DNA of 64,000 bases from contig NZ_JQNN01000001.1 of assembly GCF_000745265.1 (NCBI RefSeq), positions 1,488,001 to 1,552,000 on the forward strand, given 5' to 3'. The position numbers and the translations under genes were made by a program. Shown in pieces: positions 1-64,000 of the stretch; position 1 is the stretch's first letter, and the number at the start of each line of letters is the position of its first letter. Under the pieces are notes generated by a model. That model saw only the letters and a list, made by a program, of their open reading frames with translations, was not told where the DNA came from and did no database searches. The DNA comes from Massilia sp. 9096 (GTDB lineage: Bacteria > Pseudomonadota > Gammaproteobacteria > Burkholderiales > Burkholderiaceae_D).

Positions 1-1716
1 TTCCGGCGCGAATCACTTAATGCCCTCGAGGCTGATATTCAGGCCGGTATCGACAGTGAGGGAGCGTTTACTGAGCGGCTGGGCAGGACCGTTGTTCGAC
101 ATGGCCTCGCCGAGAAACGTGATGCCGCTTTTGGAAAATTCCTCGGCCTAGATCTCTTCGACCTGAAAAAAATAACCAATCTCCCCATCGAACTGCTCAA
201 TGACTTTGCTTGGTCGCCTGGACAGGAAACGGATTTCCTCAGCCCTGGAGACTTCAAGGGTTGGCCGCTGCGGATATGGCCCACGTTTAAGCGGCCTTTC
301 CTGAAAGTCGCAAAAAGGTACTACTGCTTTGACCAGACCGTTCTGTTCGATCACTTCTTCCGGCAGCTCGAGAAACGCGTCTACAAAGTTGACGAAGCAA
401 CAAAGGCATGGATTGCGACGCGGAAGGACGTTACCGAACGTCTGCCCTTTGAACACTTGGCTAGGATTCTCCCAAAGGCAACGCAGTTCCAGGAGATCTA
501 CTACCCACTTCCAGAAGACGGCAAGAAGACCAAAACGTATGAAACCGATGGAATCATCATTTACGATGACCATCTCTTCGTCATCGAAGTCAAATCCGGA
601 GCGTTCACCTATACGGACCCGACCACGGATTTCAAGGCGCACCTGAAGTCGCTCGAAGCACTACTAGCAGACCCCGCAAAACAGGGAAGCAGGTTTCTGA
701 AGTATCTGCGCGGATCTGAAGAGGTGCCCATTTTTGACAAGCACGGGAAAGAAGTCGTTCGAATCCGCAACGAGGACTATCGCCAGGTTACGTTGTGCGC
801 TATTACGCTCGATCAATTCACTGAAATTGCGGCTCAGACCCAGCGGGTTAGCGAAATCGGAGTAGCGCTCGGAACTGAACCGCTATGGGCACTGTCTCTC
901 GGGGACTTACGTGTATATGCCGACATATTCTCCAACCCGTTGGAGTTCCTGCATTTTATCGAACAGCGAAAGGAAGCTTTTGCATCCTCAAAAGTGCAAC
1001 TGGACGACGAGATCGATCACCTCGGGCTATACCTGAAGCACAACCACTACGTTACGCATCTCGAGGACGCCATGCGCGCCCCGAAAGCGCGCATCCACGC
1101 TCTTGGGTACCGGCAGAAGATCGACGAATTCTACAGCGAGCGGTTACGCGACCCGTCTGCCCTATCGCCCCTTCGGCAGGAAATGCCACCGCTCATGGCA
1201 AAGGTCTTGGACCTCTTGGCACTATCTGGAAAGCCAGGTAGGTCCGCGATCGCTGCCTATATCCTAGACCTTGGAGGATACTGGCGCACGGATATCTTTA
1301 ATCACGTCCAGCGGGAAGTTGAGCGGGCGTCCGATTCCCGGCCGGGTCCGTGTTCCTCTCATGGGGACGTACGACTGACGGTAGCCCCTTGGAGTGATCG
1401 CTGGGGCGCTCCTCTGTCCAAGGAGATGCTGGAGCACGTGAAGGCAGTGATGCTCCTTCATGGCGAAATCGACAGGCACCTCTTGGAGTTGACGTTCGAT
1501 GCGGAAGGGGAACTTTATGCCGTAGAGTGGAGGTTAGTGAGGCAGTCCGATATATCTCTACTTGAACGTCCAAGGCTCGCCCAAATGGCCGAATTGCTGC
1601 GTGAGAGGCGGCTCAGCCGGCGAACGGCATCCGGGGCACGTGTTGGAAGGAACGAGCAATGCCCTTGCGGAAGCGGGAAGAAATTTAAGAAGTGCTGTAT
1701 CGAACGAGCAGCGTAA
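1..1716 (+). CDS. SEC-C motif protein with PD-(D/E)xK nuclease signature (5' end outside window)
   Basis: The frame is open without a stop from base 1, so the gene starts left of the window; the TTG at 457 is internal. At least 571 residues are present. In window-frame numbering, D183, E196 and K198 (547-594) form a D-x12-ExK pattern in alternating hydrophobic strands (TDGIIIYDD, then FVIEVKSG), the classic metal-binding core of restriction-type and NERD-type nucleases. The last 20 residues carry a SEC-C zinc motif (CPCGSG...KKCC). A SEC-C tail on a nuclease is known from several defence-type proteins, where it is thought to bind zinc and partners. It is followed after 6 nt by the next gene, so it is probably the first or an early gene of an operon. 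Base composition is much lower in GC than the core genes, which suggests transfer. The nuclease fold is an inference from motif spacing; the exact family is not identified. Confidence 0.8.
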   Translation, partial: FRRESLNALEADIQAGIDSEGAFTERLGRTVVRHGLAEKRDAAFGKFLGLDLFDLKKITNLPIELLNDFAWSPGQETDFLSPGDFKGWPLRIWPTFKRPFLKVAKRYYCFDQTVLFDHFFRQLEKRVYKVDEATKAWIATRKDVTERLPFEHLARILPKATQFQEIYYPLPEDGKKTKTYETDGIIIYDDHLFVIEVKSGAFTYTDPTTDFKAHLKSLEALLADPAKQGSRFLKYLRGSEEVPIFDKHGKEVVRIRNEDYRQVTLCAITLDQFTEIAAQTQRVSEIGVALGTEPLWALSLGDLRVYADIFSNPLEFLHFIEQRKEAFASSKVQLDDEIDHLGLYLKHNHYVTHLEDAMRAPKARIHALGYRQKIDEFYSERLRDPSALSPLRQEMPPLMAKVLDLLALSGKPGRSAIAAYILDLGGYWRTDIFNHVQREVERASDSRPGPCSSHGDVRLTVAPWSDRWGAPLSKEMLEHVKAVMLLHGEIDRHLLELTFDAEGELYAVEWRLVRQSDISLLERPRLAQMAELLRERRLSRRTASGARVGRNEQCPCGSGKKFKKCCIERAA

Positions 1717-1722
1717 TCAGCG

Positions 1723-3066
1723 ATGACCATACCCGTCGTTCATGCATCAAATGTGCCGCTATTGAAAGCGCACCGAAACATATCTCCTGAGCTCCCATCT
1801 ATGAAATTTGAACAAATTTATGCGAAAGTCGATGACCAATACTTCAACTCCGGAGATTTTAACGGACTTCCGGTCAGGGCGCTTGCGGAGCACTTCGACA
1901 TAGACTCTCCCGAGTTCCGCGACCATGTGAGAGAGGCAATCGAATCGGACGTCATCACTGCCCGCGTTGGGGGAAATCCGCATATCCTAGCTTTCTCATC
2001 GATGCTGAAGGACGATGTGCTTAAAGCGTTCGATAACGTGACGAGTATCGCTGGAGTTTGTCTCTATCCACATGCGAATCGGCTAAAGTTCTCACCGAGG
2101 CTCACGTCGTACAGCGACCGCCCATATGATTTGGAATTGGCTCGCGGCAATGGGCAACTCGATTTTCGCACCTTCGACCTGGCAGTACTGGAACAGTACC
2201 GCAACGACCCACGCTACTCTTACGAGACCGACTTTATCCATGGTCAGATCTGCATCGAGGACGATTATTACGAGTCCTCCGGGGTTCCCGAACACGACCA
2301 GATCCTCCTGCAGACCTTCGGGTTCGCGTACGATGACGACCTGAACAGATACGTCGCAGTGTACCTGCGCTACCTTTCCGACTTGAGTCCGGAACATCAA
2401 AGGATCTGGGCCGCGAAAGAGGTAAAAGGCGACATAAGACTGCATCCTGACTATTTTGAAAGCACCATTAATGGGTCTTGGGGAACTCGTCTCTCTATCT
2501 TCGAAGCATTCGTAATGGAGCTCGAAGTCGTAAATGGGATGAGCAGGCTCATGGGAAAACCGGAACTATTCAGAAACACTTTCAGAGAAAGCCGTCCAGC
2601 AAAGTTCGGATTCCTGCTCCGGCCGACTGCCGCCGAGTTCAACGACTTCGTTCTGCTTCTAGATAAGATGATGTCGGAGAATTTGAACAAGGATTTTTTC
2701 AAGGGAGACCTTGATCTCGAGACAGAAACCCCACGCGACGACGGGAAAATTATCGTGCAGCCGAAGGGTACCGTGACATTACTCTCCGAATGGTTCGCGA
2801 AGAAATTCTGCGCAGCGGACAACACTCCCGTGCTAACGATGGTGGCGGCGTTTAAGGAAGTTCGTAAGCTGCGCCAGCGACCCGCCCATGTCCACAAAAT
2901 GGATGGGTTTGACCAGGCGTACTTTAAGACACAACGGGAACTAATCATCAAGTCGTACGACGCAGTTCGGACTATCAGACAGGCGTTTGCTAACCATCCC
3001 GGCGTGAAAAGAAGTCCACCGAAATTCAGCGAGCAGCTATTCAACGGCGAAATCTGGGACATCTAG
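1723..3066 (+). CDS. Uncharacterised protein with C-terminal LRxRxxH (HEPN-like) motif, paralogue of 4695-5882
   Basis: A 447-aa protein of no family I recognise. The ATG at 1723 lies 6 nt after the upstream stop; an internal ATG at 1801 is an alternative start. There is no signal peptide or membrane segment. Four blocks recur in the 395-aa protein at 4695-5882 at similar spacing: VLEQY...DP..Y near residue 155, LSPEHQRIW at 221-229, ELFRNT at 281-286, and EVRKLRQRPAH at 379-389. The last contains R384-x4-H389, which fits the Rx4-6H signature of HEPN ribonuclease domains and lies in predicted helices near the C-terminus, as in many HEPN proteins. HEPN assignment is tentative: one motif is not proof. 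The position between two proteins with nuclease signatures suggests they act together, possibly in anti-phage defence; that role is inferred from context only. Confidence 0.75.
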   Translation: MTIPVVHASNVPLLKAHRNISPELPSMKFEQIYAKVDDQYFNSGDFNGLPVRALAEHFDIDSPEFRDHVREAIESDVITARVGGNPHILAFSSMLKDDVLKAFDNVTSIAGVCLYPHANRLKFSPRLTSYSDRPYDLELARGNGQLDFRTFDLAVLEQYRNDPRYSYETDFIHGQICIEDDYYESSGVPEHDQILLQTFGFAYDDDLNRYVAVYLRYLSDLSPEHQRIWAAKEVKGDIRLHPDYFESTINGSWGTRLSIFEAFVMELEVVNGMSRLMGKPELFRNTFRESRPAKFGFLLRPTAAEFNDFVLLLDKMMSENLNKDFFKGDLDLETETPRDDGKIIVQPKGTVTLLSEWFAKKFCAADNTPVLTMVAAFKEVRKLRQRPAHVHKMDGFDQAYFKTQRELIIKSYDAVRTIRQAFANHPGVKRSPPKFSEQLFNGEIWDI

Positions 3067-3116
3067 CCTCAAAAGCGTCCCTATAATCTCACGGACCTCC
3101 TAAGCTAAATACGCTC

Positions 3117-4472
3117 ATGCTACCGACACTGACAATCCGTCCGATTAGTGAATTCGACATTGATGAAATAATCCAGACCGCTGGTGGAATCCGAGCACAT
3201 GAGGACGCGCATCGGAGAGCAAGAAAAGGGGCTGACTACCGGCTTAAAGAAGCCGTCATCGAACTAAAGATACTTGAAGAGGACGGCCTTTCGAAGCCAG
3301 AGCGCCAGGCAAAACTAGCGGCTCTATTCCATACGGTTGCGCCTGATCGTCCAGTCATCGTCCTAGATAAAAACAAGCTTCCAGAATCACTCCATCGCGA
3401 CTACAACCGTATCTTAGAAGGTCCAATAAAGACAGCGGTATCGAAAGCGCGCGTCCAGCTCGCCCAATCGAGGGAGGAGCTCGATGGAACGAATGCTTCC
3501 ATATTGATGATCATCAACAACGGTTACACCGCACTTCGCCACGAAGAGCTAATGGCCATGGCCGCGAATAGGATTCGGAACGACACAGCCGAAATTGACG
3601 GGCTCGTAGTGGGAGGATGCTATTACTATAGCGACGGATTTGATTCGTTCTACATATGGCCTCTCGAATATGTACCAATTAACGTATCGAAACCTTTTGA
3701 TTTCGAAGCGCTTCGCGCTGCGTGGTACTCGTTTTCAGAGCGGTTCATGACCCAACTAATGCAGTCGCCAGCCGGAAGAGCTGCGACTAGAGGGCCAGTG
3801 ATCGACCAGCAGTTCGACGTCGGGGGCACCACCTTCGTCATGCCAACGCCACGAATGGGTGAGCAGTCGAGCCTTTATTACCGAGGACGTCCTCGGCAAA
3901 ACTCGTCTGGAATCGAAACGTGCCCTGAAGTGGCAAGAGTTCAAGCCGAGATAGACCAGAACGATTGGTTGAAATTTCAGAATGTCCTAAATAACCTTGC
4001 CGGGCAGACGTACCAACAATGGCGGCTGAGCCTTGCAGACAAATCTAAGGTCGGGAGCAACCTGCAGCCCGTCATCACAATGCCGGTAAGGTTCGAAGAT
4101 TGGAGGGTTTGGTTAGAAAGGAAGAAGGTCGCCGCTTCGACGCAATCAATCCATGTTTTCGCTACCGACCTTTTCGAGCAAGCAGTAAGGGATACGATGG
4201 AACGTTCGATCGAATGGCACGAAAAACGGATACTTCCTGCTCGCTACGTCCTCTTGATAACGGAGGAAATTGGTCAGGATAAGGCTAATGACGTATCGCG
4301 AATTGGGATTGCATGGTCGAGCGTAAATGATGAGCAGCCGCAGATTTTTCCACTGCTGGAGGACGCTCGCATTTTCTTTGAACATGCGCTTGCGCTCGCT
4401 TCAGCATACGCTATCCGCGAACGCATCGACTACGTGGTTTGGCACAAAAACTTGGAGTACGGCTGGTATTGA
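3117..4472 (+). CDS. Uncharacterised protein with N-terminal D...ExK nuclease-like motif
   Basis: A 451-aa soluble protein, third in the same-strand run and 50 nt after the upstream stop. Residues 38-51 read GADYRLKEAVIELK; D40, E49 and K51 give the D-x8-ExK spacing of compact PD-(D/E)xK nucleases, followed by charged helix (ILEEDGL). The middle and C-terminal parts (residues 130-451) show mixed alpha/beta composition without motifs I recognise. The pattern of a small D...ExK module at the N-terminus of a larger protein occurs in uncharacterised phage-defence and SMEK/VRR-type nucleases, but I cannot assign a family. Base composition is intermediate and codon use is unlike the core. No clear Shine-Dalgarno is seen; the ATG is the first in frame. 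The likely role is an effector or partner in the operon. Confidence 0.7.
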   Translation: MLPTLTIRPISEFDIDEIIQTAGGIRAHEDAHRRARKGADYRLKEAVIELKILEEDGLSKPERQAKLAALFHTVAPDRPVIVLDKNKLPESLHRDYNRILEGPIKTAVSKARVQLAQSREELDGTNASILMIINNGYTALRHEELMAMAANRIRNDTAEIDGLVVGGCYYYSDGFDSFYIWPLEYVPINVSKPFDFEALRAAWYSFSERFMTQLMQSPAGRAATRGPVIDQQFDVGGTTFVMPTPRMGEQSSLYYRGRPRQNSSGIETCPEVARVQAEIDQNDWLKFQNVLNNLAGQTYQQWRLSLADKSKVGSNLQPVITMPVRFEDWRVWLERKKVAASTQSIHVFATDLFEQAVRDTMERSIEWHEKRILPARYVLLITEEIGQDKANDVSRIGIAWSSVNDEQPQIFPLLEDARIFFEHALALASAYAIRERIDYVVWHKNLEYGWY

Positions 4473-4694
4473 CCTTGATGACCGAACGTATGAACGCGGC
4501 ATGCGTTTCGGCACCCTGCTCAGCCGCTAATGTTCGGAAGTAGTCCATCGCGAAGTCTCAGCAGTCAGATGGCTTCTGTATTGTTGGCTGCGCTGCTGCG
4601 CTGCTTCGCTTTCGTAGCGCTCGTACGGTTATTGGACTGGCAGCTCATGGGGGTTACGTAGCGAAGCATAGAATGAAGAACAGCGGAAGCAAGA

Positions 4695-5882
4695 GTGAAA
4701 AACATGGCGAAGACCCTAGAGCAAAAAGTACTTTCTTGCGCAGTAGATCAATGGAACAAGTCCCACGCTGGTATCACTAGCATTAATATAGCGAGGCGAA
4801 TCCGATCATCTAACGTCAAGGTTATGGCGGCCATGATTGCCTTGGAGGCTGCAGGAAAATGCAGTCTGAACAAGAATGTAGAGTTTTTTACTGTGAGCGT
4901 TGGAAAGCGTGGAATGAAGTTCGCCAAGAAGGCGACGATTGCCCACGTAATCTTTCCCAACAAGGAAATACTGACCGACTATTTCTACAGCTCTGGCTTG
5001 GCACGCCAAGGCTTATCGGTATATGTTGAACGACTTCACAAGGGCGCACATCAATATGCACTGGTGTACTTCTCTGAAGAAGTGCTTGCGAAGTACCTTG
5101 ATCGGCCAGAGTTTTACGATGTTGAAGATTCCCTCTCAGGCGGATCGATCCGCTCCAACACTGATGATGATACCAAACAAATCTACGTAAGGCATGGACG
5201 GCGCCAGCTCGCAAATGGAAGAAGTGCGGTCGTGGCCCCATACAAGGACCTCGCTAACTTGGACGCCGCGCAACAGCGCTATTGGCATGGCTTTGAAATT
5301 GTTGAACCTGATATTGTCGCCCCTGACCAAAATTATTCCAACTACATACAGAGGACTTTTGACGGTGCTTTCGTAGACTACGAAAATCCGCTGGGGAACT
5401 TCATGGAAGCGGTGAAGTATGTCAATAGTCACCTGGGTGGCCTAGCCCTGTTTAGGAATACCAGCAACCCCCACTTAAGAATTCCCGTGGAGAACACTGA
5501 GAAGACGTTTTACGATGCATGTAGCGAGCTCTTCAAAATAATCGGTCCTGATAGCCTTATCGTCTCTACCATCAAGAAGATACTGGTCGACGACTTTGGA
5601 ACTGCAGAAGCTGAGTTCATCCATAAAAAATCTGGTAGAGCCCTAAGCCCATTCCAGCAGCTACAACTACTTGAGACAAAAGCTGGGATAGAGCCAAAGG
5701 CGACAACGTCCATTGACGAAGTGAAGCACCTCCGCGTGAGAGCCGACCATGCGATTGTGGAACCAATGTCCTCGGATACCAATTTTGTCGAGGAGTTCTA
5801 CGCCTTGTGCAATAACGTCGGCTATGCGCTGATGTTCTTAGCTATAAGACTGGAAGCGGCAAGAGCGAAGGTAAAATCCTGA
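4695..5882 (+). CDS. Uncharacterised protein, diverged paralogue of the 447-aa protein
   Basis: A 395-aa protein starting at GTG 4695 or ATG 4704; AAGAG at 4691 fits the latter slightly better. It lies 222 nt after the previous gene and may have its own promoter. It shares with the 447-aa protein the blocks VLAKY...RPEFY (130-141), LDAAQQRYW (189-197), ALFRNT (251-256) and EVKHLRVRADH (342-352), with gaps of 58, 64 and 94 residues against 65, 62 and 101 there. R347-x4-H352 again fits an HEPN-like Rx4-6H motif. The first 80 residues look like a helical winged-helix-type region (ARRIRSSNVKVMAAMIALEA), absent from the paralogue. It is the most AT-rich gene of the window, with sampled lines near 42-48% GC, a sign of recent transfer. 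Function unknown. Confidence 0.75.
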   Translation: MKNMAKTLEQKVLSCAVDQWNKSHAGITSINIARRIRSSNVKVMAAMIALEAAGKCSLNKNVEFFTVSVGKRGMKFAKKATIAHVIFPNKEILTDYFYSSGLARQGLSVYVERLHKGAHQYALVYFSEEVLAKYLDRPEFYDVEDSLSGGSIRSNTDDDTKQIYVRHGRRQLANGRSAVVAPYKDLANLDAAQQRYWHGFEIVEPDIVAPDQNYSNYIQRTFDGAFVDYENPLGNFMEAVKYVNSHLGGLALFRNTSNPHLRIPVENTEKTFYDACSELFKIIGPDSLIVSTIKKILVDDFGTAEAEFIHKKSGRALSPFQQLQLLETKAGIEPKATTSIDEVKHLRVRADHAIVEPMSSDTNFVEEFYALCNNVGYALMFLAIRLEAARAKVKS

Positions 5883-6270
5883 GCAGTGTCATCATGCGTT
5901 TCGACGGCGGACCCGACAGTGCTATCTACAAAGCGGTACTTAACGATGTCTCGAATCACAACTACGTGTTTTTAAGATGGTTCTTTGATGGAGTCCTTAG
6001 CTCTGGAAACAGACGTCAAGCACCCGTTTAAGATTTGTTTGTGCTGTTGACACGGACGTCAAGCATGAGCGCGGATACAGAGCCTTGAGCGTTTTTAGGC
6101 GTGGGAATGGACCGCGATCGCGCGAACTCGAGAGTCGTTACATCCTGCACGTGTCTCGTGCACTCACACGTCCGCCACCTGCCGTTTTTTCGGAAGTAAA
6201 ACTGGTACTCCGCTCCGGCATGGACTAATTTGATGTCTTTGGTGTCGAACTTGTCTCGTGGGAGAGGACC
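5883..6270. other. Intergenic region carrying the probable left end of the Tn7-like element
   Basis: There is no convincing gene in these 388 bases. They separate the AT-rich island from the transposition operon. Two copies of ACGTCAAGCA lie at 6013-6022 and 6056-6065. TGAGCGCG at 6066-6073 occurs inverted near the other end (13809-13816), and GGAAGTAAAACTG at 6192-6204 occurs inverted at 13728-13740. A TGTTGACAC string at 6045-6053 has the TGT start typical of Tn7-family termini, but no matching terminus is seen on the right. The exact end base cannot be set from the sequence alone. A purine-rich GGAGAGGA (6261-6268) is the ribosome site of the next gene. Confidence 0.55.
6192..6204 (-). repeat. 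Candidate TnsB-binding site, left end
   Basis: GGAAGTAAAACTG is the exact reverse complement of 13728-13740. Allowing one mismatch, the match extends to 16 bases (TANCAGTTTTACTTCC). A 13-base identity between two short transposon-end regions in inverted orientation is unlikely by chance and is the arrangement expected for TnsB sites. Confidence 0.55.
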
Positions 6271-6933
6271 ATGCCGAGAACCCCGACCTTGCCTTCGCGA
6301 CAGCGCGCCCGCGTGCTCGATACGTATCGCAGTCGCGGTCACCGGAACAGCAATCTGTGGCTCGTGTACAGCGTCAAGCAGGATCAGGACATCCTCCTCC
6401 ATTCGGACCGAAGTCTGGTGCACTGGCTTGCTTTCCTCGAGACCGATCCGTCGGTGCGTGGGTTCCGCCCCATTACCGATGAGCTGGTTGCCCAACTGGG
6501 GGCCGGTCCCACAGGGGCGACGATCCTGGAGCGACGAGACCGGCAGCTCGAAGTGCATCTTGTCGCAGGTAGGCGCCGCGAGGTGACGACTGTTGAGACT
6601 GGTGTTGGCCCTGCAAAGGTCCGCGTCATTACGGCTGACGAACTTCAGGCGCATTCGCGGGTCGCACTCCGTTGGCTAAAGGCCATCGGTTACGCCGGCC
6701 TATCACGCTTCAGTGATCTAACACCGGTACTTAACCAGCTCATCCCATCCTTGGAGCGGCGCCGGAGCGGCAAGGTCAACGACTTGTTCGAGGACCTGCA
6801 GGGCTTTGATCGAGCGGCAGTGTATGCGGCCTTGGTAAAAGCGGCCATTCACGGAAGCGTCGAACTCGACCTGACGTCGCATGGGTTATGCGGTGCCAGC
6901 GGCTGGAAAAGAAAAGTACTGCAGGCGCGGTGA
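6271..6933 (+). CDS. tnsA: TnsA-like transposition protein, catalytic residues apparently lost
   Basis: A 220-aa protein at the first position of a tnsABC-tniQ operon. GGAGAGGA 3 nt upstream supports the ATG. Residues 48-67 (ending LETDPSVRGFRP) correspond to the TnsA region where a Glu precedes the (E/F)DPxV..f..QP strand, and 92-110 to the PD...ExK strand pair. In active TnsA the triad is Glu, Asp and Lys. Here the expected positions read H51, EVH (94-96) and VETG (108-111), so the acidic/Lys triad is not recognisable. Tn7 TnsA makes the 5' cuts that allow cut-and-paste; a dead TnsA would leave TnsB strand transfer alone and give cointegrates. The rest (120-190) is helical and may contact TnsB or TnsC. 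Assignment relies on gene order plus weak motif similarity. Confidence 0.6.
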   Translation: MPRTPTLPSRQRARVLDTYRSRGHRNSNLWLVYSVKQDQDILLHSDRSLVHWLAFLETDPSVRGFRPITDELVAQLGAGPTGATILERRDRQLEVHLVAGRRREVTTVETGVGPAKVRVITADELQAHSRVALRWLKAIGYAGLSRFSDLTPVLNQLIPSLERRRSGKVNDLFEDLQGFDRAAVYAALVKAAIHGSVELDLTSHGLCGASGWKRKVLQAR

Positions 6934-6937
6934 CAAC

Positions 6938-8911
6938 ATGGGTACGCGCCAGGAAGTCATCAAGGATTCTTTACCCATCGATCTATGGCCTTCCGTCCTG
7001 GATGCCGAGTTTGATGATGAGCGACGTGAGCAATTCAGAGCGCAGTCTGAAGCCATGCGCCTGTATTTCTCCTTTGTGCCCGTAGGCGAAATCGAACAAC
7101 GTACCGGGGTAAGCCAGACCTCCCTGCCGAGGCTTGCCAAGCGATGCCTCAAGTTGGCAGACGACGGACGAATCCACGGATTTCGAGCGTGCATTCCGTA
7201 CCTTCGAACGGGGCAGTATTCCCGAACAACCGAATTGCCCCATGCTCCGCCTGGTGAGCGCGCGGGCATGGCAGGCGCATTAGGCCTCGTTTTGAAGCGA
7301 TTCCCGGATATCGAGCAGCTGCTCGGCAAATACACGAAAAATGAGGCAAAGCGCCTAGCCGTGCCAGAACACAAACTGCGGCCATGCGACCTACACCGGG
7401 TTTTCCTACGCTGCCTGGCGGACAAAGGTGTTGGTCCGACCGAATGGCCTTTCACGACGAAGTACCGAGGCCTGCGCTCCATTCAACAATTCATGAAAGA
7501 GACCCTCGACCGTAATTTCGCACGGACTACGATTGCACGGGAAGATAGTGTGGCCCGTGCCCACCTTAGTGTCGGAACCGGCATTTTTTCCCTGTTGAAC
7601 TTCGAAGAGCCCTACGACGCCGTCGAAATCGACGCCTACAAAATGGAGGCGCACGTGACGGTGGCGTTTCGTACACCGGAAGGGCTCGAAACCGATTTGC
7701 GGCTGGACCGCCTAAATCTCATCGCCGTCGTCGACAGGTTCAGCAGTGCTGTGTTGGCCTATACCGTCGTGTACCGTCCCGAGGTCAACGCGGATGACAT
7801 CCTGAAAGTGATCCGCGATGCGGCCAACGGAACCTGGGCGCCGATGGACCTGACCATACCGGACCTGCGCTACCCGAAGGGCGGCGGCTTGCCCAGCGGC
7901 GTGATCGAGGGGGCGCAGGGCGCGTTCTGGAGCGCGACTCTATTCGACGGGGCACTGGCGCATTTATCGTCCGCCGTACATGCGCGTGCGCGCGCCGCAC
8001 TGGGTTTCGCCATCAATTGGGGGCCTGTGGCCCATTTTGAACGCAGACCGAACGTAGAGCGAACCTTCAATCAGATTGCCCGAACACTCTTCAAGCGCTT
8101 ACCGTCGACGACCGGGGCAAGCCCCCAGAGCGGCCGGGCTGACGAAGCCGAGCGCAAAGCCGTCGAACACCGCGTCCGAGCGGCCGAGGTGGAGCAGCTG
8201 CTCGATGTCGCGTTTGCCCAGCATAATGCGACCCCGTCGGAAGGCCTGTCGCAACTGACGCCACTGGAAGCAATCAGGTATTTTGTCGATCGGCCCGAAC
8301 GCTTCGAGTTTCGTAAGCGGCCTGCAGGTACCCCTGCGGAAGCGGGGTTCAAGCAATATGAATCGGCGGTGGTACGCGGTGACCGTAAGGCCGGGCGGCG
8401 GCCCTATATCCAGGTCGACCGTGTTCATTACACTAATCCCGTGCTGGCGACATCCGGGCATCTGATCGGTACGCGCCTGTTGCTGGAAGTCGATGAAGAC
8501 GATATGCGGCAGGTGAGGGCGTATCTGGCGAACGGTGCCGAACTGGGTTTCCTCAAAGCGCACGGGAAATGGGGTGTGACCAAGCACAGCCGGCGCACGC
8601 GCAAGGCAATCAACAGCCTCATCACGAAGCGGCTAATCACGGTCACCACTTTCGACGATCCCATGCAGGTCTACATGCGCCATCTCGCGACGCAGAAGGG
8701 AAAGCGCAGCTCGTCCGGGCCGCGGCCGAAGCAGGCGACCGAAATTGTCCGGCTCAAGAAGGAAGTGGGTGTCAATGCGCAGTCCATTCAGGCACCGCCG
8801 CCTGTGCCCGAACCTGTTAGTCCGCCGCGTCGTGTCATCGATGAAATGCGTGGCCGTCTGCTATCGGAGGCGCCGTCCGAGTTCTTCACGAAAGTCAAGA
8901 ACAGGAGATAG
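6938..8911 (+). CDS. tnsB: TnsB/TniA-family DDE transposase
   Basis: A 657-aa protein if started at the ATG 4 nt after the upstream stop; a longer in-frame start at 6881 would overlap tnsA by 53 nt and is less likely. It is an rve-type integrase with an N-terminal helix-turn-helix (VGEIEQRTGVSQTSLPRLA). The catalytic acids are D232 (VEIDAYKM), D266 (AVVDRFSS) and E374 (NVERTFNQ). It cleaves the 3' ends and performs strand transfer. The C-terminal 150 residues contain a beta-rich domain and a basic tail that in Tn7 and Tn5053 relatives contacts the TnsC-type ATPase. Length and order match TnsB/TniA (about 560-700 aa). Confidence 0.9.
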   Translation: MGTRQEVIKDSLPIDLWPSVLDAEFDDERREQFRAQSEAMRLYFSFVPVGEIEQRTGVSQTSLPRLAKRCLKLADDGRIHGFRACIPYLRTGQYSRTTELPHAPPGERAGMAGALGLVLKRFPDIEQLLGKYTKNEAKRLAVPEHKLRPCDLHRVFLRCLADKGVGPTEWPFTTKYRGLRSIQQFMKETLDRNFARTTIAREDSVARAHLSVGTGIFSLLNFEEPYDAVEIDAYKMEAHVTVAFRTPEGLETDLRLDRLNLIAVVDRFSSAVLAYTVVYRPEVNADDILKVIRDAANGTWAPMDLTIPDLRYPKGGGLPSGVIEGAQGAFWSATLFDGALAHLSSAVHARARAALGFAINWGPVAHFERRPNVERTFNQIARTLFKRLPSTTGASPQSGRADEAERKAVEHRVRAAEVEQLLDVAFAQHNATPSEGLSQLTPLEAIRYFVDRPERFEFRKRPAGTPAEAGFKQYESAVVRGDRKAGRRPYIQVDRVHYTNPVLATSGHLIGTRLLLEVDEDDMRQVRAYLANGAELGFLKAHGKWGVTKHSRRTRKAINSLITKRLITVTTFDDPMQVYMRHLATQKGKRSSSGPRPKQATEIVRLKKEVGVNAQSIQAPPPVPEPVSPPRRVIDEMRGRLLSEAPSEFFTKVKNRR

Positions 8912-8913
8912 CC

Positions 8914-9900
8914 ATGCCTAGCCGGACCGGCCCAGCAAGCAAACCGTTATTCAGCGCGGATATGCGCGAAAAAACGCTGGGAAGCCATCCCGTCAGGGGT
9001 GGCGACTACACATTGCCGACCCCCATGATGCAACGGACCTACGCCCTGGTGCGCGAACAGGTCTGGGCACGCAGGACCGGGACCGTTTTCTATGCATCGC
9101 CGCGTATGGGCAAGACACGTTGCGCGATCGCGATTCGCGACTTGCTACGCCAAGAGTTTCCAAATGTCTATGTGACCTTGCTCAGCACTCGCCCGAGCCC
9201 GCGCCCGTCGACTTCGCACATGCTCCGGCTCATTTTGGAAGCCGAGTCGCATGTGCTGTCGCGGCGCCCGGATGCGGACTTATTGTTCGGAAATGCAGTG
9301 GCCGATATCCGGGTCAAGGCGGCGCGCATCGGCGCCAAGCAGTATGTGCTGTTGATCGATGAAATGCATCTGCTCAACGATGTCGATCTCCAGCAACTGG
9401 TGTGCTTCCACAACCAGCTCGAGCTGCAGGATCTCCGGATGACAGCCATTTCCTTCGCCCAGCCGGAAATCCTGCACCGGCGCACCAGCCTTTTGGCCAA
9501 TAATGCGCGCCAGATCATCGCGCGCTTCCTTAGCGACACCCTCCAGTTTGACGGCTGTGCCAGCGAGGGCGACTTCGGTAGCTTGTTGCGATCGTACGAC
9601 CTTGCCTCGGAATACCCGGAGGGATCGGGTATCACGTACACGCAATTCTTCTTTCCGATCGCGTACTTGGCCGGTTTTCGTCTAGAGAACTATCGGGCAT
9701 CCATGTGGGAAGCGCTGCATCGCGCGGCAGGGAGCATCGCCGCGCAGGGCGTACCGATGGAACATATCTGCCTGACGATCGAGGAGCTGCTGCTCTCGCT
9801 GAGGCGCCAGGACAGCCCGGACTTCGTCCTGAGTAATGAAGAAATCGATGCAGCCGTCGCGGCATCGAAGTTGAGATCGTTCAGCGACGTGCTGAGTTGA
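8914..9900 (+). CDS. tnsC: TnsC/TniB-family AAA+ transposition regulator
   Basis: A 328-aa ATPase starting 2 nt after the tnsB stop, with ribosome site AGGAGA inside the tnsB end. The Walker A is 61-68 (ASPRMGKT), with Ala for the usual first Gly, as is common in TniB. Walker B is 144-150 (VLLIDEM). A sensor-type stretch follows (MTAISFAQPEI, 176-186), and an arginine near R204 may be a finger. In this family the ATPase forms filaments on target DNA, links the TniQ/TnsD target selector to TnsB and gives target immunity. Length (TniB about 300, TnsC about 550) places it nearer to TniB. Confidence 0.88.
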   Translation: MPSRTGPASKPLFSADMREKTLGSHPVRGGDYTLPTPMMQRTYALVREQVWARRTGTVFYASPRMGKTRCAIAIRDLLRQEFPNVYVTLLSTRPSPRPSTSHMLRLILEAESHVLSRRPDADLLFGNAVADIRVKAARIGAKQYVLLIDEMHLLNDVDLQQLVCFHNQLELQDLRMTAISFAQPEILHRRTSLLANNARQIIARFLSDTLQFDGCASEGDFGSLLRSYDLASEYPEGSGITYTQFFFPIAYLAGFRLENYRASMWEALHRAAGSIAAQGVPMEHICLTIEELLLSLRRQDSPDFVLSNEEIDAAVAASKLRSFSDVLS

Positions 9901-9918
9901 GTTCGACACGAGGATCGT

Positions 9919-11376
9919 ATGGCCAGACGACCGGGCGCTCAGCGGCTGACATGGAATCCCGATCTGCAGTTTCCCTTCGAGTCAGGCTGGTCGCTGTTCC
10001 AGAAAGTCAAGGTGCTCAACAACCTACGGGACCACGAGCTGGTCGAACTCATTGCGCGCGAGCCGGTGCCGTTAAGGAAAGGTCGCCTTCGTGACTGCGC
10101 GGACAGCAGCTGGATCGATTTCAACCGCTTCAGCGAATTGCTTGAGGTACCGGCGTTGGAGCTTAAGAACGGCTTCTGGGACCAACTCGGCATTGCAGTC
10201 GCACGGCCGCGAGAATACGAGCTGCGGCACTGCAAAATGTGCTGGGAGATGCATCGCTATCACTGTGTATTATTCGACCTAGCCTGGCTGAAGCGCTGTC
10301 CCTGGCACGACTTCACTATCGGTGGTCCTGGCGGGATGTCTCCCGCGACCTCGGGCACCCGGGCAGCACGAGGGGAGCAGCTTGCTGTACCCTTTAATGA
10401 GCTACTATCGACCGCACCAATGGCGATGCTAAATCGAAACCGGCTAATCGGGTATGTGCTGGAGTACCTGGAATGGTGGTGGGCGGTGCAGGCAGCCGTG
10501 CCAGAGGCGGACGCACTGCTGTCAAGCCTTGTCAGCACAGTGCTCATTTCGGAACGATGGCCTGAGACTTTACGGTGGCAGGCTGGGTTCGCAAATGCGC
10601 TCGCACCAACCCGCTACAACTCGTGGATACTAAAAGATGTTGTCCCGGCTTGGTGCCGCTACGCGCGGGTAACGGACGCGGGCCGCAGGAACGGAGCGCT
10701 CAACGACAAATACAACATTCGCGATGGAACCGGCTGCTGTTACCGCGCGATCCGCAGGCATATCTTTCGACGCTATATGCGCCAGCATCGGGTTTGCCTC
10801 AAAAGACTCGCCAAGCTCAGCCGTGAGGATTGTCTTTCGCTTTCCGCGGATGGTATCTGCGCAACTTGCCTTGCCTATACCGTCTGGCGGATGTCGATTG
10901 AGCAGGTTATTGCGGTCGAGGGTGTATTCCTCCCTCGGCGAACAAACTACGAAATCCGGCTAACCGAACCGTGGGCCTCTAACCCGTCCGACGACCGCGC
11001 CAGGCTGAGCTTCACCTACATGCAGTTCTTTGGCATTTGGTCCGCCATCGCCGACCGGACTCCTGGCGACTCTTTCACTGTCGGGTTGCAGGAGACCATC
11101 TCGTCTCCGCAGATCCTGTTCACCCGGGACGCAAATCAGCCGGCTAACGCGCCACTGCGCAAGATTCACTGCATTTATCCGGCGGGTGAAGCGATGGCGG
11201 TAAAAGCCGGGCGGCCATGCAAGGCACCGTGGACCCTGCGCCCGACAGAGCACGCGTGCCTCTTGCGAAGCCAGGCATGGCTTAGTTCCGTCAAACCGCT
11301 ACCAAAAACAATGTTCGAACTGTATGCGGAAAGCGGCCCGGAGGCCGTCGAAACCATCAGACGCCTGTGGCTATAG
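9919..11376 (+). CDS. tniQ: TniQ/TnsD-family target-selection protein
   Basis: A 485-aa protein with GAGGA just upstream of the ATG. The TniQ zinc signature is C105-x2-C108, followed by C127-P-W-H130 (RCPWH). A second possible knuckle lies near residue 305-320 (CLSLSADGICATC). The length is that of TnsD (about 500), not short TniQ (about 400), so the C-terminal half probably reads a specific DNA target. It ends at 11376, overlapping by 20 nt the convergent recombinase gene. In Tn7 TnsD selects a fixed site, and in Tn5053 TniQ works with resolvase sites. The site used here is unknown, but the dif sequence just outside the right end is a candidate. Confidence 0.85.
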   Translation: MARRPGAQRLTWNPDLQFPFESGWSLFQKVKVLNNLRDHELVELIAREPVPLRKGRLRDCADSSWIDFNRFSELLEVPALELKNGFWDQLGIAVARPREYELRHCKMCWEMHRYHCVLFDLAWLKRCPWHDFTIGGPGGMSPATSGTRAARGEQLAVPFNELLSTAPMAMLNRNRLIGYVLEYLEWWWAVQAAVPEADALLSSLVSTVLISERWPETLRWQAGFANALAPTRYNSWILKDVVPAWCRYARVTDAGRRNGALNDKYNIRDGTGCCYRAIRRHIFRRYMRQHRVCLKRLAKLSREDCLSLSADGICATCLAYTVWRMSIEQVIAVEGVFLPRRTNYEIRLTEPWASNPSDDRARLSFTYMQFFGIWSAIADRTPGDSFTVGLQETISSPQILFTRDANQPANAPLRKIHCIYPAGEAMAVKAGRPCKAPWTLRPTEHACLLRSQAWLSSVKPLPKTMFELYAESGPEAVETIRRLWL

Positions 11377-12307
11377 CCGGGGTTTGCGCGGCACGCATTT
11401 GCGCGAACGGATCGGCGACGTCCAGATATCGCATGGCAGAGTGGGCATCTTGCCAGCCGACGTATTCCATCAGCGTTTTCAAGTCCCAGCCACTCGACGT
11501 CGCCCAGTTCGCAAAGCCTCGACGTAACGAATGCCCGCTGTACTGGTGCGCGAACGCGATGCCTGCACTATGAAACAGGGTTCTCAGAACCGGAACCAAA
11601 CTGTTGATATGCAACCCCGCTTCGCTGACGTTTCCCCATCGATCTACCGCACGGAAGACTGGGCCATCGGTAATCCCTGCCAGTGCAATCCAGGCTAAAT
11701 AGGCCTCGACCGGGCAAAGGGTGCGCAGCGCGGGGGCCTTGAACGTCTTGCCGCGGGATTCCCGATCGCTTTTTGATTGGGAAAGGAAGCAGGTCATCCC
11801 TTGCCCAGAGACTGCGTTGACATGCTCAACCCGCAGGCGTGCGAGCTCGTCACCGCGAAAACCACGCCAGAAACCGAGCAGCAGGAGGGCGCGGTCGCGC
11901 GTATAGCGCAGCCGTTCCGGTTTGCGGCCAACAAGCGCGGCGGCCGCAATCGCTTCGTCGAGCCAATGCGCGATCTGGGCGATTTGTTCCAGTTGGATTG
12001 GCCGTGCTTGCTTCTGCTGTGCAGGATGCAAAGCGCGGATCCCCTTCAAAACCTTGCGGACTATCTGAGCTTTAGTAGGATCTGAAAACCCGTGAGCATG
12101 ATGCCAGTCAGCGAGCGCCGACAGCCGTTGCTGCAGCGTGCTGACCGACAGCGTTTCGGCGTGCTCGGCGAGATAGCGTGCAACGGTATCCGGGCTCGCT
12201 GGCAATAGGCCGCCCCATTCGGTCTCGAAGTGCTGCAAGGCAGATCGGTAGCTGCGCCGTGTGTTTTCACGTATAGCGGCGCGGGCGTAGGTATCGACAG
12301 TGCCCAT
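11357..12307 (-). CDS. Tyrosine recombinase, TnpS-like
   Basis: A 316-aa site-specific recombinase. Catalytic residues are R151 (GFRGDELARL), K179, H259 and R262 (GHSLRRG), W285 in the second His/Trp position and Y294 (AMRYLD); all are present. The N-terminal SAM-like core-binding domain covers 1-105. It is transcribed divergently from a KfrA-type coiled-coil gene across a 198-bp gap holding a palindrome. That layout is the tnpS-rst-tnpT layout of Tn4651-type transposons, where the pair resolves cointegrates. Its gene converges on tniQ with a 20-nt overlap, so it looks fixed in the element. It could instead be a generic phage-type integrase; the neighbour and intergenic structure favour resolution. 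Confidence 0.85.
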   Translation of the reverse strand: MGTVDTYARAAIRENTRRSYRSALQHFETEWGGLLPASPDTVARYLAEHAETLSVSTLQQRLSALADWHHAHGFSDPTKAQIVRKVLKGIRALHPAQQKQARPIQLEQIAQIAHWLDEAIAAAALVGRKPERLRYTRDRALLLLGFWRGFRGDELARLRVEHVNAVSGQGMTCFLSQSKSDRESRGKTFKAPALRTLCPVEAYLAWIALAGITDGPVFRAVDRWGNVSEAGLHINSLVPVLRTLFHSAGIAFAHQYSGHSLRRGFANWATSSGWDLKTLMEYVGWQDAHSAMRYLDVADPFAQMRAAQTPAIATGV

Positions 12308-12391
12308 GAACCAAAGTCCTCAAGATTTGCCGGCAGGAGGAAAGTGTACCGGTCACCTGCCATTTTAGGCCTGAAAGACATGCTCACACGA

Positions 12392-12408
12392 GATAATTCT
12401 TAATTATC
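12392..12408. promoter_or_regulatory. Palindrome in the recombinase-KfrA intergenic region, possible recombination core
   Basis: GATAATT-ctt-AATTATC is a perfect inverted repeat. It is nested in weaker flanking dyads: AGACATG at 12376-12382 against CATGTCGTCT at 12410-12419, and TTAGGCC at 12365-12371 against GGCCTAA at 12424-12430. Two arms around a short AT-rich centre fit a tyrosine-recombinase core site or an operator. It lies 85 bp upstream of the recombinase start. Confidence 0.5.
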
Positions 12409-12451
12409 CCATGTCGTCTTTTGGGCCTAAATGAGCACAAAGGCAACCGAG

Positions 12452-12488
12452 GTTAGTATGTACTACGTTAGTATGTAATTTAGTATGT
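12452..12488 (+). repeat. Three direct repeats TTAGTATGT upstream of the KfrA-type gene
   Basis: GTTAGTATGTA occurs at 12452-12462 and 12467-12477, and TTAGTATGT again at 12480-12488. The repeat starts are 15 and 12 bp apart. They end 18 bp before the gene start, so they are well placed to be binding sites of the KfrA-type protein for autoregulation, or accessory sites of a resolution site. Confidence 0.6.
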
Positions 12489-12505
12489 TATTTCGGAGGT
12501 ACGTG

Positions 12506-13543
12506 ATGGCTCGCTCAGGTGTGTATTTTTCAGATGTCAAACGCGCACGTGACGAGGTGATCGCTCAGGGCCGACACCCATCAATCGACGCGGTCCGGGC
12601 TGCGTTGGGCAATACAGGGTCCAAGACGACGATCCACAAATACCTGCGCGAAATCGAGGTCGAGGAGGGCGGCGCGACACAGGCTGTCAGTGATGCCATC
12701 ATCGCCCTGGCGACGCAGCTGGCAGAACAGCTGAAACGGGAGGCTACGGCTGAGCTCGACGAGGTGCGGGCGCGGATGGACGATCAGCGCGCCGCTGACG
12801 AACGTGCCCGGGCTGAACTGGAAGCACAGCTCGGCGAGGCGCGACGGGCTGTCAACGATGTCTCGCGGCGCCTTGAAGCGCGCGAGCAGGACCTTGCGAC
12901 CGTCCAAAACCAGCTCGGCGCCGAGAAGATCGCGCGGCATACCGCGGAGCAGCGCGTGCTTGATCTGAATGGTAGGCTGGCCGACGCCGAACGGCACCAA
13001 GCGTCGCTGGAAGAAAAGCACAAACATGCGCGGGACGCCTTGGAACATTATCGTACGGCGGCCAAGGAACAACGCGAACAGGAGCAACGCCGGCATGAGC
13101 ACCAAGTCCATGGGCTACAAACGGAACTGAAGCAGGCGCAGCTTGCGTTTTCGCTCAAGCAGGAAGAGTTGACGCGATTGAACAAGGAGGCGGCCGCGCT
13201 CGCGACCGAACTCGGTTCGGTCAAGCAGGCTCTGCATCTTGAACGTGAAGCCAGCCGCAACCAAGCGAAGAAGGTCGAGCAGCTGCAGGCCGTCGAGGCG
13301 CGGGCTGCCGTGCTCGAGGCACAACTGGTCGACAGCAGGACGCGGTTGGCTGAGGCTGGGGAAACGGCCGCGCGCGCGGACATCGCGTTCGACGAATTGC
13401 GGCGGCAAATCTCCGCGCTCGAAGTGGAACTGTCTGCGGCGAAAAGTGCAATCGCGTTGGAAGAACGCTTGGCGAAGCTGGACAAAGCAGTGTTTGGTGG
13501 TGAGCCGACCAGCAGGCTGAACGCGCAGTCGGGAAGCGAGTGA
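12506..13543 (+). CDS. KfrA-family DNA-binding coiled-coil protein, TnpT-like
   Basis: A 345-aa protein. The ATG at 12506 is preferred to the upstream in-frame ATG at 12485 because GGAGG (12495-12499) lies 6 nt before it. Residues 1-55 form a KfrA N-terminal helix-turn-helix domain (SIDAVRAALGNTGSKTTIHK). About 60-335 is one long, highly charged coiled coil rich in Glu, Arg, Ala and Gln. KfrA proteins are plasmid autoregulators; TnpT of Tn4651-type transposons has the same build and helps the tyrosine recombinase TnpS to resolve cointegrates. Divergence from the recombinase gene and the repeats in between point to the TnpT role here. Codon use is high-GC, unlike the island to the left. Confidence 0.82.
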   Translation: MARSGVYFSDVKRARDEVIAQGRHPSIDAVRAALGNTGSKTTIHKYLREIEVEEGGATQAVSDAIIALATQLAEQLKREATAELDEVRARMDDQRAADERARAELEAQLGEARRAVNDVSRRLEAREQDLATVQNQLGAEKIARHTAEQRVLDLNGRLADAERHQASLEEKHKHARDALEHYRTAAKEQREQEQRRHEHQVHGLQTELKQAQLAFSLKQEELTRLNKEAAALATELGSVKQALHLEREASRNQAKKVEQLQAVEARAAVLEAQLVDSRTRLAEAGETAARADIAFDELRRQISALEVELSAAKSAIALEERLAKLDKAVFGGEPTSRLNAQSGSE

Positions 13544-13687
13544 CGATGGCAGTGCGGTTGGCGATCGGCGCGCCGTCCAGGTTCGGATTGCTGGACGGGG
13601 CTGACGGCCGCTGGCGCAGTTGAAGATCGACACCAGATCATCTAAGCTGAACGACGCGTCGCCCGACGCATTTCCCGGAAGCGGTTA

Positions 13688-13763
13688 GAAGCAAATTTGT
13701 GAGACAGATGCGGACAGCGGCATCTAACAGTTTTACTTCCAAAGATCTAACAGCTTTGCTTCC
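13688..13763. repeat. Candidate TnsB-binding sites, right end
   Basis: Two 19-bp direct copies of ATCTAACAG(T/C)TTT(A/G)CTTCC lie at 13722-13740 and 13745-13763, 23 bp apart. A third, inverted copy, GAAGCAAATTTGTGAGA at 13688-13704, matches 14 of 17 positions. The 13722 copy shares 13 bases with the inverted left-end site. Repeat length and spacing resemble the 22-bp TnsB sites of Tn7. Confidence 0.6.
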
Positions 13764-13817
13764 GAGAGCTAAGGCAGAAAAAATGCACGCACGCGGCCGG
13801 AACACCCTCGCGCTCAC

Positions 13818-13845
13818 ACTTCGCATAATCTATATTATGTCAAAT
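13818..13845 (+). other. dif: dif-type XerCD recombination site
   Basis: The 28 bases read as XerC arm ACTTCGCATAA, centre TCTATA and XerD arm TTATGTCAAAT. By my comparison 23 of 28 positions equal the E. coli dif site. Differences fall in the four outer bases of the XerC arm, one central base and one XerD-arm base. In proteobacteria one dif per chromosome lies in the terminus and is where XerC/XerD resolve chromosome dimers. It could instead be a dif copy made by an element that exploits XerCD. Confidence 0.85.
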
Positions 13846-13894
13846 GCGATATTCGTAACGCACCCTCGCAGGGGCGTAAGCGTTCAAAGAACCG

Positions 13895-15067
13895 TCAAAG
13901 AATGCTCTTCCCGTTCGCCGACCGGATGATCTCGTCGTGCCGCTCGTTGTCGGTTTTATGCAGGTACGCCGCCGTGGTCGCGATGTTCGCGTGCCCTGCG
14001 GTGTCCTGCAAAGTTTTCAGCTGCACCCCGTTGTTCGCATGGTTGGTCAACATGCTGTGGCGCAGCCAGTGGGCCGACGCGTGACGCAGGCTGGCGGCGG
14101 TATCCTGGTCGCCTCTGGCGTCGGCGACGCGCGCGGCGTCGGCGAACACCGCCTTGATCGCTTCCGATGCCGCTTCGTCGGTGATGCGCGCCAGTTCGTG
14201 CGAACGGCTCGACAGCACCAGCGGCGTGCGGTCGGTGCGGCTGGTCTGCGGCAGCAGCTCGAAAGCCTGACGGTAGGCCTGGTATGCGGCGAGCATGTCG
14301 GGCGGGACCGGGAGGCGGCGCGGCTTGTTGCCTTTGCCGAGCACGTCCAGCCACCAGCGTCCATTGCCTTCGGTGTAGATCGAACCCATCGATGCGCTGA
14401 CGATCTCGTTCAGGCGCGCGCCGGTATGGGCGAAAGCGACCAGCAGGAAGCGGTCGCGCGCGCGGCGCCGCAACGCCGCCGGCGTGTCGGCCGGGCGCGC
14501 ACTGACGGTGTCCAGCGCGAGCGCGATCGCGCCTTGCGTCAGGTAGCGCGTGATGCGGCTGCTCGAGGCTGCCCGCACGTTGCGCACCAGCGCGCCAGGG
14601 TTGCGGCGCAAGTAGCCGGTCTGTTCGGCGAAGCCCATCAGCCCCTTGACGGCGATCATCGCCTGGCGCCGACTGGCGTCCGACAACGGCCCGGTGAATG
14701 GCCGGTAGCGCGCGTCGCTGCGCGGCCATTTGGTCGTCGAGACCCACTCAGGCGGTGGATTCTTGAGGAATTCCTTGTAGGCGTTGAGGTCCGCGACGTT
14801 CAGCTGCGCCAGCGTCTTCCTGGCTTCTTCGCGGCACCAGGTCAGGAAGCGGTACAGCTCCTTTTGCGAATTCTGGATCGATTTCGCGCTCAGCTCCCCG
14901 TGGGCGATGAATTCGCGCGCCAGGTCGATATCGGTGGTGGCTTCGGTGATCGCATCGTCGGCGACGCGGTACATCTTGACGTGCAGGCGGCTGCTCTCGC
15001 CGCGCGGGTGACCGGCGAACTCTTCTGCCGATGACGGACCGAGGTCGAGTGGAATAAACTGTGGCAT
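13895..15067 (-). CDS. Tyrosine-type site-specific recombinase
   Basis: A 390-aa recombinase with all catalytic residues: R218 (TGARLNEIV), K245 (GKGNKPR), H333 and R336 (HWLRH), H359 (AGHANI) and Y368 (AAYLHK). Residues 40-165 form the core-binding domain with the usual four helices. It is longer than XerC/XerD (about 300 aa), has an N-terminal extension of about 35 residues, and is not closely like the 316-aa enzyme at 11357. Its stop lies 50 bp from the dif site. Possible roles are an integrase of an element that inserted at or near dif, or a resident recombinase acting there. The upstream region holds nested inverted repeats that could be its operator. Confidence 0.88.
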   Translation of the reverse strand: MPQFIPLDLGPSSAEEFAGHPRGESSRLHVKMYRVADDAITEATTDIDLAREFIAHGELSAKSIQNSQKELYRFLTWCREEARKTLAQLNVADLNAYKEFLKNPPPEWVSTTKWPRSDARYRPFTGPLSDASRRQAMIAVKGLMGFAEQTGYLRRNPGALVRNVRAASSSRITRYLTQGAIALALDTVSARPADTPAALRRRARDRFLLVAFAHTGARLNEIVSASMGSIYTEGNGRWWLDVLGKGNKPRRLPVPPDMLAAYQAYRQAFELLPQTSRTDRTPLVLSSRSHELARITDEAASEAIKAVFADAARVADARGDQDTAASLRHASAHWLRHSMLTNHANNGVQLKTLQDTAGHANIATTAAYLHKTDNERHDEIIRSANGKSIL

Positions 15068-15082
15068 GGACGGGTGAAAGGG

Positions 15083-15155
15083 CTGTATCTATGTACAGTA
15101 TAGCATTTCACGCGTTCGGTTACTGTACTCGACAATATATTTGGTAATGTCGAGT
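15083..15155. promoter_or_regulatory. Cluster of inverted repeats upstream of the 390-aa recombinase
   Basis: Three dyads lie in 73 bp: CTGTA/TACAG at 15083-15098, GTACAGTA (15093-15100) paired with TACTGTAC (15121-15128), and ACTCGACA (15127-15134) paired with TGTCGAGT (15148-15155) across 13 bp. The stretch is AT-rich against its surroundings. It lies 16-88 bp upstream of the recombinase start, so an operator/promoter or an attachment site is likely. Confidence 0.5.
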
Positions 15156-15629
15156 TAAAGTTTTGGTGGCGGTCGTGTGGGTGCGGCTTCGAGCACATTG
15201 CATTCGTCTTTCAGCTGTCGTCTCTTTCCACCGGATTTCCGCGATCCGGCCATCGCCGCAATCTTCTCCAGCACGGCGCCACGCCAAAGGGCCGCGTCGC
15301 CCTTGGACGATAATTCCGGGGCAACGCCGCTGTTCTCGCCTCCCGGCAGCAAGACCACGCGCCGCCCCACATCCCTGTCGGTTGCCGATGCCGCCCTTAC
15401 AGCCAGCCGTCCGGATTCCTTGGACAATGCGCGCCGCGTCGCCGCAACGTCCTCAGCTGCCTTGCCCCTGCTGCGCGAACCGACCGATAGCTGCGCCGGC
15501 AACCCTCCGTCACGGGCTGCGCCTTGCCGCAGACGAGCGCCCTGCCCGCGCGCACGCTTGAACCGTGTTTGCACCCTTCGCTGACGTACGGGACAATGAA
15601 CCCGACGGCATCGAACGAGAGGAGCATCC
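15156..15629. other. No confident gene; weak minus-strand open frame
   Basis: A minus-strand frame ending at 15155 is open for about 110 codons before it runs antisense under the next gene. Its last residues are basic and Pro-rich. GC at third positions is only moderate and there is no clear start or ribosome site, so I do not call it. The last 25 bases (GAGAGGA near 15618) are the leader of the following gene. Confidence 0.4.
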
Positions 15630-15908
15630 ATGAACATGACGGTGAACAACACGACGTCCGACACGACCCGCGTGATGCTGGTCGGCGAAATGCAGGACGG
15701 TACTTTCAAGGCCAAGGTGATGGCCGAGACCGACGTCCCCTACACGCCTTACTGGGAGCATCTGGTTGAGCAGCGCATGATCTACCTGCAGCCCGATCCC
15801 GACCAGCTCCAGGCGATCGTGAAGGCGCTCAACGAGCGTCGCTTGACGCTCGACCAGCTGCAGGACTTCGGCGGCGCGGGCGGCGGCCAGTCCGAACTGC
15901 CGGTCTGA
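15630..15908 (+). CDS. Small conserved-type hypothetical protein
   Basis: A 92-aa acidic soluble protein starting at ATG 15630 with GAGAGGA just upstream. It begins with a Thr/Asn-rich stretch (residues 3-13), then a short beta-strand pair (VMLVGEMQDGTFKAKVMAET), then a Gln/Leu-rich helix pair (QLQAIVKALNERRLTLDQLQ) and ends in a Gly-rich tail. I do not recognise the family. Codon use is strongly GC3-biased as in the core genes, so it is probably expressed. It is the first clearly core gene to the right of the recombinase. Confidence 0.7.
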   Translation: MNMTVNNTTSDTTRVMLVGEMQDGTFKAKVMAETDVPYTPYWEHLVEQRMIYLQPDPDQLQAIVKALNERRLTLDQLQDFGGAGGGQSELPV

Positions 15909-16063
15909 GCGCGCCCTAGGGCGCTGCGTGAATGGGGCGGGAGCGGCGGCCGGCTGGGCCGCCCTCCTACACTGGCGTGCTGCGTGCGCCGATTGCCGCG
16001 CGCCCGCACCACGCGCATCATCGGGTCTCAAGCACGCTATCTATGCAAATCGGAGAACAGCAC

Positions 16064-16438
16064 ATGAGCACACAACAAGGCAGCCAGGACCAGGCCTCGA
16101 CCACGCTCGGCGTCGGCGGCGCCACCAGCGGCGAAGCCGGGTCCACTTTGACCCACGAGACGATGGCGGAAACCGGCGGCAGCGGCGGCGCACAGCAGAC
16201 CTTGCCCAAGGACCTCGAGGTGGCGCCGCGCGCGCCGGCCCCGGCCCCGTCGGCGGGCGATGCGATTGCCGGCAGCACGGCCGCCGCGCCCGAGGGCGCG
16301 GGTCTCGACGCCACCGCGATCGGGCGCGGCTACCAGGACACGCGCAGCGCGCAGGCCGGCCCGCAGCCGACCGGCCTGGGCACCCCTGAAACCGGCGCGA
16401 ACCAGGACGAAAGCGACCTGGCGCCGCCGCGACCTTAA
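16064..16438 (+). CDS. Low-complexity hypothetical protein
   Basis: A 124-aa protein rich in Gly, Ala, Thr, Pro and Gln and without an evident fold. CGGAGAA (16051) precedes the ATG by about 7 nt, which favours this start over the longer in-frame one at 15932. It resembles in composition the 112-aa protein at 42461 and the KGG protein at 49829; such disordered hydrophilic proteins are often stress-related, but nothing here proves it. Confidence 0.6.
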   Translation: MSTQQGSQDQASTTLGVGGATSGEAGSTLTHETMAETGGSGGAQQTLPKDLEVAPRAPAPAPSAGDAIAGSTAAAPEGAGLDATAIGRGYQDTRSAQAGPQPTGLGTPETGANQDESDLAPPRP

Positions 16439-16550
16439 GCGTCGCTCAAGGGCTGCACACGGCGGCTGCACACGGCGGCTGCGCTCTGCAGGCGCCGAGT
16501 TTTCACGCGTGCGCGTGACGTGTCCGCCCACGCCGCTCGCGTGGCGCCGC

Positions 16551-16886
16551 TCAGGCAGCCTGCGCCATCTGACGGCACGCCTCGGCGCAGCGCCGGCAGG
16601 CTTGCGCGCATTCCTGGCAATGGTCCATCTGGTGCTGGCCGCACTCCGCGGCGCAGGCATCGCAGACGGTTGCGCACAGGCGGCAGAGTTCGGCGGCGAA
16701 ATCGCTGCCGCGCGCCATGAAGGCGGCGGCGTCACGGCAGATCGCCGCGCAATCCATGTCGAGCGCAATACAGCGCACCATCATGTTGACGTCGTCTTCC
16801 TGCAGGCAGGCAGTCGAGCAGTTGTCGCAGGCGGTTGCGCAGGCCTGGCAGGCCTCGATACATGCTTCGTAGTCGTCGCGGGGCAT
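16551..16886 (-). CDS. Cys-rich four-helix-bundle copper-binding protein (DUF326 type)
   Basis: A 111-aa protein with 19 Cys, mostly as CxxC/CxxxC steps on the inner face of amphipathic helices (EACIEACQACATACDNC; HCQECAQACRRC). This is the pattern of the bacterial cytosolic copper-storage proteins (Csp) and DUF326 relatives, which bind many Cu(I) ions inside a four-helix bundle. There is no signal peptide, so it is cytosolic. The start at 16886 is chosen because GGAGGA lies within 12 nt upstream; an ATG at 16898 is in frame. It stands alone and may buffer copper. Confidence 0.85.
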   Translation of the reverse strand: MPRDDYEACIEACQACATACDNCSTACLQEDDVNMMVRCIALDMDCAAICRDAAAFMARGSDFAAELCRLCATVCDACAAECGQHQMDHCQECAQACRRCAEACRQMAQAA

Positions 16887-16995
16887 CCTGTCCTCCATCG
16901 TGATTTGTTCAAGATGAAGCAGGTTAGCACACAAGCATTTGTGCAAATGGACGATACGGCCAGGCAAGCAGGCCTGGCCTCGTCCAAGTCGGCGC

Positions 16996-18309
16996 TCAGC
17001 GGGCGGCCGGCTGCCCCTTGATCACCGCCCCACCCTTCATCACGAACTTCACGTGGGTCAGTTCGCCCGGATCGGCGAGCGGGTCGCCGTTCACGGCGAT
17101 GATGTCGGCATATTTGCCCGGCTGGAGCGAACCGACGCGGTCCTGCCAGCCGAGCAGGTCGGCGCCGCCGACGGTGGCGGCCTGGATCGCCTGCATCGGC
17201 GTCATGCCGAACTTGACCATATAATAGAACTGCTTCGCGTTATCGCCGTGCGGGTAGACGCCGGCGTCGGTGCCGAAGGCCATCTTCACCCCGGCGCGCC
17301 AGGCTTTCTGGAAGTTTTCGCGCTGGACGCGGCCGATATGGCGCTCCTTCTCGAGCGACTCGGGCAGCATGCCGGCCTTGGCGCCTTCCTGCAGGATGAA
17401 GTCGTCGTTGTAGATGTCCATCACCAGGTAGGTGCCGTGCTGCTTGGCCAGCTTGATGCCTTCGTCGTCGATCAGGCTGGCGTGCTCGACCGAGTCGACC
17501 CCGGCGATGATGGCGTCGCGGATGCTGGTCGCGCCGTGCGCGTGCGCGGCCACGCGGCGGCCCAGCTTGTGCGCTTCGTCGACGATCGCCTTCATTTCTT
17601 CCAGCGTCAGCTGCTCGGCGCCCGGCTCGTCGCCTTTCGAGAGCACGCCGCCGGAGGCGCAGATCTTGATCACGTCGGCGCCGAACTTGACCATCTCGCG
17701 CGCCTTGGTGCGGCCCTGCCACGGGCCGTCGGCGACGCCGCCTTCTTGATAGTGAAAGTCGTGCGGCAGCAGGTTGTTGTCGCAGTGGCCGCCCTGGATC
17801 CCGATCGGGTAGCCGGACACGCGCATGCGCGGGCCTTCGACTTCGCCGTCGTTGATCGCGTCCCGTAGCGCCACGTCGCCGAAGCCGCTGGCGCCGACAT
17901 TGCGCACGGTGGTAAAGCCCGCTTCCAGCGTGCGCCGCGCCGACTGCACGCCGAACATGGCGGCGCGGATGTCGGACACGCCGAGCGAACGGTAGCCGCT
18001 CATGTACGGGTCGTCGGTCAGGTGGGTATGGGCGTCGATCAGGCCGGGCAGCACGGTCGAGCGCGACAGGTCGATCGTCTCGGCCCCGGCCGGCACGTTG
18101 ACGGCGCCGCTCGCGCCGACAGCGACGATGCGTTCGCCCTCGATCAGGATGGTCTGGTCGGTCAGCACCTTGCCGGCCACGACATCGACCAGGCGGCCGG
18201 CGTGGACGGCGACGACGTGCCTGGGCGTCGGCTCGGGCGTGGTCTGGGCGCCGGCGTGGGCCGCGATGGACAGGGCGGCAACCAGGGCCGCGATCGGTTT
18301 CTTGTTCAT
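16996..18309 (-). CDS. Secreted amidohydrolase-family metallohydrolase (Xaa-Pro dipeptidase/imidazolonepropionase-like)
   Basis: A 437-aa protein with an N-terminal signal peptide (MNKKPIAALVAALSIAAHAGA), so it is periplasmic. Metal ligands of the amidohydrolase barrel are HxH in LIDAHTHL, Lys in DVIKICASGG, His in AAHAHG and Asp in FGTDAG. The substrate is not predictable; close families cleave peptide-like or cyclic amide bonds (organophosphate-acid-anhydrase-type dipeptidases). Its ATG overlaps the pnuC stop in an ATGA, so the two are translationally coupled, an unusual pairing for an NMN transporter. Longer in-frame sequence upstream runs through pnuC and is not used. Confidence 0.85.
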   Translation of the reverse strand: MNKKPIAALVAALSIAAHAGAQTTPEPTPRHVVAVHAGRLVDVVAGKVLTDQTILIEGERIVAVGASGAVNVPAGAETIDLSRSTVLPGLIDAHTHLTDDPYMSGYRSLGVSDIRAAMFGVQSARRTLEAGFTTVRNVGASGFGDVALRDAINDGEVEGPRMRVSGYPIGIQGGHCDNNLLPHDFHYQEGGVADGPWQGRTKAREMVKFGADVIKICASGGVLSKGDEPGAEQLTLEEMKAIVDEAHKLGRRVAAHAHGATSIRDAIIAGVDSVEHASLIDDEGIKLAKQHGTYLVMDIYNDDFILQEGAKAGMLPESLEKERHIGRVQRENFQKAWRAGVKMAFGTDAGVYPHGDNAKQFYYMVKFGMTPMQAIQAATVGGADLLGWQDRVGSLQPGKYADIIAVNGDPLADPGELTHVKFVMKGGAVIKGQPAAR

Positions 18310-18959
18310 GCGTGAGAGCTTTCGGTGTGCTTGGGGGAAGACGGTGATGCGAGGTTCAGTGCCGCGAGGCGGCGCCAGTTGCGCCAGGCATGGATAGCGT
18401 TGATCCAGAAGCCGGCGTACAGCAGCGAAGTCAGGTGCAGGCCGCGGCTGTAATACAGCGGCACGCAGATGGTGTTCACCAGCAGCCAGAACGCCCAGTT
18501 CTCGACGCGGCGCTGCATCATCAGGATCTGGCCGATGATACTGAACACGAGCACGGTCGAATCGAAGAACGGCGCGTAGGCCTGGGTATGAAAATGCAGC
18601 ATCGCCCCGTAGGCCGCGGTGGCGACGATACCGGCCGGGACGGTCCAGGCCAGCTGGGCGGGGGTGACGTGGCGGATCGGCAGCGGTTTGCCATGGTCGC
18701 CGCGCAGCCACTTCCACCAGCCGTAGACGCCGCTGGCGACGAAAAACAGCTGCAGCACGACGTCGGCGTACAGGTGGCTGCCGGCGAACACGACCGCGAA
18801 CAGGGCGGTGCCGACGATGCCGGTCCACCAGGTGTGGATGTTGTTGCGGCCGGCCAGCACGATGTTAATCGCGGTGAAGGCGTTGGCCGCGAGTTCCAGC
18901 GGCGACGTATGGACCAGCTCGGACAGGACCGCGGCCGCCCACGCCTGCAGGCCGCTCAT
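18306..18959 (-). CDS. pnuC: PnuC-family nicotinamide riboside/NMN transporter
   Basis: A 217-aa inner-membrane protein with about seven predicted helices. Typical PnuC residues are present: WWTGIVGTALFAVVF, a YADVVLQLFFVASGVYGWW core helix and NTICVPLYYSRGLHLTSLLY near the C-terminus, which line the substrate channel. The family takes up nicotinamide riboside by facilitated diffusion, with phosphorylation trapping it inside. It is coupled by a 4-nt overlap to a periplasmic amidohydrolase and lies within 11 kb of nadB, nadC, nadA and a sirtuin. No NadR-type regulator is seen next to it. Confidence 0.92.
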   Translation of the reverse strand: MSGLQAWAAAVLSELVHTSPLELAANAFTAINIVLAGRNNIHTWWTGIVGTALFAVVFAGSHLYADVVLQLFFVASGVYGWWKWLRGDHGKPLPIRHVTPAQLAWTVPAGIVATAAYGAMLHFHTQAYAPFFDSTVLVFSIIGQILMMQRRVENWAFWLLVNTICVPLYYSRGLHLTSLLYAGFWINAIHAWRNWRRLAALNLASPSSPKHTESSHA

Positions 18960-19096
18960 CGCGCCCGGCCCTGCCCTTCGACACCCATCGCCGCTCCTCT
19001 TGAAAGAAGCGTGTACTCTACCGAGCCGATGCGGTTATTGCAAGAGAGAAAAGTCCCCTGCGATCGGCTGCGGTCCGCTGCGGCCGGGTTGCCGCC

Positions 19097-19594
19097 TTAC
19101 AGCTTGAGCGTGCCGTGCTCGTTGTTCACGTCGGGCGTGGTGCCGGTCATCGCGGCCTTGGCCATCGCGAACATGCGCACCATCTTGTTGTCGTTCGAAT
19201 CCCAGTACTCGGCCGAGTGCGGATCGACGCGGATCAGCACGGCATGCTCGTCTTCCGGGCCGGCGGGGAACCAGGCCTGGGCGCCGGTATTCCACATCTT
19301 GCGGATCAGTTCGCGGTCGACGACGCGCTCGGCCGTGCCGGCCACCGAGACGTAATGCTGGTCTTCCGGCTTGGCGAAGGCCAGGTTGACCTGCGGGCGG
19401 TGTGCGATGCAATCCCACAGCGAGGTCTGGGTCGAGGTGAAGAACCAGATGCCGCCATCGTCGTCGATGTGCTCCTGGGTCATCGGTTGGCTCAGCAGGT
19501 GGCCGTGGGCATCCTGCCAGGTAAACATCGGGAAGCGGGTTCCCTTGATCTTTGCGCTCAGTTCGGCGATATCGTTCGGATTACGGTTTGGCAT
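19097..19594 (-). CDS. Pyridoxamine 5'-phosphate oxidase-fold protein, general stress protein 26 type
   Basis: A 165-aa split-barrel flavin-binding protein. Strands FTSTQTSLWDCI, QVNLAFAKPEDQHYVSVAGTAE and EYWD are typical of the short PPOX-like general stress proteins. These bind FMN, FAD or F420 but lack the PLP synthesis residues of PdxH. Cytosolic and probably monocistronic. The exact reaction is unknown. Confidence 0.85.
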   Translation of the reverse strand: MPNRNPNDIAELSAKIKGTRFPMFTWQDAHGHLLSQPMTQEHIDDDGGIWFFTSTQTSLWDCIAHRPQVNLAFAKPEDQHYVSVAGTAERVVDRELIRKMWNTGAQAWFPAGPEDEHAVLIRVDPHSAEYWDSNDNKMVRMFAMAKAAMTGTTPDVNNEHGTLKL

Positions 19595-20003
19595 GGCGTG
19601 TCCTCATTCGATTGGAGTCGCAATCGTAGCGCCGCGCGCGCCGTCCGGTCGGTGCGGCGGCGAACGCACGGGCGGCCTCGGGTGCGTGGACATGGATATT
19701 GGACAGCTGGTTCGTCGCAGCAGGATGCGTCCAAAGGTTTTTTGAGACCCATCAACGGTCCAGCAAGCGCGAAAAAGCCGTCGATGCGTGCGACCTATAA
19801 TCGTGCTCGTGCGCCAGATTGGGGCGCTGGAGTATCGACGCCGGCGCCAACTTCGGCGCCAACCAGCATGGAGCAGCCTGCATGGAGCAGCCCGTCATGA
19901 TCCGCCTCGAAACCCGTGCCCTGCACCTTCGTGCGTGCTGCCCTGCGTCCCGCTTTGCGCATCGTCGCGCCTCCTGTCCGCGGTGTTGCGCGGATGCCTG
20001 GAC
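19595..20003. other. Intergenic region with short tandem duplications
   Basis: This 409-bp gap between divergent genes has no gene I can support. CGGCGCCAAC occurs twice around 19845-19865, and GCATGGAGCAGCC twice around 19867-19893. The latter are nearly back to back, so slippage is likely. Promoters for both sides should lie here. The glycosyltransferase frame extends into it but the added residues do not look like protein. Confidence 0.5.
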
Positions 20004-21230
20004 ATGAGCGCACCCTCACCCGCCGGCGCCCCGGTGCAGGATGGCGAGCGCCCCCTGCTCGTCGTCCACCTCGTCGAAAAACTGGCCTCGGCCGAGACCG
20101 AAAACGGCTTGCTCAGCCTGATCCGTCACCTGCCTGCCGAGCGCTACCGCCATGCTATCGTCTGCCTGCACGACGCCGGCGACTACCAGGCCGGGCTGCG
20201 CGAGCATGGCGTCGAGGTCATCAACATCCACAAGCGTCCGGACTCCTGCGATCCACTGCACCACGTCCGCCTGTACCGCGTGCTGCGGCGCTTGCAGCCG
20301 GACCTGATCCACACCCGTAACCGCTCCGGCCTGCTGGCCCAGGTGGTGGCGACGCTCGCCGGCGTGCACCGGCGCGTGCATGCCGAACACGGCCGTGAAC
20401 TGTCGGGCCATGGCGCGCGCGGCCTGCGCGGGCGCCTCCTGTGCCGCCTGCTGTGTCCCCTGATCGACCACTTCATCGCCGTCAGCAGCGACCTCGAGCA
20501 TTGGCTGGTCGAATCGATCGGCGCCGAGCCGGCGCGCGTATCGCAAATCGCGAACGGCGTCGACAGCGTGCAGTTCCACCCGCGCCTTGGTCCTGCCGCC
20601 GCGATCGGGCCGCCCGGCTTCATGCAGGACAATGTCTTCGTGCTGGGCAGCGTCGGCCACATGGACGGTGACGGCAGCCAGATCACGCTGGTCGAAGCCT
20701 TCCTGCGCCTGATCGCCTCGCCGCACCCCGCCCATGCGCGCCTGCGCTTGCTGATCGTCGGCGACGGTCCCGAGCGCGCCGAATGCCTGGCGATGCTGCA
20801 GCGTGGCGGCGCCGCGGAGCGGGCGTGGCTGCCGGGCGCGCGCGCCGACGTGCCGCAGCTGATGCGGGCGATGGACTTGTTCGTCCAGCCCGCGCGCGTC
20901 GACAACCGCTCCAACGCGATCCTGGAGGCGATGGCGAGCGGCTTGCCGGTGGTGGCCACCGCCGTCGGCGGCCACACCGAGCTGGTGCATCCGGGCTTTA
21001 CCGGCATCCTGGTGCCGCCGGACTCGGCCGACCTGCTGGCCGCGGCCATCGCCGACTATTGCCGCATTCCCGCCATCGCCGCGCGCCATGGCGCCCGCGC
21101 GCGCGGCCAGGTGATCGCGCGCCACAGCATGCCGGCGATGGCGCGCGACTATCTCGCCGTGTATGACGCGGTGACGCGCAGCGAGGACGCCGACGCCGTG
21201 CTTGGCGGGCACGGGCACTCGACCGGGTAG
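20004..21230 (+). CDS. GT4 glycosyltransferase, exosortase/EpsH-associated type
   Basis: A 408-aa cytosolic GT-B enzyme. The start is placed at MSAPSPAGAPV because family members begin a few residues before PLLVVHLVEKL; the reading frame upstream is not protein-like. The N-terminal half has LIHTRNRSGLLAQ and a HAEHGRELSG strand-loop, and the C-terminal half the nucleotide-sugar site with the E-x7-E motif (NRSNAILEAMASGLPVVAT). This pattern matches the sugar transferases described with PEP-CTERM/exosortase exopolysaccharide loci (TIGR03088-like). No exosortase is seen nearby. It is followed by a second glycosyltransferase after 31 nt, so the pair probably adds two sugars to one glycan. Confidence 0.85.
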   Translation: MSAPSPAGAPVQDGERPLLVVHLVEKLASAETENGLLSLIRHLPAERYRHAIVCLHDAGDYQAGLREHGVEVINIHKRPDSCDPLHHVRLYRVLRRLQPDLIHTRNRSGLLAQVVATLAGVHRRVHAEHGRELSGHGARGLRGRLLCRLLCPLIDHFIAVSSDLEHWLVESIGAEPARVSQIANGVDSVQFHPRLGPAAAIGPPGFMQDNVFVLGSVGHMDGDGSQITLVEAFLRLIASPHPAHARLRLLIVGDGPERAECLAMLQRGGAAERAWLPGARADVPQLMRAMDLFVQPARVDNRSNAILEAMASGLPVVATAVGGHTELVHPGFTGILVPPDSADLLAAAIADYCRIPAIAARHGARARGQVIARHSMPAMARDYLAVYDAVTRSEDADAVLGGHGHSTG

Positions 21231-21261
21231 CGGCCGGCGTCGCCGCCTCGCTCATCGCCCT

Positions 21262-22473
21262 ATGCGCGTTCTCCACCTGTTCGACCATGCGGCACGGCGC
21301 CGCAACGATTACCGCCGGCGCTCGCTCGCCCTGCTCGGCCAATTGCGTACCCAGGGCGTGCAGACCGTGCAGCTGACGGCGGCGCCGGCCGACAGGCAGG
21401 CCGAGGTCGAGCCGGGCGTGGCGCATTGGCCGCAGGAGCATGACGGCCACGTCTGGCACTTCTACCGGACCGGGCCGCCGTTGCACACTTGTCGCCGGAT
21501 CGGTGCGCTGGCGAATTCGCTGATTCCAGCCCTGAGTCCGGCGTTGGCGCTGGGCACGCTGGCCTGGCGCCTGCGTCAGGTGACGCGGCTGACGCGCCCC
21601 GACCTGATCCACGTGCATACGCCGACACGCCATGCGCTGGCCGCCCTGCCGGCCGCGCGCCTCCTACGCTTGCCGCTGGTGGTCGACGCCCAGCGCCATG
21701 CGCCCGATGCCGGCGCGGTCGAACGCTGGGCGCTATGCCGCGCCGACGCCCTCGCCGCCGGCAGCGCCGGGCAGCGCGCGTCGCTGCGCGCCCAGGGCTT
21801 GTGCGCCGGGCGCATCGCCGTGATCCCGCCGGCGCCGGACCTGGCGCCGGCGTGCGCGCAGGTGCGCGCACCCGCAGGGCTCGAAGGCGCGCCGCTGATC
21901 GTCTACGCCGGCCGTCTGCGGCGCGAGGATGGGTTCGACTTGCTGCTGGCGGTGCTGCCGGCGCTGCGGCGGCGCTTTCCCGCGCTGCGCCTGCTGGTGG
22001 CCGGCGGCGGGCGGGCGGACGAAGCGCGCGAGGACGACCTGTTCGAGCGCCTGCACGCGCCCGGCCTGCGCGGGCACGTCGCCGTCACCGGCGCGCTGGC
22101 GTGCCGGCGCGCCGCCGATCTGCTGCCGCGCGCCGACATCGCCGTGTTCCCGGCGCTGCCGGGGCCGCATGCGCTGCTGCCTTCGCGCCACCTGCTCAAC
22201 GCCATGGCCCAGGGCTGTGCCATCGTCGCCTCCGACATCGCATGCCATCGCGACCTGCTGGTGCATGGCCACAATGGCATTCTGTTCAGCGCCGGCAGCG
22301 GCGTCTGCCTGCTCGACGCGCTGGTGCGCCTGCTCGGCGAACCGTGGCGCCGGCCGCCGCTCGGCCAGGCGGCCGTCGATTTCGTGGCCAGTCAGCGCAG
22401 CTGGGAAGCCACGGCGGCGCGCTACCGCCGCCTGTACGAGGCCGTGTTGGCGGCTGCAGGCCGGCGCCGCTGA
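21262..22473 (+). CDS. GT4-like glycosyltransferase, exosortase-associated type
   Basis: A 403-aa GT-B enzyme beginning MRVLHLFDHAARRRNDY, the N-terminus usual for the PEP-CTERM/exosortase A-associated transferases (TIGR04063-like), followed by FYRTGPP near residue 68. The donor-site helix has HLLNAMAQGCAIVASD; the usual first catalytic Glu of E-x7-E is not obvious (Ser/Arg-His here), so the donor site may be altered or the enzyme weak. Upstream is the partner transferase; downstream is nadB with its own leader. Very GC-rich. Confidence 0.8.
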   Translation: MRVLHLFDHAARRRNDYRRRSLALLGQLRTQGVQTVQLTAAPADRQAEVEPGVAHWPQEHDGHVWHFYRTGPPLHTCRRIGALANSLIPALSPALALGTLAWRLRQVTRLTRPDLIHVHTPTRHALAALPAARLLRLPLVVDAQRHAPDAGAVERWALCRADALAAGSAGQRASLRAQGLCAGRIAVIPPAPDLAPACAQVRAPAGLEGAPLIVYAGRLRREDGFDLLLAVLPALRRRFPALRLLVAGGGRADEAREDDLFERLHAPGLRGHVAVTGALACRRAADLLPRADIAVFPALPGPHALLPSRHLLNAMAQGCAIVASDIACHRDLLVHGHNGILFSAGSGVCLLDALVRLLGEPWRRPPLGQAAVDFVASQRSWEATAARYRRLYEAVLAAAGRRR

Positions 22474-22570
22474 AGCACGGCGGTGCGCAAGGAGCCGCCC
22501 CAGCCTGACGCGCGCTGTCAAATGGTCTATAGTGATGCCTCTTTGAAAAACACGGTTAAACCCAACTGCG

Positions 22571-24202
22571 ATGAAATTCGACGTAGCTATCGTGGGCAGC
22601 GGCCTGGCAGGCCTCTCGGTCGCCCTGCACCTGGCGCAAACGCGCAAGGTCGCCATCATTTCGAAACGTGAACTGCTGGATGGCGCCAGCAACTGGGCCC
22701 AGGGCGGCATCGCCGCCGTGCTCGATTCCGGCGACACCCACGACCAGCACGTCGCCGACACCCTGGTCGCCGGCGCGGGACTGTGCGACGAGGCGGCCAC
22801 GCGCACCATCGTCGAGCACGGCCGCGAAGCGATCGAATGGCTGATCGAGCAAGGCGTGCCTTTCACACGCGACGACAGCGCGGAACTGGGTTTCCACCTG
22901 ACCCGTGAAGGCGGCCACAGCCAGCGCCGCATCATCCACGCGGCCGACGCCACCGGCCACGCGGTCCAGGTCACGCTCGAACAGAAGGTGCGCGCCCATC
23001 CGAACATCACGCTGTTCGAGCACCATTGCGCAATCGACGTGATCACCTCCGACAAGCTGACGCCCACCGGCGTTCACGGCGGCGCGCCCAGCCTGGTCGG
23101 ACAACCGCGCTGCCACGGCATCTACGTGCAGGATGAGCAGAGCGGCAAGGTGCTCACTTTCGAAGCCGAGCACACCGTGCTGGCTACCGGCGGCGCCGGC
23201 AAGGTGTATTTATATACGACCAATCCCGACACCTCGACCGGCGACGGCATCGCGATGGCCTGGCGCGCCGGTTGCCGCGTGTCGAACATGGAATTCATCC
23301 AGTTCCACCCGACCTGCCTGTATCACCCGTATGCGAAATCGTTCCTGATCTCGGAAGCGGTGCGCGGCGAAGGCGGCCTGCTCAAGCTTCCGCCGGAAGC
23401 CGGTACGGCCGGCGGCACCCGCTTCATGCCGGCCCACGACGAACGCGGCGAACTGGCCCCGCGCGACGTCGTGGCGCGCGCCATCGACTTCGAGATGAAA
23501 AAGCGCGGCCTCGACTACGTGCACCTGGATATCTCGCACCAGAGCCCGGCATTCATCAAGGAGCACTTCCCGACCATCTACGCGCGCTGCCTCGAGTTCG
23601 GCATCGACATCACCCGGGAGCCGATCCCGGTCGTGCCGGCCGTGCACTTTACCTGCGGCGGCGTGGTCACCGACCTGGCCGGGCGCACCGACATCCCCGG
23701 CCTGTACGCGGTCGGCGAGACGGCCTATACCGGCCTGCACGGCGCCAACCGCCTGGCCAGCAACTCGCTGCTCGAGTGCCTGGTGGTCGGGCGCGCCTGC
23801 GCCCAGCAGATCGCGGCCTCGCCGCGGGTCGATTCGCCGCGCCTGCCGGCCTGGGACGAGAGCCGCGTCACCAACGCCGACGAGGAAGTCGTCATCGCCC
23901 ACAACTGGGACGAGCTGCGCCGCTTCATGTGGAATTACGTCGGCATCGTGCGCACCACCAAGCGCCTCGAGCGCGCCAAGCACCGCATCAAGCTGCTTAA
24001 AGAAGAGATCGACGAGTATTACCGCAACTTCCGCGTCACCAACGACTTGCTGGAGCTGCGCAACCTGGTCGAAGTGGCCGAGCTGATCGTGCGCAGCGCG
24101 CTGTCGCGCCGCGAAAGCCGCGGCCTGCATTATTCGCGCGACTACCCGGACACCTTGCCCAAGGCGCTGCCGAGCGTGCTGACCCCGCGCCGGCGTAACT
24201 GA
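22571..24202 (+). CDS. nadB: L-aspartate oxidase
   Basis: A 543-aa FAD enzyme converting L-aspartate to iminoaspartate, the first step of de novo NAD synthesis; NadA then makes quinolinate. The dinucleotide fold is at 5-20 ([18 protein letters not shown]). FAD and substrate motifs follow: [28 protein letters not shown] (substrate Arg), [15 protein letters not shown] and the closing [14 protein letters not shown]. Length fits NadB (about 530). It is unlinked by about 5 kb from nadC-nadA, which lie on the other strand. A short leader (22474-22570) separates it from the glycosyltransferases. Confidence 0.97.
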
Positions 24203-24226
24203 GCCGGGCTCGCCGGGTCCGCATCG

Positions 24227-25135
24227 ATGACGCAAAAGCTCACGCCATCCACGATCGTCCTGCTCACCGTTCCGCCGCTGCTGTGGGCCGGCAACGCCGT
24301 GGTCGGCCGCCTGGTGCGCGAGGCGGTGCCGCCGATGACGCTCAACCTGCTGCGCTGGGCGATCGCCCTGGGGGTGTTGCTGCCGCTCGCCTGGAGCACG
24401 TTCCGGGCCCCGGGCGCGCTCGCGGGCGTACGCGCGCGCTGGCCGCGCTATCTGCTGCTCGGCCTGCTCGGCATCGGCATGTACAACTCGCTGCAATACC
24501 TGGCGCTGCGCACCTCGACCCCGATCAACGTGACCCTGGTCGCTTCCGGCGTGCCGGTGTGGATGATGCTGGTCGGGCGCATCGTGTACGGCGTCGCGGT
24601 GCGGCCCTGGCAGGTGGCCGGCGCGGTGCTGTCGATCGCCGGCGTGCTGGTGGTGCTGTGCCGCGGCGACGCTGCCGGCCTGCTGGCGCTGCGCCTGGTG
24701 GCCGGCGACCTGTTCATGATCCTGGCGACGATTGCCTGGTCCTTCTACAGCTGGATGCTGCTGCAGCCGAAGGACGAGCCGGCGCTGCGCGCCAACTGGG
24801 CAGCCTTCCTGGCCGTGCAGGTGGCCTTTGGCATCCTGTGGTCGGGGGCGTTCAGCGGGGTCGAGTGGACGCTGTGCGCGCATCCGATCGCGTGGAGCGG
24901 CATGCTGCTGGCGGCGCTGTGTTTCGTGGGCCTCGGCCCGGCGGTGCTGGCCTACGCGATGTGGGGCGCCGGCATCCGCCGCGGCGGTCCCGGCCTAGGC
25001 GCCTTCTTCATGAACTTGACACCGCTGTTCGCGGCCTTGCTCTCGTCCGCCTTCCTGGGGGAGCCGCCGCATGCCTACCACGCGCTTGCCTTCGGCCTGA
25101 TCGTGGCCGGGATCGTGGTCTCGAGCCGGCGCTGA
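24227..25135 (+). CDS. EamA/DMT-family transporter
   Basis: A 302-aa inner-membrane protein with about ten helices in two EamA repeats (about 8-140 and 155-300). Characteristic residues are PPLLWAGNAVVGRLV at the first helix, LLRWAIALGVLLPLAW, TPINVTLVASGVPVW and FFMNLTPLFAALLS near the end. DMT exporters move amino acids, nucleosides or other metabolites; the substrate cannot be told. It starts 25 nt after nadB and may be cotranscribed. Confidence 0.9.
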   Translation: MTQKLTPSTIVLLTVPPLLWAGNAVVGRLVREAVPPMTLNLLRWAIALGVLLPLAWSTFRAPGALAGVRARWPRYLLLGLLGIGMYNSLQYLALRTSTPINVTLVASGVPVWMMLVGRIVYGVAVRPWQVAGAVLSIAGVLVVLCRGDAAGLLALRLVAGDLFMILATIAWSFYSWMLLQPKDEPALRANWAAFLAVQVAFGILWSGAFSGVEWTLCAHPIAWSGMLLAALCFVGLGPAVLAYAMWGAGIRRGGPGLGAFFMNLTPLFAALLSSAFLGEPPHAYHALAFGLIVAGIVVSSRR

Positions 25136-25231
25136 ACCCTGGTACCGGTCCGGACGGGCCTGGAAACGCGCCTTTCGCCCCAGCGGTAAAATGGTAGCAT
25201 TTCACGGAAAACCAAAAGGCGGAGAACGGCG

Positions 25232-26152
25232 ATGGCCGAAGCATTCACGATCCACGACCCCATCCACGGCGTCATCCACGACCATGCGGCGCGGCTGGCC
25301 GAGTTCCTCGACAACTATCCGCGTGCGCTGGTACTGACCGGGGCCGGGCTGTCGACCGCGTCCGGCATCCCCGATTACCGCGACCGCGACGGCACGCGGC
25401 GCGGCAAGCCGCCGATCCACGGCCCCGACTTTCGCAAACACGAATACGTGCGCCGGCGCTACTGGGCGCGCAGCATGATCGGCTGGCCGGTGCTGTCGCG
25501 CGCGCGCCCGAACCCGGGCCACCTGGCCATCGCCGCGCTCGAGCGGCTCGGGAACATTGGCTCGGTGCTGACCCAAAACGTCGACGGCCTGCATGGCCAG
25601 GCCGGCAGCCACAGCGTGCTCGAGCTGCACGGCAATATCCATACGGTCGTGTGCCTCGAATGCTCGGCGCTGTTCCCGCGCGCCTTCATCCAGGGCCAGC
25701 TCGGGGACATGAACCCGCACATGCTGCACACGGAAGCGACCCCGCTGCCGGACGGCGACGCCTCGGTCGAGCCGGCCGAGCTGGCCGACTTCCGCCTGCC
25801 CTGGTGCACCTGTTGCGGCGGCACGCTGATGCCGAACGTGGTCTTTTTCGGCGACAACGTCCCACCCGCGCGCACCGCGATCGCCCTCGACCAGATGGAG
25901 CGCGCCGACGCCTTGCTGGTGGTCGGCTCCTCGCTGATGGTGTACTCGGGCTTTCGCTTCGCGCGCATGGCCCAGGCGAGCGGCAAGAAGATCGCTGCGA
26001 TCAACCTGGGGCGGACGCGCGCCGACGACCTGCTCGACATCAAGATCGAAGAATCGAGCGAACAATTGCTCCCACTCGTGGCCGCGCTCCTCGAACAGCG
26101 CCGTCCTGATACAGTCAGACCATCCATTCAACTCGACGGGGGAACACTGTGA
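25232..26152 (+). CDS. cobB: NAD-dependent protein deacylase, Sir2 family
   Basis: A 306-aa sirtuin. NAD site: ALVLTGAGLSTASGIPDYRD. Catalytic: TQNVDGLHGQAG, then LHGN with the general-base His. Zinc: CLEC (near 140) and a CTCCGG group near 193, followed by NVVFFGDNVP. It removes acetyl or other acyl groups from lysines using NAD, giving nicotinamide and O-acyl-ADP-ribose. The N-terminal extension of about 35 residues is longer than E. coli CobB, closer to SIR4-like bacterial sirtuins. Its stop overlaps the start of the next gene as GTGA. Confidence 0.92.
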   Translation: MAEAFTIHDPIHGVIHDHAARLAEFLDNYPRALVLTGAGLSTASGIPDYRDRDGTRRGKPPIHGPDFRKHEYVRRRYWARSMIGWPVLSRARPNPGHLAIAALERLGNIGSVLTQNVDGLHGQAGSHSVLELHGNIHTVVCLECSALFPRAFIQGQLGDMNPHMLHTEATPLPDGDASVEPAELADFRLPWCTCCGGTLMPNVVFFGDNVPPARTAIALDQMERADALLVVGSSLMVYSGFRFARMAQASGKKIAAINLGRTRADDLLDIKIEESSEQLLPLVAALLEQRRPDTVRPSIQLDGGTL

Positions 26153-27180
26153 GCAATTCGAAGATCAAGGGCTGGCAAGCCGGCGCGCTGGCGGCCGGGC
26201 TCGGCCTGGCGGCCTCATTCCTGTACGTGCGCGCGAAAACCAAGGAGGCGGAAGCCGATAACCCGCCGCCTGGCCGCTTCGTGACCGTCGACGGCGTGCG
26301 CCTGCACTACGTCGAGCGTGGCCAGGGCCCGGTGCTGGTGCTGATCCACGGTAATGGCGTGTACGGCAGCGACTTCGAAGCCAGCGGCCTGCTCGAGCGC
26401 GCGGCCGAGCATTACCGCGTGATCGTGTTCGACCGCCCCGGCTTCGGCTACAGCGAGCGCCCACGTGCGCGCCTGTGGACGCCGCAAGCCCAGGCGCGCC
26501 TGCTGCACCATGCGCTGCAGCAGATCGGCGTCGACAGCGCGATCGTGCTCGGCCATTCGATCGGCACGCTGGTGGCGCTGTCGATGGCGCTCGACGTGCC
26601 CGGTTTCGTGCGCGGCCTCGTGCTGCTGTCCGGCTATTACTATCCGAGCTTGCGGCCGGACGTGCCGCTGTTCGCGCTGCCCGCGCTGCCGCTGATCGGC
26701 GACCTGATGCGGTACACGGTATCGCCGATCAGCGCGCGCATGCTGTGGCGTCCGCTCACCAAGGCGATGTTCGCGCCGCTGCCGGTGCCGGAACGCTTCC
26801 GCGAGCTGCCGGTGTGGATGATGCTGCGGCCCAAGCAGGTGCGCGCGGCGTCGGCCGACAACACGCTGATGATTCCGGCCGCGCTGGCGCTGTCCAAGCG
26901 CTACGGTGAGCTGAAGGTGCCGGTCGTGATTGTCAGCGGGACGCAGGACCGGGTGGTCGACCCAGGCCACAACAGCGAGCGGCTGAACGAAAGGCTGCAA
27001 AACGGTGCGAGCGGCAGCGAACTGCGCCTGCAGCCGGGCGTGGGGCACATGACGCATTACGCCCATCCTGAACAGGTGCTGGAGGCGATCGAAGACATCG
27101 CCGGGCGCGCGGGGGCGCCGGTGAGTTTGCGCGATCCACAAGCGGAGGCGCGGGCAAGGGCGAGCGAGAGCGGCACCTGA
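26149..27180 (+). CDS. Alpha/beta hydrolase with N-terminal membrane anchor
   Basis: A 343-aa hydrolase starting at GTG 26149 inside the sirtuin stop, hence translationally coupled. Residues 8-28 form an uncleaved hydrophobic anchor (GWQAGALAAGLGLAASFLYV). Oxyanion motif LIHGNGVYG, nucleophile Ser in the GHSIG elbow, Asp in SGTQDRVVDPG, His in GVGHMTHYAHP. The fold is that of haloalkane dehalogenase/epoxide-hydrolase-like enzymes; substrate unknown. Confidence 0.88.
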   Translation: MSNSKIKGWQAGALAAGLGLAASFLYVRAKTKEAEADNPPPGRFVTVDGVRLHYVERGQGPVLVLIHGNGVYGSDFEASGLLERAAEHYRVIVFDRPGFGYSERPRARLWTPQAQARLLHHALQQIGVDSAIVLGHSIGTLVALSMALDVPGFVRGLVLLSGYYYPSLRPDVPLFALPALPLIGDLMRYTVSPISARMLWRPLTKAMFAPLPVPERFRELPVWMMLRPKQVRAASADNTLMIPAALALSKRYGELKVPVVIVSGTQDRVVDPGHNSERLNERLQNGASGSELRLQPGVGHMTHYAHPEQVLEAIEDIAGRAGAPVSLRDPQAEARARASESGT

Positions 27181-27252
27181 AGATTTGGGTGACGCGTCAC
27201 GGAAAATTGGCGTGACGTCTTGCGAAAACAGAGGCGTCGCCGAAAATAAAAA

Positions 27253-27282
27253 CGCCGCGCGGCCCCTACGGGCGGCGCGGCG
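27253..27282 (-). terminator. Rho-independent terminator of nadA-nadC
   Basis: Stem arms CGCCGCGCGGCCC (27253-27265) and GGGCGGCGCGGCG (27270-27282) pair with one mismatch around a 4-nt loop. The A-rich run AAAATAAAAA just before it on the + strand is the U-tract for minus-strand transcripts. It also lies after the convergent hydrolase gene. Confidence 0.8.
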
Positions 27283-27300
27283 CTTTCGGAATACCCGGGT

Positions 27301-28176
27301 TCAGCCCACGATCCGCAACGAGTAATCCGTCGCCTTGACGTCCTTGGTCAGGCTGCCGATCGAGATCCGGTCCACGCCGGTCTCGGCGATCGCGCGCACG
27401 GTCTGCATGTTGATGCCGCCCGAGGCTTCCAGCAGCGCGCGGCCGGCGTTGGTGCGTACCGCGTCACGCATCATCTGCAGGTCGAAGTTGTCCAGCAGGA
27501 TCGACACCGCGCCGGCTTGCAAGGCTTCTTCCAGCTCGGCGATCGACTCGACCTCGACCTGGATCGACACGCCGGCCTCGAGCGCCATCGCGGCTTTGAC
27601 GGCCGGCGTGATGCCGCCCGCCGCCGCGATGTGGTTTTCCTTGATCAGGATGCCGTCGTACAGCGCCATGCGCTGGTTGGCGCCGCCGCCCACGCGCACC
27701 GCATACTTTTGCGCCTGGCGCAGGCCCGGCAGCGTCTTGCGCGTGTCGAGAATCTTCGCATTGGTGCCTTTCACCACGTCGACGTAGACGCGGGTGGCGC
27801 TCGCCACGCCCGACAGCAGCTGCAGGAAATTCAGCGCGCCGCGCTCGGCGGTGAGCAGCGAACGCGGCGAACCGCTGATCGTGCAGACGACGGAATCGGC
27901 CGCCATCAGGTCGCCCTCGGCGTACTTCCAGTCGATCTCGATGTCCTGGTCGACAGCCAGCATCACGCCCTCGAACCACGGCGCGCCGCACAGCACGGCC
28001 TGCTCGCGCACGATCACGCGCGCCTGCGCGCGCGGCGCGACCGGGACCAGCTTGCCGGTCAGGTCGCCGCTGCCGACGTCTTCCAGCAGCGCGGCCAGGA
28101 TGTTTTGTTCGAAAGCCCTCTGCAGCGTCTCGTCGACCGCGCCCTCGGCGGCGAATGGGTTGTGCAAACTGCTCAT
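27301..28176 (-). CDS. nadC: Quinolinate phosphoribosyltransferase (carboxylating)
   Basis: A 291-aa enzyme turning quinolinate and PRPP into nicotinate mononucleotide, CO2 and PPi. Start [12 protein letters not shown], whose ATG overlaps the nadA stop as ATGA. Motifs: [12 protein letters not shown] at the N-terminus, [33 protein letters not shown] (substrate-binding Arg/Lys), [19 protein letters not shown] and EASGGIN. Length fits the family (about 280-300). It is the last gene of the minus-strand operon, with a terminator 18 bp beyond. Confidence 0.97.
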
Positions 28177-29309
28177 GCCGGCCCCACGCCCGAGAACAGC
28201 CTGGCTTCCTGCTCCAGTGCGCCGCTCGGCAGCGCCCTGGCTTTTTTCGCGGCCGCGAAATTGAGCATGCGGTCGATCGCGCGCTTGGCCTGCCTGCCGA
28301 CTTCCGGGTCGACGTGGATCTGGTTGGCGCCCGTTTCGAGCACCTCGGCCAGGTTCTGCAAGCCGTTCATCGCCATCCACGGGCAGTGCGCGCAGCTCTT
28401 GCAGGTGGCGCTGTTGCCGGCGGTCGGCGCTTCGATGAAGTGCTTGCCCGGCGCGGCCATGCGCATCTTGTGCAGAATGCCGTTGTCGGTGGCGACGATG
28501 AAGTGTGTCGCCGAACTGTTGCGCGCGGCGTCGATCAGCTGGGTGGTCGAGCCGACCACGTCGGCCTGGGCCACGACCGCAGCCGGGGATTCAGGGTGCA
28601 CCAGGACTTTGGCATCCGGGTACTCGGCGCGCAGCAGGTCCAGTTCGATGCCCTTGAACTCGTCGTGCACCAGGCAGGAACCCTGCCACAGCAGCATGTC
28701 GGCGCCGGTCTGCTTTTGAATGTAGGCGCCCAGGTGGCGGTCCGGCGCCCACAGGATCTTTTTACCCTGCTCGTGCAGGTGCTTGACGATGTCCAGGCCG
28801 ATCGACGAGGTCACCATCCAGTCGGCGCGCGCCTTGACCGCCGCCGAGGTATTGGCGTACACGACCACGGTGCGGTCCGGGTGCTGATCGCAGAAAGCGG
28901 CGAACTCGTCGGCCGGGCAGCCCAGGTCGAGCGAACAGGTCGCGTCCAGGTCCGGCATCAGGATCGTCTTTTCCGGGCTCAGGATCTTGGCGGTCTCGCC
29001 CATGAAGCGCACGCCGGCCACGACCAGCGTCGTCGATGCACAGTCGCGTCCGAAACGCGCCATTTCCAGCGAGTCGGAGACGCAGCCGCCGGTTTCCTCG
29101 GCCAGGTCCTGCAGGTCGGCGTCGACGTAGTAATGCGCCACCAGCGTCGCGTTCTTTTCCTTCAGCAGGCGCTTGATGCGCTCTTTCAGCGCGGTCTTCT
29201 CTGCGACCTCGAGCGGCGACGGCGTGCGTGCCCAGGCTTCGGCGGTCGAGCAGACGCCGCCCACCGGGCGGTCGTATTCGAAAGTCTTGATCGGTACGAT
29301 GTCGTTCAT
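28173..29309 (-). CDS. nadA: Quinolinate synthase A
   Basis: A 378-aa [4Fe-4S] enzyme condensing iminoaspartate with dihydroxyacetone phosphate to quinolinate. The cluster Cys sit in LDATCSLD..., [11 protein letters not shown] and the [10 protein letters not shown] segment. Active-site residues appear in [10 protein letters not shown] and HPESPAAVV. It is encoded directly upstream of nadC with a 4-nt overlap. Its partner nadB is about 5 kb away on the other strand, so the pathway is split into two units. Confidence 0.97.
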
Positions 29310-29397
29310 GGATGAACCTTATTTATCGTTTTCGTCACAATAAATCAGATGTAAGGGAGGCACGCCGTGCCTGCCTTTTACGTTCGCGTCACGAATA

Positions 29398-30999
29398 TTA
29401 ATTCAGACCCTGGCTCTTCAGGTAATCCTCGTAATTGCCCCGGAAGTCGACCACGCCGTCTTCCTTGACTTCGAGGATGCGCGTGGCCAGCGAGGACACG
29501 AATTCGCGGTCGTGCGAGACGAAGATCAAGGTGCCGGCATATTTATCCAGCGCCACGTTGAGCGATTCGATCGATTCCATGTCCATGTGGTTGGTCGGCT
29601 CGTCCATCAGCAGCACGTTGTGGCGGCCCAGCATCAGCTTGCCGTACATCATGCGGCCCTTTTCGCCGCCGGACAGCACGCGCACCGACTTCTTGACTTC
29701 GTCGCCGCCGAACAGCAGGCGGCCCAGGATCGAACGCACGGCCTGGTCGTCGTCGCCTTCCTTGGTCCACTGGCCCATCCAGTCGGTCAGGTTGGCGTCG
29801 GTGGCGAATTCCTCGGTCGGATCCTGCGGCATGTAGCCCGGGTTGGCGTTCTCGGCCCACTTGACGCGGCCGGTGTCGGCGTCCATGCCGCTGATCGGCT
29901 GGCTGCCGATGCAGCGCAGCAGCGTGGTTTTACCGGCACCGTTGGCGCCGATGATGGCGATGCGCTCGCCGGCTTCGACCATGATCGAGAAGTTCTTGAA
30001 CAGGGTCCGGTCGTACGATTTGCTCAGGCCCTCGGTCTCGACGGCAAGGCGGTGCAGCTTCTTCTCGCCCTCGAAGCGCACGAACGGATAGGCGCGCGAG
30101 GACGGCTTGAATTCCTCGATCTTGATCTTGTCGATCTGCTTGGCGCGCGAGGTCGCCTGGCGTGCCTTGGACTTGTTGGCCGAGAAGCGGCGCACGAATT
30201 CCTGCAGTTCGGCGACCTTTTCCTTGGCCTTGGCATTGTTGGCCAGCTGCTGGTTGCGCGCCTGGGTCGACGCTTCCATGTAGTCGTCGTAGTTGCCCGG
30301 ATAGACCTTCAGCGTGCCATAGTCCATGTCGGCGACGTGGGAGCAGACCGAGTTCAGGAAGTGGCGGTCGTGCGAGATGATGATCATCGTCGAGTTGCGC
30401 TGGTTCAGCATGTCGCCCAGCCAGGAGATCGTGTGGATGTCCAGGTTGTTGGTCGGCTCGTCCAGCAGCAGGATGTCCGGATCCGAGAACAGCGCCTGCG
30501 CCAGCAGCACGCGCAGCTTCCAGCCCGGCGCCACGGCGCTCATCAGGCCCTGGTGCAGATCGGTGCCGATGCCCAGGCCGAGCAGCAGCTCGCCGGCGCG
30601 CGCTTCTGCCGAGTAGCCGTCGTACTCGGCGACCTTGCCTTCGAGCTCGGCCGCTTTCATGTAGTCTTCGTCGGTCGCTTCCGGGTTGGCGTAGATCGCA
30701 TCGCGCTCGCGGATCGCGTCCCACAGCTCGGTGTGGCCCATCATGACCACGTCCAGCACGCGCACGTCTTCGTAGGCGAACTGGTCCTGGCGCAGCTTGC
30801 CGAGACGCTCGCCCGGATCGAGCGAGACGTTGCCGCCGGACGGCTCGAGGTCGCCGCCCAGGATCTTCATGAACGTCGACTTGCCGCAGCCGTTGGCGCC
30901 GATCAGGCCGTAACGGTTGCCGTCGCCGAATTTGACGGAAATGTTTTCGAACAGCGGCTTCGCGCCGAACTGCATCGTGATGTTGGCTGTACTAAGCAC
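29398..30999 (-). CDS. ybiT: ABC-F family ATPase, YbiT type
   Basis: A 533-aa soluble protein with two ABC domains and no membrane segment. First Walker [10 protein letters not shown], Walker [13 protein letters not shown]; second Walker [10 protein letters not shown], signature LSGGEKGR, Walker [13 protein letters not shown]. The interdomain linker (residues 235-305) is highly charged, as in ABC-F factors that act in the ribosomal E site. Length and the linker are closest to YbiT, rather than EttA (555 aa) or Uup. Start is GTG with GAGGG upstream. Downstream gap to nadA is short. Confidence 0.9.
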
Positions 31000-31114
31000 A
31001 GGATGACCCTCGGATGATATTGCGATTAACCGTCTATTTTACCATCCGATCGGGCCGGCTACAGCGGCGCCTCGTTCCGCTTTCGCGATGACGCTTCTTG
31101 CGCCCCGACCGCGA

Positions 31115-32044
31115 TCAGGCGATGCGTACGGTCGGGTAGTCCGACAGCGTCATGCGCCAGGCATCGCCGTCCGACACCAGGCGCGCCTGCGCACCGAACG
31201 GGATCGTCACGTGGCGCGCGATGTGGCCGAACTCCAGGCCGGTCAGCACCGGGCACGGCAGCGTCGCGCGCAGGTAGGCCAGCATCTCGTCGAAGTTGTA
31301 GCCGTTGTCGTTCGGCCCCAGCCGGTAGCCGGAAAAATCGCCCAGCACGACGGCGCGCTGGCGCTGCAGCACGCCGCCCTGCATCAGCTGCAGCATCATG
31401 CGCTCGACCCGGAACGGGTGTTCGGCGATGTCTTCCAGGTACAGAATGCCGCCGTCGATGCGCGGAAAATAGTCGGTGCCCATCAGCGACACGACCATCG
31501 CCAGGTTGCCGCCCCAGGCGGTGCCGGATACGTCGAGCGCCGGGTTGCCCGTGCCCCGCCCTTCGAGCGTGTGGGTAGGGCCGGCCAGGCAGTGCAGGAA
31601 ATCCTCGAGCGTGAAATCGACCGGATCGCGCACGCCGATGTCGCTGACGAACATCGGGCCGGCATAGCTCAGGGCGCCGGCCTTCGCGTACAGGGCCATG
31701 TGCAAGGCCGTCACATCCGAAAAACCCACGAAGATCTTGCCGCTGGCCGCCATTTTCTCGTAATCGAGGTGCGGCAGCAGGCGCGTCATGCCGTAGGCGC
31801 CGCGGATCGCCATCACCACCTGCACGTCGGGGTCGTCCGTGGCTGCGTTCAGCCGGGCCAGGCGGACTTCGTCGGTGGCGCCAAAGCGCTGGTGGCGGGC
31901 GTCATGGTCGTAGTAGTTGCGGACCAGGATGCCGCGGGGTTCGAGGCGGGCGATGCCGCGCGGGATGGCTTCGGGTTCGGGCGCGTAACTGCCGGGCGCG
32001 ACCAGGGCGATACCAAGGCGCTTGACGATGTGTTGGGGAATCAC
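31115..32044 (-). CDS. ldcA: LD-carboxypeptidase (murein tetrapeptide carboxypeptidase)
   Basis: A 309-aa S66-family serine peptidase that trims the terminal D-Ala from cytosolic murein tetrapeptides in cell-wall recycling. Nucleophile S109 in VGFSDVTALH; charge-relay Glu in ILYLEDIAEHPFRVERM and His in the last third (GHIARHVTIPFG). Start is GTG, overlapping the stop of the upstream hydrolase as GTGA. No signal peptide, as expected for a cytosolic enzyme. Confidence 0.92.
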   Translation of the reverse strand: MIPQHIVKRLGIALVAPGSYAPEPEAIPRGIARLEPRGILVRNYYDHDARHQRFGATDEVRLARLNAATDDPDVQVVMAIRGAYGMTRLLPHLDYEKMAASGKIFVGFSDVTALHMALYAKAGALSYAGPMFVSDIGVRDPVDFTLEDFLHCLAGPTHTLEGRGTGNPALDVSGTAWGGNLAMVVSLMGTDYFPRIDGGILYLEDIAEHPFRVERMMLQLMQGGVLQRQRAVVLGDFSGYRLGPNDNGYNFDEMLAYLRATLPCPVLTGLEFGHIARHVTIPFGAQARLVSDGDAWRMTLSDYPTVRIA

Positions 32045-32967
32045 TGTTTGACGAAAAGCCGCGGTGTGGAGTCGGGCGTCATCTTACCGTGGGCATGGGT
32101 GTCGATCAAGGCGAGCAGGCGCTCGTTCAGCTGGGTCGGCAAATCGTGGCCCATGCCTTCGATTACCTCCAGGCGCGCGTTGGGAATGGCGTTGGCGGTG
32201 TCGATGCCGCAGGCCAGCGGCAGCATCGGGTCGGCCGCGCCGTGGATCACCAGCGTCGGCGCGACGATGGTGCGCAGCTGGCCGGCGCGGTCGCCGCAGG
32301 CGGTGATCGCCAGCAGCTGGCGTGCGGCGCCGCTGGGGTTCCTGTTACGCCGCAGCGCGCGCGCGACCCGCCGCCGCAGCTGCTTTTCCGGCGTCGGATA
32401 GGCCGGGCTGGCGATGGTCTGCAGCAGCCGCACCGCATGCTCGACGACGGCGTCGAGGTCTCCGGCCGACTTGGGGCGGCGCAGCATGGCGTGCCGCACC
32501 GCCGGCGTCGGGCCCGGCAGGCCGCGCCGGCCGCTGCTCGACATGATCGACGTCAGGCTCAGCACCCGCGACGGGTATTTGGCCGCGAGCAGCTGTGCGA
32601 TCATGCCGCCCATCGACACGCCGACCACGTGCGCGCGCGCGACGCCGAGCGCGGACAGCACGCCGACGGCGTCGTCGGCCATGTCCTGCAGGCTGTAGGG
32701 CGGGCGCAGCGGCAGGTGCAGCTTCGATTTGAGCCAGGCCAGCGGCAGGCTGGGGGTGCCGGCATGTTCGAACTTGGTGGACAAGCCGCAGTCGCGGTTG
32801 TCGAAGCGGATCACGTAGAAGCCGAGCTCGACCAGGCCTTCGACGAACTCGTCGGGCCAGGCGGTCAATTGCTGGCCGACGCCGGCAATCAGCAGCAGTG
32901 GCGCGGCTTTCGGATCGCCCGCGGTATCGAAGGCGATCCGGATGCCGTTGGCATTCAGACTCGGCAT
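32041..32967 (-). CDS. Alpha/beta hydrolase
   Basis: A 308-aa hydrolase. Start MPSLNANGIRIAFD is preferred to the upstream frame. Motifs: LLLIAGVGQQL before the oxyanion, IRFDNRDCGLS, nucleophile Ser in VGVSMGGM, Asp in IHGAADPMLP, His in GMGHDLP. The DNRDCG motif and overall design fit 3-oxoadipate enol-lactonase-like or esterase members; substrate unknown. Coupled to ldcA by a 4-nt overlap. Confidence 0.88.
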   Translation of the reverse strand: MPSLNANGIRIAFDTAGDPKAAPLLLIAGVGQQLTAWPDEFVEGLVELGFYVIRFDNRDCGLSTKFEHAGTPSLPLAWLKSKLHLPLRPPYSLQDMADDAVGVLSALGVARAHVVGVSMGGMIAQLLAAKYPSRVLSLTSIMSSSGRRGLPGPTPAVRHAMLRRPKSAGDLDAVVEHAVRLLQTIASPAYPTPEKQLRRRVARALRRNRNPSGAARQLLAITACGDRAGQLRTIVAPTLVIHGAADPMLPLACGIDTANAIPNARLEVIEGMGHDLPTQLNERLLALIDTHAHGKMTPDSTPRLFVKQ

Positions 32968-33034
32968 GGCGCGTGCCCGTTGTGTGATCGATATGGCATG
33001 AAAACAGAATACCATTTTCGACCGAATATGGGGG

Positions 33035-34043
<1,009 letters not shown>

Positions 34044-34047
34044 AGGT

Positions 34048-34683
34048 TCAGGGAATTTGCAGGAGTTTGTGGGTCTGGAGGCTCAGCTTCCACTTCGGGT
34101 TGCTGCGGCAGGTGTCGATCGCCAGTTTCGTGTTGAAGTCGGCCAGCGGACCGTCCATCGGCTGTACGAAGAAATTCTCGAAGTCGAGGTGCTCGTAAGC
34201 GCCCAGGTCCTGTCCCACCTGCGGAATCACGACCTTGATTTCATTGCCCTTTTCAACCACCAGCGTCGAGCCCATCTTGGGGCTGACGCAGATCCAGTCG
34301 ACGCCGCTCGGGACCGGCAGCGTGCCGTTGGTTTCGATCGCGATGGTGAAGCCGCGCGCGTGCATGGCGTCGATCAGGGCCGCGTCCAGCTGCAACAGCG
34401 GTTCACCGCCGGTGAACACGACGTATTTGCTGGCGGTATAGCGGCTCGGCCACAGGCCGTCGATTTCCGCCGCCAGGGCGGCGGCGTCCTTGAACTTCCC
34501 GCCGCGCTCGCCATCGGTGCCGACGAAGTCGGTGTCGCAGAACTGGCACACGGCGCTGGCACGGTCGCTCTCGCGTCCGGTCCACAGGTTGCAGCCCGAA
34601 AAGCGGCAAAACACGGCCGGCCGGCCTGCATGCGCGCCTTCGCCCTGCAAGGTATAGAAGATTTCTTTAATGCTGTAAGTCAC
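34048..34683 (-). CDS. queE: 7-carboxy-7-deazaguanine synthase
   Basis: A 211-aa radical-SAM enzyme making CDG from CPH4. The cluster motif is C31-x14-C46-x2-C49, the variant seen in some beta- and gammaproteobacterial QueE, and TGGEPLLQLD is the SAM-binding strand. GTG start without an obvious Shine-Dalgarno. First gene of the queE-queD-tadA unit; no preQ1 riboswitch is visible upstream. Confidence 0.94.
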   Translation of the reverse strand: MTYSIKEIFYTLQGEGAHAGRPAVFCRFSGCNLWTGRESDRASAVCQFCDTDFVGTDGERGGKFKDAAALAAEIDGLWPSRYTASKYVVFTGGEPLLQLDAALIDAMHARGFTIAIETNGTLPVPSGVDWICVSPKMGSTLVVEKGNEIKVVIPQVGQDLGAYEHLDFENFFVQPMDGPLADFNTKLAIDTCRSNPKWKLSLQTHKLLQIP

Positions 34684-34891
34684 GATAAAAGTCGGTTAAG
34701 CCTGTCGTCAACCTTCCATTATAGCGTGGCCCGCTCCAGATGATGTGGAACCGCCGCTAACTCACTATTGTCAGGCCTAAACGGGGACGACTGCCCTAAC
34801 TTTGCGTCGGTTGAGGTTGAGCAAAATAATTCCGCTCAGAAAGCCGTAACGTTGTGCAGGATTCTTCCTAATCATCGTCGGAAGGTGTGCA

Positions 34892-35392
34892 ATGAAAAGC
34901 GCGATCTCGAGAACTTTGCTGTTGCTGTGCGCTACCCTGCTGCTGGCCGGCGGCTGGCGCCTGGCCTGCGGCGACGCCTGGGATGGCTGGCCGCGCCGCC
35001 TGACCAGCGCCGCCATGCTGGCGGGCGGTCTCGCGGCGGCATGTGCCTTCTCGTTCCGGCGCGTGCGCAGCGAAGACCGCCTCGCGCGGCTCGAAGCCCA
35101 GCTGTGCTGCGAGCAAGGCGCGCGCAGCCGTGCCGACGAATCACTGGCCGAGGCCGACCTGCTGCTGGAGCGGCTGACCATTCGCCGCCCCGACAATCTC
35201 GACGGGGACAAGGTCGCGCCCGAAGCCAGGCTCGACGTGCAGCTGGCCCAGGTGCAGGCCGAGCTGGCGCAACTGCAACAACTGGCCGCACTCGATGGCG
35301 CTTGCAGCGCACGCCTCGACCGCGCGCGCGCCCGCCTCGAGCAGGTCACCCGCATCGTCCGCAGCGCAGCGCGCAGCGTCGAGCCAGGCTAA
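34892..35392 (+). CDS. Membrane-anchored coiled-coil protein of unknown function
   Basis: A 166-aa protein with two N-terminal hydrophobic segments (residues 7-24 and 38-53) followed by a helical, Ala/Leu/Arg-rich region (60-160) of heptad character. GGAAGG upstream supports the start. It lies upstream of a diguanylate cyclase but with a 140-nt gap. Not recognised. Confidence 0.75.
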   Translation: MKSAISRTLLLLCATLLLAGGWRLACGDAWDGWPRRLTSAAMLAGGLAAACAFSFRRVRSEDRLARLEAQLCCEQGARSRADESLAEADLLLERLTIRRPDNLDGDKVAPEARLDVQLAQVQAELAQLQQLAALDGACSARLDRARARLEQVTRIVRSAARSVEPG

Positions 35393-35532
35393 GTGCGGTT
35401 GTGGCAGGCACGTCGGCCGGGAGACGAGCGGCTGTTCCGGCTTGCTCAAAATCAATAGCTCTGCATTGTCGCTGGAGCACAATCGGTTCTTGTCAGCAAT
35501 CAAACGCTTATTGACAGACCGAAGGACGGCAC

Positions 35533-36516
35533 ATGACAGGCACTACGACACTTCAGCGGCTGATGGACGCCACCGGCGCCCATCCCGATCGCGTGTTCGC
35601 GCACCAGCTGATGGAAACGCTGGCCATCCCCGTGTTCGTGCTCGATATCAGCTCGCATGTGATCATCTGGAATCGCGCCTGCGAACGCCTGACCGGCGTC
35701 ACTGCCGAGGAGATGATCGGCACGCAGAGCCACTGGCGCTGCTTTTTCGACGAGCAGCGCCCTACCCTGGCCGACCTGCTGCTCCAGGGCCGCGACGCCG
35801 AGGTCCTGCAGCTGCACCCGCGCCAGGGCGGCGCCAACCATTTGTCGGCCGAGGGCTGGTGCGACATGCCGCGCGTCGGCCGCCGGCGCTACCTGGCGGC
35901 CGACGCCAGCCCGATCTACGACGAGCGCGGGCGCCTGGCCGCGGTCGTCCAGACGCTGCGCGACATGACCGACGAAAAGCTGGCGCAGGCCGCGCTCGAA
36001 CAACTCGCCACGCGCGACGGCCTGACTGGCCTGGCCAACCGCCGCTGCTTCGACGATACCCTGCACGCCGAATGGGCGCGCGCTTTGCGCCAGCACCAGC
36101 CGCTGTCGCTGCTGATGGTCGATGTCGACAACTTCAAGGCCTACAACGACGCCCACGGCCACATCGGCGGCGACGAGTGCCTCAAGCGCATCGCCACCGC
36201 CGTGTCGAGCGAGATGCGCGCCAACGACCTGGTTGCGCGCTATGGCGGCGAAGAGTTCGCGGTGATCCTGCCGAACCAGTCGCTCAAGGGCGCCGCCAGC
36301 GTCGCCGAGCGCATCCGCACCCGCGTCGAGCAGCTGCAGGTGCCGACCCGGCTCGCGCCGGGCCAGCATGTCACGGTCTCGATCGGTGCAGCCACCGCGA
36401 TCGCGGCACCCGACAATAGCGCGAGCGAGCTGGTCGCGATCGCCGATGCGGCGCTGTATCGGGCCAAGCACATGGGGCGCAATCGCATCAGCCTGCCGCT
36501 GGGCGACCCGGGCTGA
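35533..36516 (+). CDS. PAS-GGDEF diguanylate cyclase
   Basis: A 327-aa cytosolic protein. PAS domain at 25-145 (IPVFVLDISSHVIIWNRACERLTG); GGDEF domain at 158-322 with active site GGEEF and metal-binding DVDNFKAYND. An RxxD inhibitory site (RAND) lies five residues before GGEEF, so product inhibition by c-di-GMP is likely. It makes c-di-GMP, and the PAS presumably senses a small ligand or redox state. Its terminator is now separated from it by an IS element. Confidence 0.93.
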   Translation: MTGTTTLQRLMDATGAHPDRVFAHQLMETLAIPVFVLDISSHVIIWNRACERLTGVTAEEMIGTQSHWRCFFDEQRPTLADLLLQGRDAEVLQLHPRQGGANHLSAEGWCDMPRVGRRRYLAADASPIYDERGRLAAVVQTLRDMTDEKLAQAALEQLATRDGLTGLANRRCFDDTLHAEWARALRQHQPLSLLMVDVDNFKAYNDAHGHIGGDECLKRIATAVSSEMRANDLVARYGGEEFAVILPNQSLKGAASVAERIRTRVEQLQVPTRLAPGQHVTVSIGAATAIAAPDNSASELVAIADAALYRAKHMGRNRISLPLGDPG

Positions 36517-36539
36517 GTGCCCCAGTCGCGCGAAAAAAA

Positions 36540-37615
36540 GGCTGTGTTCGCGTTAAGTCGACGTTTGCACCTGCCTCGACTGAGCTTGACGTACCGCAGC
36601 ACACAGCCATTGCGCTGGTGTCTCCAATTCGTGTGCATCGAGTAACCGCTGCCAGCCGGAATAGTTCGCCAGGTAACGGCTGGCGACACCCTTGAAGCGC
36701 ATCAGCCAGCTTTTGAAACGGCTGTGCCAGCCATTGACGTTCTGGAGATGGATCGCGCCGCGTGCACGCCGGCCCGCGCGCAGGTTGACGGGCGCGTGCG
36801 TGATCCCGGTCTCGGCGGCGAAGCGGGCATACGCCGCTGCACTGTCGCTGATCAAGAGCACGTCTGGAGAAAGCACGGGTGTCAGGCGCGAGCGCAATTG
36901 TGCTGCCGTCACGGGACCGCGGCCGGTATGAAAGTCCAGCGTAAGCCCACTGCGATCGCGCACCACCAGCAGGCAGTCGTGCTCGCGGTTGATGCCGCGC
37001 CGGCTGGCCGCGCCGCCGCGTCGCCGGGGCGGACGCGTCAACTGGCGCGCGCCCTTTTGCGATTCGAGGCGATAGGTCTCGTCGGCTTCGACGATCGCCG
37101 ACAACGTCGACGGCCGATGGCGCCCGGCGCCCGGTCCGAACCGGTGGCGCCAGCGAAAACTCGTGGTTCGGTGCACGCCGGTGTCGCGCGCGGCCTGGCG
37201 TACGGTACGCGACTCGAGCATGCACTGAAGATAGGGCAGCCAGCGTTCGCGCTTGCGCAGCCGCGCCAGCGGTGTGCCGGTCAGGGCATTGAAAGAGCGG
37301 GCACAGCCGAGGCAGCGAAACCGTTGCAAGCCGCTGGCGCGGCCGCAGCGGTGCAGCCGCATACCGCTGCAATGCGGACAGGGCCGGCCTGCCGCGGCCG
37401 CTTCGACCAGCGCCAGGCACTCGGACGGGTCGCGGATGCCGGCGATCCAGGCGCGCAATTGCGCCAGCTCGCTGCTGGACAATGTTGCGCCAGAAAGCAG
37501 GGTGAACAATTCGCTGAAGGTGGGCCTTTGCATCGTCACTCCCGATGGGCTAACTCGACAATGCGTAAGACTTCGGCAACGCCGTTTGGTTCACTTAACT
37601 AACGCGAACACAGCC
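36540..37615 (-). mobile_element. IS1595-family insertion sequence
   Basis: A 1076-bp element. Terminal inverted repeats GGCTGTGTTCGCGTTA at 36540-36555 and its complement at 37600-37615 are perfect over 16 bp. It is inserted in an A-run: 7 As precede it and 8 follow, so the 8-bp target duplication usual in this family fits but cannot be proved. It separates the GGDEF gene from its terminator. Confidence 0.92.
36553..37539 (-). CDS. IS1595-family transposase (ISXO2-like)
   Basis: A 328-aa transposase. Zinc-ribbon C54-x2-C57...C72-x2-C75 (PCPHC, RCLGC) at the N-terminus, helix-turn-helix (RQAARDTGVHRTTSFRWRHRF), then the DDE-type core with VEADETY, LISDSAAAY and NVNGWHSRFKSWLMRFKGV. The stop codon lies within the left terminal repeat. 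No frameshift is seen, so it is probably active. Confidence 0.92.
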   Translation of the reverse strand: MTMQRPTFSELFTLLSGATLSSSELAQLRAWIAGIRDPSECLALVEAAAAGRPCPHCSGMRLHRCGRASGLQRFRCLGCARSFNALTGTPLARLRKRERWLPYLQCMLESRTVRQAARDTGVHRTTSFRWRHRFGPGAGRHRPSTLSAIVEADETYRLESQKGARQLTRPPRRRGGAASRRGINREHDCLLVVRDRSGLTLDFHTGRGPVTAAQLRSRLTPVLSPDVLLISDSAAAYARFAAETGITHAPVNLRAGRRARGAIHLQNVNGWHSRFKSWLMRFKGVASRYLANYSGWQRLLDAHELETPAQWLCAAVRQAQSRQVQTST

Positions 37616-37622
37616 AAAAAAA

Positions 37623-37643
37623 ACGCCGGCGCTGGGCCGGCGT
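37623..37643. terminator. Bidirectional terminator beside the IS element
   Basis: Arms ACGCCGGC (37623-37630) and GCCGGCGT (37636-37643), flanked by an A-run before and TTTTT after. For the minus strand it ends the DUF2382 gene, and for the plus strand it was presumably the terminator of the GGDEF gene before the IS1595 insertion. Confidence 0.85.
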
Positions 37644-37680
37644 TTTTCATTGCGGCGAAGCCGCTTCAGCTGCAATCAGC

Positions 37681-39423
37681 TCAGGACGTGACGCGATCCC
37701 AGCCGTGGCGCACGGCGGACTTCATCTTGTCCCAGGTCGAGGCGCCGGCACTGCCCGGATAACGGGTGTCCCAGTCGCTGCGCAGGTCGGACTCGACGTC
37801 GTCCCAGTTGCGGCCCTGGTACTTGCTGCGCGCTTCGTTGCCGTACTTGTAGGCCGGCTCGTAGTCGTTGTACGTGTCGCCGCTGGCGCCATAGGTGCTG
37901 TTCCAGTGGTTGCGGTAGGCGCTGTCGCTGTCGTCCATGTCAGGGGTGATCTTGTCCCAGCCATGGCGCACGGCGGCCTTGAATTTCTCCCAGGTCGAGG
38001 CGCCGCTGCTGCCGTAGCGGGTGTCCCAATCGCTGCGCAGGTCGGACTCGACGTCGTCCCAGTTGCGGCCCTGGTATTTGCTGCGCGCTTCGTTGCCGTA
38101 GCGGTAAGCCGGCGCGTAGTCGTCGTAGTTGCCGCCCTGGCTGGCGTAGTTCGATTGCCAGTCGCTGCGGAAGGCGCTGTCGTCGCCGGCCAGGTTCTCG
38201 ATCTGCACGTCGGTGCGGCGCACGGTGTCGTGGATCTGCTGCTCGCGGTTGCTGACTTCCTTGCCGACGATGACCTCCTCGACCACGCGGGCCGATTTCT
38301 GCACCACGGCTTCCTCGGCGGTCTCGCGCAGCTCGATCGACTGTTCCTTGAAGGCAGTGGCGTCGGTCGTGCTGATCGGCTGGTTGACCGGGCGGCGTTC
38401 GACGTTCACGTGCTCTTCGCGCAGGTTCACGCTTTCGTTGACCGGGGTCTCGATCACGCGCGAGAACACGCGCACGCCGCCGCGCTGGACTTCACGCTTG
38501 CCGACTTTCAGTTCTTCCTGCACGACCGGGATCGCGGTGGTGTCGCGCTGCTGGTTGCCCAGCTGCGTGCCCGATTGCGCGCTCGATTGCAGATTCTGGC
38601 TCGACTGGATGGTGCCGCCCAGCGAGGCGTCGTTCGAGCCCGGCAGCGAGGCCGTGCCCTGCAGCATCGAGTCGCTCTGGCTCAGCGAGCCGCCCTGCGA
38701 GGTCTGGCGCGAATCGGACAGGCCCGAGTTCAGCGACGAGCTCTGGGTGCCGCTCAGCACGTTGCCGCCGATGGCGCTGTCGAGCGAGCCGCCGGCTTGC
38801 ATGTTGCCGCCCATCGGCTCCTGGTAGGTCTGGCCTTCCGGCACCGGATCGTTCAGGTTCTGGGTGGCGAAGAAGTTGCGGTCGCCGTCGGCGCCGCCTT
38901 GCAGCGCGCCCGGCTGGGTGTTCTGCATCGAGCCGGCGCTGGAGCCCAGCGAACCCGACTGCATCGATTGCGCACCGCCCAGGCTGCTGCCCGCGGTCGC
39001 GCCGGCGGCCAGCATGCCGGCGTCGAGCGAGGCTGCGGAACCGGTGAGGTCGTGGCGCTCGTCGATGTCGACCGGGCCGAAGCGTTCGATGACGTCGGCG
39101 GCGCGCTCGACTTCCGGCTCGGACTGGGCGGTGACGGTCAGCACGTGGTGGCCGCGCGAGACGACGTCCGAGTAGCGCGAAGCGTGCTCGTCATTGTCGG
39201 AGCCGAACAGGCCGGTGAAGAAATGCTTGATGGACGCGCCGATGCCTTCGTCCTGCGTGCCGTCGGCCTGCGTGGTCGAGCCGGTCAGGCTGCTGGTCTG
39301 GCCGGTCGGGTCGGCGCTGGAGACGTTGACGTCGCTGCGCGAGAAGCCGGAGCCGAGCAGCTCGTCCATGGCGTTCTGGGCGTCGCTTCGGTTGTCGAAA
39401 ACCGCTACTAGGGTATGTTGCAT
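37681..39423 (-). CDS. DUF2382 stress protein with GsiB/YsnF-like build and duplicated C-terminal domain
   Basis: A 580-aa hydrophilic protein. The ATG at 39423 has GGAGG 7 nt upstream; a TTG six bases earlier is in frame. Residues 1-105 form a general stress protein 17M-like domain (LVAVFDNRSDAQNAMDELL). About 115-290 is disordered and rich in Ser, Gly and Gln. Then a DUF2382 (YsnF/AvaK) domain (IPVVQEELKVGKREVQRGG...). The C-terminal 165 residues are two copies of an 80-85-residue domain ending AVRHGWD(K/R)(I/V)T. The two copies are nearly identical even in DNA over about 80 bp (37764-37845 and 38019-38100). Such proteins are linked to envelope and desiccation stress. A DUF2382 protein lies just upstream. 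Confidence 0.88.
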   Translation of the reverse strand: MQHTLVAVFDNRSDAQNAMDELLGSGFSRSDVNVSSADPTGQTSSLTGSTTQADGTQDEGIGASIKHFFTGLFGSDNDEHASRYSDVVSRGHHVLTVTAQSEPEVERAADVIERFGPVDIDERHDLTGSAASLDAGMLAAGATAGSSLGGAQSMQSGSLGSSAGSMQNTQPGALQGGADGDRNFFATQNLNDPVPEGQTYQEPMGGNMQAGGSLDSAIGGNVLSGTQSSSLNSGLSDSRQTSQGGSLSQSDSMLQGTASLPGSNDASLGGTIQSSQNLQSSAQSGTQLGNQQRDTTAIPVVQEELKVGKREVQRGGVRVFSRVIETPVNESVNLREEHVNVERRPVNQPISTTDATAFKEQSIELRETAEEAVVQKSARVVEEVIVGKEVSNREQQIHDTVRRTDVQIENLAGDDSAFRSDWQSNYASQGGNYDDYAPAYRYGNEARSKYQGRNWDDVESDLRSDWDTRYGSSGASTWEKFKAAVRHGWDKITPDMDDSDSAYRNHWNSTYGASGDTYNDYEPAYKYGNEARSKYQGRNWDDVESDLRSDWDTRYPGSAGASTWDKMKSAVRHGWDRVTS

Positions 39424-39425
39424 GA

Positions 39426-39863
39426 TCAATCCTCCAATGATGTTGATGGGGCGTCGCCGGCCTCGTCGAAGCGCTCCACGCTGACCTGCTCCGTTTTGAG
39501 CAGAATCGTGTCGGCGTGGTGCTCCTCGCGCCGGATTCTGGTGATGCGGACTTCCTCCTTGATGCGCAGGCGGCGTTCGACCACCAGCACTTCCTCAAGG
39601 ACCGGTACCACCAGGGTGTCACCTTCGTAGCGCGTGGCGGGCGCCTGGTCCAGGGCGACGATACGGTCGACGGGGACGTGGCTGACCTGCAGCTCGTCAT
39701 GCGTCAAGGTTTCGTCGATCTGGTAGGGGTGCTCGGCGACAATCTTGTGGATGCGGACGCCGCGGCCTGTGTCGACGATCCGTTTATCGACCTGCGCTTC
39801 CTCCTGGTACACGGGCACCCGGATCGGTTCCTGTGCGGTTGGTTGCGTTGGGTCAATTGACAC
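39426..39863 (-). CDS. DUF2382 domain protein
   Basis: A 145-aa protein consisting of one DUF2382 domain in two half repeats (RVPVYQEEAQVDKRIVDTGRG; LVVPVLEEVLVVERRLRIKEE). GTG start with AGGAG 8-13 nt upstream. Its stop lies 3 nt before the next gene's start, so both DUF2382 genes form an operon. Probably a stress-response protein. Confidence 0.88.
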   Translation of the reverse strand: MSIDPTQPTAQEPIRVPVYQEEAQVDKRIVDTGRGVRIHKIVAEHPYQIDETLTHDELQVSHVPVDRIVALDQAPATRYEGDTLVVPVLEEVLVVERRLRIKEEVRITRIRREEHHADTILLKTEQVSVERFDEAGDAPSTSLED

Positions 39864-40101
39864 GGTTCATCTCCTTGAAGTCACGGCGCTAGAGCAACCG
39901 AGATTACTCCAAAGTGCTTGCAATGCGCGCACTATTGACGTTTTGAAATAGTTGAGTAAACACGAGCGCGTGCATGCCTTCCCCGAATCCGAAAATCAGG
40001 CGAAAGTCACGTAAAAACAGGGATTTGCGTGAAGCGGCGCACCGACCGTGTAACGGAACAGCGGCACCGCGGGGCCGGTCGGGCGACCGGCCTGGAGAGG
40101 T

Positions 40102-40374
40102 TCAGGCGAAGGGATTGTTGACGGTCTCGACGCTGGGCGGGGGCAGCTGCGCGGGCAGGTCCGGACGCGCTTCCAGGCTGGCCACCACCCGGCCGAGCAA
40201 GTCATGCAGCAGGCGCGCCGCCGCCAGGCCCTGGTGGTCGGCGGTCAGGTCGACGTCGCCGGAGATGGTAATGCGGTCGAGCCGGTTTTCCAGCATCAGG
40301 CGGCCGACCTGGAGCACGTCGGATTCGTTGGCGAACGGCGCGAAACCGGACTGCGCAGGCTTTTCATTGGACAT
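40102..40374 (-). CDS. Small hypothetical protein
   Basis: A 90-aa protein with a good ribosome site (GGAGG) before the ATG. The middle has an alternating beta pattern (DRITISGDVDLTADHQGLAAA), the rest a helix; the last 20 residues are Pro-rich. Not recognised. It sits 12 nt after the secreted nuclease gene in the same direction, so it may be cotranscribed. Confidence 0.75.
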   Translation of the reverse strand: MSNEKPAQSGFAPFANESDVLQVGRLMLENRLDRITISGDVDLTADHQGLAAARLLHDLLGRVVASLEARPDLPAQLPPPSVETVNNPFA

Positions 40375-40386
40375 GGTCCCTCCTCT

Positions 40387-41259
40387 TTATCGGTTGTTGG
40401 CGCGCACCTGGGGCAAGTCGAGCACGCGTTCCTTGTCCTGCTCGGATAATGCCGGCAGCAAATTGATGCCGATGATACGTTCGAGTTCCGGGATCGGCAC
40501 CACGTTGGCCTTGGCGTCGGCCGTGTTCTCGACGAACCAGGCGGCGCCGGCCTGCCGGCGCGGATCCCACACCAGCTTGTAAAGATGGGTCGGCACCAGC
40601 ACCTTGCCGACCCGCTTGACCTCGCTGCCGAGGAAGGCCGGACCGGTCACGACGTACAGCTCGCCGTCGCGCTTGGCGAGCTTGCGCACCGCGCCTTCGA
40701 TCGCCGCCCACAGGTGCCGGTTGTTCTCGCCGTCCTGGGGCACCATGTTGGCCAGGCTGAAGCTGTCGTACTGGCTGTCGCGGTCCGGCATGTCGCCGTT
40801 GGGCGCCATGTGACCGCGGTCGAAGCCGCTGCGCGCGTAATCGGCCAGCTCGGCGCGCTCGCCGGCCGGCAGGCGCGTCTCCGGATGGAACGAATTCTCG
40901 CGCGAGAGCTGCTGGGCGGCCGCGACGTTGGCCGCCTCGAGGTGCTCGGCCGACCACAGCGGCGTGTGCGTGATCCCGGAATGCATCACGGTGAATACGT
41001 TGAAGCACAGTTCGCGCGTGTCCGCGGCCAGCTTCTGGTTGGTAAATTGCGGCGCGTCGCCGCCGACGAAATGGTCGCCGCATGACTGTTTTTCGGGCGC
41101 CCCCTGGGGTGCCGCCTGGCTCGATGCGGCGACCGCGGGCGCGTGCGCGCGCACGTGGCGCCCGGGCGCGGCGTCGCGATGACAGCCGCCGAGCGCGACC
41201 AGCGCCGCCAGCAGCAATGGGGTGAACAGCGGGCGGACTTGGGATTTCAGGAACATCAT
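40387..41259 (-). CDS. DNA/RNA non-specific endonuclease, lipoprotein
   Basis: A 290-aa betabetaalpha-Me nuclease of the NucA/EndoG type. Lipobox LVALGGC at 21-27 predicts a lipid-anchored envelope protein. Catalytic motif DRGHMAPNGD (His general base), then NMVPQ...N, the metal-binding Asn. Function: degrading extracellular or incoming DNA/RNA for nutrients or defence. Start has two adjacent ATGs. Confidence 0.92.
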   Translation of the reverse strand: MMFLKSQVRPLFTPLLLAALVALGGCHRDAAPGRHVRAHAPAVAASSQAAPQGAPEKQSCGDHFVGGDAPQFTNQKLAADTRELCFNVFTVMHSGITHTPLWSAEHLEAANVAAAQQLSRENSFHPETRLPAGERAELADYARSGFDRGHMAPNGDMPDRDSQYDSFSLANMVPQDGENNRHLWAAIEGAVRKLAKRDGELYVVTGPAFLGSEVKRVGKVLVPTHLYKLVWDPRRQAGAAWFVENTADAKANVVPIPELERIIGINLLPALSEQDKERVLDLPQVRANNR

Positions 41260-41438
41260 TTCAGGGTGAACAATTCGATCAAATCAAACTACGCGTCATT
41301 GTAGTCGACGCAAGCTTGATCATACGCATGAGCTATGTCTGTAGAGTGTGCGCACGATACCGCTGATCATTTCTGCTCAGAATGCTATAAAATGCACGTC
41401 TCAAAAAGACAAGTGCATTCGAGCAAATACATCTGGCG

Positions 41439-41831
41439 ATGGCAAACACCCCCATCCCCGAGGACCTGAGACGCTTCATACTCACGAGTATTCCGTCGGT
41501 CCCCTTTCTGGAAGCGCTGCTGCTGATGCGCGCCGACCTGAACCAGGCCTGGCGCGGCGATACGCTGGCGGCGCGCCTGTACGTGCGCGAAAAGACCGCC
41601 GAGTCGCTGCTGCACGAGCTGTGCACGGCCGGCATGGCCGAGCGCTACGACGCTCCCGGCGCGCCGGCCTACCGCTACCGCCCCGAGAGCGCGCTGCTGC
41701 GCGCGCGCGTCGACGGCCTGGCCGGCCTGTATGCAAGCCACCTCGTTGAAGTTACACTCGTCATCCATTCCACCCTCGACCGCAAGGCCCAGCAGTTCGC
41801 TGACGCCTTCAAATGGCGAAAGGACGCCTAG
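41439..41831 (+). CDS. Winged-helix-like hypothetical protein
   Basis: A 130-aa protein whose first 90 residues read like a winged helix (FLEALLLMRADLNQAWRGDTLAARLYVREKTAESLLHELCTAGMAERY). It may be a regulator of the two membrane proteins that follow; its stop overlaps the next GTG (TAGTG). Confidence 0.75.
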   Translation: MANTPIPEDLRRFILTSIPSVPFLEALLLMRADLNQAWRGDTLAARLYVREKTAESLLHELCTAGMAERYDAPGAPAYRYRPESALLRARVDGLAGLYASHLVEVTLVIHSTLDRKAQQFADAFKWRKDA

Positions 41832-42094
41832 TGGCCTTCACGATCTATAGTCTCTGCACCCTGACCTCGCTGGCCTGCACCTGGCTGCTGTTCGCCAGCT
41901 ACCGGCGCACCCGCGTCAAGCTGCTGTTCTGGAGCGCCCTGTCGTTCGCGGCCATGACGGTCAACAATCTGTTCCTGGTCCTCGACAAGATCGTGTTCCC
42001 CGGTCCGGAAATCGACCTGCTGCCGGTGCGCCTGTGGGCGGCGCTGGTGTCGACGCTGCTGCTGCTGTTCGGCCTGATCTACGCGAAGGAGTGA
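41831..42094 (+). CDS. Small membrane protein (DUF5985-like)
   Basis: An 87-aa protein with three hydrophobic helices (FTIYSLCTLTSLACTWLLF; LLFWSALSFAAMTVNNLFL; LWAALVSTLLLLFGLIY). The GTG at 41831 is preferred because AAAGG lies about 7 nt upstream; the ATG at 41813 is the alternative. Overlaps the regulator stop. Function unknown. Confidence 0.72.
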   Translation: MAFTIYSLCTLTSLACTWLLFASYRRTRVKLLFWSALSFAAMTVNNLFLVLDKIVFPGPEIDLLPVRLWAALVSTLLLLFGLIYAKE

Positions 42095-42096
42095 CG

Positions 42097-42357
42097 GTGA
42101 ACGACATGCTGACCGGCGCGATCGCCATGGCCTCCGCGGTGATCGCCGTGTTCTTCCTGCGCTTCTGGCGCAATACCGGCGACCGCTTCTTCCTCTGGTT
42201 TGCGCTCTCGTTCGGCATCGAAGGCGCGCACCGCGTGGTTTCGGCGCTGGCCTACCAGGACAACGAGGCGACGCCGCTGCACTACCTGATCCGCCTGCTC
42301 GCCTATGGCCTGATCCTGTGGGCAATCCTGGAAAAGAACCTGCCGCGCGGGCGCTGA
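42097..42357 (+). CDS. Small membrane protein (DUF5985-like)
   Basis: An 86-aa protein with three helices; core AMASAVIAVFFLRFWRNTGDR then FFLWFALSFGIEG. GTG start 5 nt after AAGGAG and 2 nt after the previous stop. Paralogous in layout to the preceding gene. The winged-helix gene and these two form a compact three-gene unit. Confidence 0.78.
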   Translation: MNDMLTGAIAMASAVIAVFFLRFWRNTGDRFFLWFALSFGIEGAHRVVSALAYQDNEATPLHYLIRLLAYGLILWAILEKNLPRGR

Positions 42358-42460
42358 ACCGCGCCCTGTTTCGCGCCCGGTTGCCGGTAGCGTGCGCCCG
42401 CTGCGCTCCCGCCTGCGCCATAATCGATCCGAACCTACGACGCATTCAAAGGAGATCGAC

Positions 42461-42799
42461 ATGGCCAGCAACCAGCAACCAGACCAGAACCAGCAATCCA
42501 CGCGCCAGGGCGACGATAGCCTGTCCGGCACCATCCAGACCGGCAGCCAGGGCGGCGCGCAGGGGGGCACCCAGGGCGGCTCCGAGCAGCGTTCCGAAGG
42601 CCTGCTCCCGGCCGACGGCGAAAGCGACGGCCGCTTCGACGTGGCCGAGGAAGTCAGCCTCGACCAGCAATCGGACAAGATGCGCCACGTCGGGCAGGCC
42701 CCGAACGTGAGCGCGGACGAGGCCGGCGCGGTGGACGACGACCCCGACGCCGCTGCCGACGACGTGCTGCCCGACCCCGGCAAGCAGTCGGACGGCTGA
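42461..42799 (+). CDS. Acidic disordered hypothetical protein
   Basis: A 112-aa protein, Gln/Gly/Asp-rich with many charged residues (DDDPDAAADD) and no fold signature. GGAG 7 nt before the ATG supports the start. Similar in style to the proteins at 16064 and 49829. Probably stress-associated; no specific function. Confidence 0.7.
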   Translation: MASNQQPDQNQQSTRQGDDSLSGTIQTGSQGGAQGGTQGGSEQRSEGLLPADGESDGRFDVAEEVSLDQQSDKMRHVGQAPNVSADEAGAVDDDPDAAADDVLPDPGKQSDG

Positions 42800-42815
42800 G
42801 CGGACGGCCGAACCC

Positions 42816-43670
42816 TTACATCGTGATGCCCATGCGCAGGCCCTCGATCGTGTGGGCCTGCTCGATGTCTTCGAGCGCCGGCACGATGCGGCAGCTCAGG
42901 TGCTTGCGCACCTCTTCCGGCAAGCCATCCCAGTAGGCTTGCGTCACCTGCAGGTCGTGCTTGTCGGCGTTGCGCCCGTCCGGGGCATCGACGCCGAGCA
43001 CGAACACCGGGCGCGACTGGGTCGAGCGGTTGGCGGTGCCGCGGTGGATCGTCAGCGCCGAACGCGCCGAGATGTCGCCGACCTTGGGCAGCTTGCGCTG
43101 GGCGCGCGCCTCGTAGCGCGGATACAGCGACTTGTCCGGGAACATCAGGTCGCCGCCGGCCAGGTCGTCCCACTGGGTCCCCGGTGCGATCTCGAACGGG
43201 CCGATTTCCTCGGTCACGTCGACGGTGGTGATGTTGAAGGCCAGGGAATTCAGGCGCCGCCCGACCAGCGTTTCCGGCGGCGAGGGGAAATCGCGGTGCC
43301 AGGGCTGGTGCAACGCGCCCGGGAACGGGATGTCGAAGCCCGCCTCCACCACCTTGTAATCCGGTCCGAGCACGCTGCGGCACACCGCCGTCACCCACGG
43401 ATGCGTGACGATGTCGACGAAGCCGCGCAGGCGTTCCGGGTGGACCTCGACGTAATAACGGTTCGGCCCGCGCTCGAGCGCGCCCGCCGGACGCGCGCGC
43501 GCTTCGGCGAACAGCTTCTCGATGTCGTCCTTGAGTTGCCCCACCCACTCGGGGCTGAAGGCGCCCTTGCAGGCGATGATGCCGTCTCCGTACAGGCCGC
43601 CCATGATGGGGGCGACGTCGTGGTCGGCGCCGGCTTGGGCGCTGGCTGGTGATGGTTGGCTGGCGTTCAT
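42816..43670 (-). CDS. Phytanoyl-CoA dioxygenase (PhyH) family protein
   Basis: A 284-aa Fe(II)/2-oxoglutarate oxygenase. Double-stranded beta-helix ligands: HRD in HQPWHRDFPSP, then His in ALTIHRGTANRSTQSRP, whose following Arg would bind 2-oxoglutarate. GGAGGAG before the ATG. Substrate unknown; relatives hydroxylate acyl-CoAs, ectoine or secondary metabolites. Confidence 0.9.
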   Translation of the reverse strand: MNASQPSPASAQAGADHDVAPIMGGLYGDGIIACKGAFSPEWVGQLKDDIEKLFAEARARPAGALERGPNRYYVEVHPERLRGFVDIVTHPWVTAVCRSVLGPDYKVVEAGFDIPFPGALHQPWHRDFPSPPETLVGRRLNSLAFNITTVDVTEEIGPFEIAPGTQWDDLAGGDLMFPDKSLYPRYEARAQRKLPKVGDISARSALTIHRGTANRSTQSRPVFVLGVDAPDGRNADKHDLQVTQAYWDGLPEEVRKHLSCRIVPALEDIEQAHTIEGLRMGITM

Positions 43671-43786
43671 GGCGGTCTCCTCCGGCTTGCGCTGCAGGTT
43701 TTGCAGCGACGATGTCGGGCTATCCTAACGGCAAAGCGGCGCGCGCGGCGCGCGCACGGTTGGCCGATTTGGCGCTTGGCGCCTGG

Positions 43787-44212
43787 CTACCAATCCAGGC
43801 CGAGCAGGCGCTCGGCCATGCGCGGCCAGCACAAGCGCGCGAGCTCCGCGCGCGTTGCCCAGCGAAAGCCATCCATTTCGGGCGTCGGCTTGCCGGTGAC
43901 GTGATGCGGGAAGTAACTGGTGCAGACCAGGTGGCCGAGGTCCGGCAGCGTGTCGCCGACGTCGACCTTGTACAGGTGCAGCGCCTTGTCGCGCCGATAG
44001 TCGAAGCGGCCGAGCTCCTCGAAGCGGTCGGCGCCGAAAGCCAGTCCGCTTTCCTCGCGCAGCTCGCGCACCGCGGCCTGCAGTTCGGACTCGCCGGGGT
44101 CCTGCATGCCTTTCGGGATGTCCCATTTGGCCGTGCCGGTGACGTGGCACAGCAGCAGTCGGTGGTCCTTGTCCACCACCAGGGTGCCGCACGAGACGGC
44201 CATTTTGCTCAT
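43787..44212 (-). CDS. Nudix hydrolase
   Basis: A 141-aa protein with an intact Nudix box (GMQDPGESELQAAVRELREESGL, positions 35-57). Hydrolyses nucleoside diphosphates linked to another moiety; substrate uncertain, with family resemblance to diadenosine polyphosphate-type members (WDIPKG). Lies 18 nt downstream of the large kinase gene on the same strand. Confidence 0.9.
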   Translation of the reverse strand: MSKMAVSCGTLVVDKDHRLLLCHVTGTAKWDIPKGMQDPGESELQAAVRELREESGLAFGADRFEELGRFDYRRDKALHLYKVDVGDTLPDLGHLVCTSYFPHHVTGKPTPEMDGFRWATRAELARLCWPRMAERLLGLDW

Positions 44213-44230
44213 CGTTGCAAGGTCCTTTTA

Positions 44231-47200
44231 TCAAGGCAGCGCGCGCGCCGCCGCGCCCAGCGCCTGCTCGAGCGCCTCCAGGCTGACCGGCTTGGTCAGG
44301 TGCTGGTCGAAGCCTGCTTCCTGCGACTGCTCCAGGTCGCTCTGTCCACCCCAGCCGGTCAGCGCGATCAGCACGGTGCGCGGCAAGGCGTCGCCGGCGC
44401 GGATCGCACGCGCCACGTCGTAGCCGCTCATGCCCGGCAGGCCGATATCGAGCAGCACCAGGTCGGGTTTCAATTCCTGCGCCATGCGCAAGCCCTGCGG
44501 GCCGTCGTGCGCCACGCGCGCGCTGTGGCCGAGGATTTCCAGCAGCGCGACCAGGCTGTCGGCGGCGTCCAGGTTGTCGTCCACGACCAGCACGCGCAGG
44601 CGCGCCGTCGCGCCCGCCGGTTGCGTTGCCGCGCCCTCGCGCATGCGCGCGTGCGGCGTGCCCGGGCGCAGCGGCAGGCGCAGCGTGAACGTGCTGCCGT
44701 GCCCGGGTCCGCCGCTGAAGGCGCTCACGCGCCCGCCGTGCAGCTCGACCAGGCGGCGCACCAGCGACAGGCCGATGCCAAGGCCGCCCTGCGCGCGGTC
44801 CAGGCTGCCGCGCACCTGGGTGAACATCTCGAACACCGAGCCGATCGCGTCCTGGGGGATGCCGATGCCGTTGTCGGCGACCGAGATCACGGCATGGCCG
44901 TCCTCGCGCCAGCTCGACACCGTGATGCGCCCGCCGCGCGGCGTGTACTTGGCGGCGTTGTTGAGCAGGTTCGACAGCACCTGCACCATGCGCGTGGTGT
45001 CCGCTTCGAGTTCCATCGGCTCCGGATCGAGTTCGACGTCGAGCCGGTGCCCGTGGCTTTCGATCAGCGCCGCGCTGGTCTCGAGCGCCGTGTTGACGAT
45101 CGCCGCGACCGACACCGTCTCCTTCTTCAATTCGATCTTGCCGCGTGTGATGCGGGCGATGTCGAGCAGATCGTCGACCAGGTGGATCAGGTGGCCGAGC
45201 TGGCGGTCCATCATCGCGTGCACGCGCGCCTGGGCGGCCGCGTTCGCGCTTTTGCCCTCGGCGCCGGCGCCCGACGTCATGCGCAGCAGGTCCAGGCCGG
45301 TGCGGATCGGCGCCAACGGGTTGCGCAGCTCGTGCGCCAGCGTGGCCAGGAATTCGCTCTTGCGGTGGTCGGCCTCGGACAGGTCGGCGGCGACCCGGCG
45401 CAGCTCGTCCTCGGCGCGCTTCTGGAAGGTGATGTCGCGCGTGATGGTGGCCAAGCCGATCGTGTGGCCGTCCGCGCCGCGCACCGCGAAACCCTTGAAA
45501 TACACCGGGATCGGCCCGTCGCCCTCGCGCTCGCCGGTGCGCGCCAGGCGCAGCTCGCCCTCCCACGCAGCCGCCGGGCCGGCCAGCGCGGCCAGCACCT
45601 GGTCGCGCACGTAGGGCCGGTCTTCGCGCGGGAAGAAGTCGATCATGCGCCAGGCCGAGATGTCGGCCTCGGCCTCCACCCCCGCCATGCGCCGTCCGGC
45701 CGGATTGAGGTACATGCCGCCGGCGTCCGGCGTGAAGATGCCGATGAAGTCGGACGACTGCTCGGCCACCGCGGCCAGGCGGCGGATGCGCTCCTCGTCG
45801 CGGCGGCGCTTGGTCTCGTCGCGGAAGTACAGCGCCATGCCGGCGCCATCGGCGCCGTCGAAGCCCGTGGATTCGGTCGGGAAGGCGTTCAGTTCGAACC
45901 AGCGCCCCTGGCTGTTGTCGTAGGCCTCGATCCGGCTGGCGGCGCGGTGCGCGGCGGCATCGCGCAGTCGCTGTTCGTGCGGGCCGCCACGCAGCTCCGG
46001 GAACAGGTCCCAGAAGGCGCCCCCGACCAGGTCCTCGCGCCGCCGCCGCGTGACGCTTTCGGCGGCGCCGTTGGCATAGGTGATGCGCCAGTCGCGGTCG
46101 AGCGCCAGGAAGCCTTCGCTCATGCCTTCCAGGATCGCGCGCGAGCGGTGCTCGGCGGCCTGGCGCTCGGCCGCCTCGTGGCGCTGGCCGATCACCAGCG
46201 ATGCGGTATTGGCCAGCAGCGCCATCGCCGCCTGTTCGCGCGCGCCCGGCAGGCGCGCTTCGCGGTAGTACAGCGTGAAGGCGCCGAGCACCTGGCCCGA
46301 CGGCGCCAGGATCGGCAGCGCACGCGCGGCATCCAGCCCATGCGCGCGCATCGGCTCGCGCATGGCGCCCCACTGCGTCTCGTCGCCGAGTCCGACGCTG
46401 CTGACCGGCGCCGCGCTCCAGGCGGCGCAGCCGGCCGGACCGGCGTCCGCGCCGATCGGCGGCGCGTCGGCGGCGGCCACGAACGACGCCGGCAGCGAGG
46501 GCGCGGCGGCGTGGCGCAGGTGTCCGTCCTGGACCAGCTGGACCGAAGCGAGCGCGCCGGCGCCGCCGGTGTCCTCGGCGGTGTGGGCCAGCACGTCGAG
46601 TACGTCGCCCAGCGGCGCATCGGTCACCGCCAGCTCGAGCGCGCTGCGCTGGCCGACCGCGAGCAGGTTGGCGCGCGTGCGTTCGGTGACGTCGATGCCG
46701 TGCACCAGCACGCCCGAAACCGCGCCGTCGGGCTCGCGCACGGCCAGGCAGACCAGGTCGAGGAAGTGTTCTTCCAGCGGCGCGCCATCGGCCGAACGCA
46801 GCAGCATGCGCAGGTTGCGGCCCTCGAATGCCTCGCCGCTGGCGGCCACCTTGTCCAGCATGTCGACGAAGCCCTGGCCTTCCAGCTCGGGCATGGCGTC
46901 GCGCAGCTTGCGCCCGGCCAGCGCGCGCCCGCCGGCCAGCTCCTGGTAGCGCTGGTTGGCCAGCTCGATCGCATGCTCGGGACCGCGCATCACGCACATG
47001 AAGGCCGGCGTCCGGTGGAAGATGTCGCGCATGCGCCCGTTGGCGGCCTGCAGCTGGCCGACCAGCCGTTCGCGCTCGGCCGCGGCCTGGCGCCACGCGG
47101 TGGTGTCGGTGAAGGTCAGCACGGCGCCGGCGGTTTCCCCCGCGATCACCATCGGGTACACCGAATACGCCACCGGCAGCATGCTGCCGTCGCGCCGCAC

Positions 47201-48343
47201 GAACAAATCGTCGTCGGCGCGCAGCGCCTGGCCGTCGCGTACCGCGCGCAGGATCGGGCACTCGTCGTCGCCGTCGTGTTCGCCGTCGTGTTCGTCGCCA
47301 TGCTCGTCGCCGCGCTCGCCGGCGGGTGGATGGCGGTGGATCACGTCGTGCAAGGTGCGCCCTTCGAGTTCGTCGGCGCGGTAGCCGAGCAAGGCGGCTC
47401 CGGCGGGATTGAGGAAAGTGCAGCGGCCTTCCCGGTCGAGCCCGAAGATGCCTTCGCCGGACGAGGCCAGCAGCAGCGAAAAGCGGTCGTGGCTCTCGCC
47501 CAGGCGGCGTTCGCTGCGCGCCAGCTCCTCGCGCGCCAGCTTTTCGGCGGTGGCGTCGCGCAGGATCTTGGCGAAGCCGCGCAGCGTGCCGCCTTCGTCG
47601 CGCAGCGGCACCGTCACGCCTTCGGCGAAAAAGCGCTTGCCGTCCCTGCGGATGTGCCAGCGCAGATCTTCGGCGCGGCCTTCCTCGAGCGCGCGCCGGG
47701 CTTCGAGCTCGGGCTGGCCGTCGGCGCGGTCTTCGGGCGTGAACAGGATGTCCACGCTCTGTCCGCGCGCCTGCGCGGCGCTCCAGCCGGTGATCGCTGC
47801 GGCGCCGCCTTCCCATTCGGTGATGCGGCGCGTGACGTCGGTGCCGATGAAGGCGTAGTCGCGGATGTTATCCAGGATCAGGCGCAGGCGTTCGTCGCGC
47901 GAGCGCAGCGCCGCCCGGTGGCGCTCGGCCTGGATCCGCGCCAGCTCGGCGCGCTGGCGGTACAGCTCGATGAAGACCGACACCTTGGCGCGCAGCACGG
48001 TCGGATTGAACGGCTTGATCATGTAGTCGACCGCGCCGAGCGCGTACGCTTCCTCGACCGGAAAGTCGTCGCCGTCGCCCGCGGTCAGGAAAATGATCGG
48101 CACGCCCTGGGTGCGCGGGTGTTCGCGGATCAGGCGCGCCAGCTCGAAGCCGTTCATGGTCGGCATGCGCACGTCCAGCAGCACCACCGCGAAGTCGTGC
48201 GCCAGCACCTCGCGCAGCGCCGCTTCGCCCGAGCTCACCGAGACCGGCGCCACGTCCAGGTTGGCCAGGATGGCTTCGAGCACCGCCAGATTCGCGGGCT
48301 GATCGTCGACGAGGAGGATCTGGGTGGTCGGGTCGGAAGCCAT
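44231..48343 (-). CDS. Large hybrid sensor histidine kinase (REC-PASx5-GAF-HisKA-HATPase-REC)
   Basis: A 1370-aa cytosolic kinase, starting at MASDPTTQ; the frame upstream opens only at a TTG. Order: REC at about 5-130 (phospho-Asp in VVLLDVRMP), PAS 1 and 2 (about 155-400), PAS 3 (HRTPAFMCVM), a GAF domain (LGDVLDVLAHTAED), PAS 4 (ILEGMSEGFLALD), PAS 5 (SSDFIGIF), HisKA with H in FLATLAHELRNPLAP, HATPase with NAAKYTPRGG, DNGIGIP and GGLGIGL, and a final REC (LVLLDIGLPGMSGYD). No transmembrane segment, so inputs are cytosolic, probably relayed from other phosphorylated partners via the first REC. No response regulator gene lies next to it. Confidence 0.9.
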   Translation of the reverse strand: MASDPTTQILLVDDQPANLAVLEAILANLDVAPVSVSSGEAALREVLAHDFAVVLLDVRMPTMNGFELARLIREHPRTQGVPIIFLTAGDGDDFPVEEAYALGAVDYMIKPFNPTVLRAKVSVFIELYRQRAELARIQAERHRAALRSRDERLRLILDNIRDYAFIGTDVTRRITEWEGGAAAITGWSAAQARGQSVDILFTPEDRADGQPELEARRALEEGRAEDLRWHIRRDGKRFFAEGVTVPLRDEGGTLRGFAKILRDATAEKLAREELARSERRLGESHDRFSLLLASSGEGIFGLDREGRCTFLNPAGAALLGYRADELEGRTLHDVIHRHPPAGERGDEHGDEHDGEHDGDDECPILRAVRDGQALRADDDLFVRRDGSMLPVAYSVYPMVIAGETAGAVLTFTDTTAWRQAAAERERLVGQLQAANGRMRDIFHRTPAFMCVMRGPEHAIELANQRYQELAGGRALAGRKLRDAMPELEGQGFVDMLDKVAASGEAFEGRNLRMLLRSADGAPLEEHFLDLVCLAVREPDGAVSGVLVHGIDVTERTRANLLAVGQRSALELAVTDAPLGDVLDVLAHTAEDTGGAGALASVQLVQDGHLRHAAAPSLPASFVAAADAPPIGADAGPAGCAAWSAAPVSSVGLGDETQWGAMREPMRAHGLDAARALPILAPSGQVLGAFTLYYREARLPGAREQAAMALLANTASLVIGQRHEAAERQAAEHRSRAILEGMSEGFLALDRDWRITYANGAAESVTRRRREDLVGGAFWDLFPELRGGPHEQRLRDAAAHRAASRIEAYDNSQGRWFELNAFPTESTGFDGADGAGMALYFRDETKRRRDEERIRRLAAVAEQSSDFIGIFTPDAGGMYLNPAGRRMAGVEAEADISAWRMIDFFPREDRPYVRDQVLAALAGPAAAWEGELRLARTGEREGDGPIPVYFKGFAVRGADGHTIGLATITRDITFQKRAEDELRRVAADLSEADHRKSEFLATLAHELRNPLAPIRTGLDLLRMTSGAGAEGKSANAAAQARVHAMMDRQLGHLIHLVDDLLDIARITRGKIELKKETVSVAAIVNTALETSAALIESHGHRLDVELDPEPMELEADTTRMVQVLSNLLNNAAKYTPRGGRITVSSWREDGHAVISVADNGIGIPQDAIGSVFEMFTQVRGSLDRAQGGLGIGLSLVRRLVELHGGRVSAFSGGPGHGSTFTLRLPLRPGTPHARMREGAATQPAGATARLRVLVVDDNLDAADSLVALLEILGHSARVAHDGPQGLRMAQELKPDLVLLDIGLPGMSGYDVARAIRAGDALPRTVLIALTGWGGQSDLEQSQEAGFDQHLTKPVSLEALEQALGAAARALP

Positions 48344-48491
48344 CAGGCGGTGCGACGCCGCGAAATGCGGCAAGAGTCGATGTAAATAATGCAATGTATG
48401 CTTGACACTGATGAAAGTCAATTGTGCGCGCCCTGGCGCTGCCCACCCCCCACACTACGGGTTGGTTCATGCACAGTAGCTGGAGTTATCG

Positions 48492-49640
48492 ATGACGTTT
48501 CCCTTCCTGGCCCGGCTCCCCGAGCTACCCGAGTTGCCCGACCATTTGCGCCAGCTGTCCATTCTCCACACCCGCCCGGAAGACCTGGCGCTGGCGGTGA
48601 TGGTGACGATCCTCGCGACGGTGCTGATGTATTCGGCGCGCGCGTATGTCGTGCGCCGCGTCGAGCGCCTCGACAAACGCCGCCCCAGCCGCATCGACCA
48701 CCTGGCGACGACCATGCTGTCGCGCACCTACGTGGTCTTCATCGTCGCCTTTGCGCTGTACTTCGGCAGCACCTTTCTCGAGCTCACGCGGCGCCAGGAG
48801 CTGTTCGTCAACCGCATCGGCCTGGCGGCCCTGCTGCTGCAGCTGGCGATCTGGGGCGATACCGGCCTGCGCGCCTGGCGCGACCAGTACCGTTTCGGCG
48901 GGGATGGCGGGCGCCTGGCCTCGAGCAGCGTGCTGTGCTTCATCTCGCGCCTGGCGCTGTGGGTGATCGTCACGCTGATGCTGCTGGATAACTTCGGCAT
49001 CAACATCACGACACTGGTGGCCAGCCTGGGCGTGGGCGGCGTGGCGGTGGCGCTGGCGACCCAGAACATCCTCGGCGACCTGTTTGCCTCGCTTTCGATC
49101 ATGCTCGACAAGCCGTTCGAGGTCGGCGACTTCATCATCGTCGGCGAAGTGCTGGGGGCGGTCGAGCACATCGGCCTGAAAACCACCCGCGTGCGCGGGC
49201 TGGGCGGTGAACAGGTGGTGTTTTCCAACGGCGACCTGTTGAAAAGCCGCATCCACAACCACAAGCGCATGCAGACCCGGCGTGTCGCCTTCATCCTGCG
49301 CATCGCCTACGGCACGCCCGAGGAACAGCTGTGCCGCATTCCGCGCCTGATCCGCGAGATCATCACGGCCAAGCCCAACGTCGACTTCGAGCGCGCGCAC
49401 TTCATGACGTGGGGCGAGTGGTCGCTCGACTTCGAGGTCGTGTATCACTTCCGCAGCCCGGATTACATCCTGCACATGGATGCCCAGCAGGACATCTTCC
49501 TGGAGATCTATCGCCGCTTCGAGCAGGAAGGCCTTCAGTTCGCCCATCCGATGTCGATCGTGCGCCTGGCCGAGCAGGACCGCGCGACGCTGGGCCAGGG
49601 CGGACGCGGCGCGCGCCCGGCGGCGCCGCCCTTGCATTGA
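48492..49640 (+). CDS. Mechanosensitive channel of MscS family
   Basis: A 382-aa inner-membrane protein, about four to five helices then a soluble beta domain. TM3-like pore helix LLDNFGINITTLVASLGVGGVAVALATQNILGDL with the Gly/Ala-rich lining, and the motif PFEVGDFIIV at the start of the beta domain. Opens on membrane tension to release osmolytes. Starts after a 71-nt leader from the divergent kinase gene. Confidence 0.93.
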   Translation: MTFPFLARLPELPELPDHLRQLSILHTRPEDLALAVMVTILATVLMYSARAYVVRRVERLDKRRPSRIDHLATTMLSRTYVVFIVAFALYFGSTFLELTRRQELFVNRIGLAALLLQLAIWGDTGLRAWRDQYRFGGDGGRLASSSVLCFISRLALWVIVTLMLLDNFGINITTLVASLGVGGVAVALATQNILGDLFASLSIMLDKPFEVGDFIIVGEVLGAVEHIGLKTTRVRGLGGEQVVFSNGDLLKSRIHNHKRMQTRRVAFILRIAYGTPEEQLCRIPRLIREIITAKPNVDFERAHFMTWGEWSLDFEVVYHFRSPDYILHMDAQQDIFLEIYRRFEQEGLQFAHPMSIVRLAEQDRATLGQGGRGARPAAPPLH

Positions 49641-49828
49641 GATTGCAATCAAAAGTCACCCGAAAAGATTGACGGACTCTTCCTACAGGACCAGCCTGAG
49701 CTGTCCTATTTCATGCACGCTGCATAAGGCCTACCATGGCTTCACCTCTTCCCGATCGGTCGTCGACGACACCCATCCGGCAGGGGAACACCGACTTCAA
49801 CCCGGTTTGACCTTCAAGGAGAATGATC

Positions 49829-50335
49829 ATGGCATCGAACAATCAGCAAGGCGGAAACAAGGGTAACAACCAGAGCGGCGATACCAGCAACCGCGGTTTC
49901 GCATCGATGGACCCGGACAAGCAGCGCGAAATCGCCGCCGCCGGCGGCCGTGCAGCCCACGCTTCGGGCAATGCGCATGAATTCAATTCGGAAGAAGCGC
50001 GCCGCGCCGGCGCCGAAGGCGGCCGCGCCGCCCACGCTTCGGGCAACGCCCACGAGTTCGACTCGGAAGAAGCACGCCGTGCCGGCTCGATGAGCCACAA
50101 GAACGATGGCAACAACCAGTCGCAGGGCGGCGGCAATCAGCAAAGCGGCGACAGCACCCGCGGCGGCTCGCCGGAGCAGCACGCCAAGGCCGGCTCGCAG
50201 AGCCACAAGAACGACGGCAACAACCAGTCCGAAGCCGGCGGCAACCAGCAGAGCGGTAACAGCACCCGCGGCGGCTCGCCGGAGCAGCACGCCAAGGCCG
50301 GCTCGCAGAGCCACAAGAACGACAACAAGCGTTGA
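49829..50335 (+). CDS. KGG-repeat stress-induced hydrophilic protein (YciG/GsiB-like)
   Basis: A 168-aa protein, Gly/Asn/Gln-rich, with a GFASMD...GRAAH type N-terminal stress motif and two 36-aa repeats (STRGGSPEQHAKAGSQSHK) at about 108-146. The second ATG (49829) is chosen because GGAG lies 7 nt before it. Disordered; such proteins protect against osmotic or desiccation stress. Confidence 0.85.
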   Translation: MASNNQQGGNKGNNQSGDTSNRGFASMDPDKQREIAAAGGRAAHASGNAHEFNSEEARRAGAEGGRAAHASGNAHEFDSEEARRAGSMSHKNDGNNQSQGGGNQQSGDSTRGGSPEQHAKAGSQSHKNDGNNQSEAGGNQQSGNSTRGGSPEQHAKAGSQSHKNDNKR

Positions 50336-50400
50336 TCGGCGCCTGATACGTGGCGCCCGGTGCGTGATCCGGGCGCCGACGATCCGCAGTGTTCCGGATC

Positions 50401-50428
50401 AAAACCGCTGGCTTCGGCCGGCGGTTTT
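50401..50428 (+). terminator. Rho-independent terminator of the KGG gene
   Basis: Arms AAAACCGCTGGC and GCCGGCGGTTTT around a TTCG loop, followed by GTTTTTG. The stable UUCG tetraloop and the T-run are typical. Confidence 0.9.
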
Positions 50429-50691
50429 GTTTTTGTGACGCGTCACACGGACAGTGATTTCTGCGCTGTTCGCCGACTGTGCCACTTTCGTGACAGTTGG
50501 TGAACAAGCCGGCTTGACCCCCGCGCGTCAATTGTGCGGTGCCGGAAGGGTGTTCAATGATATATTTTTGGCACGATTTGAATCGTCACGCCCCGCGCCA
50601 TGACACAGTGCCATGCGCGGTGCATGTTTGGTGGCCAGTACCCAGTTCACATCCGGCTGTATGTCCAGCCGCGGGTAGCGCCGGTTCACGA

Positions 50692-50714
50692 CAGGTGCTG
50701 CACTGCAGCACCTG
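50692..50714. promoter_or_regulatory. 23-bp palindrome upstream of glf
   Basis: CAGGTGCTGCA-C-TGCAGCACCTG is a perfect inverted repeat with 11-bp arms, ending about 82 bp upstream of the glf start. Its symmetry and lack of a T-run suggest an operator. Confidence 0.55.
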
Positions 50715-50787
50715 GCCGGCAACGCGGTGACAGTTCCGTACCAAACACGTTCTACGGGCGCAGAAGAACAGATAACTCAACAGTTAG

Positions 50788-51951
<1,164 letters not shown>

Positions 51952-52005
51952 TGCGCCTTGGCCGGCCACCGCGCCGGCCAATTCCCGCCTTCTTCTTCCC
52001 CTTCT

Positions 52006-52740
52006 CTACCATGGCATCGCGCCGCCCGGCTCCACGAAGCGGCCCGACACCACTCGCTCCTCCCCCAACAGCGCGTACGCGACCGGCAGGCGGGCGCCTT
52101 CCTCCGGCGTCATGAAGCCATTGTGGCCGGTCAGATCGGTCTTCACATACCCGGGGCTGACTGAATTCACGGCGATCCGCGTGCCGCGCAGTTCCTGTGC
52201 GAGCTGCACGGTGAGCATGTTCAGCGCCGCCTTCGAGGCGTTGTAACCGATCAGGCGCGCGTCGTAGTACGCCGAGTCGGGATCGCCGTTCACCGTAAGC
52301 GAACCCAGCGAGCTGGACAGGTTGACGATGCGCGCCGCCGGTGCGCGCCGCAACAAGGGCAGCATGGCCTGGGTGACGGCGAGCGTACCGAGGAAGTTCG
52401 TGTCCATGATCCGGCGCACGGCCTCGAGCGCAGCCATGCCGGGCGGGCCGTCGGCCGCATCGACGATGCCGGCGTTGTTGACCAGGATGTCGAGGCGGCC
52501 GTGACGTGTCCCGACGTGTGCCGCCGCGCGGGCGACGCCGGCGTGGTCGTCGAGGTCGATCTGGACCGGTTCGGCCGTGAGATCCCGCGCCGCCAGCGCC
52601 TCGACCGTCGAGACCGCTTTCGCGCGATCGCGTGCGCCGACGATCACATGCGCGCCGGCTTGCGCCAACTGGCGCGCGATCTCGAAGCCGATACCCTTGT
52701 TGGCGCCTGTGGCGAGCGCGATGCGTTGTTGGTCATGCAT
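52006..52740 (-). CDS. Short-chain dehydrogenase/reductase
   Basis: A 244-aa SDR. Cofactor motif TGANKGIG at 11-18, NNAG at about 89-92, active site Ser near VNLSSSLG and YNASK. The sequence resembles plant/bacterial carbonyl reductase-like members. Its start codon overlaps that of the divergent TetR gene, so the TetR protein is a probable regulator. Confidence 0.9.
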   Translation of the reverse strand: MHDQQRIALATGANKGIGFEIARQLAQAGAHVIVGARDRAKAVSTVEALAARDLTAEPVQIDLDDHAGVARAAAHVGTRHGRLDILVNNAGIVDAADGPPGMAALEAVRRIMDTNFLGTLAVTQAMLPLLRRAPAARIVNLSSSLGSLTVNGDPDSAYYDARLIGYNASKAALNMLTVQLAQELRGTRIAVNSVSPGYVKTDLTGHNGFMTPEEGARLPVAYALLGEERVVSGRFVEPGGAMPW

Positions 52741-53365
52741 GAAGGTTCCTTTCGCCGTGGATGGGGTGGCCCGCTCGCGGGTCACGATCGACGCGATTTT
52801 CGAGGCCACTATTCAGGTTTTGCTGGCCGAAGGGCTGCCGCGCCTGACCACCACGCGGGTGGCCGAGCGCGCCGGCGTGTCGGTCGGCACCATGTATCAG
52901 TATTTTCCGCACAAGCAGGCACTGGTCTATGCGCTGAACGAGCGCTATCTGCTGGCGCTGGCGGAGCGCGTGGAAGCCGCCTGTCGCGCGCAACACGGGG
53001 CGCCGGTGCAGCGCATGGTCGAGGCACTCGTAACGACCTACTGGGAGGCCAAGAGCGAGCGTCCGGAGGTGACCCGTGTCCTCTACCAGGCAGTCGCGGA
53101 ACTGGACAACCGGGCCTTGATCGAGGCATTCGGCCGGCGGGTCGACGCGGCAAGTGCAGCGATGCTGTCGAGCGCGGCGGACGCGGCGTTCGACGACCTG
53201 GAGAGCGTCAGCCTGACGCTGCTGTCCACGGTCTTCGGAACCGTCCGCAACGTGTTCGAGCGCGAATTGCCGCCGGTACAGGCTAACCGGGTCATGGGCC
53301 AGCTGGTCCTGATGTGCCTTGCCTATCTCGATGCCCTCAAGCTCAGGCCGGCCGCTGCCGGATGA
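52739..53365 (+). CDS. TetR-family transcriptional regulator
   Basis: A 208-aa regulator. HTH in TTRVAERAGVSVGTMYQYFPHK; C-terminal ligand domain all-helical. The ATG at 52739 overlaps the divergent SDR start by 2 nt; GTG 52757 or GTG 52766 could be the actual start, which would make room for a promoter. Divergent layout suggests it represses the SDR gene and itself. Confidence 0.85.
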   Translation: MKVPFAVDGVARSRVTIDAIFEATIQVLLAEGLPRLTTTRVAERAGVSVGTMYQYFPHKQALVYALNERYLLALAERVEAACRAQHGAPVQRMVEALVTTYWEAKSERPEVTRVLYQAVAELDNRALIEAFGRRVDAASAAMLSSAADAAFDDLESVSLTLLSTVFGTVRNVFERELPPVQANRVMGQLVLMCLAYLDALKLRPAAAG

Positions 53366-53396
53366 ATCGGGACGTATTCGTGCTCGGCCGGCAAAA

Positions 53397-53429
53397 AAAA
53401 TCCGCCGCGCATCGCTGCGGGCGGATTTT
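53397..53429 (-). terminator. Rho-independent terminator of the minus-strand glycosyltransferase
   Basis: Arms AAAATCCGCC (53397-53406) and GGCGGATTTT (53420-53429) with an A-run in front, the U-tract for the minus strand. It lies between the convergent TetR and glycosyltransferase genes. Confidence 0.85.
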
Positions 53430-53477
53430 CGTTCGCGTCACGCTAATGCGGACGCTGCTTGATGGCTGGGTTCCGGC

Positions 53478-54731
53478 TTATTCGGCCGCTTGCGCCTTGA
53501 CTGGCTCGTCGTCCAGCTCGGCTGCCTGGGTGCGGGCCTGGGCGGCCTTTTGCGCGGTCGGCAGCGTCGCGACGTTGTCGGCGCTCGCGCCTTCGACCGG
53601 CTCTTCCATCGCGGCCAGCAGCTTCTCGAACTTGTAGCCCGGCGCCGTGGTCTGGATCAGGTGGTGCATCTGGGCCGCGGTCTTGTCCCACGACGTCTGG
53701 GCGACGACGGCGCGCATGCGCTCGGCCAGGTCGGCCTTCTGCGCATCGGTCAGGGTCAGCATGCGGTCGCAGGCGGCGATGAACGCCTGCGGGCCTTCGG
53801 CGATCTCGACGACGTCGCTGTACGGCACCTTGACGTCGGTGATCGGGGTGCTGACCGACGGCAGCTCGGCTGCCATGTACTCCAGCACCTTGGTCGGGCT
53901 GATGAACTTGGTCGACTCGTTCAGCGCGAACGGCAGCAGGCAGACGTCCCAACCAGCCAGGAACTTCGGCAGGTCGTTATAGCCGCGCTGGCCCATGTAG
54001 TGGATGTTGGCGCCTTGCGGCAGGTGGGCCGGGTCGATCTTGACCACCGGGCCGACCAGCACGATCTGCCAGTCCGGACGGGCGGCCGCCATTTCGCGGA
54101 TCATTTCGGTGTCGAAGCGCTCGTCGATCACGCCGTAGAAGCCCAGGCGCGGATGCGGGATGTGTTCCTGGTCCGGGTGGCTGTTCGAGTGGTCGCGCGC
54201 TTGCTGGAAGTGCTTGGCGTCGACGCTGCTCGAGAAGCAGTGGGCGTTCGCGTGGCGTTCCTTCTTGCTGTTGTACAGGCTCGGGCCGCCGGTGAAGCAC
54301 AGGTCGGCGATGTTCAGCAGTGCGCTCTCGCGCTGCACCAGCTGTTTCGGCGGGTTCTTGAATGCGGCCAGCTCGTCCATGCAGTCGTAGATCACCAGCG
54401 ACGGCTGGAAGCTTTGCAGCAGCGGCAGCGCCATCGGGGTGTAGAACCAGACGACCGGCTTCTCGCCTTGCGGCACCAGGTCGGTCAGCAGGGTCTGCAG
54501 GGTCGGCAGCTGGTCGTCGTGGAAGCCGTGGGCGTGGATCGCCGTGTGCGGCTGGCAGATCGTGATGTTCGGTGCGACTTCCGTTTTCTTCAGATACGCC
54601 TGCCCTTCACTGTACACCGGTTCCTCGATGATGAGGATGTTGTAGTGTTCCGCCAGGCGCGTCATCAGGTGCTGGGGGCGCTGAAATACGAAATCCCAGC
54701 GCAGGTGGCAAAACACGATAAGGGTTGGCAT
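53478..54731 (-). CDS. Glycosyltransferase family 1/4-like protein
   Basis: A 417-aa protein, start MPTLIVFCHLRWDFVFQRPQHL with AAGGAAAG upstream. The DFVFQRPQHLM motif and later STKFISPTKVLEYMAAELPSVST (donor-site E) are typical of GT-B transferases found with UDP-galactofuranose mutase in polysaccharide loci. The C-terminal 50 residues are a low-complexity Ala/Glu/Gln tail. Acts probably with glf to build a Galf-containing glycan; the acceptor is unknown. Confidence 0.82.
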   Translation of the reverse strand: MPTLIVFCHLRWDFVFQRPQHLMTRLAEHYNILIIEEPVYSEGQAYLKKTEVAPNITICQPHTAIHAHGFHDDQLPTLQTLLTDLVPQGEKPVVWFYTPMALPLLQSFQPSLVIYDCMDELAAFKNPPKQLVQRESALLNIADLCFTGGPSLYNSKKERHANAHCFSSSVDAKHFQQARDHSNSHPDQEHIPHPRLGFYGVIDERFDTEMIREMAAARPDWQIVLVGPVVKIDPAHLPQGANIHYMGQRGYNDLPKFLAGWDVCLLPFALNESTKFISPTKVLEYMAAELPSVSTPITDVKVPYSDVVEIAEGPQAFIAACDRMLTLTDAQKADLAERMRAVVAQTSWDKTAAQMHHLIQTTAPGYKFEKLLAAMEEPVEGASADNVATLPTAQKAAQARTQAAELDDEPVKAQAAE

Positions 54732-55047
54732 ATTCTTTCCTTTCGCCTTCGAGGCGTTCTCGTTGATCTGGATTGCAGCCGGCTCGGTCGATCGCTGCCG
54801 CCTCAAACGGGGCGTCTAAAAGCCTGCCGGACCAGACAATCCTAACATGCAAATTTCCCAATATTTTTGTTGACAAATTAAAATATTTATAACGAGAAAC
54901 GATTTACATGAGGAACAAACTGCTCTTCCCAGGGAACGCCTCGGCCTACCCATCCGGCGTAGGTTGGGTCCTACATATAATCAGGAAAAAACACTACGAA
55001 AACTCATCATGCGCGCCCACGCGGACATGGGTGCGCGAGCCCCTGAG
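54732..55047. other. Intergenic region, AT-rich, no gene
   Basis: These 316 bp hold the leader of the glycosyltransferase gene (minus strand) and the 3' flank of the DUF2863-like gene. An AT-rich patch at 54848-54912 is the likely promoter zone. A TTGACA at 54870 has a TATAAC 12 bp later, too short a spacing for a sigma-70 promoter and pointing toward no gene. Confidence 0.5.
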
Positions 55048-56256
55048 TCAGTCGTTCAGGTAAGGCTCGGCGCCTTCCGGCTCGCCGTGCGCGTCGAACC
55101 CGCTCGCCACCAGCACGCCGTCCAGGCCGGCGGTGCCGAGCGCATCGCACAGGTCATCCAGCTCGGTTTCCAGGTCGGCCGCCAGGTCGAACGGCTTGTC
55201 CACCGTGGCCAGCGGCGCGCCGCCGTCGAGCGGATAGAAGTTGATACGCAGCACTGCATGGCCGCCGACATCGAGCGGCGCGACGACCGCTTTCAGGCGA
55301 TCCGGTTCGCGGTCGAGCTCATCGATGCGGCCGTTGACTTCGGACAGCGTGGCCAGCATCGCCAGCTCCGACAGCGCCTGGTCCTTGGCCCCGTAGAACA
55401 GGTCTTGATACAGGAAATTGATCTCGAGATTGGCCGGATGCGACGACAGGCAGCGCGACAGCAGCGGTGCGATGCTGCCGGCCCACATGCGGTAGCGCGC
55501 CATGCGGCCTTCGAAATAGGCGTCGGCCGCAGCTTCGTCCTTCGGGACGCGGTAGAAGGGATCGTCGGTATGCTTGAGAGAAAAGCCGACCAGGAAACGC
55601 AGCTCCATCGCCTGGTCTTCGGGTTCGTAGTCGCCGTCCTGCCACGGCCGCATGCTCGCTTCGATGGCAGGCGCCGCCGTCAGCTTTTTCGAGCGCATCG
55701 AGGCGGCGGCTTCGCGCAGCATCTCCTGCAAGCCGCTGTAGTGGATGCGGTCGATCGAATCGAGGTCGTACAGGTGGCGCACCAGGTTGACGCGGGTGTC
55801 GGCGCTGGCCAGGCCGGCCTGGCGCAGGCTTTCGCCGAGCTCTTCGAAGGCGGCATCGTCGGCGAACACTTCGTCGGGCTTGAGGCCGCCGGTGCTGTGC
55901 ACGAACAGCGGGATCATGAAGCAGTCGATCTCGGCGTCGGCTTCGCCCTCGATGCGCACCTGCAGCGTCGCCGCTTCTTCCTCGATCTTGTCGCGCAGGT
56001 AGCGGCAGGCGTCGGGGTCGGTGAAGCGCGCGATGTCGATCGCGCCGTACAGCGCCTCGTCGTGCTTGCGGCGCAGCGCGCGCCGCACCAGGGTCAGCAC
56101 GTCCTGTTCGCGTGCGGCCAGCGTGGGCGGGTCGAGGTCTTCGCGTTCGGTGATCTCGAGCGCGAGATCGACCAGGTTCTGGGCCAGGCCCTCGTGGTCG
56201 GCCTCCGCCGCCTGTTGTGCGGATTTGCGGGGGGCGGGGCGCTTGTTTTTCGGCAT
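55048..56256 (-). CDS. DUF2863-like betaproteobacterial protein
   Basis: A 402-aa cytosolic protein starting MPKNKRPAPRKSAQQ, with a basic N-terminus and an acidic alpha/beta body. The conserved-looking stretches are EDLDPPTLAAREQDVLTLVRRAL, RYLRDKIEEEAATLQVRIEG and LEINFLYQDLFYGAKDQAL. It resembles the uncharacterised DUF2863 family known in Burkholderiales. The function is unknown and no domain with catalytic residues is seen. Confidence 0.75.
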   Translation of the reverse strand: MPKNKRPAPRKSAQQAAEADHEGLAQNLVDLALEITEREDLDPPTLAAREQDVLTLVRRALRRKHDEALYGAIDIARFTDPDACRYLRDKIEEEAATLQVRIEGEADAEIDCFMIPLFVHSTGGLKPDEVFADDAAFEELGESLRQAGLASADTRVNLVRHLYDLDSIDRIHYSGLQEMLREAAASMRSKKLTAAPAIEASMRPWQDGDYEPEDQAMELRFLVGFSLKHTDDPFYRVPKDEAAADAYFEGRMARYRMWAGSIAPLLSRCLSSHPANLEINFLYQDLFYGAKDQALSELAMLATLSEVNGRIDELDREPDRLKAVVAPLDVGGHAVLRINFYPLDGGAPLATVDKPFDLAADLETELDDLCDALGTAGLDGVLVASGFDAHGEPEGAEPYLND

Positions 56257-56370
56257 GGCGGACTTCGTAAGGAATGAACAAGCCGCAATGTTAGCAAATC
56301 GACGGCGACAGCTCGATTGTCCCAGAACCCTGGCTGGTGCAGCGTTCGTTTACCCGGTGCACGTCCGGAC

Positions 56371-56393
56371 GGGGCGGCCGCCTGCGCCGCCCC
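56371..56393. terminator. GC-rich hairpin between DUF2863-like and chemoreceptor genes
   Basis: Arms GGGGCGGC (56371-56378) and GCCGCCCC (56386-56393) with a 7-nt loop, 8 bp beyond the chemoreceptor stop. No T-run follows, so it is only a possible terminator. Confidence 0.4.
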
Positions 56394-56400
56394 GGAGGGC

Positions 56401-58005
56401 TCAAGCCGCCAGCTGCAGCTGCGGCTCGCGCGCCGCGCCCGCGCGCGCCGGCGTGTGCGCGTTGCGCGCGACGCCGTCCAGCTGGAATTGCGCCACCAGC
56501 TGGGCCAGTTCGGCCGCCAACTCGCGCAGCGACTGGGCGCTGGCCGCCGCCTCCTCGACCAGCGCGGCGTTCTGCTGGGTCACGTCGTCCATGCCGATGA
56601 TCGCTTGGTTGACCTGGTCGATGCCCTGGGTCTGCTCGCCGCCGGCGCTCGAGATCTCGCCGATGATCACGCTGACCTCGCGGATCTCGTTGACGATCCC
56701 CGCCATCGCCGCGCCGGCCTGGTCGACCAGGCGGCTGCCGTTGCCGACTTCGGTCACCGAGGCGCCGATCAGGGCCTTGATCTCGCTTGCGGCGCTGGCC
56801 GAGCGCTGGGCCAGCGTGCGCACCTCGCCGGCCACGACCGCGAAGCCCCTGCCCTGCTCGCCGGCGCGCGCCGCTTCCACCGCGGCGTTCAAGGCCAGGA
56901 TGTTGGTCTGGAAGGCGATGCCGTCGATCACGCCGATGATGTCGGCGATGCGCTTGGACGAGACTTCGATCGCCCCCATCGAACGCACCACGTCGGCCAT
57001 CACGGCGCCGCCGCCCTCGGCGGTGCTCGACGCGCGTCGCGCCAGCGCGTCGGCGCGCTGGGCATGTTCGGCGTTCTGGCGCACGGTGCCGGTCAGTTCT
57101 TCCATCGCAGCGGCGGTTTGTTCGAGCGCGCTGGCCTGCGATTCGGTGCGGCCCGACAGGTCGAGGTTGCCGGCGGCGATCTGGTCCGACGCCTCGGCGA
57201 TGGTCGCGGCGTGGTTACGGATGCGGCGCACGGTGCCGGCCAGTTCGTCCTGCATGCGCGCGATCGCGCCCAGCAGGCTGTCCTTATGCACGCCGTCCAG
57301 CGGGACCGGCTGCGACAGGTCCTTGCCGGCGATGCGGCGCGTGATCTCGGCCGCTTCCGCCGGGTCGGCGCCGAGCGCGCGGCCGATGCTGCGCACCAGT
57401 GCCCAGCCAAGACCGGCGATGGTGACCAGCGCGAGCGCGAACACCAGCATGAAGCGGGTGGCCGAGGCGTAGAACACGTCGTCGATGTCGTCGTTGAAGA
57501 AGCCCGTGCCGATCCACCAGCCCCAGGGCTGGAACGCGATCACGCCGTTCAGCTTGGGCACCAGGGCGCCGGTCTTCGGATGCTTGGCCTTGGTGGCCAG
57601 CAGCGCGACGCGCGACTTGGCCAGGGCTTCCTCGAAGGCGAGGCCGTCCGGGCGGCCGTCCATCGTCTCGCCCTGGGCCACCTTGCCGACGTTCTCGGCC
57701 TTCGGGTGCACCAGGTTCAGGCCGTTCGGCAGGCGTACCCAGAAATAGCTCTTGCCATCGTTGTTGAGCTGGGTAAGCGCCTCCTTGGCGGCGGCTTGCG
57801 CCTGCGCTTCGCTCAAGCGCCCTTGCTTCTGCTCGTCGTTGTAGTGGGCAACCAGGTGTTCGGCCTGGATCAGCATGTTGGTGATCTGCGCTTCGCGGTC
57901 GTCGAGCATGGCGCGATGCAGGGTGCTCAGGCCGAGCGTGCCCAGCGAAGCCAGTGCAACGACGGCGGCGCCGACGAGAAGGAGGAGACGGGTCGAAACT
58001 TTCAT
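56401..58005 (-). CDS. Methyl-accepting chemotaxis protein with Cache-type sensor
   Basis: A 534-aa chemoreceptor, start [11 protein letters not shown] (58005) with a longer frame from 58041. TM1 at 4-26, single Cache-like periplasmic domain at about 40-180 ([23 protein letters not shown]), TM2 at about 185-207, HAMP-like linker, and the MCP signalling domain with the hairpin tip [30 protein letters not shown]. The C-terminal tail is Ala/Arg-rich without an obvious CheR pentapeptide. Signal: small molecules, possibly acids. Confidence 0.9.
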
Positions 58006-58146
58006 GAATGATGACGGCTCAGGTAGTGAATCGTTGGTCATCGTACGGCGGACGGATCAGCGGTCAGCCGGCGGACGGCCGTGCATGAGGCGCGTCCGGA
58101 CGCACGGGAGAATATATATTGACGTGAAGCAATTCTACCGTACGCT

Positions 58147-58854
58147 TCAATCATCGAGGTGGGAAATGAAGAAATCCGGGCGCAACTTGCGTGTTATTTC
58201 CAACACGGGCATCACGTGATCGAGGTGTTCGCGCATTGCGCCGGCCGCGCGGGCCGGATCCCGGGCCTCGATCGCCGCCACCACCGCCCGGTGTTCTTCG
58301 AGCACGCCGGCCATGCGGCCGGCCAAAGGCAGGGTCAGCTGGCGGTAGCGGTCCATCTGCGTCTTGGCCTGCTGGATGATCGGCCACACGCCGGGGCAGC
58401 CGGACATCGAGGCCAGGGCCGCGTGGAACTGCTCGTCGGTGCGGTGGAACGCGTGGAAGTCGCTGGCGGCGATCGCCACCGCCTGCTCCTGCAGGATCGC
58501 GTGCAGGCGCACGGCGTCCTCGGGCGTGGCGCGCGTCGCGGCCTTCTCGATGATCGCCAGCTCGAGCGCGTGGCGCACCAGGTTGGCTTCTTCGAGCGCG
58601 TCGAGCGGGATGCGGGCGACGAACGTGCCCGAGCGCGGAATCACCTCGATCAGGCCTTCGTCGGCCAGGCGCTGCACGGCTTCGTGCACCGGCGTGCGGC
58701 TGGTGCCGAATTCCTCGGCGATGTCACGCTCGACCACGCGCGTGCCGGGCAGCATGTCCATGCCGACGATGCGCTGGCGCAGCGCCAGGTAGACGCGGCG
58801 CGCGGCGCTCAGGCTGTTTTCGGTGACGGATTGAGGGGGTGTCGGCGTATTCAT
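58147..58854 (-). CDS. GntR/FadR-family regulator
   Basis: A 235-aa regulator with an N-terminal winged HTH (RDIAEEFGTSRTPVHEAVQRLADEG) and a C-terminal FCD all-helical ligand domain (residues 88-220) with metal-binding His/Asp likely. It lies beside kdgK and in front of the pectin genes, so it may control uronate use (ExuR/UxuR/KdgR-like), though this is from context. Confidence 0.9.
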   Translation of the reverse strand: MNTPTPPQSVTENSLSAARRVYLALRQRIVGMDMLPGTRVVERDIAEEFGTSRTPVHEAVQRLADEGLIEVIPRSGTFVARIPLDALEEANLVRHALELAIIEKAATRATPEDAVRLHAILQEQAVAIAASDFHAFHRTDEQFHAALASMSGCPGVWPIIQQAKTQMDRYRQLTLPLAGRMAGVLEEHRAVVAAIEARDPARAAGAMREHLDHVMPVLEITRKLRPDFFISHLDD

Positions 58855-58888
58855 GGACGAAAGTGTAACGAAACTTGGCGCTTTCGTG

Positions 58889-59854
58889 TCAAGGCCTCGA
58901 TGCCGCGGGCAACAACTGCGCCGGCATGAACTCGCGCCCGATGATCGCGCCGCGGCGGCGGATCACGGCGCCGGCCAGCAGGTGGCCATCGCGCGCGGCC
59001 GCGGCCGGATCCTTGCCCGCCAGGCGCGCCGCCATGTAGGCCGCGCCGAACGAGTCGCCGGCGGCGGTGGTGTCGACCACGTCGTCGACCCTTGCCGGCG
59101 CGATCTCGTGCAGCGCGCCTTCGGCCCACACGACCGCCGGCTCGGCGCCGCATTTGACCACCACTTCCCTCACCCCTTGCGCGCGCGTGCGCTCGACCGC
59201 GGCCTGCGCCGTGTGCTCGCCATAGAGCGCCTGCTCGTCGTCCAGCGTCAGCAGGGCGATGTCGGTGTGGGCCAGCACGCGGCCGTAGACCGCGCGCGCC
59301 AGGTCGGCGCTTTCCCACAGGCGCGGCCGGTAGTTGTTGTCGAACACCACGCTGCCGCCGCCGGCGCGGCACTCGGCCAGCGCGGCGATCAGCCGCTCCC
59401 GGTCGGACGGCGCCAGGATCGCCAGGCTGATGCCGGACAGGTAGACCATGCGCGCGCGCGCCAGTTGCAGCAGCACCTGGCCGGCCGCGGGCGCGTCGAG
59501 CCAGTGCCTGGCGGCTGAATCGCGGCGCCAGTAATGGAAGCGCCGCTCGCCCGACGGTTCGGTCTCGATCATGTAGATGCCCGGCAGGCGGTCGGGCAGG
59601 CGCTGCACGCAGGCCGTATCGATGCCTTCGCGTTCCCAGCTGGCCAGCATCTCGGCCGACATGCCGTCCGCGCCGAGGCCGGTGACGTAGGCCACGCGCG
59701 CGCGCGCCGGGTCGAGCAGGCGCGCCATGTAGACCGCGGCGTTGAGCGTGTCGCCGCCGAAGCGGTAATCCATGGCGCCATCGAGGCCGGGGCTGCGCTG
59801 CAGCTCGATCATGCATTCGCCGATCGCGTAGACCGTCTGTGGTTGGGATTGCAT
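58889..59854 (-). CDS. kdgK: 2-dehydro-3-deoxygluconokinase (PfkB family)
   Basis: A 321-aa ribokinase-type enzyme, ECMIELQRSPGLDGAMDYRFGGDTLN being the substrate N-terminal motif and VVDTTAAGDSFGAAY the catalytic anion-hole motif with base Asp. It phosphorylates KDG from galacturonate and glucuronate breakdown, giving KDPG for the Entner-Doudoroff aldolase. The terminator 38 bp upstream separates it from the polygalacturonase, but both belong to the same pathway. Confidence 0.88.
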   Translation of the reverse strand: MQSQPQTVYAIGECMIELQRSPGLDGAMDYRFGGDTLNAAVYMARLLDPARARVAYVTGLGADGMSAEMLASWEREGIDTACVQRLPDRLPGIYMIETEPSGERRFHYWRRDSAARHWLDAPAAGQVLLQLARARMVYLSGISLAILAPSDRERLIAALAECRAGGGSVVFDNNYRPRLWESADLARAVYGRVLAHTDIALLTLDDEQALYGEHTAQAAVERTRAQGVREVVVKCGAEPAVVWAEGALHEIAPARVDDVVDTTAAGDSFGAAYMAARLAGKDPAAAARDGHLLAGAVIRRRGAIIGREFMPAQLLPAASRP

Positions 59855-59891
59855 CGATTTTCCTTTGTGTTTCGCGAATTTTATCCGTAAA

Positions 59892-59924
59892 AAAGCCCCG
59901 CCGCCGGTGGGCAGACGGGGCTTT
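59892..59924 (-). terminator. Rho-independent terminator after the polygalacturonase gene
   Basis: Arms AAAGCCCCG (59892-59900) and CGGGGCTTT (59916-59924), loop 15 nt, with AAAAA in front giving a U-tract for the minus strand. It ends the porin-GH28 transcript 18 bp after the stop. Confidence 0.85.
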
Positions 59925-59941
59925 CGATTGCGGCTCGGGGA

Positions 59942-62089
59942 TCAGTGATTCGAATCCCAGGTCGAACCGAAGTAGTTGGAAGCGCCGATGGCCGGGAAGT
60001 CGACATAGGCCTTCGAGCAGTCCACCACCTTGGACGGGTCGACCGCCTTGGTCGGGGTGCCGGTGATCACGTTGCGGTTGTTCGCGTCGGCGATCAGCGG
60101 CAGGTTCACGCCCTTGATCGTCAGGTTGGCGTCCGAGGTGAACAGGTTGATGCTGTCCGGCGAATCCGCCACCACGTTATTCATGGTCATCACCAGCGGG
60201 TACTGCGGGTTGCCGAAGCCGCCGCTATTGGCCTGGAAGCCCTGCAGTTTGACGCCCGACGAGCCCTGGATGCGCACGTTGTTCAGCGTGATGTCGTGGA
60301 AGTTCGGGAACAGCGGACCCGCAGCCGGAAGGGCCTTGGTGCTGTAGTACGGCGTGAACAGCAGTGCGTTGGAGGCGTTCTCGATGCAGATGTTGTTGTA
60401 GAAAACATTGCTGACTTCGCCGCCGCGCGCATAGTCCGACTTGATGCGCAGGCCTTCTTCCGAGTCGCGGAACGAGTTGTCGTACACCTGGACGTTCGTC
60501 ACGCCGGCATTGGTCTCCGAACCGACCGAGATGCCGTGGCCCCAGTAGATGTGGTTGTGGGCGATCACGATGCCGTACTTGCGGTCGGCGCGGACGTCGC
60601 GGTTGCCGTCGATGCCAGGCAGGCCGGAACCGGCCGGGCTCGGGTTGCTGCTGCCCTTGAGCGCGATGTCGTCGTCGCCGGTCGACACGTAGTTATAGGC
60701 GAACACGAAGTTCTTCAGGTAGCCGTCGAAGGCGATCTTCTGTGCCGACGTGGTGGTCGAGCCGGTGGCGAGCGCCACCGAGGTCGGCTTGGAAGCCGAA
60801 CCCGGGTCGAAGGCGTCGGTGTTCTTGACGTTGTCTTCGTTGTACACGGCGCCGGTGTACAGCGGGTTACCGTTGCCGGCCGGGTTGGCGAACGCCGCCA
60901 GCGACGGGGTCTGCACCTTCACGCCCCACACGGTCAGGCCATCGACGCCGCTCGGCACCACGTGGAAATTGGTGCTGTTGTTGAGCGTGATGCGGTACAG
61001 AGTCAGGTTCTTCGCGTAGTTGAACACCATCATGCGGAAGTTCGACTGCGAACCGTAGCCGGTGGTGCCGTTCTGGACCATGTTGCCCAGGTAGGCCAGG
61101 TCCCACCACGTCATGTTGCGCGACGAGGACTTCGAGTCGACCACGGTGCCGCCGTTGTCGCAGGCGGTGCCGTCGGCGGCCTGGGTGCCCTTGGCGTAGT
61201 TGACGTAGGTGTTCGAGCAGGTCATGTCGACCTTCATCAGCGGGTACAGCTTGTTGCTGGTGACGATCTCGGCATAGCCGCGGCTGTCGATGCGGCCGTC
61301 GCCCATCACGGCCGAATTGACCATGTTGTTACCGTTGATCAGCGCCGAGCAGTTCGACGACGAACCCGCCTTGGTGGCCGACACCGCGGTATTGCCGCAG
61401 TAAGGGCCGGCCGGGTTCGGCGAGAACGCGGTCACGTCGCGTGTCGCGTACATGGTCACGCCCTTGTCGATCCACAGGGTCACGCCCGACGGCAGCGTCA
61501 GCGGGCCGGTGATGAAGCCATTGCCCGGGCCTTGCGAGTTGACCACCAGGCGCACCGCGAACTTCGATGCCTTGTACTGCGGCTTGGCCAGTTCCTCGCC
61601 CGACACGCCGGCGATGTTGACGTTCGGCTTGGCGGCAGCGGTCTGGCTCGCCACCGCGCTGGCATCGGCGGCGGCGATCTTGGCGCCGACTTCGGCATCG
61701 ACCGACGCGCCGCAGGCGTCCAGCGCGGCCTGGATGCGGGCCTGGTCAGGGTTGATCATGGTCTTGTCGACCGCGACGCCGACGCCCGACTTGGACGGAT
61801 CGGCTTCCGGCGGCAGCGAGCCGTCCGGGCGGCTGACCAGGTTGTTCGACGCTTGCAGGGTCGCGCACACCTGGGTGTCGTTCGGCAGGGTCGGTTCCGG
61901 CGGCAGGTCCGGGTCGTACGAGGTGGTGCCGACCTGGTAGACCGAGCCGGCAGTGTAGGCGACCGCGGCTTGCGGCGAACCGCCGCCGCCGCCACCGCAG
62001 GCTGCCAGCGCGGCGGCGATCGCCGCCATCGGCAGGACCAGGCGGACGTCTTTCGCGACGCCGGCCAGTTTCTGAATCTGTTTACTCAT
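59942..62089 (-). CDS. GH28 polygalacturonase, lipoprotein
   Basis: A 715-aa secreted lipoprotein with lipobox ALAAC at residues 27-31 followed by a poly-Gly spacer. GH28 right-handed beta-helix motifs: KNTDAFDPGSAS (NTD), GDDDIALKG (DD), WGHGISVGSE (GHG) and LRIKSD (RIK), all catalytic acids present. It hydrolyses polygalacturonan (pectin) at the cell surface. The N-terminal 170 residues are an extra region of unknown role. Porin and MFS transporter genes lie upstream in the same direction. Confidence 0.93.
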   Translation of the reverse strand: MSKQIQKLAGVAKDVRLVLPMAAIAAALAACGGGGGGSPQAAVAYTAGSVYQVGTTSYDPDLPPEPTLPNDTQVCATLQASNNLVSRPDGSLPPEADPSKSGVGVAVDKTMINPDQARIQAALDACGASVDAEVGAKIAAADASAVASQTAAAKPNVNIAGVSGEELAKPQYKASKFAVRLVVNSQGPGNGFITGPLTLPSGVTLWIDKGVTMYATRDVTAFSPNPAGPYCGNTAVSATKAGSSSNCSALINGNNMVNSAVMGDGRIDSRGYAEIVTSNKLYPLMKVDMTCSNTYVNYAKGTQAADGTACDNGGTVVDSKSSSRNMTWWDLAYLGNMVQNGTTGYGSQSNFRMMVFNYAKNLTLYRITLNNSTNFHVVPSGVDGLTVWGVKVQTPSLAAFANPAGNGNPLYTGAVYNEDNVKNTDAFDPGSASKPTSVALATGSTTTSAQKIAFDGYLKNFVFAYNYVSTGDDDIALKGSSNPSPAGSGLPGIDGNRDVRADRKYGIVIAHNHIYWGHGISVGSETNAGVTNVQVYDNSFRDSEEGLRIKSDYARGGEVSNVFYNNICIENASNALLFTPYYSTKALPAAGPLFPNFHDITLNNVRIQGSSGVKLQGFQANSGGFGNPQYPLVMTMNNVVADSPDSINLFTSDANLTIKGVNLPLIADANNRNVITGTPTKAVDPSKVVDCSKAYVDFPAIGASNYFGSTWDSNH

Positions 62090-62122
62090 GGATTGCTTCT
62101 CCGGGTGTCTCTTCTGGTTGTA

Positions 62123-63409
62123 TTAGAAGCGTGCGATCAAGCCGATACCGAAGGCGCGCGGGCTGTCGCCCGGCGCCAGGTAGGCGTCGCTCTTGCCGAT
62201 GTCGTTGCTGTAAATCGGCGCCTGGCCCAGGTTCACGCTCTGCTGGGCGCGGTTGCGGATCTTGGTGTAGTAGACGTACGGGCTGAGGTAGCGGTTCAGG
62301 TTGAAGATCGCACCGATCGAGTACTGGGTCGCACCGAAGTCGCCGTTGTTGGCGAAGGTGGTGTTCTTCAGGTCGTACAGCTTGCCGTAGGACGCCATCA
62401 CGGTCGCGCGGCCGAAGTCTTGCGCGATCGAGGCCATGGCCGCGTTCTGCTTCATGGTGCCGTAGGTCGAGCCGGCATAGAAGCTGCCGGCGCTCGGCAC
62501 GGCCACGTCTTCGTAGCCGTAGCGGCCCTGCTCGAAGCCCAGGCCGATGGTGGTGTGGGTCGGCAGCTTGTAGACGCCCACGACCTTCGCGAAGTCGGTC
62601 TTGGCGCCGGCGACTTCGCCGGTGCGGAAGCCGAAGCCCTGGGTCAGCATGTCGGTGTTGACGCCGGTGCTGTTCTGGCGGTCGTAGCCGACGCCCAGCG
62701 ACAGCGGGCCCCAGGTGTACTTGGCGGCCACCGACCAGCGTGCGCGGTTGGTGTTGCTGTCCTGGGTCTCGTCGAAGCCGTAGGAAGCGCCGACCTGCAG
62801 GCCGTAATACACCGGCGACAGGTAGTGCGCCGAATTCTTGTAGCGTGCTTCGCCGCGCGAGAACACGCTGTCGGCATTGCCCGACATCTGGGCCGAGGTG
62901 TTGTTCCACACGTCCAGGCCGCGCACGGTCAGGCCGAGGTTGCCGCCCAGCTCACCGCCCGAGCCGATCAGGCTGCGGTACACCGAGTCGTTGTTACCGA
63001 TGACAAAGGTACCGAACTTGGCGCTTTCGATACCGACGTAGCTGTTGCGCGAGCTCAGCGTCTGCGACTGGCCGCGGGTGTTCACGCCGCCTTCGTCGAA
63101 GTTGTTGAGTGCGCCCTCGAGCTGCCACACGCCCTTGATGTCATCGGTGACGCCGATGTTGCCGCGAAAGCCGATACGCGAGTTGCCGTCGGAGACACGG
63201 CCGCGGGTGCTGTACGGCGTGGCGCCGCCGGTCGCCTGCACCGACTCGATCTGGCCATTCAGGAAGCCGTAGATCTGGGTGTCCACCTTCATGTTGGCGA
63301 GCTCGCCGAGGGTGGTCGAATTGGTCGTCTCCGCCTGTGCGGCGCTCGTCAGGAAAGCCAGCGCAGCCGCTGCCAGGATGGTCTTCCTGCTAGTGATGGA
63401 ATACGTCAT
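62123..63409 (-). CDS. Gram-negative porin
   Basis: A 428-aa outer-membrane protein starting MTYSITSRKTILAAAALAFLTSAAQA (signal peptide). The rest is rich in alternating beta strands and aromatic girdles (VTDDIKGVWQLEGALNNFD; YVGIESAKFGTFVIGNNDS) and ends in ...IARF, the terminal Phe needed for BAM insertion. Porin_4 type. Adjacent to the polygalacturonase, so it probably lets oligogalacturonides or uronates pass. Confidence 0.93.
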   Translation of the reverse strand: MTYSITSRKTILAAAALAFLTSAAQAETTNSTTLGELANMKVDTQIYGFLNGQIESVQATGGATPYSTRGRVSDGNSRIGFRGNIGVTDDIKGVWQLEGALNNFDEGGVNTRGQSQTLSSRNSYVGIESAKFGTFVIGNNDSVYRSLIGSGGELGGNLGLTVRGLDVWNNTSAQMSGNADSVFSRGEARYKNSAHYLSPVYYGLQVGASYGFDETQDSNTNRARWSVAAKYTWGPLSLGVGYDRQNSTGVNTDMLTQGFGFRTGEVAGAKTDFAKVVGVYKLPTHTTIGLGFEQGRYGYEDVAVPSAGSFYAGSTYGTMKQNAAMASIAQDFGRATVMASYGKLYDLKNTTFANNGDFGATQYSIGAIFNLNRYLSPYVYYTKIRNRAQQSVNLGQAPIYSNDIGKSDAYLAPGDSPRAFGIGLIARF

Positions 63410-63452
63410 TGGAAGGTCTCTTTTTTTAACAAATAAAGCAGAAAATGCCTGC

Positions 63453-64000
63453 TCAGGACTGCGCCGCCGCTGCGGACGGAGCAACGTTCAAGGGTGGACG
63501 GGGTCCGCTATCGCGCACCAATATCCACACCACGACTGCCGCCAGCACGTCGAACACGGCCAGCACGACGAACATCGGGCTATAGCCCACGTGCGTGACC
63601 AGGACGCCGAACAGCAGAGTGAACAGCGTCGCGCCCAGGTAGCCGGACATGCCGGCAAGACCGGTCGCGGTCGCCACTTCGTTCTTGCCGAACACGTCGG
63701 ACGTGATGGCGTACAGCGCCCCGGAGAGAGTCTGGTGCGCAAAGCCGCCGATGCACAGGAGGAAGATCGCGGTGTAGGGGCTGGCCACCAGGCCAATGCA
63801 CCCTGGGGCGATCATACACAGCGAACCGAACGTCATGACATACTTTCTGGAACTAAATAGTGTTACGCGGAAATGCTTGTGGACAAAAGGCGACAGATAG
63901 CCGCCCAGCACGCAGCCGATGTCCGCCGCCAGGAACGGCAGCCATGCAAAAGCAGCAATTTCTTTCAGGTCCATGTGGCGCTCGGTCGCCATGTACAGCG
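63453..64000 (-). CDS. MFS transporter of hexuronate (ACS) type, partial at right edge
   Basis: The 3' part of the gene, about 182 codons; the frame is open to the edge and the 5' end is outside. About five predicted helices with the ACS-family pattern AAFAWLPFLAADIGCVLGGYLSP and GFAHQTLSGALYAITSDVF. ACS-type members transport uronates and related sugar acids, as ExuT does. It is cotranscribed or close with the porin and polygalacturonase, forming a pectin-uptake operon. Confidence 0.85.
   Translation of the reverse strand, partial: LYMATERHMDLKEIAAFAWLPFLAADIGCVLGGYLSPFVHKHFRVTLFSSRKYVMTFGSLCMIAPGCIGLVASPYTAIFLLCIGGFAHQTLSGALYAITSDVFGKNEVATATGLAGMSGYLGATLFTLLFGVLVTHVGYSPMFVVLAVFDVLAAVVVWILVRDSGPRPPLNVAPSAAAAQS

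Follow-up and report, generated by a model that had tools for sequence, protein, structure and literature searches.

The window, that is, the whole 64-kb stretch of DNA analysed, contains a set of tns genes followed by a tyrosine recombinase gene, a divergent helper gene and the chromosomal dif site. Its features are:

1-5882, plus strand: probable cargo, comprising the final part of an 868-aa NERD/SEC-C protein followed by unknown proteins of 447, 451 and 395 aa
6190-6207, minus strand: TnsB-type site upstream of tnsA, with one mismatch to TAACAGNTTTNCTTCCNA
6271-6933, plus strand: tnsA-like gene with a lost catalytic triad, from the ORF list and homologue alignments
6881-8911, plus strand: tnsB, DDE transposase
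8914-9900, plus strand: tnsC, AAA+ ATPase
9919-11376, plus strand: tniQ/tnsD-type target selector, 485 aa
11357-12307, minus strand: tnpS, tyrosine recombinase, 316 aa
12386-12414, no strand: rst-like inverted repeat with the core GATAAT-TCTTA-ATTATC at 12392-12408
12453-12488, plus strand: three TTAGTATGT direct repeats ahead of tnpT (starts at 12453, 12468 and 12480)
12506-13543, plus strand: tnpT, KfrA_N coiled-coil helper, 345 aa
13685-13770, plus strand: right end, with a weak inverted site (13685-13702), TnsB-type sites (13725-13742 and 13748-13765) and the putative terminus ...CTTCCGAGAGCT at 13770
13818-13845, plus strand: chromosomal dif, outside the element, with XerC arm (13818-13828), spacer (13829-13834) and XerD arm (13835-13845)

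An earlier note on this DNA had described the six genes as a transposon spanning 6271-13543. All six are in the ORF list at their expected places, but this span misses the right end (to 13770), dif and the left part of the element. The catalytic residues D251, D356 and E393 of TnsB are invariant in 13 of 13 aligned TnsB proteins, indicating an intact DDE triad; the Mu-transpos_C domain scored below the Pfam cut-off (19.5 versus 21.7 bits). TnsC matches the Pfam family AAA_22 (PF13401, 3.1e-7). The tniQ product has no Pfam match of its own. It was assigned to TniQ because its Azonexus homologue (27.9% identity over 473 aa) lies near the cut-off of PF06527 (1.6e-5, 26.0 bits for a cut-off of 27), and because a CxxC...CxxH motif is invariant across the 26 aligned proteins. 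Judged by its sequence, the element is a Tn7-like transposon with a TnsB DDE transposase, a TnsC ATPase, a TniQ recognized through a homologue and a zinc motif, and a catalytically dead TnsA-like protein. No relative was found with the TnsB query in the genome contig collection, or with the TnsA alignment among viral contigs.

The TnsA-like protein carries S, A and A at the E, D and K positions of the alignment. The same loss is seen in the window protein and 34 of 43 homologues, which have S in the E column, A, G or T in the D column, and A, T or G in the K column. One homologue (P0050) retains E-D-E-K and four retain Q-D-E-K. Pfam gave only chance matches with the TnsA-like protein and none with 150-residue pieces of five relatives, and a PDB sequence search with the family returned four weak matches with unrelated names. 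The fold was judged by alignment, and the link of the family to TnsA by profile comparison is moderate: hhalign gave a probability of 40.9 (E 2.8e-4, 119 columns) when L227, a wrongly chosen ORF, and L235, a below-cut-off protein, were left out, and 3.8 (E 0.011) when they were included.

The recombinase gene is convergent with tniQ, tail to tail, with a 20-bp overlap. Its product matches the Pfam family Phage_integrase (6.6e-12), is 57.5% identical to TnpS of Tn4651 and retains the catalytic block, including HSLRRGF and the tyrosine of MRYLD. The identification as TnpS proposed in the earlier note is borne out by a tree in which the 316-aa protein groups inside the TnpS clade with support of 98/99, while XerC/XerD, Cre and two phage integrases branch separately. 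The grouping with phage integrases that would have spoken against it was not seen. A phage origin was also considered and rejected: two records headed as phage, at 50-59% identity, are without annotation (H71 is headed unverified), and the other 13 phage records among the matches listed (32 in all) reach at most 30.5%.

The divergent 345-aa protein, counted from the ATG at which homologues align (the ORF starts at 12485 or 12506), matches KfrA_N (8.1e-23) and is 43% identical over 278 aa to TnpT of Tn4651 and 40.5% to that of TnXax1. The palindrome in the gap is within chance when taken alone, as 15 of 300 shuffled sequences reach its score; it is credible because nearly the same sequence lies in the equivalent place in TnXax1 and in the genomes G018 and G025 (L101). 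Its core would be the crossover region. The TTAGTATGT repeats have no other copy within the window, and AGTATGTA is also found in Tn4651 and TnXax1; G018 has no exact copies of the repeats. The complete tnpS-rst-tnpT arrangement is present, with palindrome and direct repeats in the gap, and these comparisons support its interpretation as a TnpS/TnpT module. As in the Tn3-family elements Tn4651 and TnXax1 (PMC7157771, as far as described there), a homologous recombinase and helper are encoded by divergent genes with an rst-like core and repeats between them. Here, in contrast, the module is carried by a Tn7-like transposon, with tnpS and tniQ meeting tail to tail, and the ORF list has no gene for a Tn3 transposase from tniQ to the right end.

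That missing transposase gene bears on the reading that tnpS and tnpT are a leftover of a Tn3-family transposon inside the Tn7-like element, with no part in its movement. Close TnpS homologues do adjoin Tn3-family transposases on plasmids, and some serine resolvases of Tn7-like elements are described as such cargo (in the relevant part of PMC8649781). Besides the missing gene, the overlap with tniQ argues against a leftover, as do the recurrence of tnpT homologues beside dif-proximal ends in G025, G053 and G011 and the three further cases in which TnpS and TniQ homologues come from contigs of matching length and source. This reading is considered unlikely. The absence of the pair from related elements had been named in advance as evidence against the module, and in part it was encountered: an initial comparison with 11 related tns loci showed the pair in none of them, two of which, L030 and L033, end at contig edges before its expected position. 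Against this stand the tnpT homologues near dif elsewhere, including one together with tnpS in G018. In G037 (TnsB 54%), a different tyrosine recombinase of 414 aa occupies the equivalent convergent place.

The earlier note suggested that the combination would be novel. This needs narrowing, as tyrosine resolvases in Tn7-like clades, with a prediction of replicative transposition, were already reported by Benler et al. 2021 (PMC8649781, section 11). Clades 2 and 3 described there likewise pair a tyrosine resolvase with impaired cut-and-paste and a predicted replicative route; they are branches without tnsA, whereas here a tnsA-like gene is present but looks dead. That section names no TnpS, TnpT or rst, and a search of the paper for 'dif' as a whole word gave no match.

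The right end points at dif and lies 47 bp from it, outside the XerC arm. The dif sequence is the single match in the whole genome; no clear switch in GC skew is visible at this position. The adjacency of dif had gone unremarked in the earlier note. Four matches to TAACAGNTTTNCTTCCNA with up to three mismatches occur in the 64 kb, versus 0.22 expected, and TnsB-site arrays in inverted orientation are found at both ends. The left end is probably at window position -1061 (G000:C1:1486939), about 1.06 kb before the window, and the site at 6190-6207 may be what is left of an inner pair at that end; the left end could instead be eroded near 6190. The termini do not have the 5'-TGT...ACA-3' form, since target duplications in the relatives G042 and G059 put them at 5'-AGCGCTC and 5'-AGTACTC; by analogy, the right terminus in the window would be ...GAGAGCT.

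A survey covered 83 unique dif loci of Massilia and relatives. At 22 loci, a TnsB-type site directed towards dif lies no more than 120 bp from it; the pattern found none at the other 61. Within 1 kb of dif on the XerC side, 27 dif-pointing end sites lie at 25-125 bp and 3 at all other distances; the corresponding numbers for the XerD side are 11 and 2. There are 14 left-hand and 2 right-hand sites that point away from dif; 7 of the 14 lie at 125-150 bp and represent the inverted right-end site. A terminus pattern gave 17 matches at 37-74 bp from dif (80 loci), compared with 3 left matches at 40-80 bp in the opposite orientation and 1 and 3 matches within 100 bp on the right side. Both patterns were chosen after the flanks had been seen, so the comparison is with internal controls, namely other distances and the opposite orientation. 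An unbiased count of 8-mers near dif was uninformative: conservation of native sequence between species gives controls 150-750 bp away about equal or higher counts.

Where tnsB and dif lie on one contig (10 of 16 genomes), all ten operons are at most 137 kb from dif and point at it. Four of these contigs are chromosome-sized; in most draft genomes the distance is bounded by the extent of the contig itself. Outside the genus, 5 of 5 tns operons, one of them a 65-residue fragment, lie within 69 kb of dif. Perfect 5-bp target duplications beside dif were found for two of the three end pairs tested, GCTAA in G042 and TGCAG in G059, bounding elements of 77 and 72 kb. None was found for the G034 end pair or for the element of the window. 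The recurrent dif-proximal ends, the duplications and the operons near dif and pointing at it suggest that dif is the attachment site of this Tn7-like group.

The terminus is a variable region, and proximity to dif might reflect a general pile-up of mobile DNA there, or targeting of the gene for a 390-aa recombinase about 50 bp past dif, a close homologue of which is present in 34 of 61 genomes searched. Both are highly improbable: the distance from end to dif is tight in the terminus matches, whereas that from the 390-aa gene to dif varies between 43 bp and 93 kb in the 19 genomes that have the two on the same contig, and the target duplications beside dif are exact. The 390-aa recombinase was rejected as a part or target of the element, given this variation and its close homologues in 33 of 37 Massilia genomes.

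As the target is itself a tyrosine-recombinase site and the recombinase gene adjoins tniQ, TnpS might read dif as a target selector rather than act in resolution. There is a precedent in TnsF of the Tn7-like Tn6022, a recombinase-derived selector whose gene also adjoins tniQ. TnsF, as characterized in PMC10293859, is an inactivated 498-aa protein that bears zinc fingers at its N-terminus, lacks the catalytic site, targets comM and is encoded in a putative operon with tniQ. The window recombinase is convergent with tniQ, has 316 aa, an intact TnpS block and tyrosine, and its own TnpT and rst; moreover, tnpS is present in 2 of 62 Massilia genomes although dif-proximal ends occur in many more. 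A selector role is quite improbable.

The preferred explanation is that the element homes to dif, transposes replicatively and uses TnpS/TnpT for resolution, to which, as a whole and on sequence grounds, a probability of about 75% is given. The element would take dif as its attachment site, inserting some 47 bp beyond the XerC arm with its right end facing dif. The target would be read by TniQ, either by itself or together with XerC/XerD sitting on dif. TnsB would join the ends by a replicative route, and with TnsA unable to cut the second strands a cointegrate would be left, which TnpS, with TnpT as helper, would resolve at the rst between their genes. For the group, it appears reasonably probable that Tn7-like elements of Massilia and related Burkholderiales made dif their attachment site, probably by means of a TniQ that recognizes either dif or the XerC/XerD on it, with separate families on the XerC and XerD sides and islands formed by serial insertion, and that a single lineage whose TnsA is dead took up the TnpS/TnpT/rst kit.

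Since dif is present in most bacteria having XerC/XerD, a Tn7-like machine homing to it would, if confirmed, add to glmS, comM, tRNA genes and parE a new safe site that could be used widely. It would also explain the large accessory islands at the Massilia chromosome terminus. A dead TnsA with a TnpS/TnpT kit would be a natural test of whether loss of cut-and-paste is paid for by a resolvase, and a transposon parking at the host tyrosine-recombinase site would bring its own tyrosine recombinase kit.

Elements of the Tn5053/Tn402 family carry the serine resolvase TniR, are not known to have a TnsA and target res. They are relatives of Tn7 that, like the element in the window, look for a site of site-specific recombination and bring a resolvase along, which in the window is a tyrosine recombinase. 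The family has been called 'res site hunters' (PMC7765201). The nearest precedent found for dif targeting is the IS1202 family of Acinetobacter, the 'dif site hunters', which share a TnsB-related transposase, a fixed orientation, the XerC side and a 5-bp duplication (PMC10132070, as far as it describes them). Those insertion sequences have a single transposase, measure 1.5 kb and lie 5 bp from the XerC site, whereas the elements described here have TnsABC and TniQ, span tens of kb in relatives, lie at about 47 bp and belong to different families on the two sides of dif.

The genome of Massilia sp. 9096 (G000) comprises 5.71 Mb in two contigs, with the window at G000:C1:1488001-1552000. The six genes of the Tn7-like transposon described in the earlier note (tnsA-like, tnsB, tnsC, tniQ, tnpS and tnpT) were all found in place in the list of open reading frames. 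A Pfam search supported tnsC, the recombinase and the KfrA_N protein, was marginal for tnsB, and gave no support for the tnsA-like gene or tniQ of the element. The assignment of TniQ is backed via a homologue and by an invariant CxxC...CxxH motif. The TnsA-like protein had 54 homologue matches and TniQ 30, most of them unnamed, with Massilia sp. YMA4, LjRoot122 and X63 shared by the two sets. The GC content of the island is 55%, against 65-67% in the surrounding DNA.

The recombinase and the KfrA_N protein were compared with their presumed counterparts in two Tn3-family transposons, Tn4651 and TnXax1.

Reference genes of the two Tn3-family transposons
pWW0 29463-30461: annotated as DNA-binding protein, which we take to be Tn4651 TnpT from sizes and layout
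pWW0 30642-31613: annotated as site-specific integrase, which we take on the same grounds to be Tn4651 TnpS
pXAC64 8270-9544 and 9736-10791: TnXax1 pair, adjoining the TnXax1 transposase

The window recombinase is 57.5% identical to Tn4651 TnpS and 58.7% to the TnXax1 counterpart. Among the other recombinases compared, it matches that of plasmid p12939 alone (25.6%, threshold 1e-3), no match at 1e-3 being obtained with a 390-aa chromosomal recombinase or with those of genomes G037, G042 and G053. In a maximum-likelihood tree of 36 rows, in which several long outgroup branches were flagged by the program, it belongs to a 26-member clade with five TnpS references (support 98/99). This clade excludes XerC, XerD, Cre and two phage integrases, which upholds the identification as TnpS; the 390-aa recombinase and four recombinases of related elements also lie outside.

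The KfrA_N protein is 43% identical to Tn4651 TnpT and 40.5% to the TnXax1 counterpart, and the gap between the two genes holds a palindrome and repeats like those of Tn4651 and TnXax1, so that the proposed tnpS-rst-tnpT layout is borne out. The palindrome core is GATAAT-TCTTA-ATTATC in the window and GATAAT-TCTAG-ATTATC in TnXax1, with GATAAT-GTCTG-ATTATC in G018 and GATAAT-TCTTG-ATTATC in G025; that of Tn4651 itself is looser. The AGTATGTA repeats of the window gap are common to Tn4651 and TnXax1. This layout is known for Tn3-family elements, according to passages of PMC7157771, where one figure legend swaps both names.

At a threshold of 1e-60, TnpS was found in two of 62 Massilia genomes (G000 and G018). 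G018 has tnpT (46%) and tnpS (59%) at 2.4-4.6 kb from dif. Homologues of tnpT adjoin the dif-proximal right end in G025 (66%, nearly full length), in G053 (pieces of 72% and 93%) and in G011 (a 78% fragment); no tnpS was present in the final 240 bp up to the contig end in G025. When the best 120 of 2789 TnpS matches were set beside the TniQ matches, three contigs besides the window's coincided in size and source (38064, 62825 and 3679), shifted sizes giving 0 coincidences in 38 of 40 controls and 1 in two. These matching sizes and sources are indirect evidence for tnpS and tniQ together on further contigs. The coincidences of the same 120 with TnsA matches (7083, one source; 1763 and 1427, differing sources) are weak, because shifted controls reach up to 2.

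Related elements with a different tyrosine recombinase of 406-414 aa were seen at L029:6214-7458 and L037:14034-15254 (fetched loci); in L029 it is convergent with tniQ, where the window element has tnpS/tnpT. The large P. aeruginosa plasmid p12939-PER (L027) carries a distant tnsABC operon, then a gene in the place of tniQ and a convergent 363-aa recombinase. Two unannotated 'phage' records, MT835554.1 (L243) and DQ115834.1, encode TnpS-like proteins (50-59% identity) and are possibly transposon DNA filed as phage.

The TnsA-like protein looks catalytically dead from its residues. Active-site columns were set on the motifs of one homologue, P0050, with canonical TnsA proteins of Massilia as the standard of comparison; the E, D and K columns are those of the TnsA catalytic triad. 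When 43 homologues were aligned with the window protein, P0050 was seen to retain E-D-E-K and four others Q-D-E-K; the window protein and 34 homologues have S in the E column, A/G/T in the D column and A/T/G in the K column, and the other four have mixed residues. When a profile of 25 TnsA-like proteins was compared with one of seven canonical proteins (probability 40.9, E 2.8e-4, 119 columns; 3.8 and 0.011 with one wrong ORF included), S, A and G/R of the window fell opposite the regions of E, D and K. The three acidic residues of TnsB are retained in 13/13. Replicative Tn7-like transposons have been predicted to lose TnsA and gain a resolvase (Benler et al., PMC8649781), and a review says the same of elements without TnsA (PMC11406308). 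An Azonexus locus fits this prediction, as its TnsA retains D and EVK by eye and no recombinase follows tniQ. In the TnsA of G037, which carries another recombinase, E is present and D and K are lost, by eye.

The element lies beside dif, the chromosome dimer-resolution site. With up to three mismatches, the sole match to the dif pattern in the G000 genome is window 13820-13845, and the right end of the element, at 13770, stops 47 bp short of the XerC arm. From the sequence, and by analogy with published dif (PMC10132070), the arms are arranged 11-6-11. A TnsB relative was found in 16 of 101 genomes, with tnsB and dif on one contig in ten and on separate contigs in six.

Distance between tnsB and dif (kb; bounded by short contigs in some drafts, the contigs of G000, G027, G053 and G059 exceeding 5 Mb)
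G000 5, G018 46, G027 82, G034 35, G037 70
G042 66, G053 99, G054 41, G059 137, G060 68

The operons of all ten genomes face dif, nine from the XerC side and one from the XerD side (G053, where the XerD flank of dif bears an element end). A TniQ relative was found in nine of 294 genomes of the family, seven of them outside the genus (the match in G263 is a 65-residue fragment). In five of these seven, dif was located by pattern, always on the TniQ contig at about 26-69 kb with tniQ pointing at it; the other two had no match to the dif pattern.

Element ends cluster at dif. The flanks of dif, or of the 390-aa gene, were fetched from Massilia genomes as 64 loci. With the window included, dif was present in 58 of 65; it was also present in 41 of 68 named loci that hold relatives of a chromosomal gene of the window (mostly Massilia; also Duganella, Pseudoduganella, Rugamonas and Telluria), and 80 dif loci were left once exact duplicates were removed. 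The terminus pattern [CGT]GAG[AC]G[CT]T was found facing dif from the left at 37-74 bp in 17 instances, 14 of them at 40-59 bp, against 0.26 per 20-bp bin elsewhere. A second survey took in five loci from other genera, altered the dif pattern slightly and broadened the one for TnsB sites, which gave 83 unique loci. Within about 120 bp of dif, the XerC side had 27 TnsB-type sites, spread over 19 loci, and the XerD side had 11, in five loci, with two loci having both; out to 1 kb there were three and two more, respectively. Within the shorter range a site points at dif in 22 of the 83 loci, and the broader pattern found none in 61; divergent ends were seen by eye in a few pattern-negative loci (L066, L074, L091, L221 and L224). 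In L085, L118, L119, L222 and L223, Tn7-like ends of a second family (CACTTTTA[CG]TTC..CGGA and the like) lie about 44-90 bp from dif on its XerD side and face it.

Phages and dif modules are likewise known to exploit XerC/XerD at dif, through a different mechanism. Among the top entries of a literature search, judged by title, opening of the abstract or passages, with bioRxiv and most subscription journals outside its scope and hence weak as evidence of absence, there was no Tn7-like transposon with TnsABC/TniQ at dif and none with TnpS/TnpT. The nearest precedent found is the IS1202 family, described as dif site hunters in part of PMC10132070.

End pairs of the window element and of those in G042, G059, G034 and G037 were examined for duplications and junctions. 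The G042 element runs from a left end AGCGCTCGTACC at C2:769928 to position 847303, where its right end is separated from the dif core by 58 bp; it spans 77,376 bp and has GCTAA next to both ends. In G059, TGCAG flanks two ends 71,528 bp apart, of which the right one is 46 bp from the dif core. At 2 bp past the duplication of the left one, an older element stops with a right end that is 100% identical to the first across 200 bp, as if insertion had occurred serially at a single point. Both ends were found in G034 (38 kb) with no target duplication, and in G037 two bases separate a left end from an older right end of the same type as in the window. For the window element, the probable left end is an intact one at G000:C1:1486939, some 1.06 kb to the left of the window, which would make the element 14.8 kb long; no target duplication was found with this end. 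One guess is that it is a hybrid left by deletion between tandem elements. An older left end of the same architecture and a remnant of a second tnpT lie further to the left (L028:506-620 and L028:2620-2937, in the fetched locus overlapping the window), which points to a previous insertion of a related kind in this island.

The 390-aa tyrosine recombinase adjoins dif at window 13895-15067. Of the 61 genomes searched, 34 have a close homologue (33 of the 37 Massilia genomes and one from beyond the genus, at 39%), and the protein groups with recombinases of three related Tn7-like elements (support 99/98). Judging from this sequence grouping, its gene may have been domesticated from an element or may be the source of the related elements' recombinases.

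A cargo candidate is an 868-aa protein with NERD-like and SEC-C regions (L028:3110-5716, window 1-1716). The three proteins after it have no Pfam matches, and PADLOC matches of the cargo candidates are weak and mostly C-terminal; the four are possible defence cargo.
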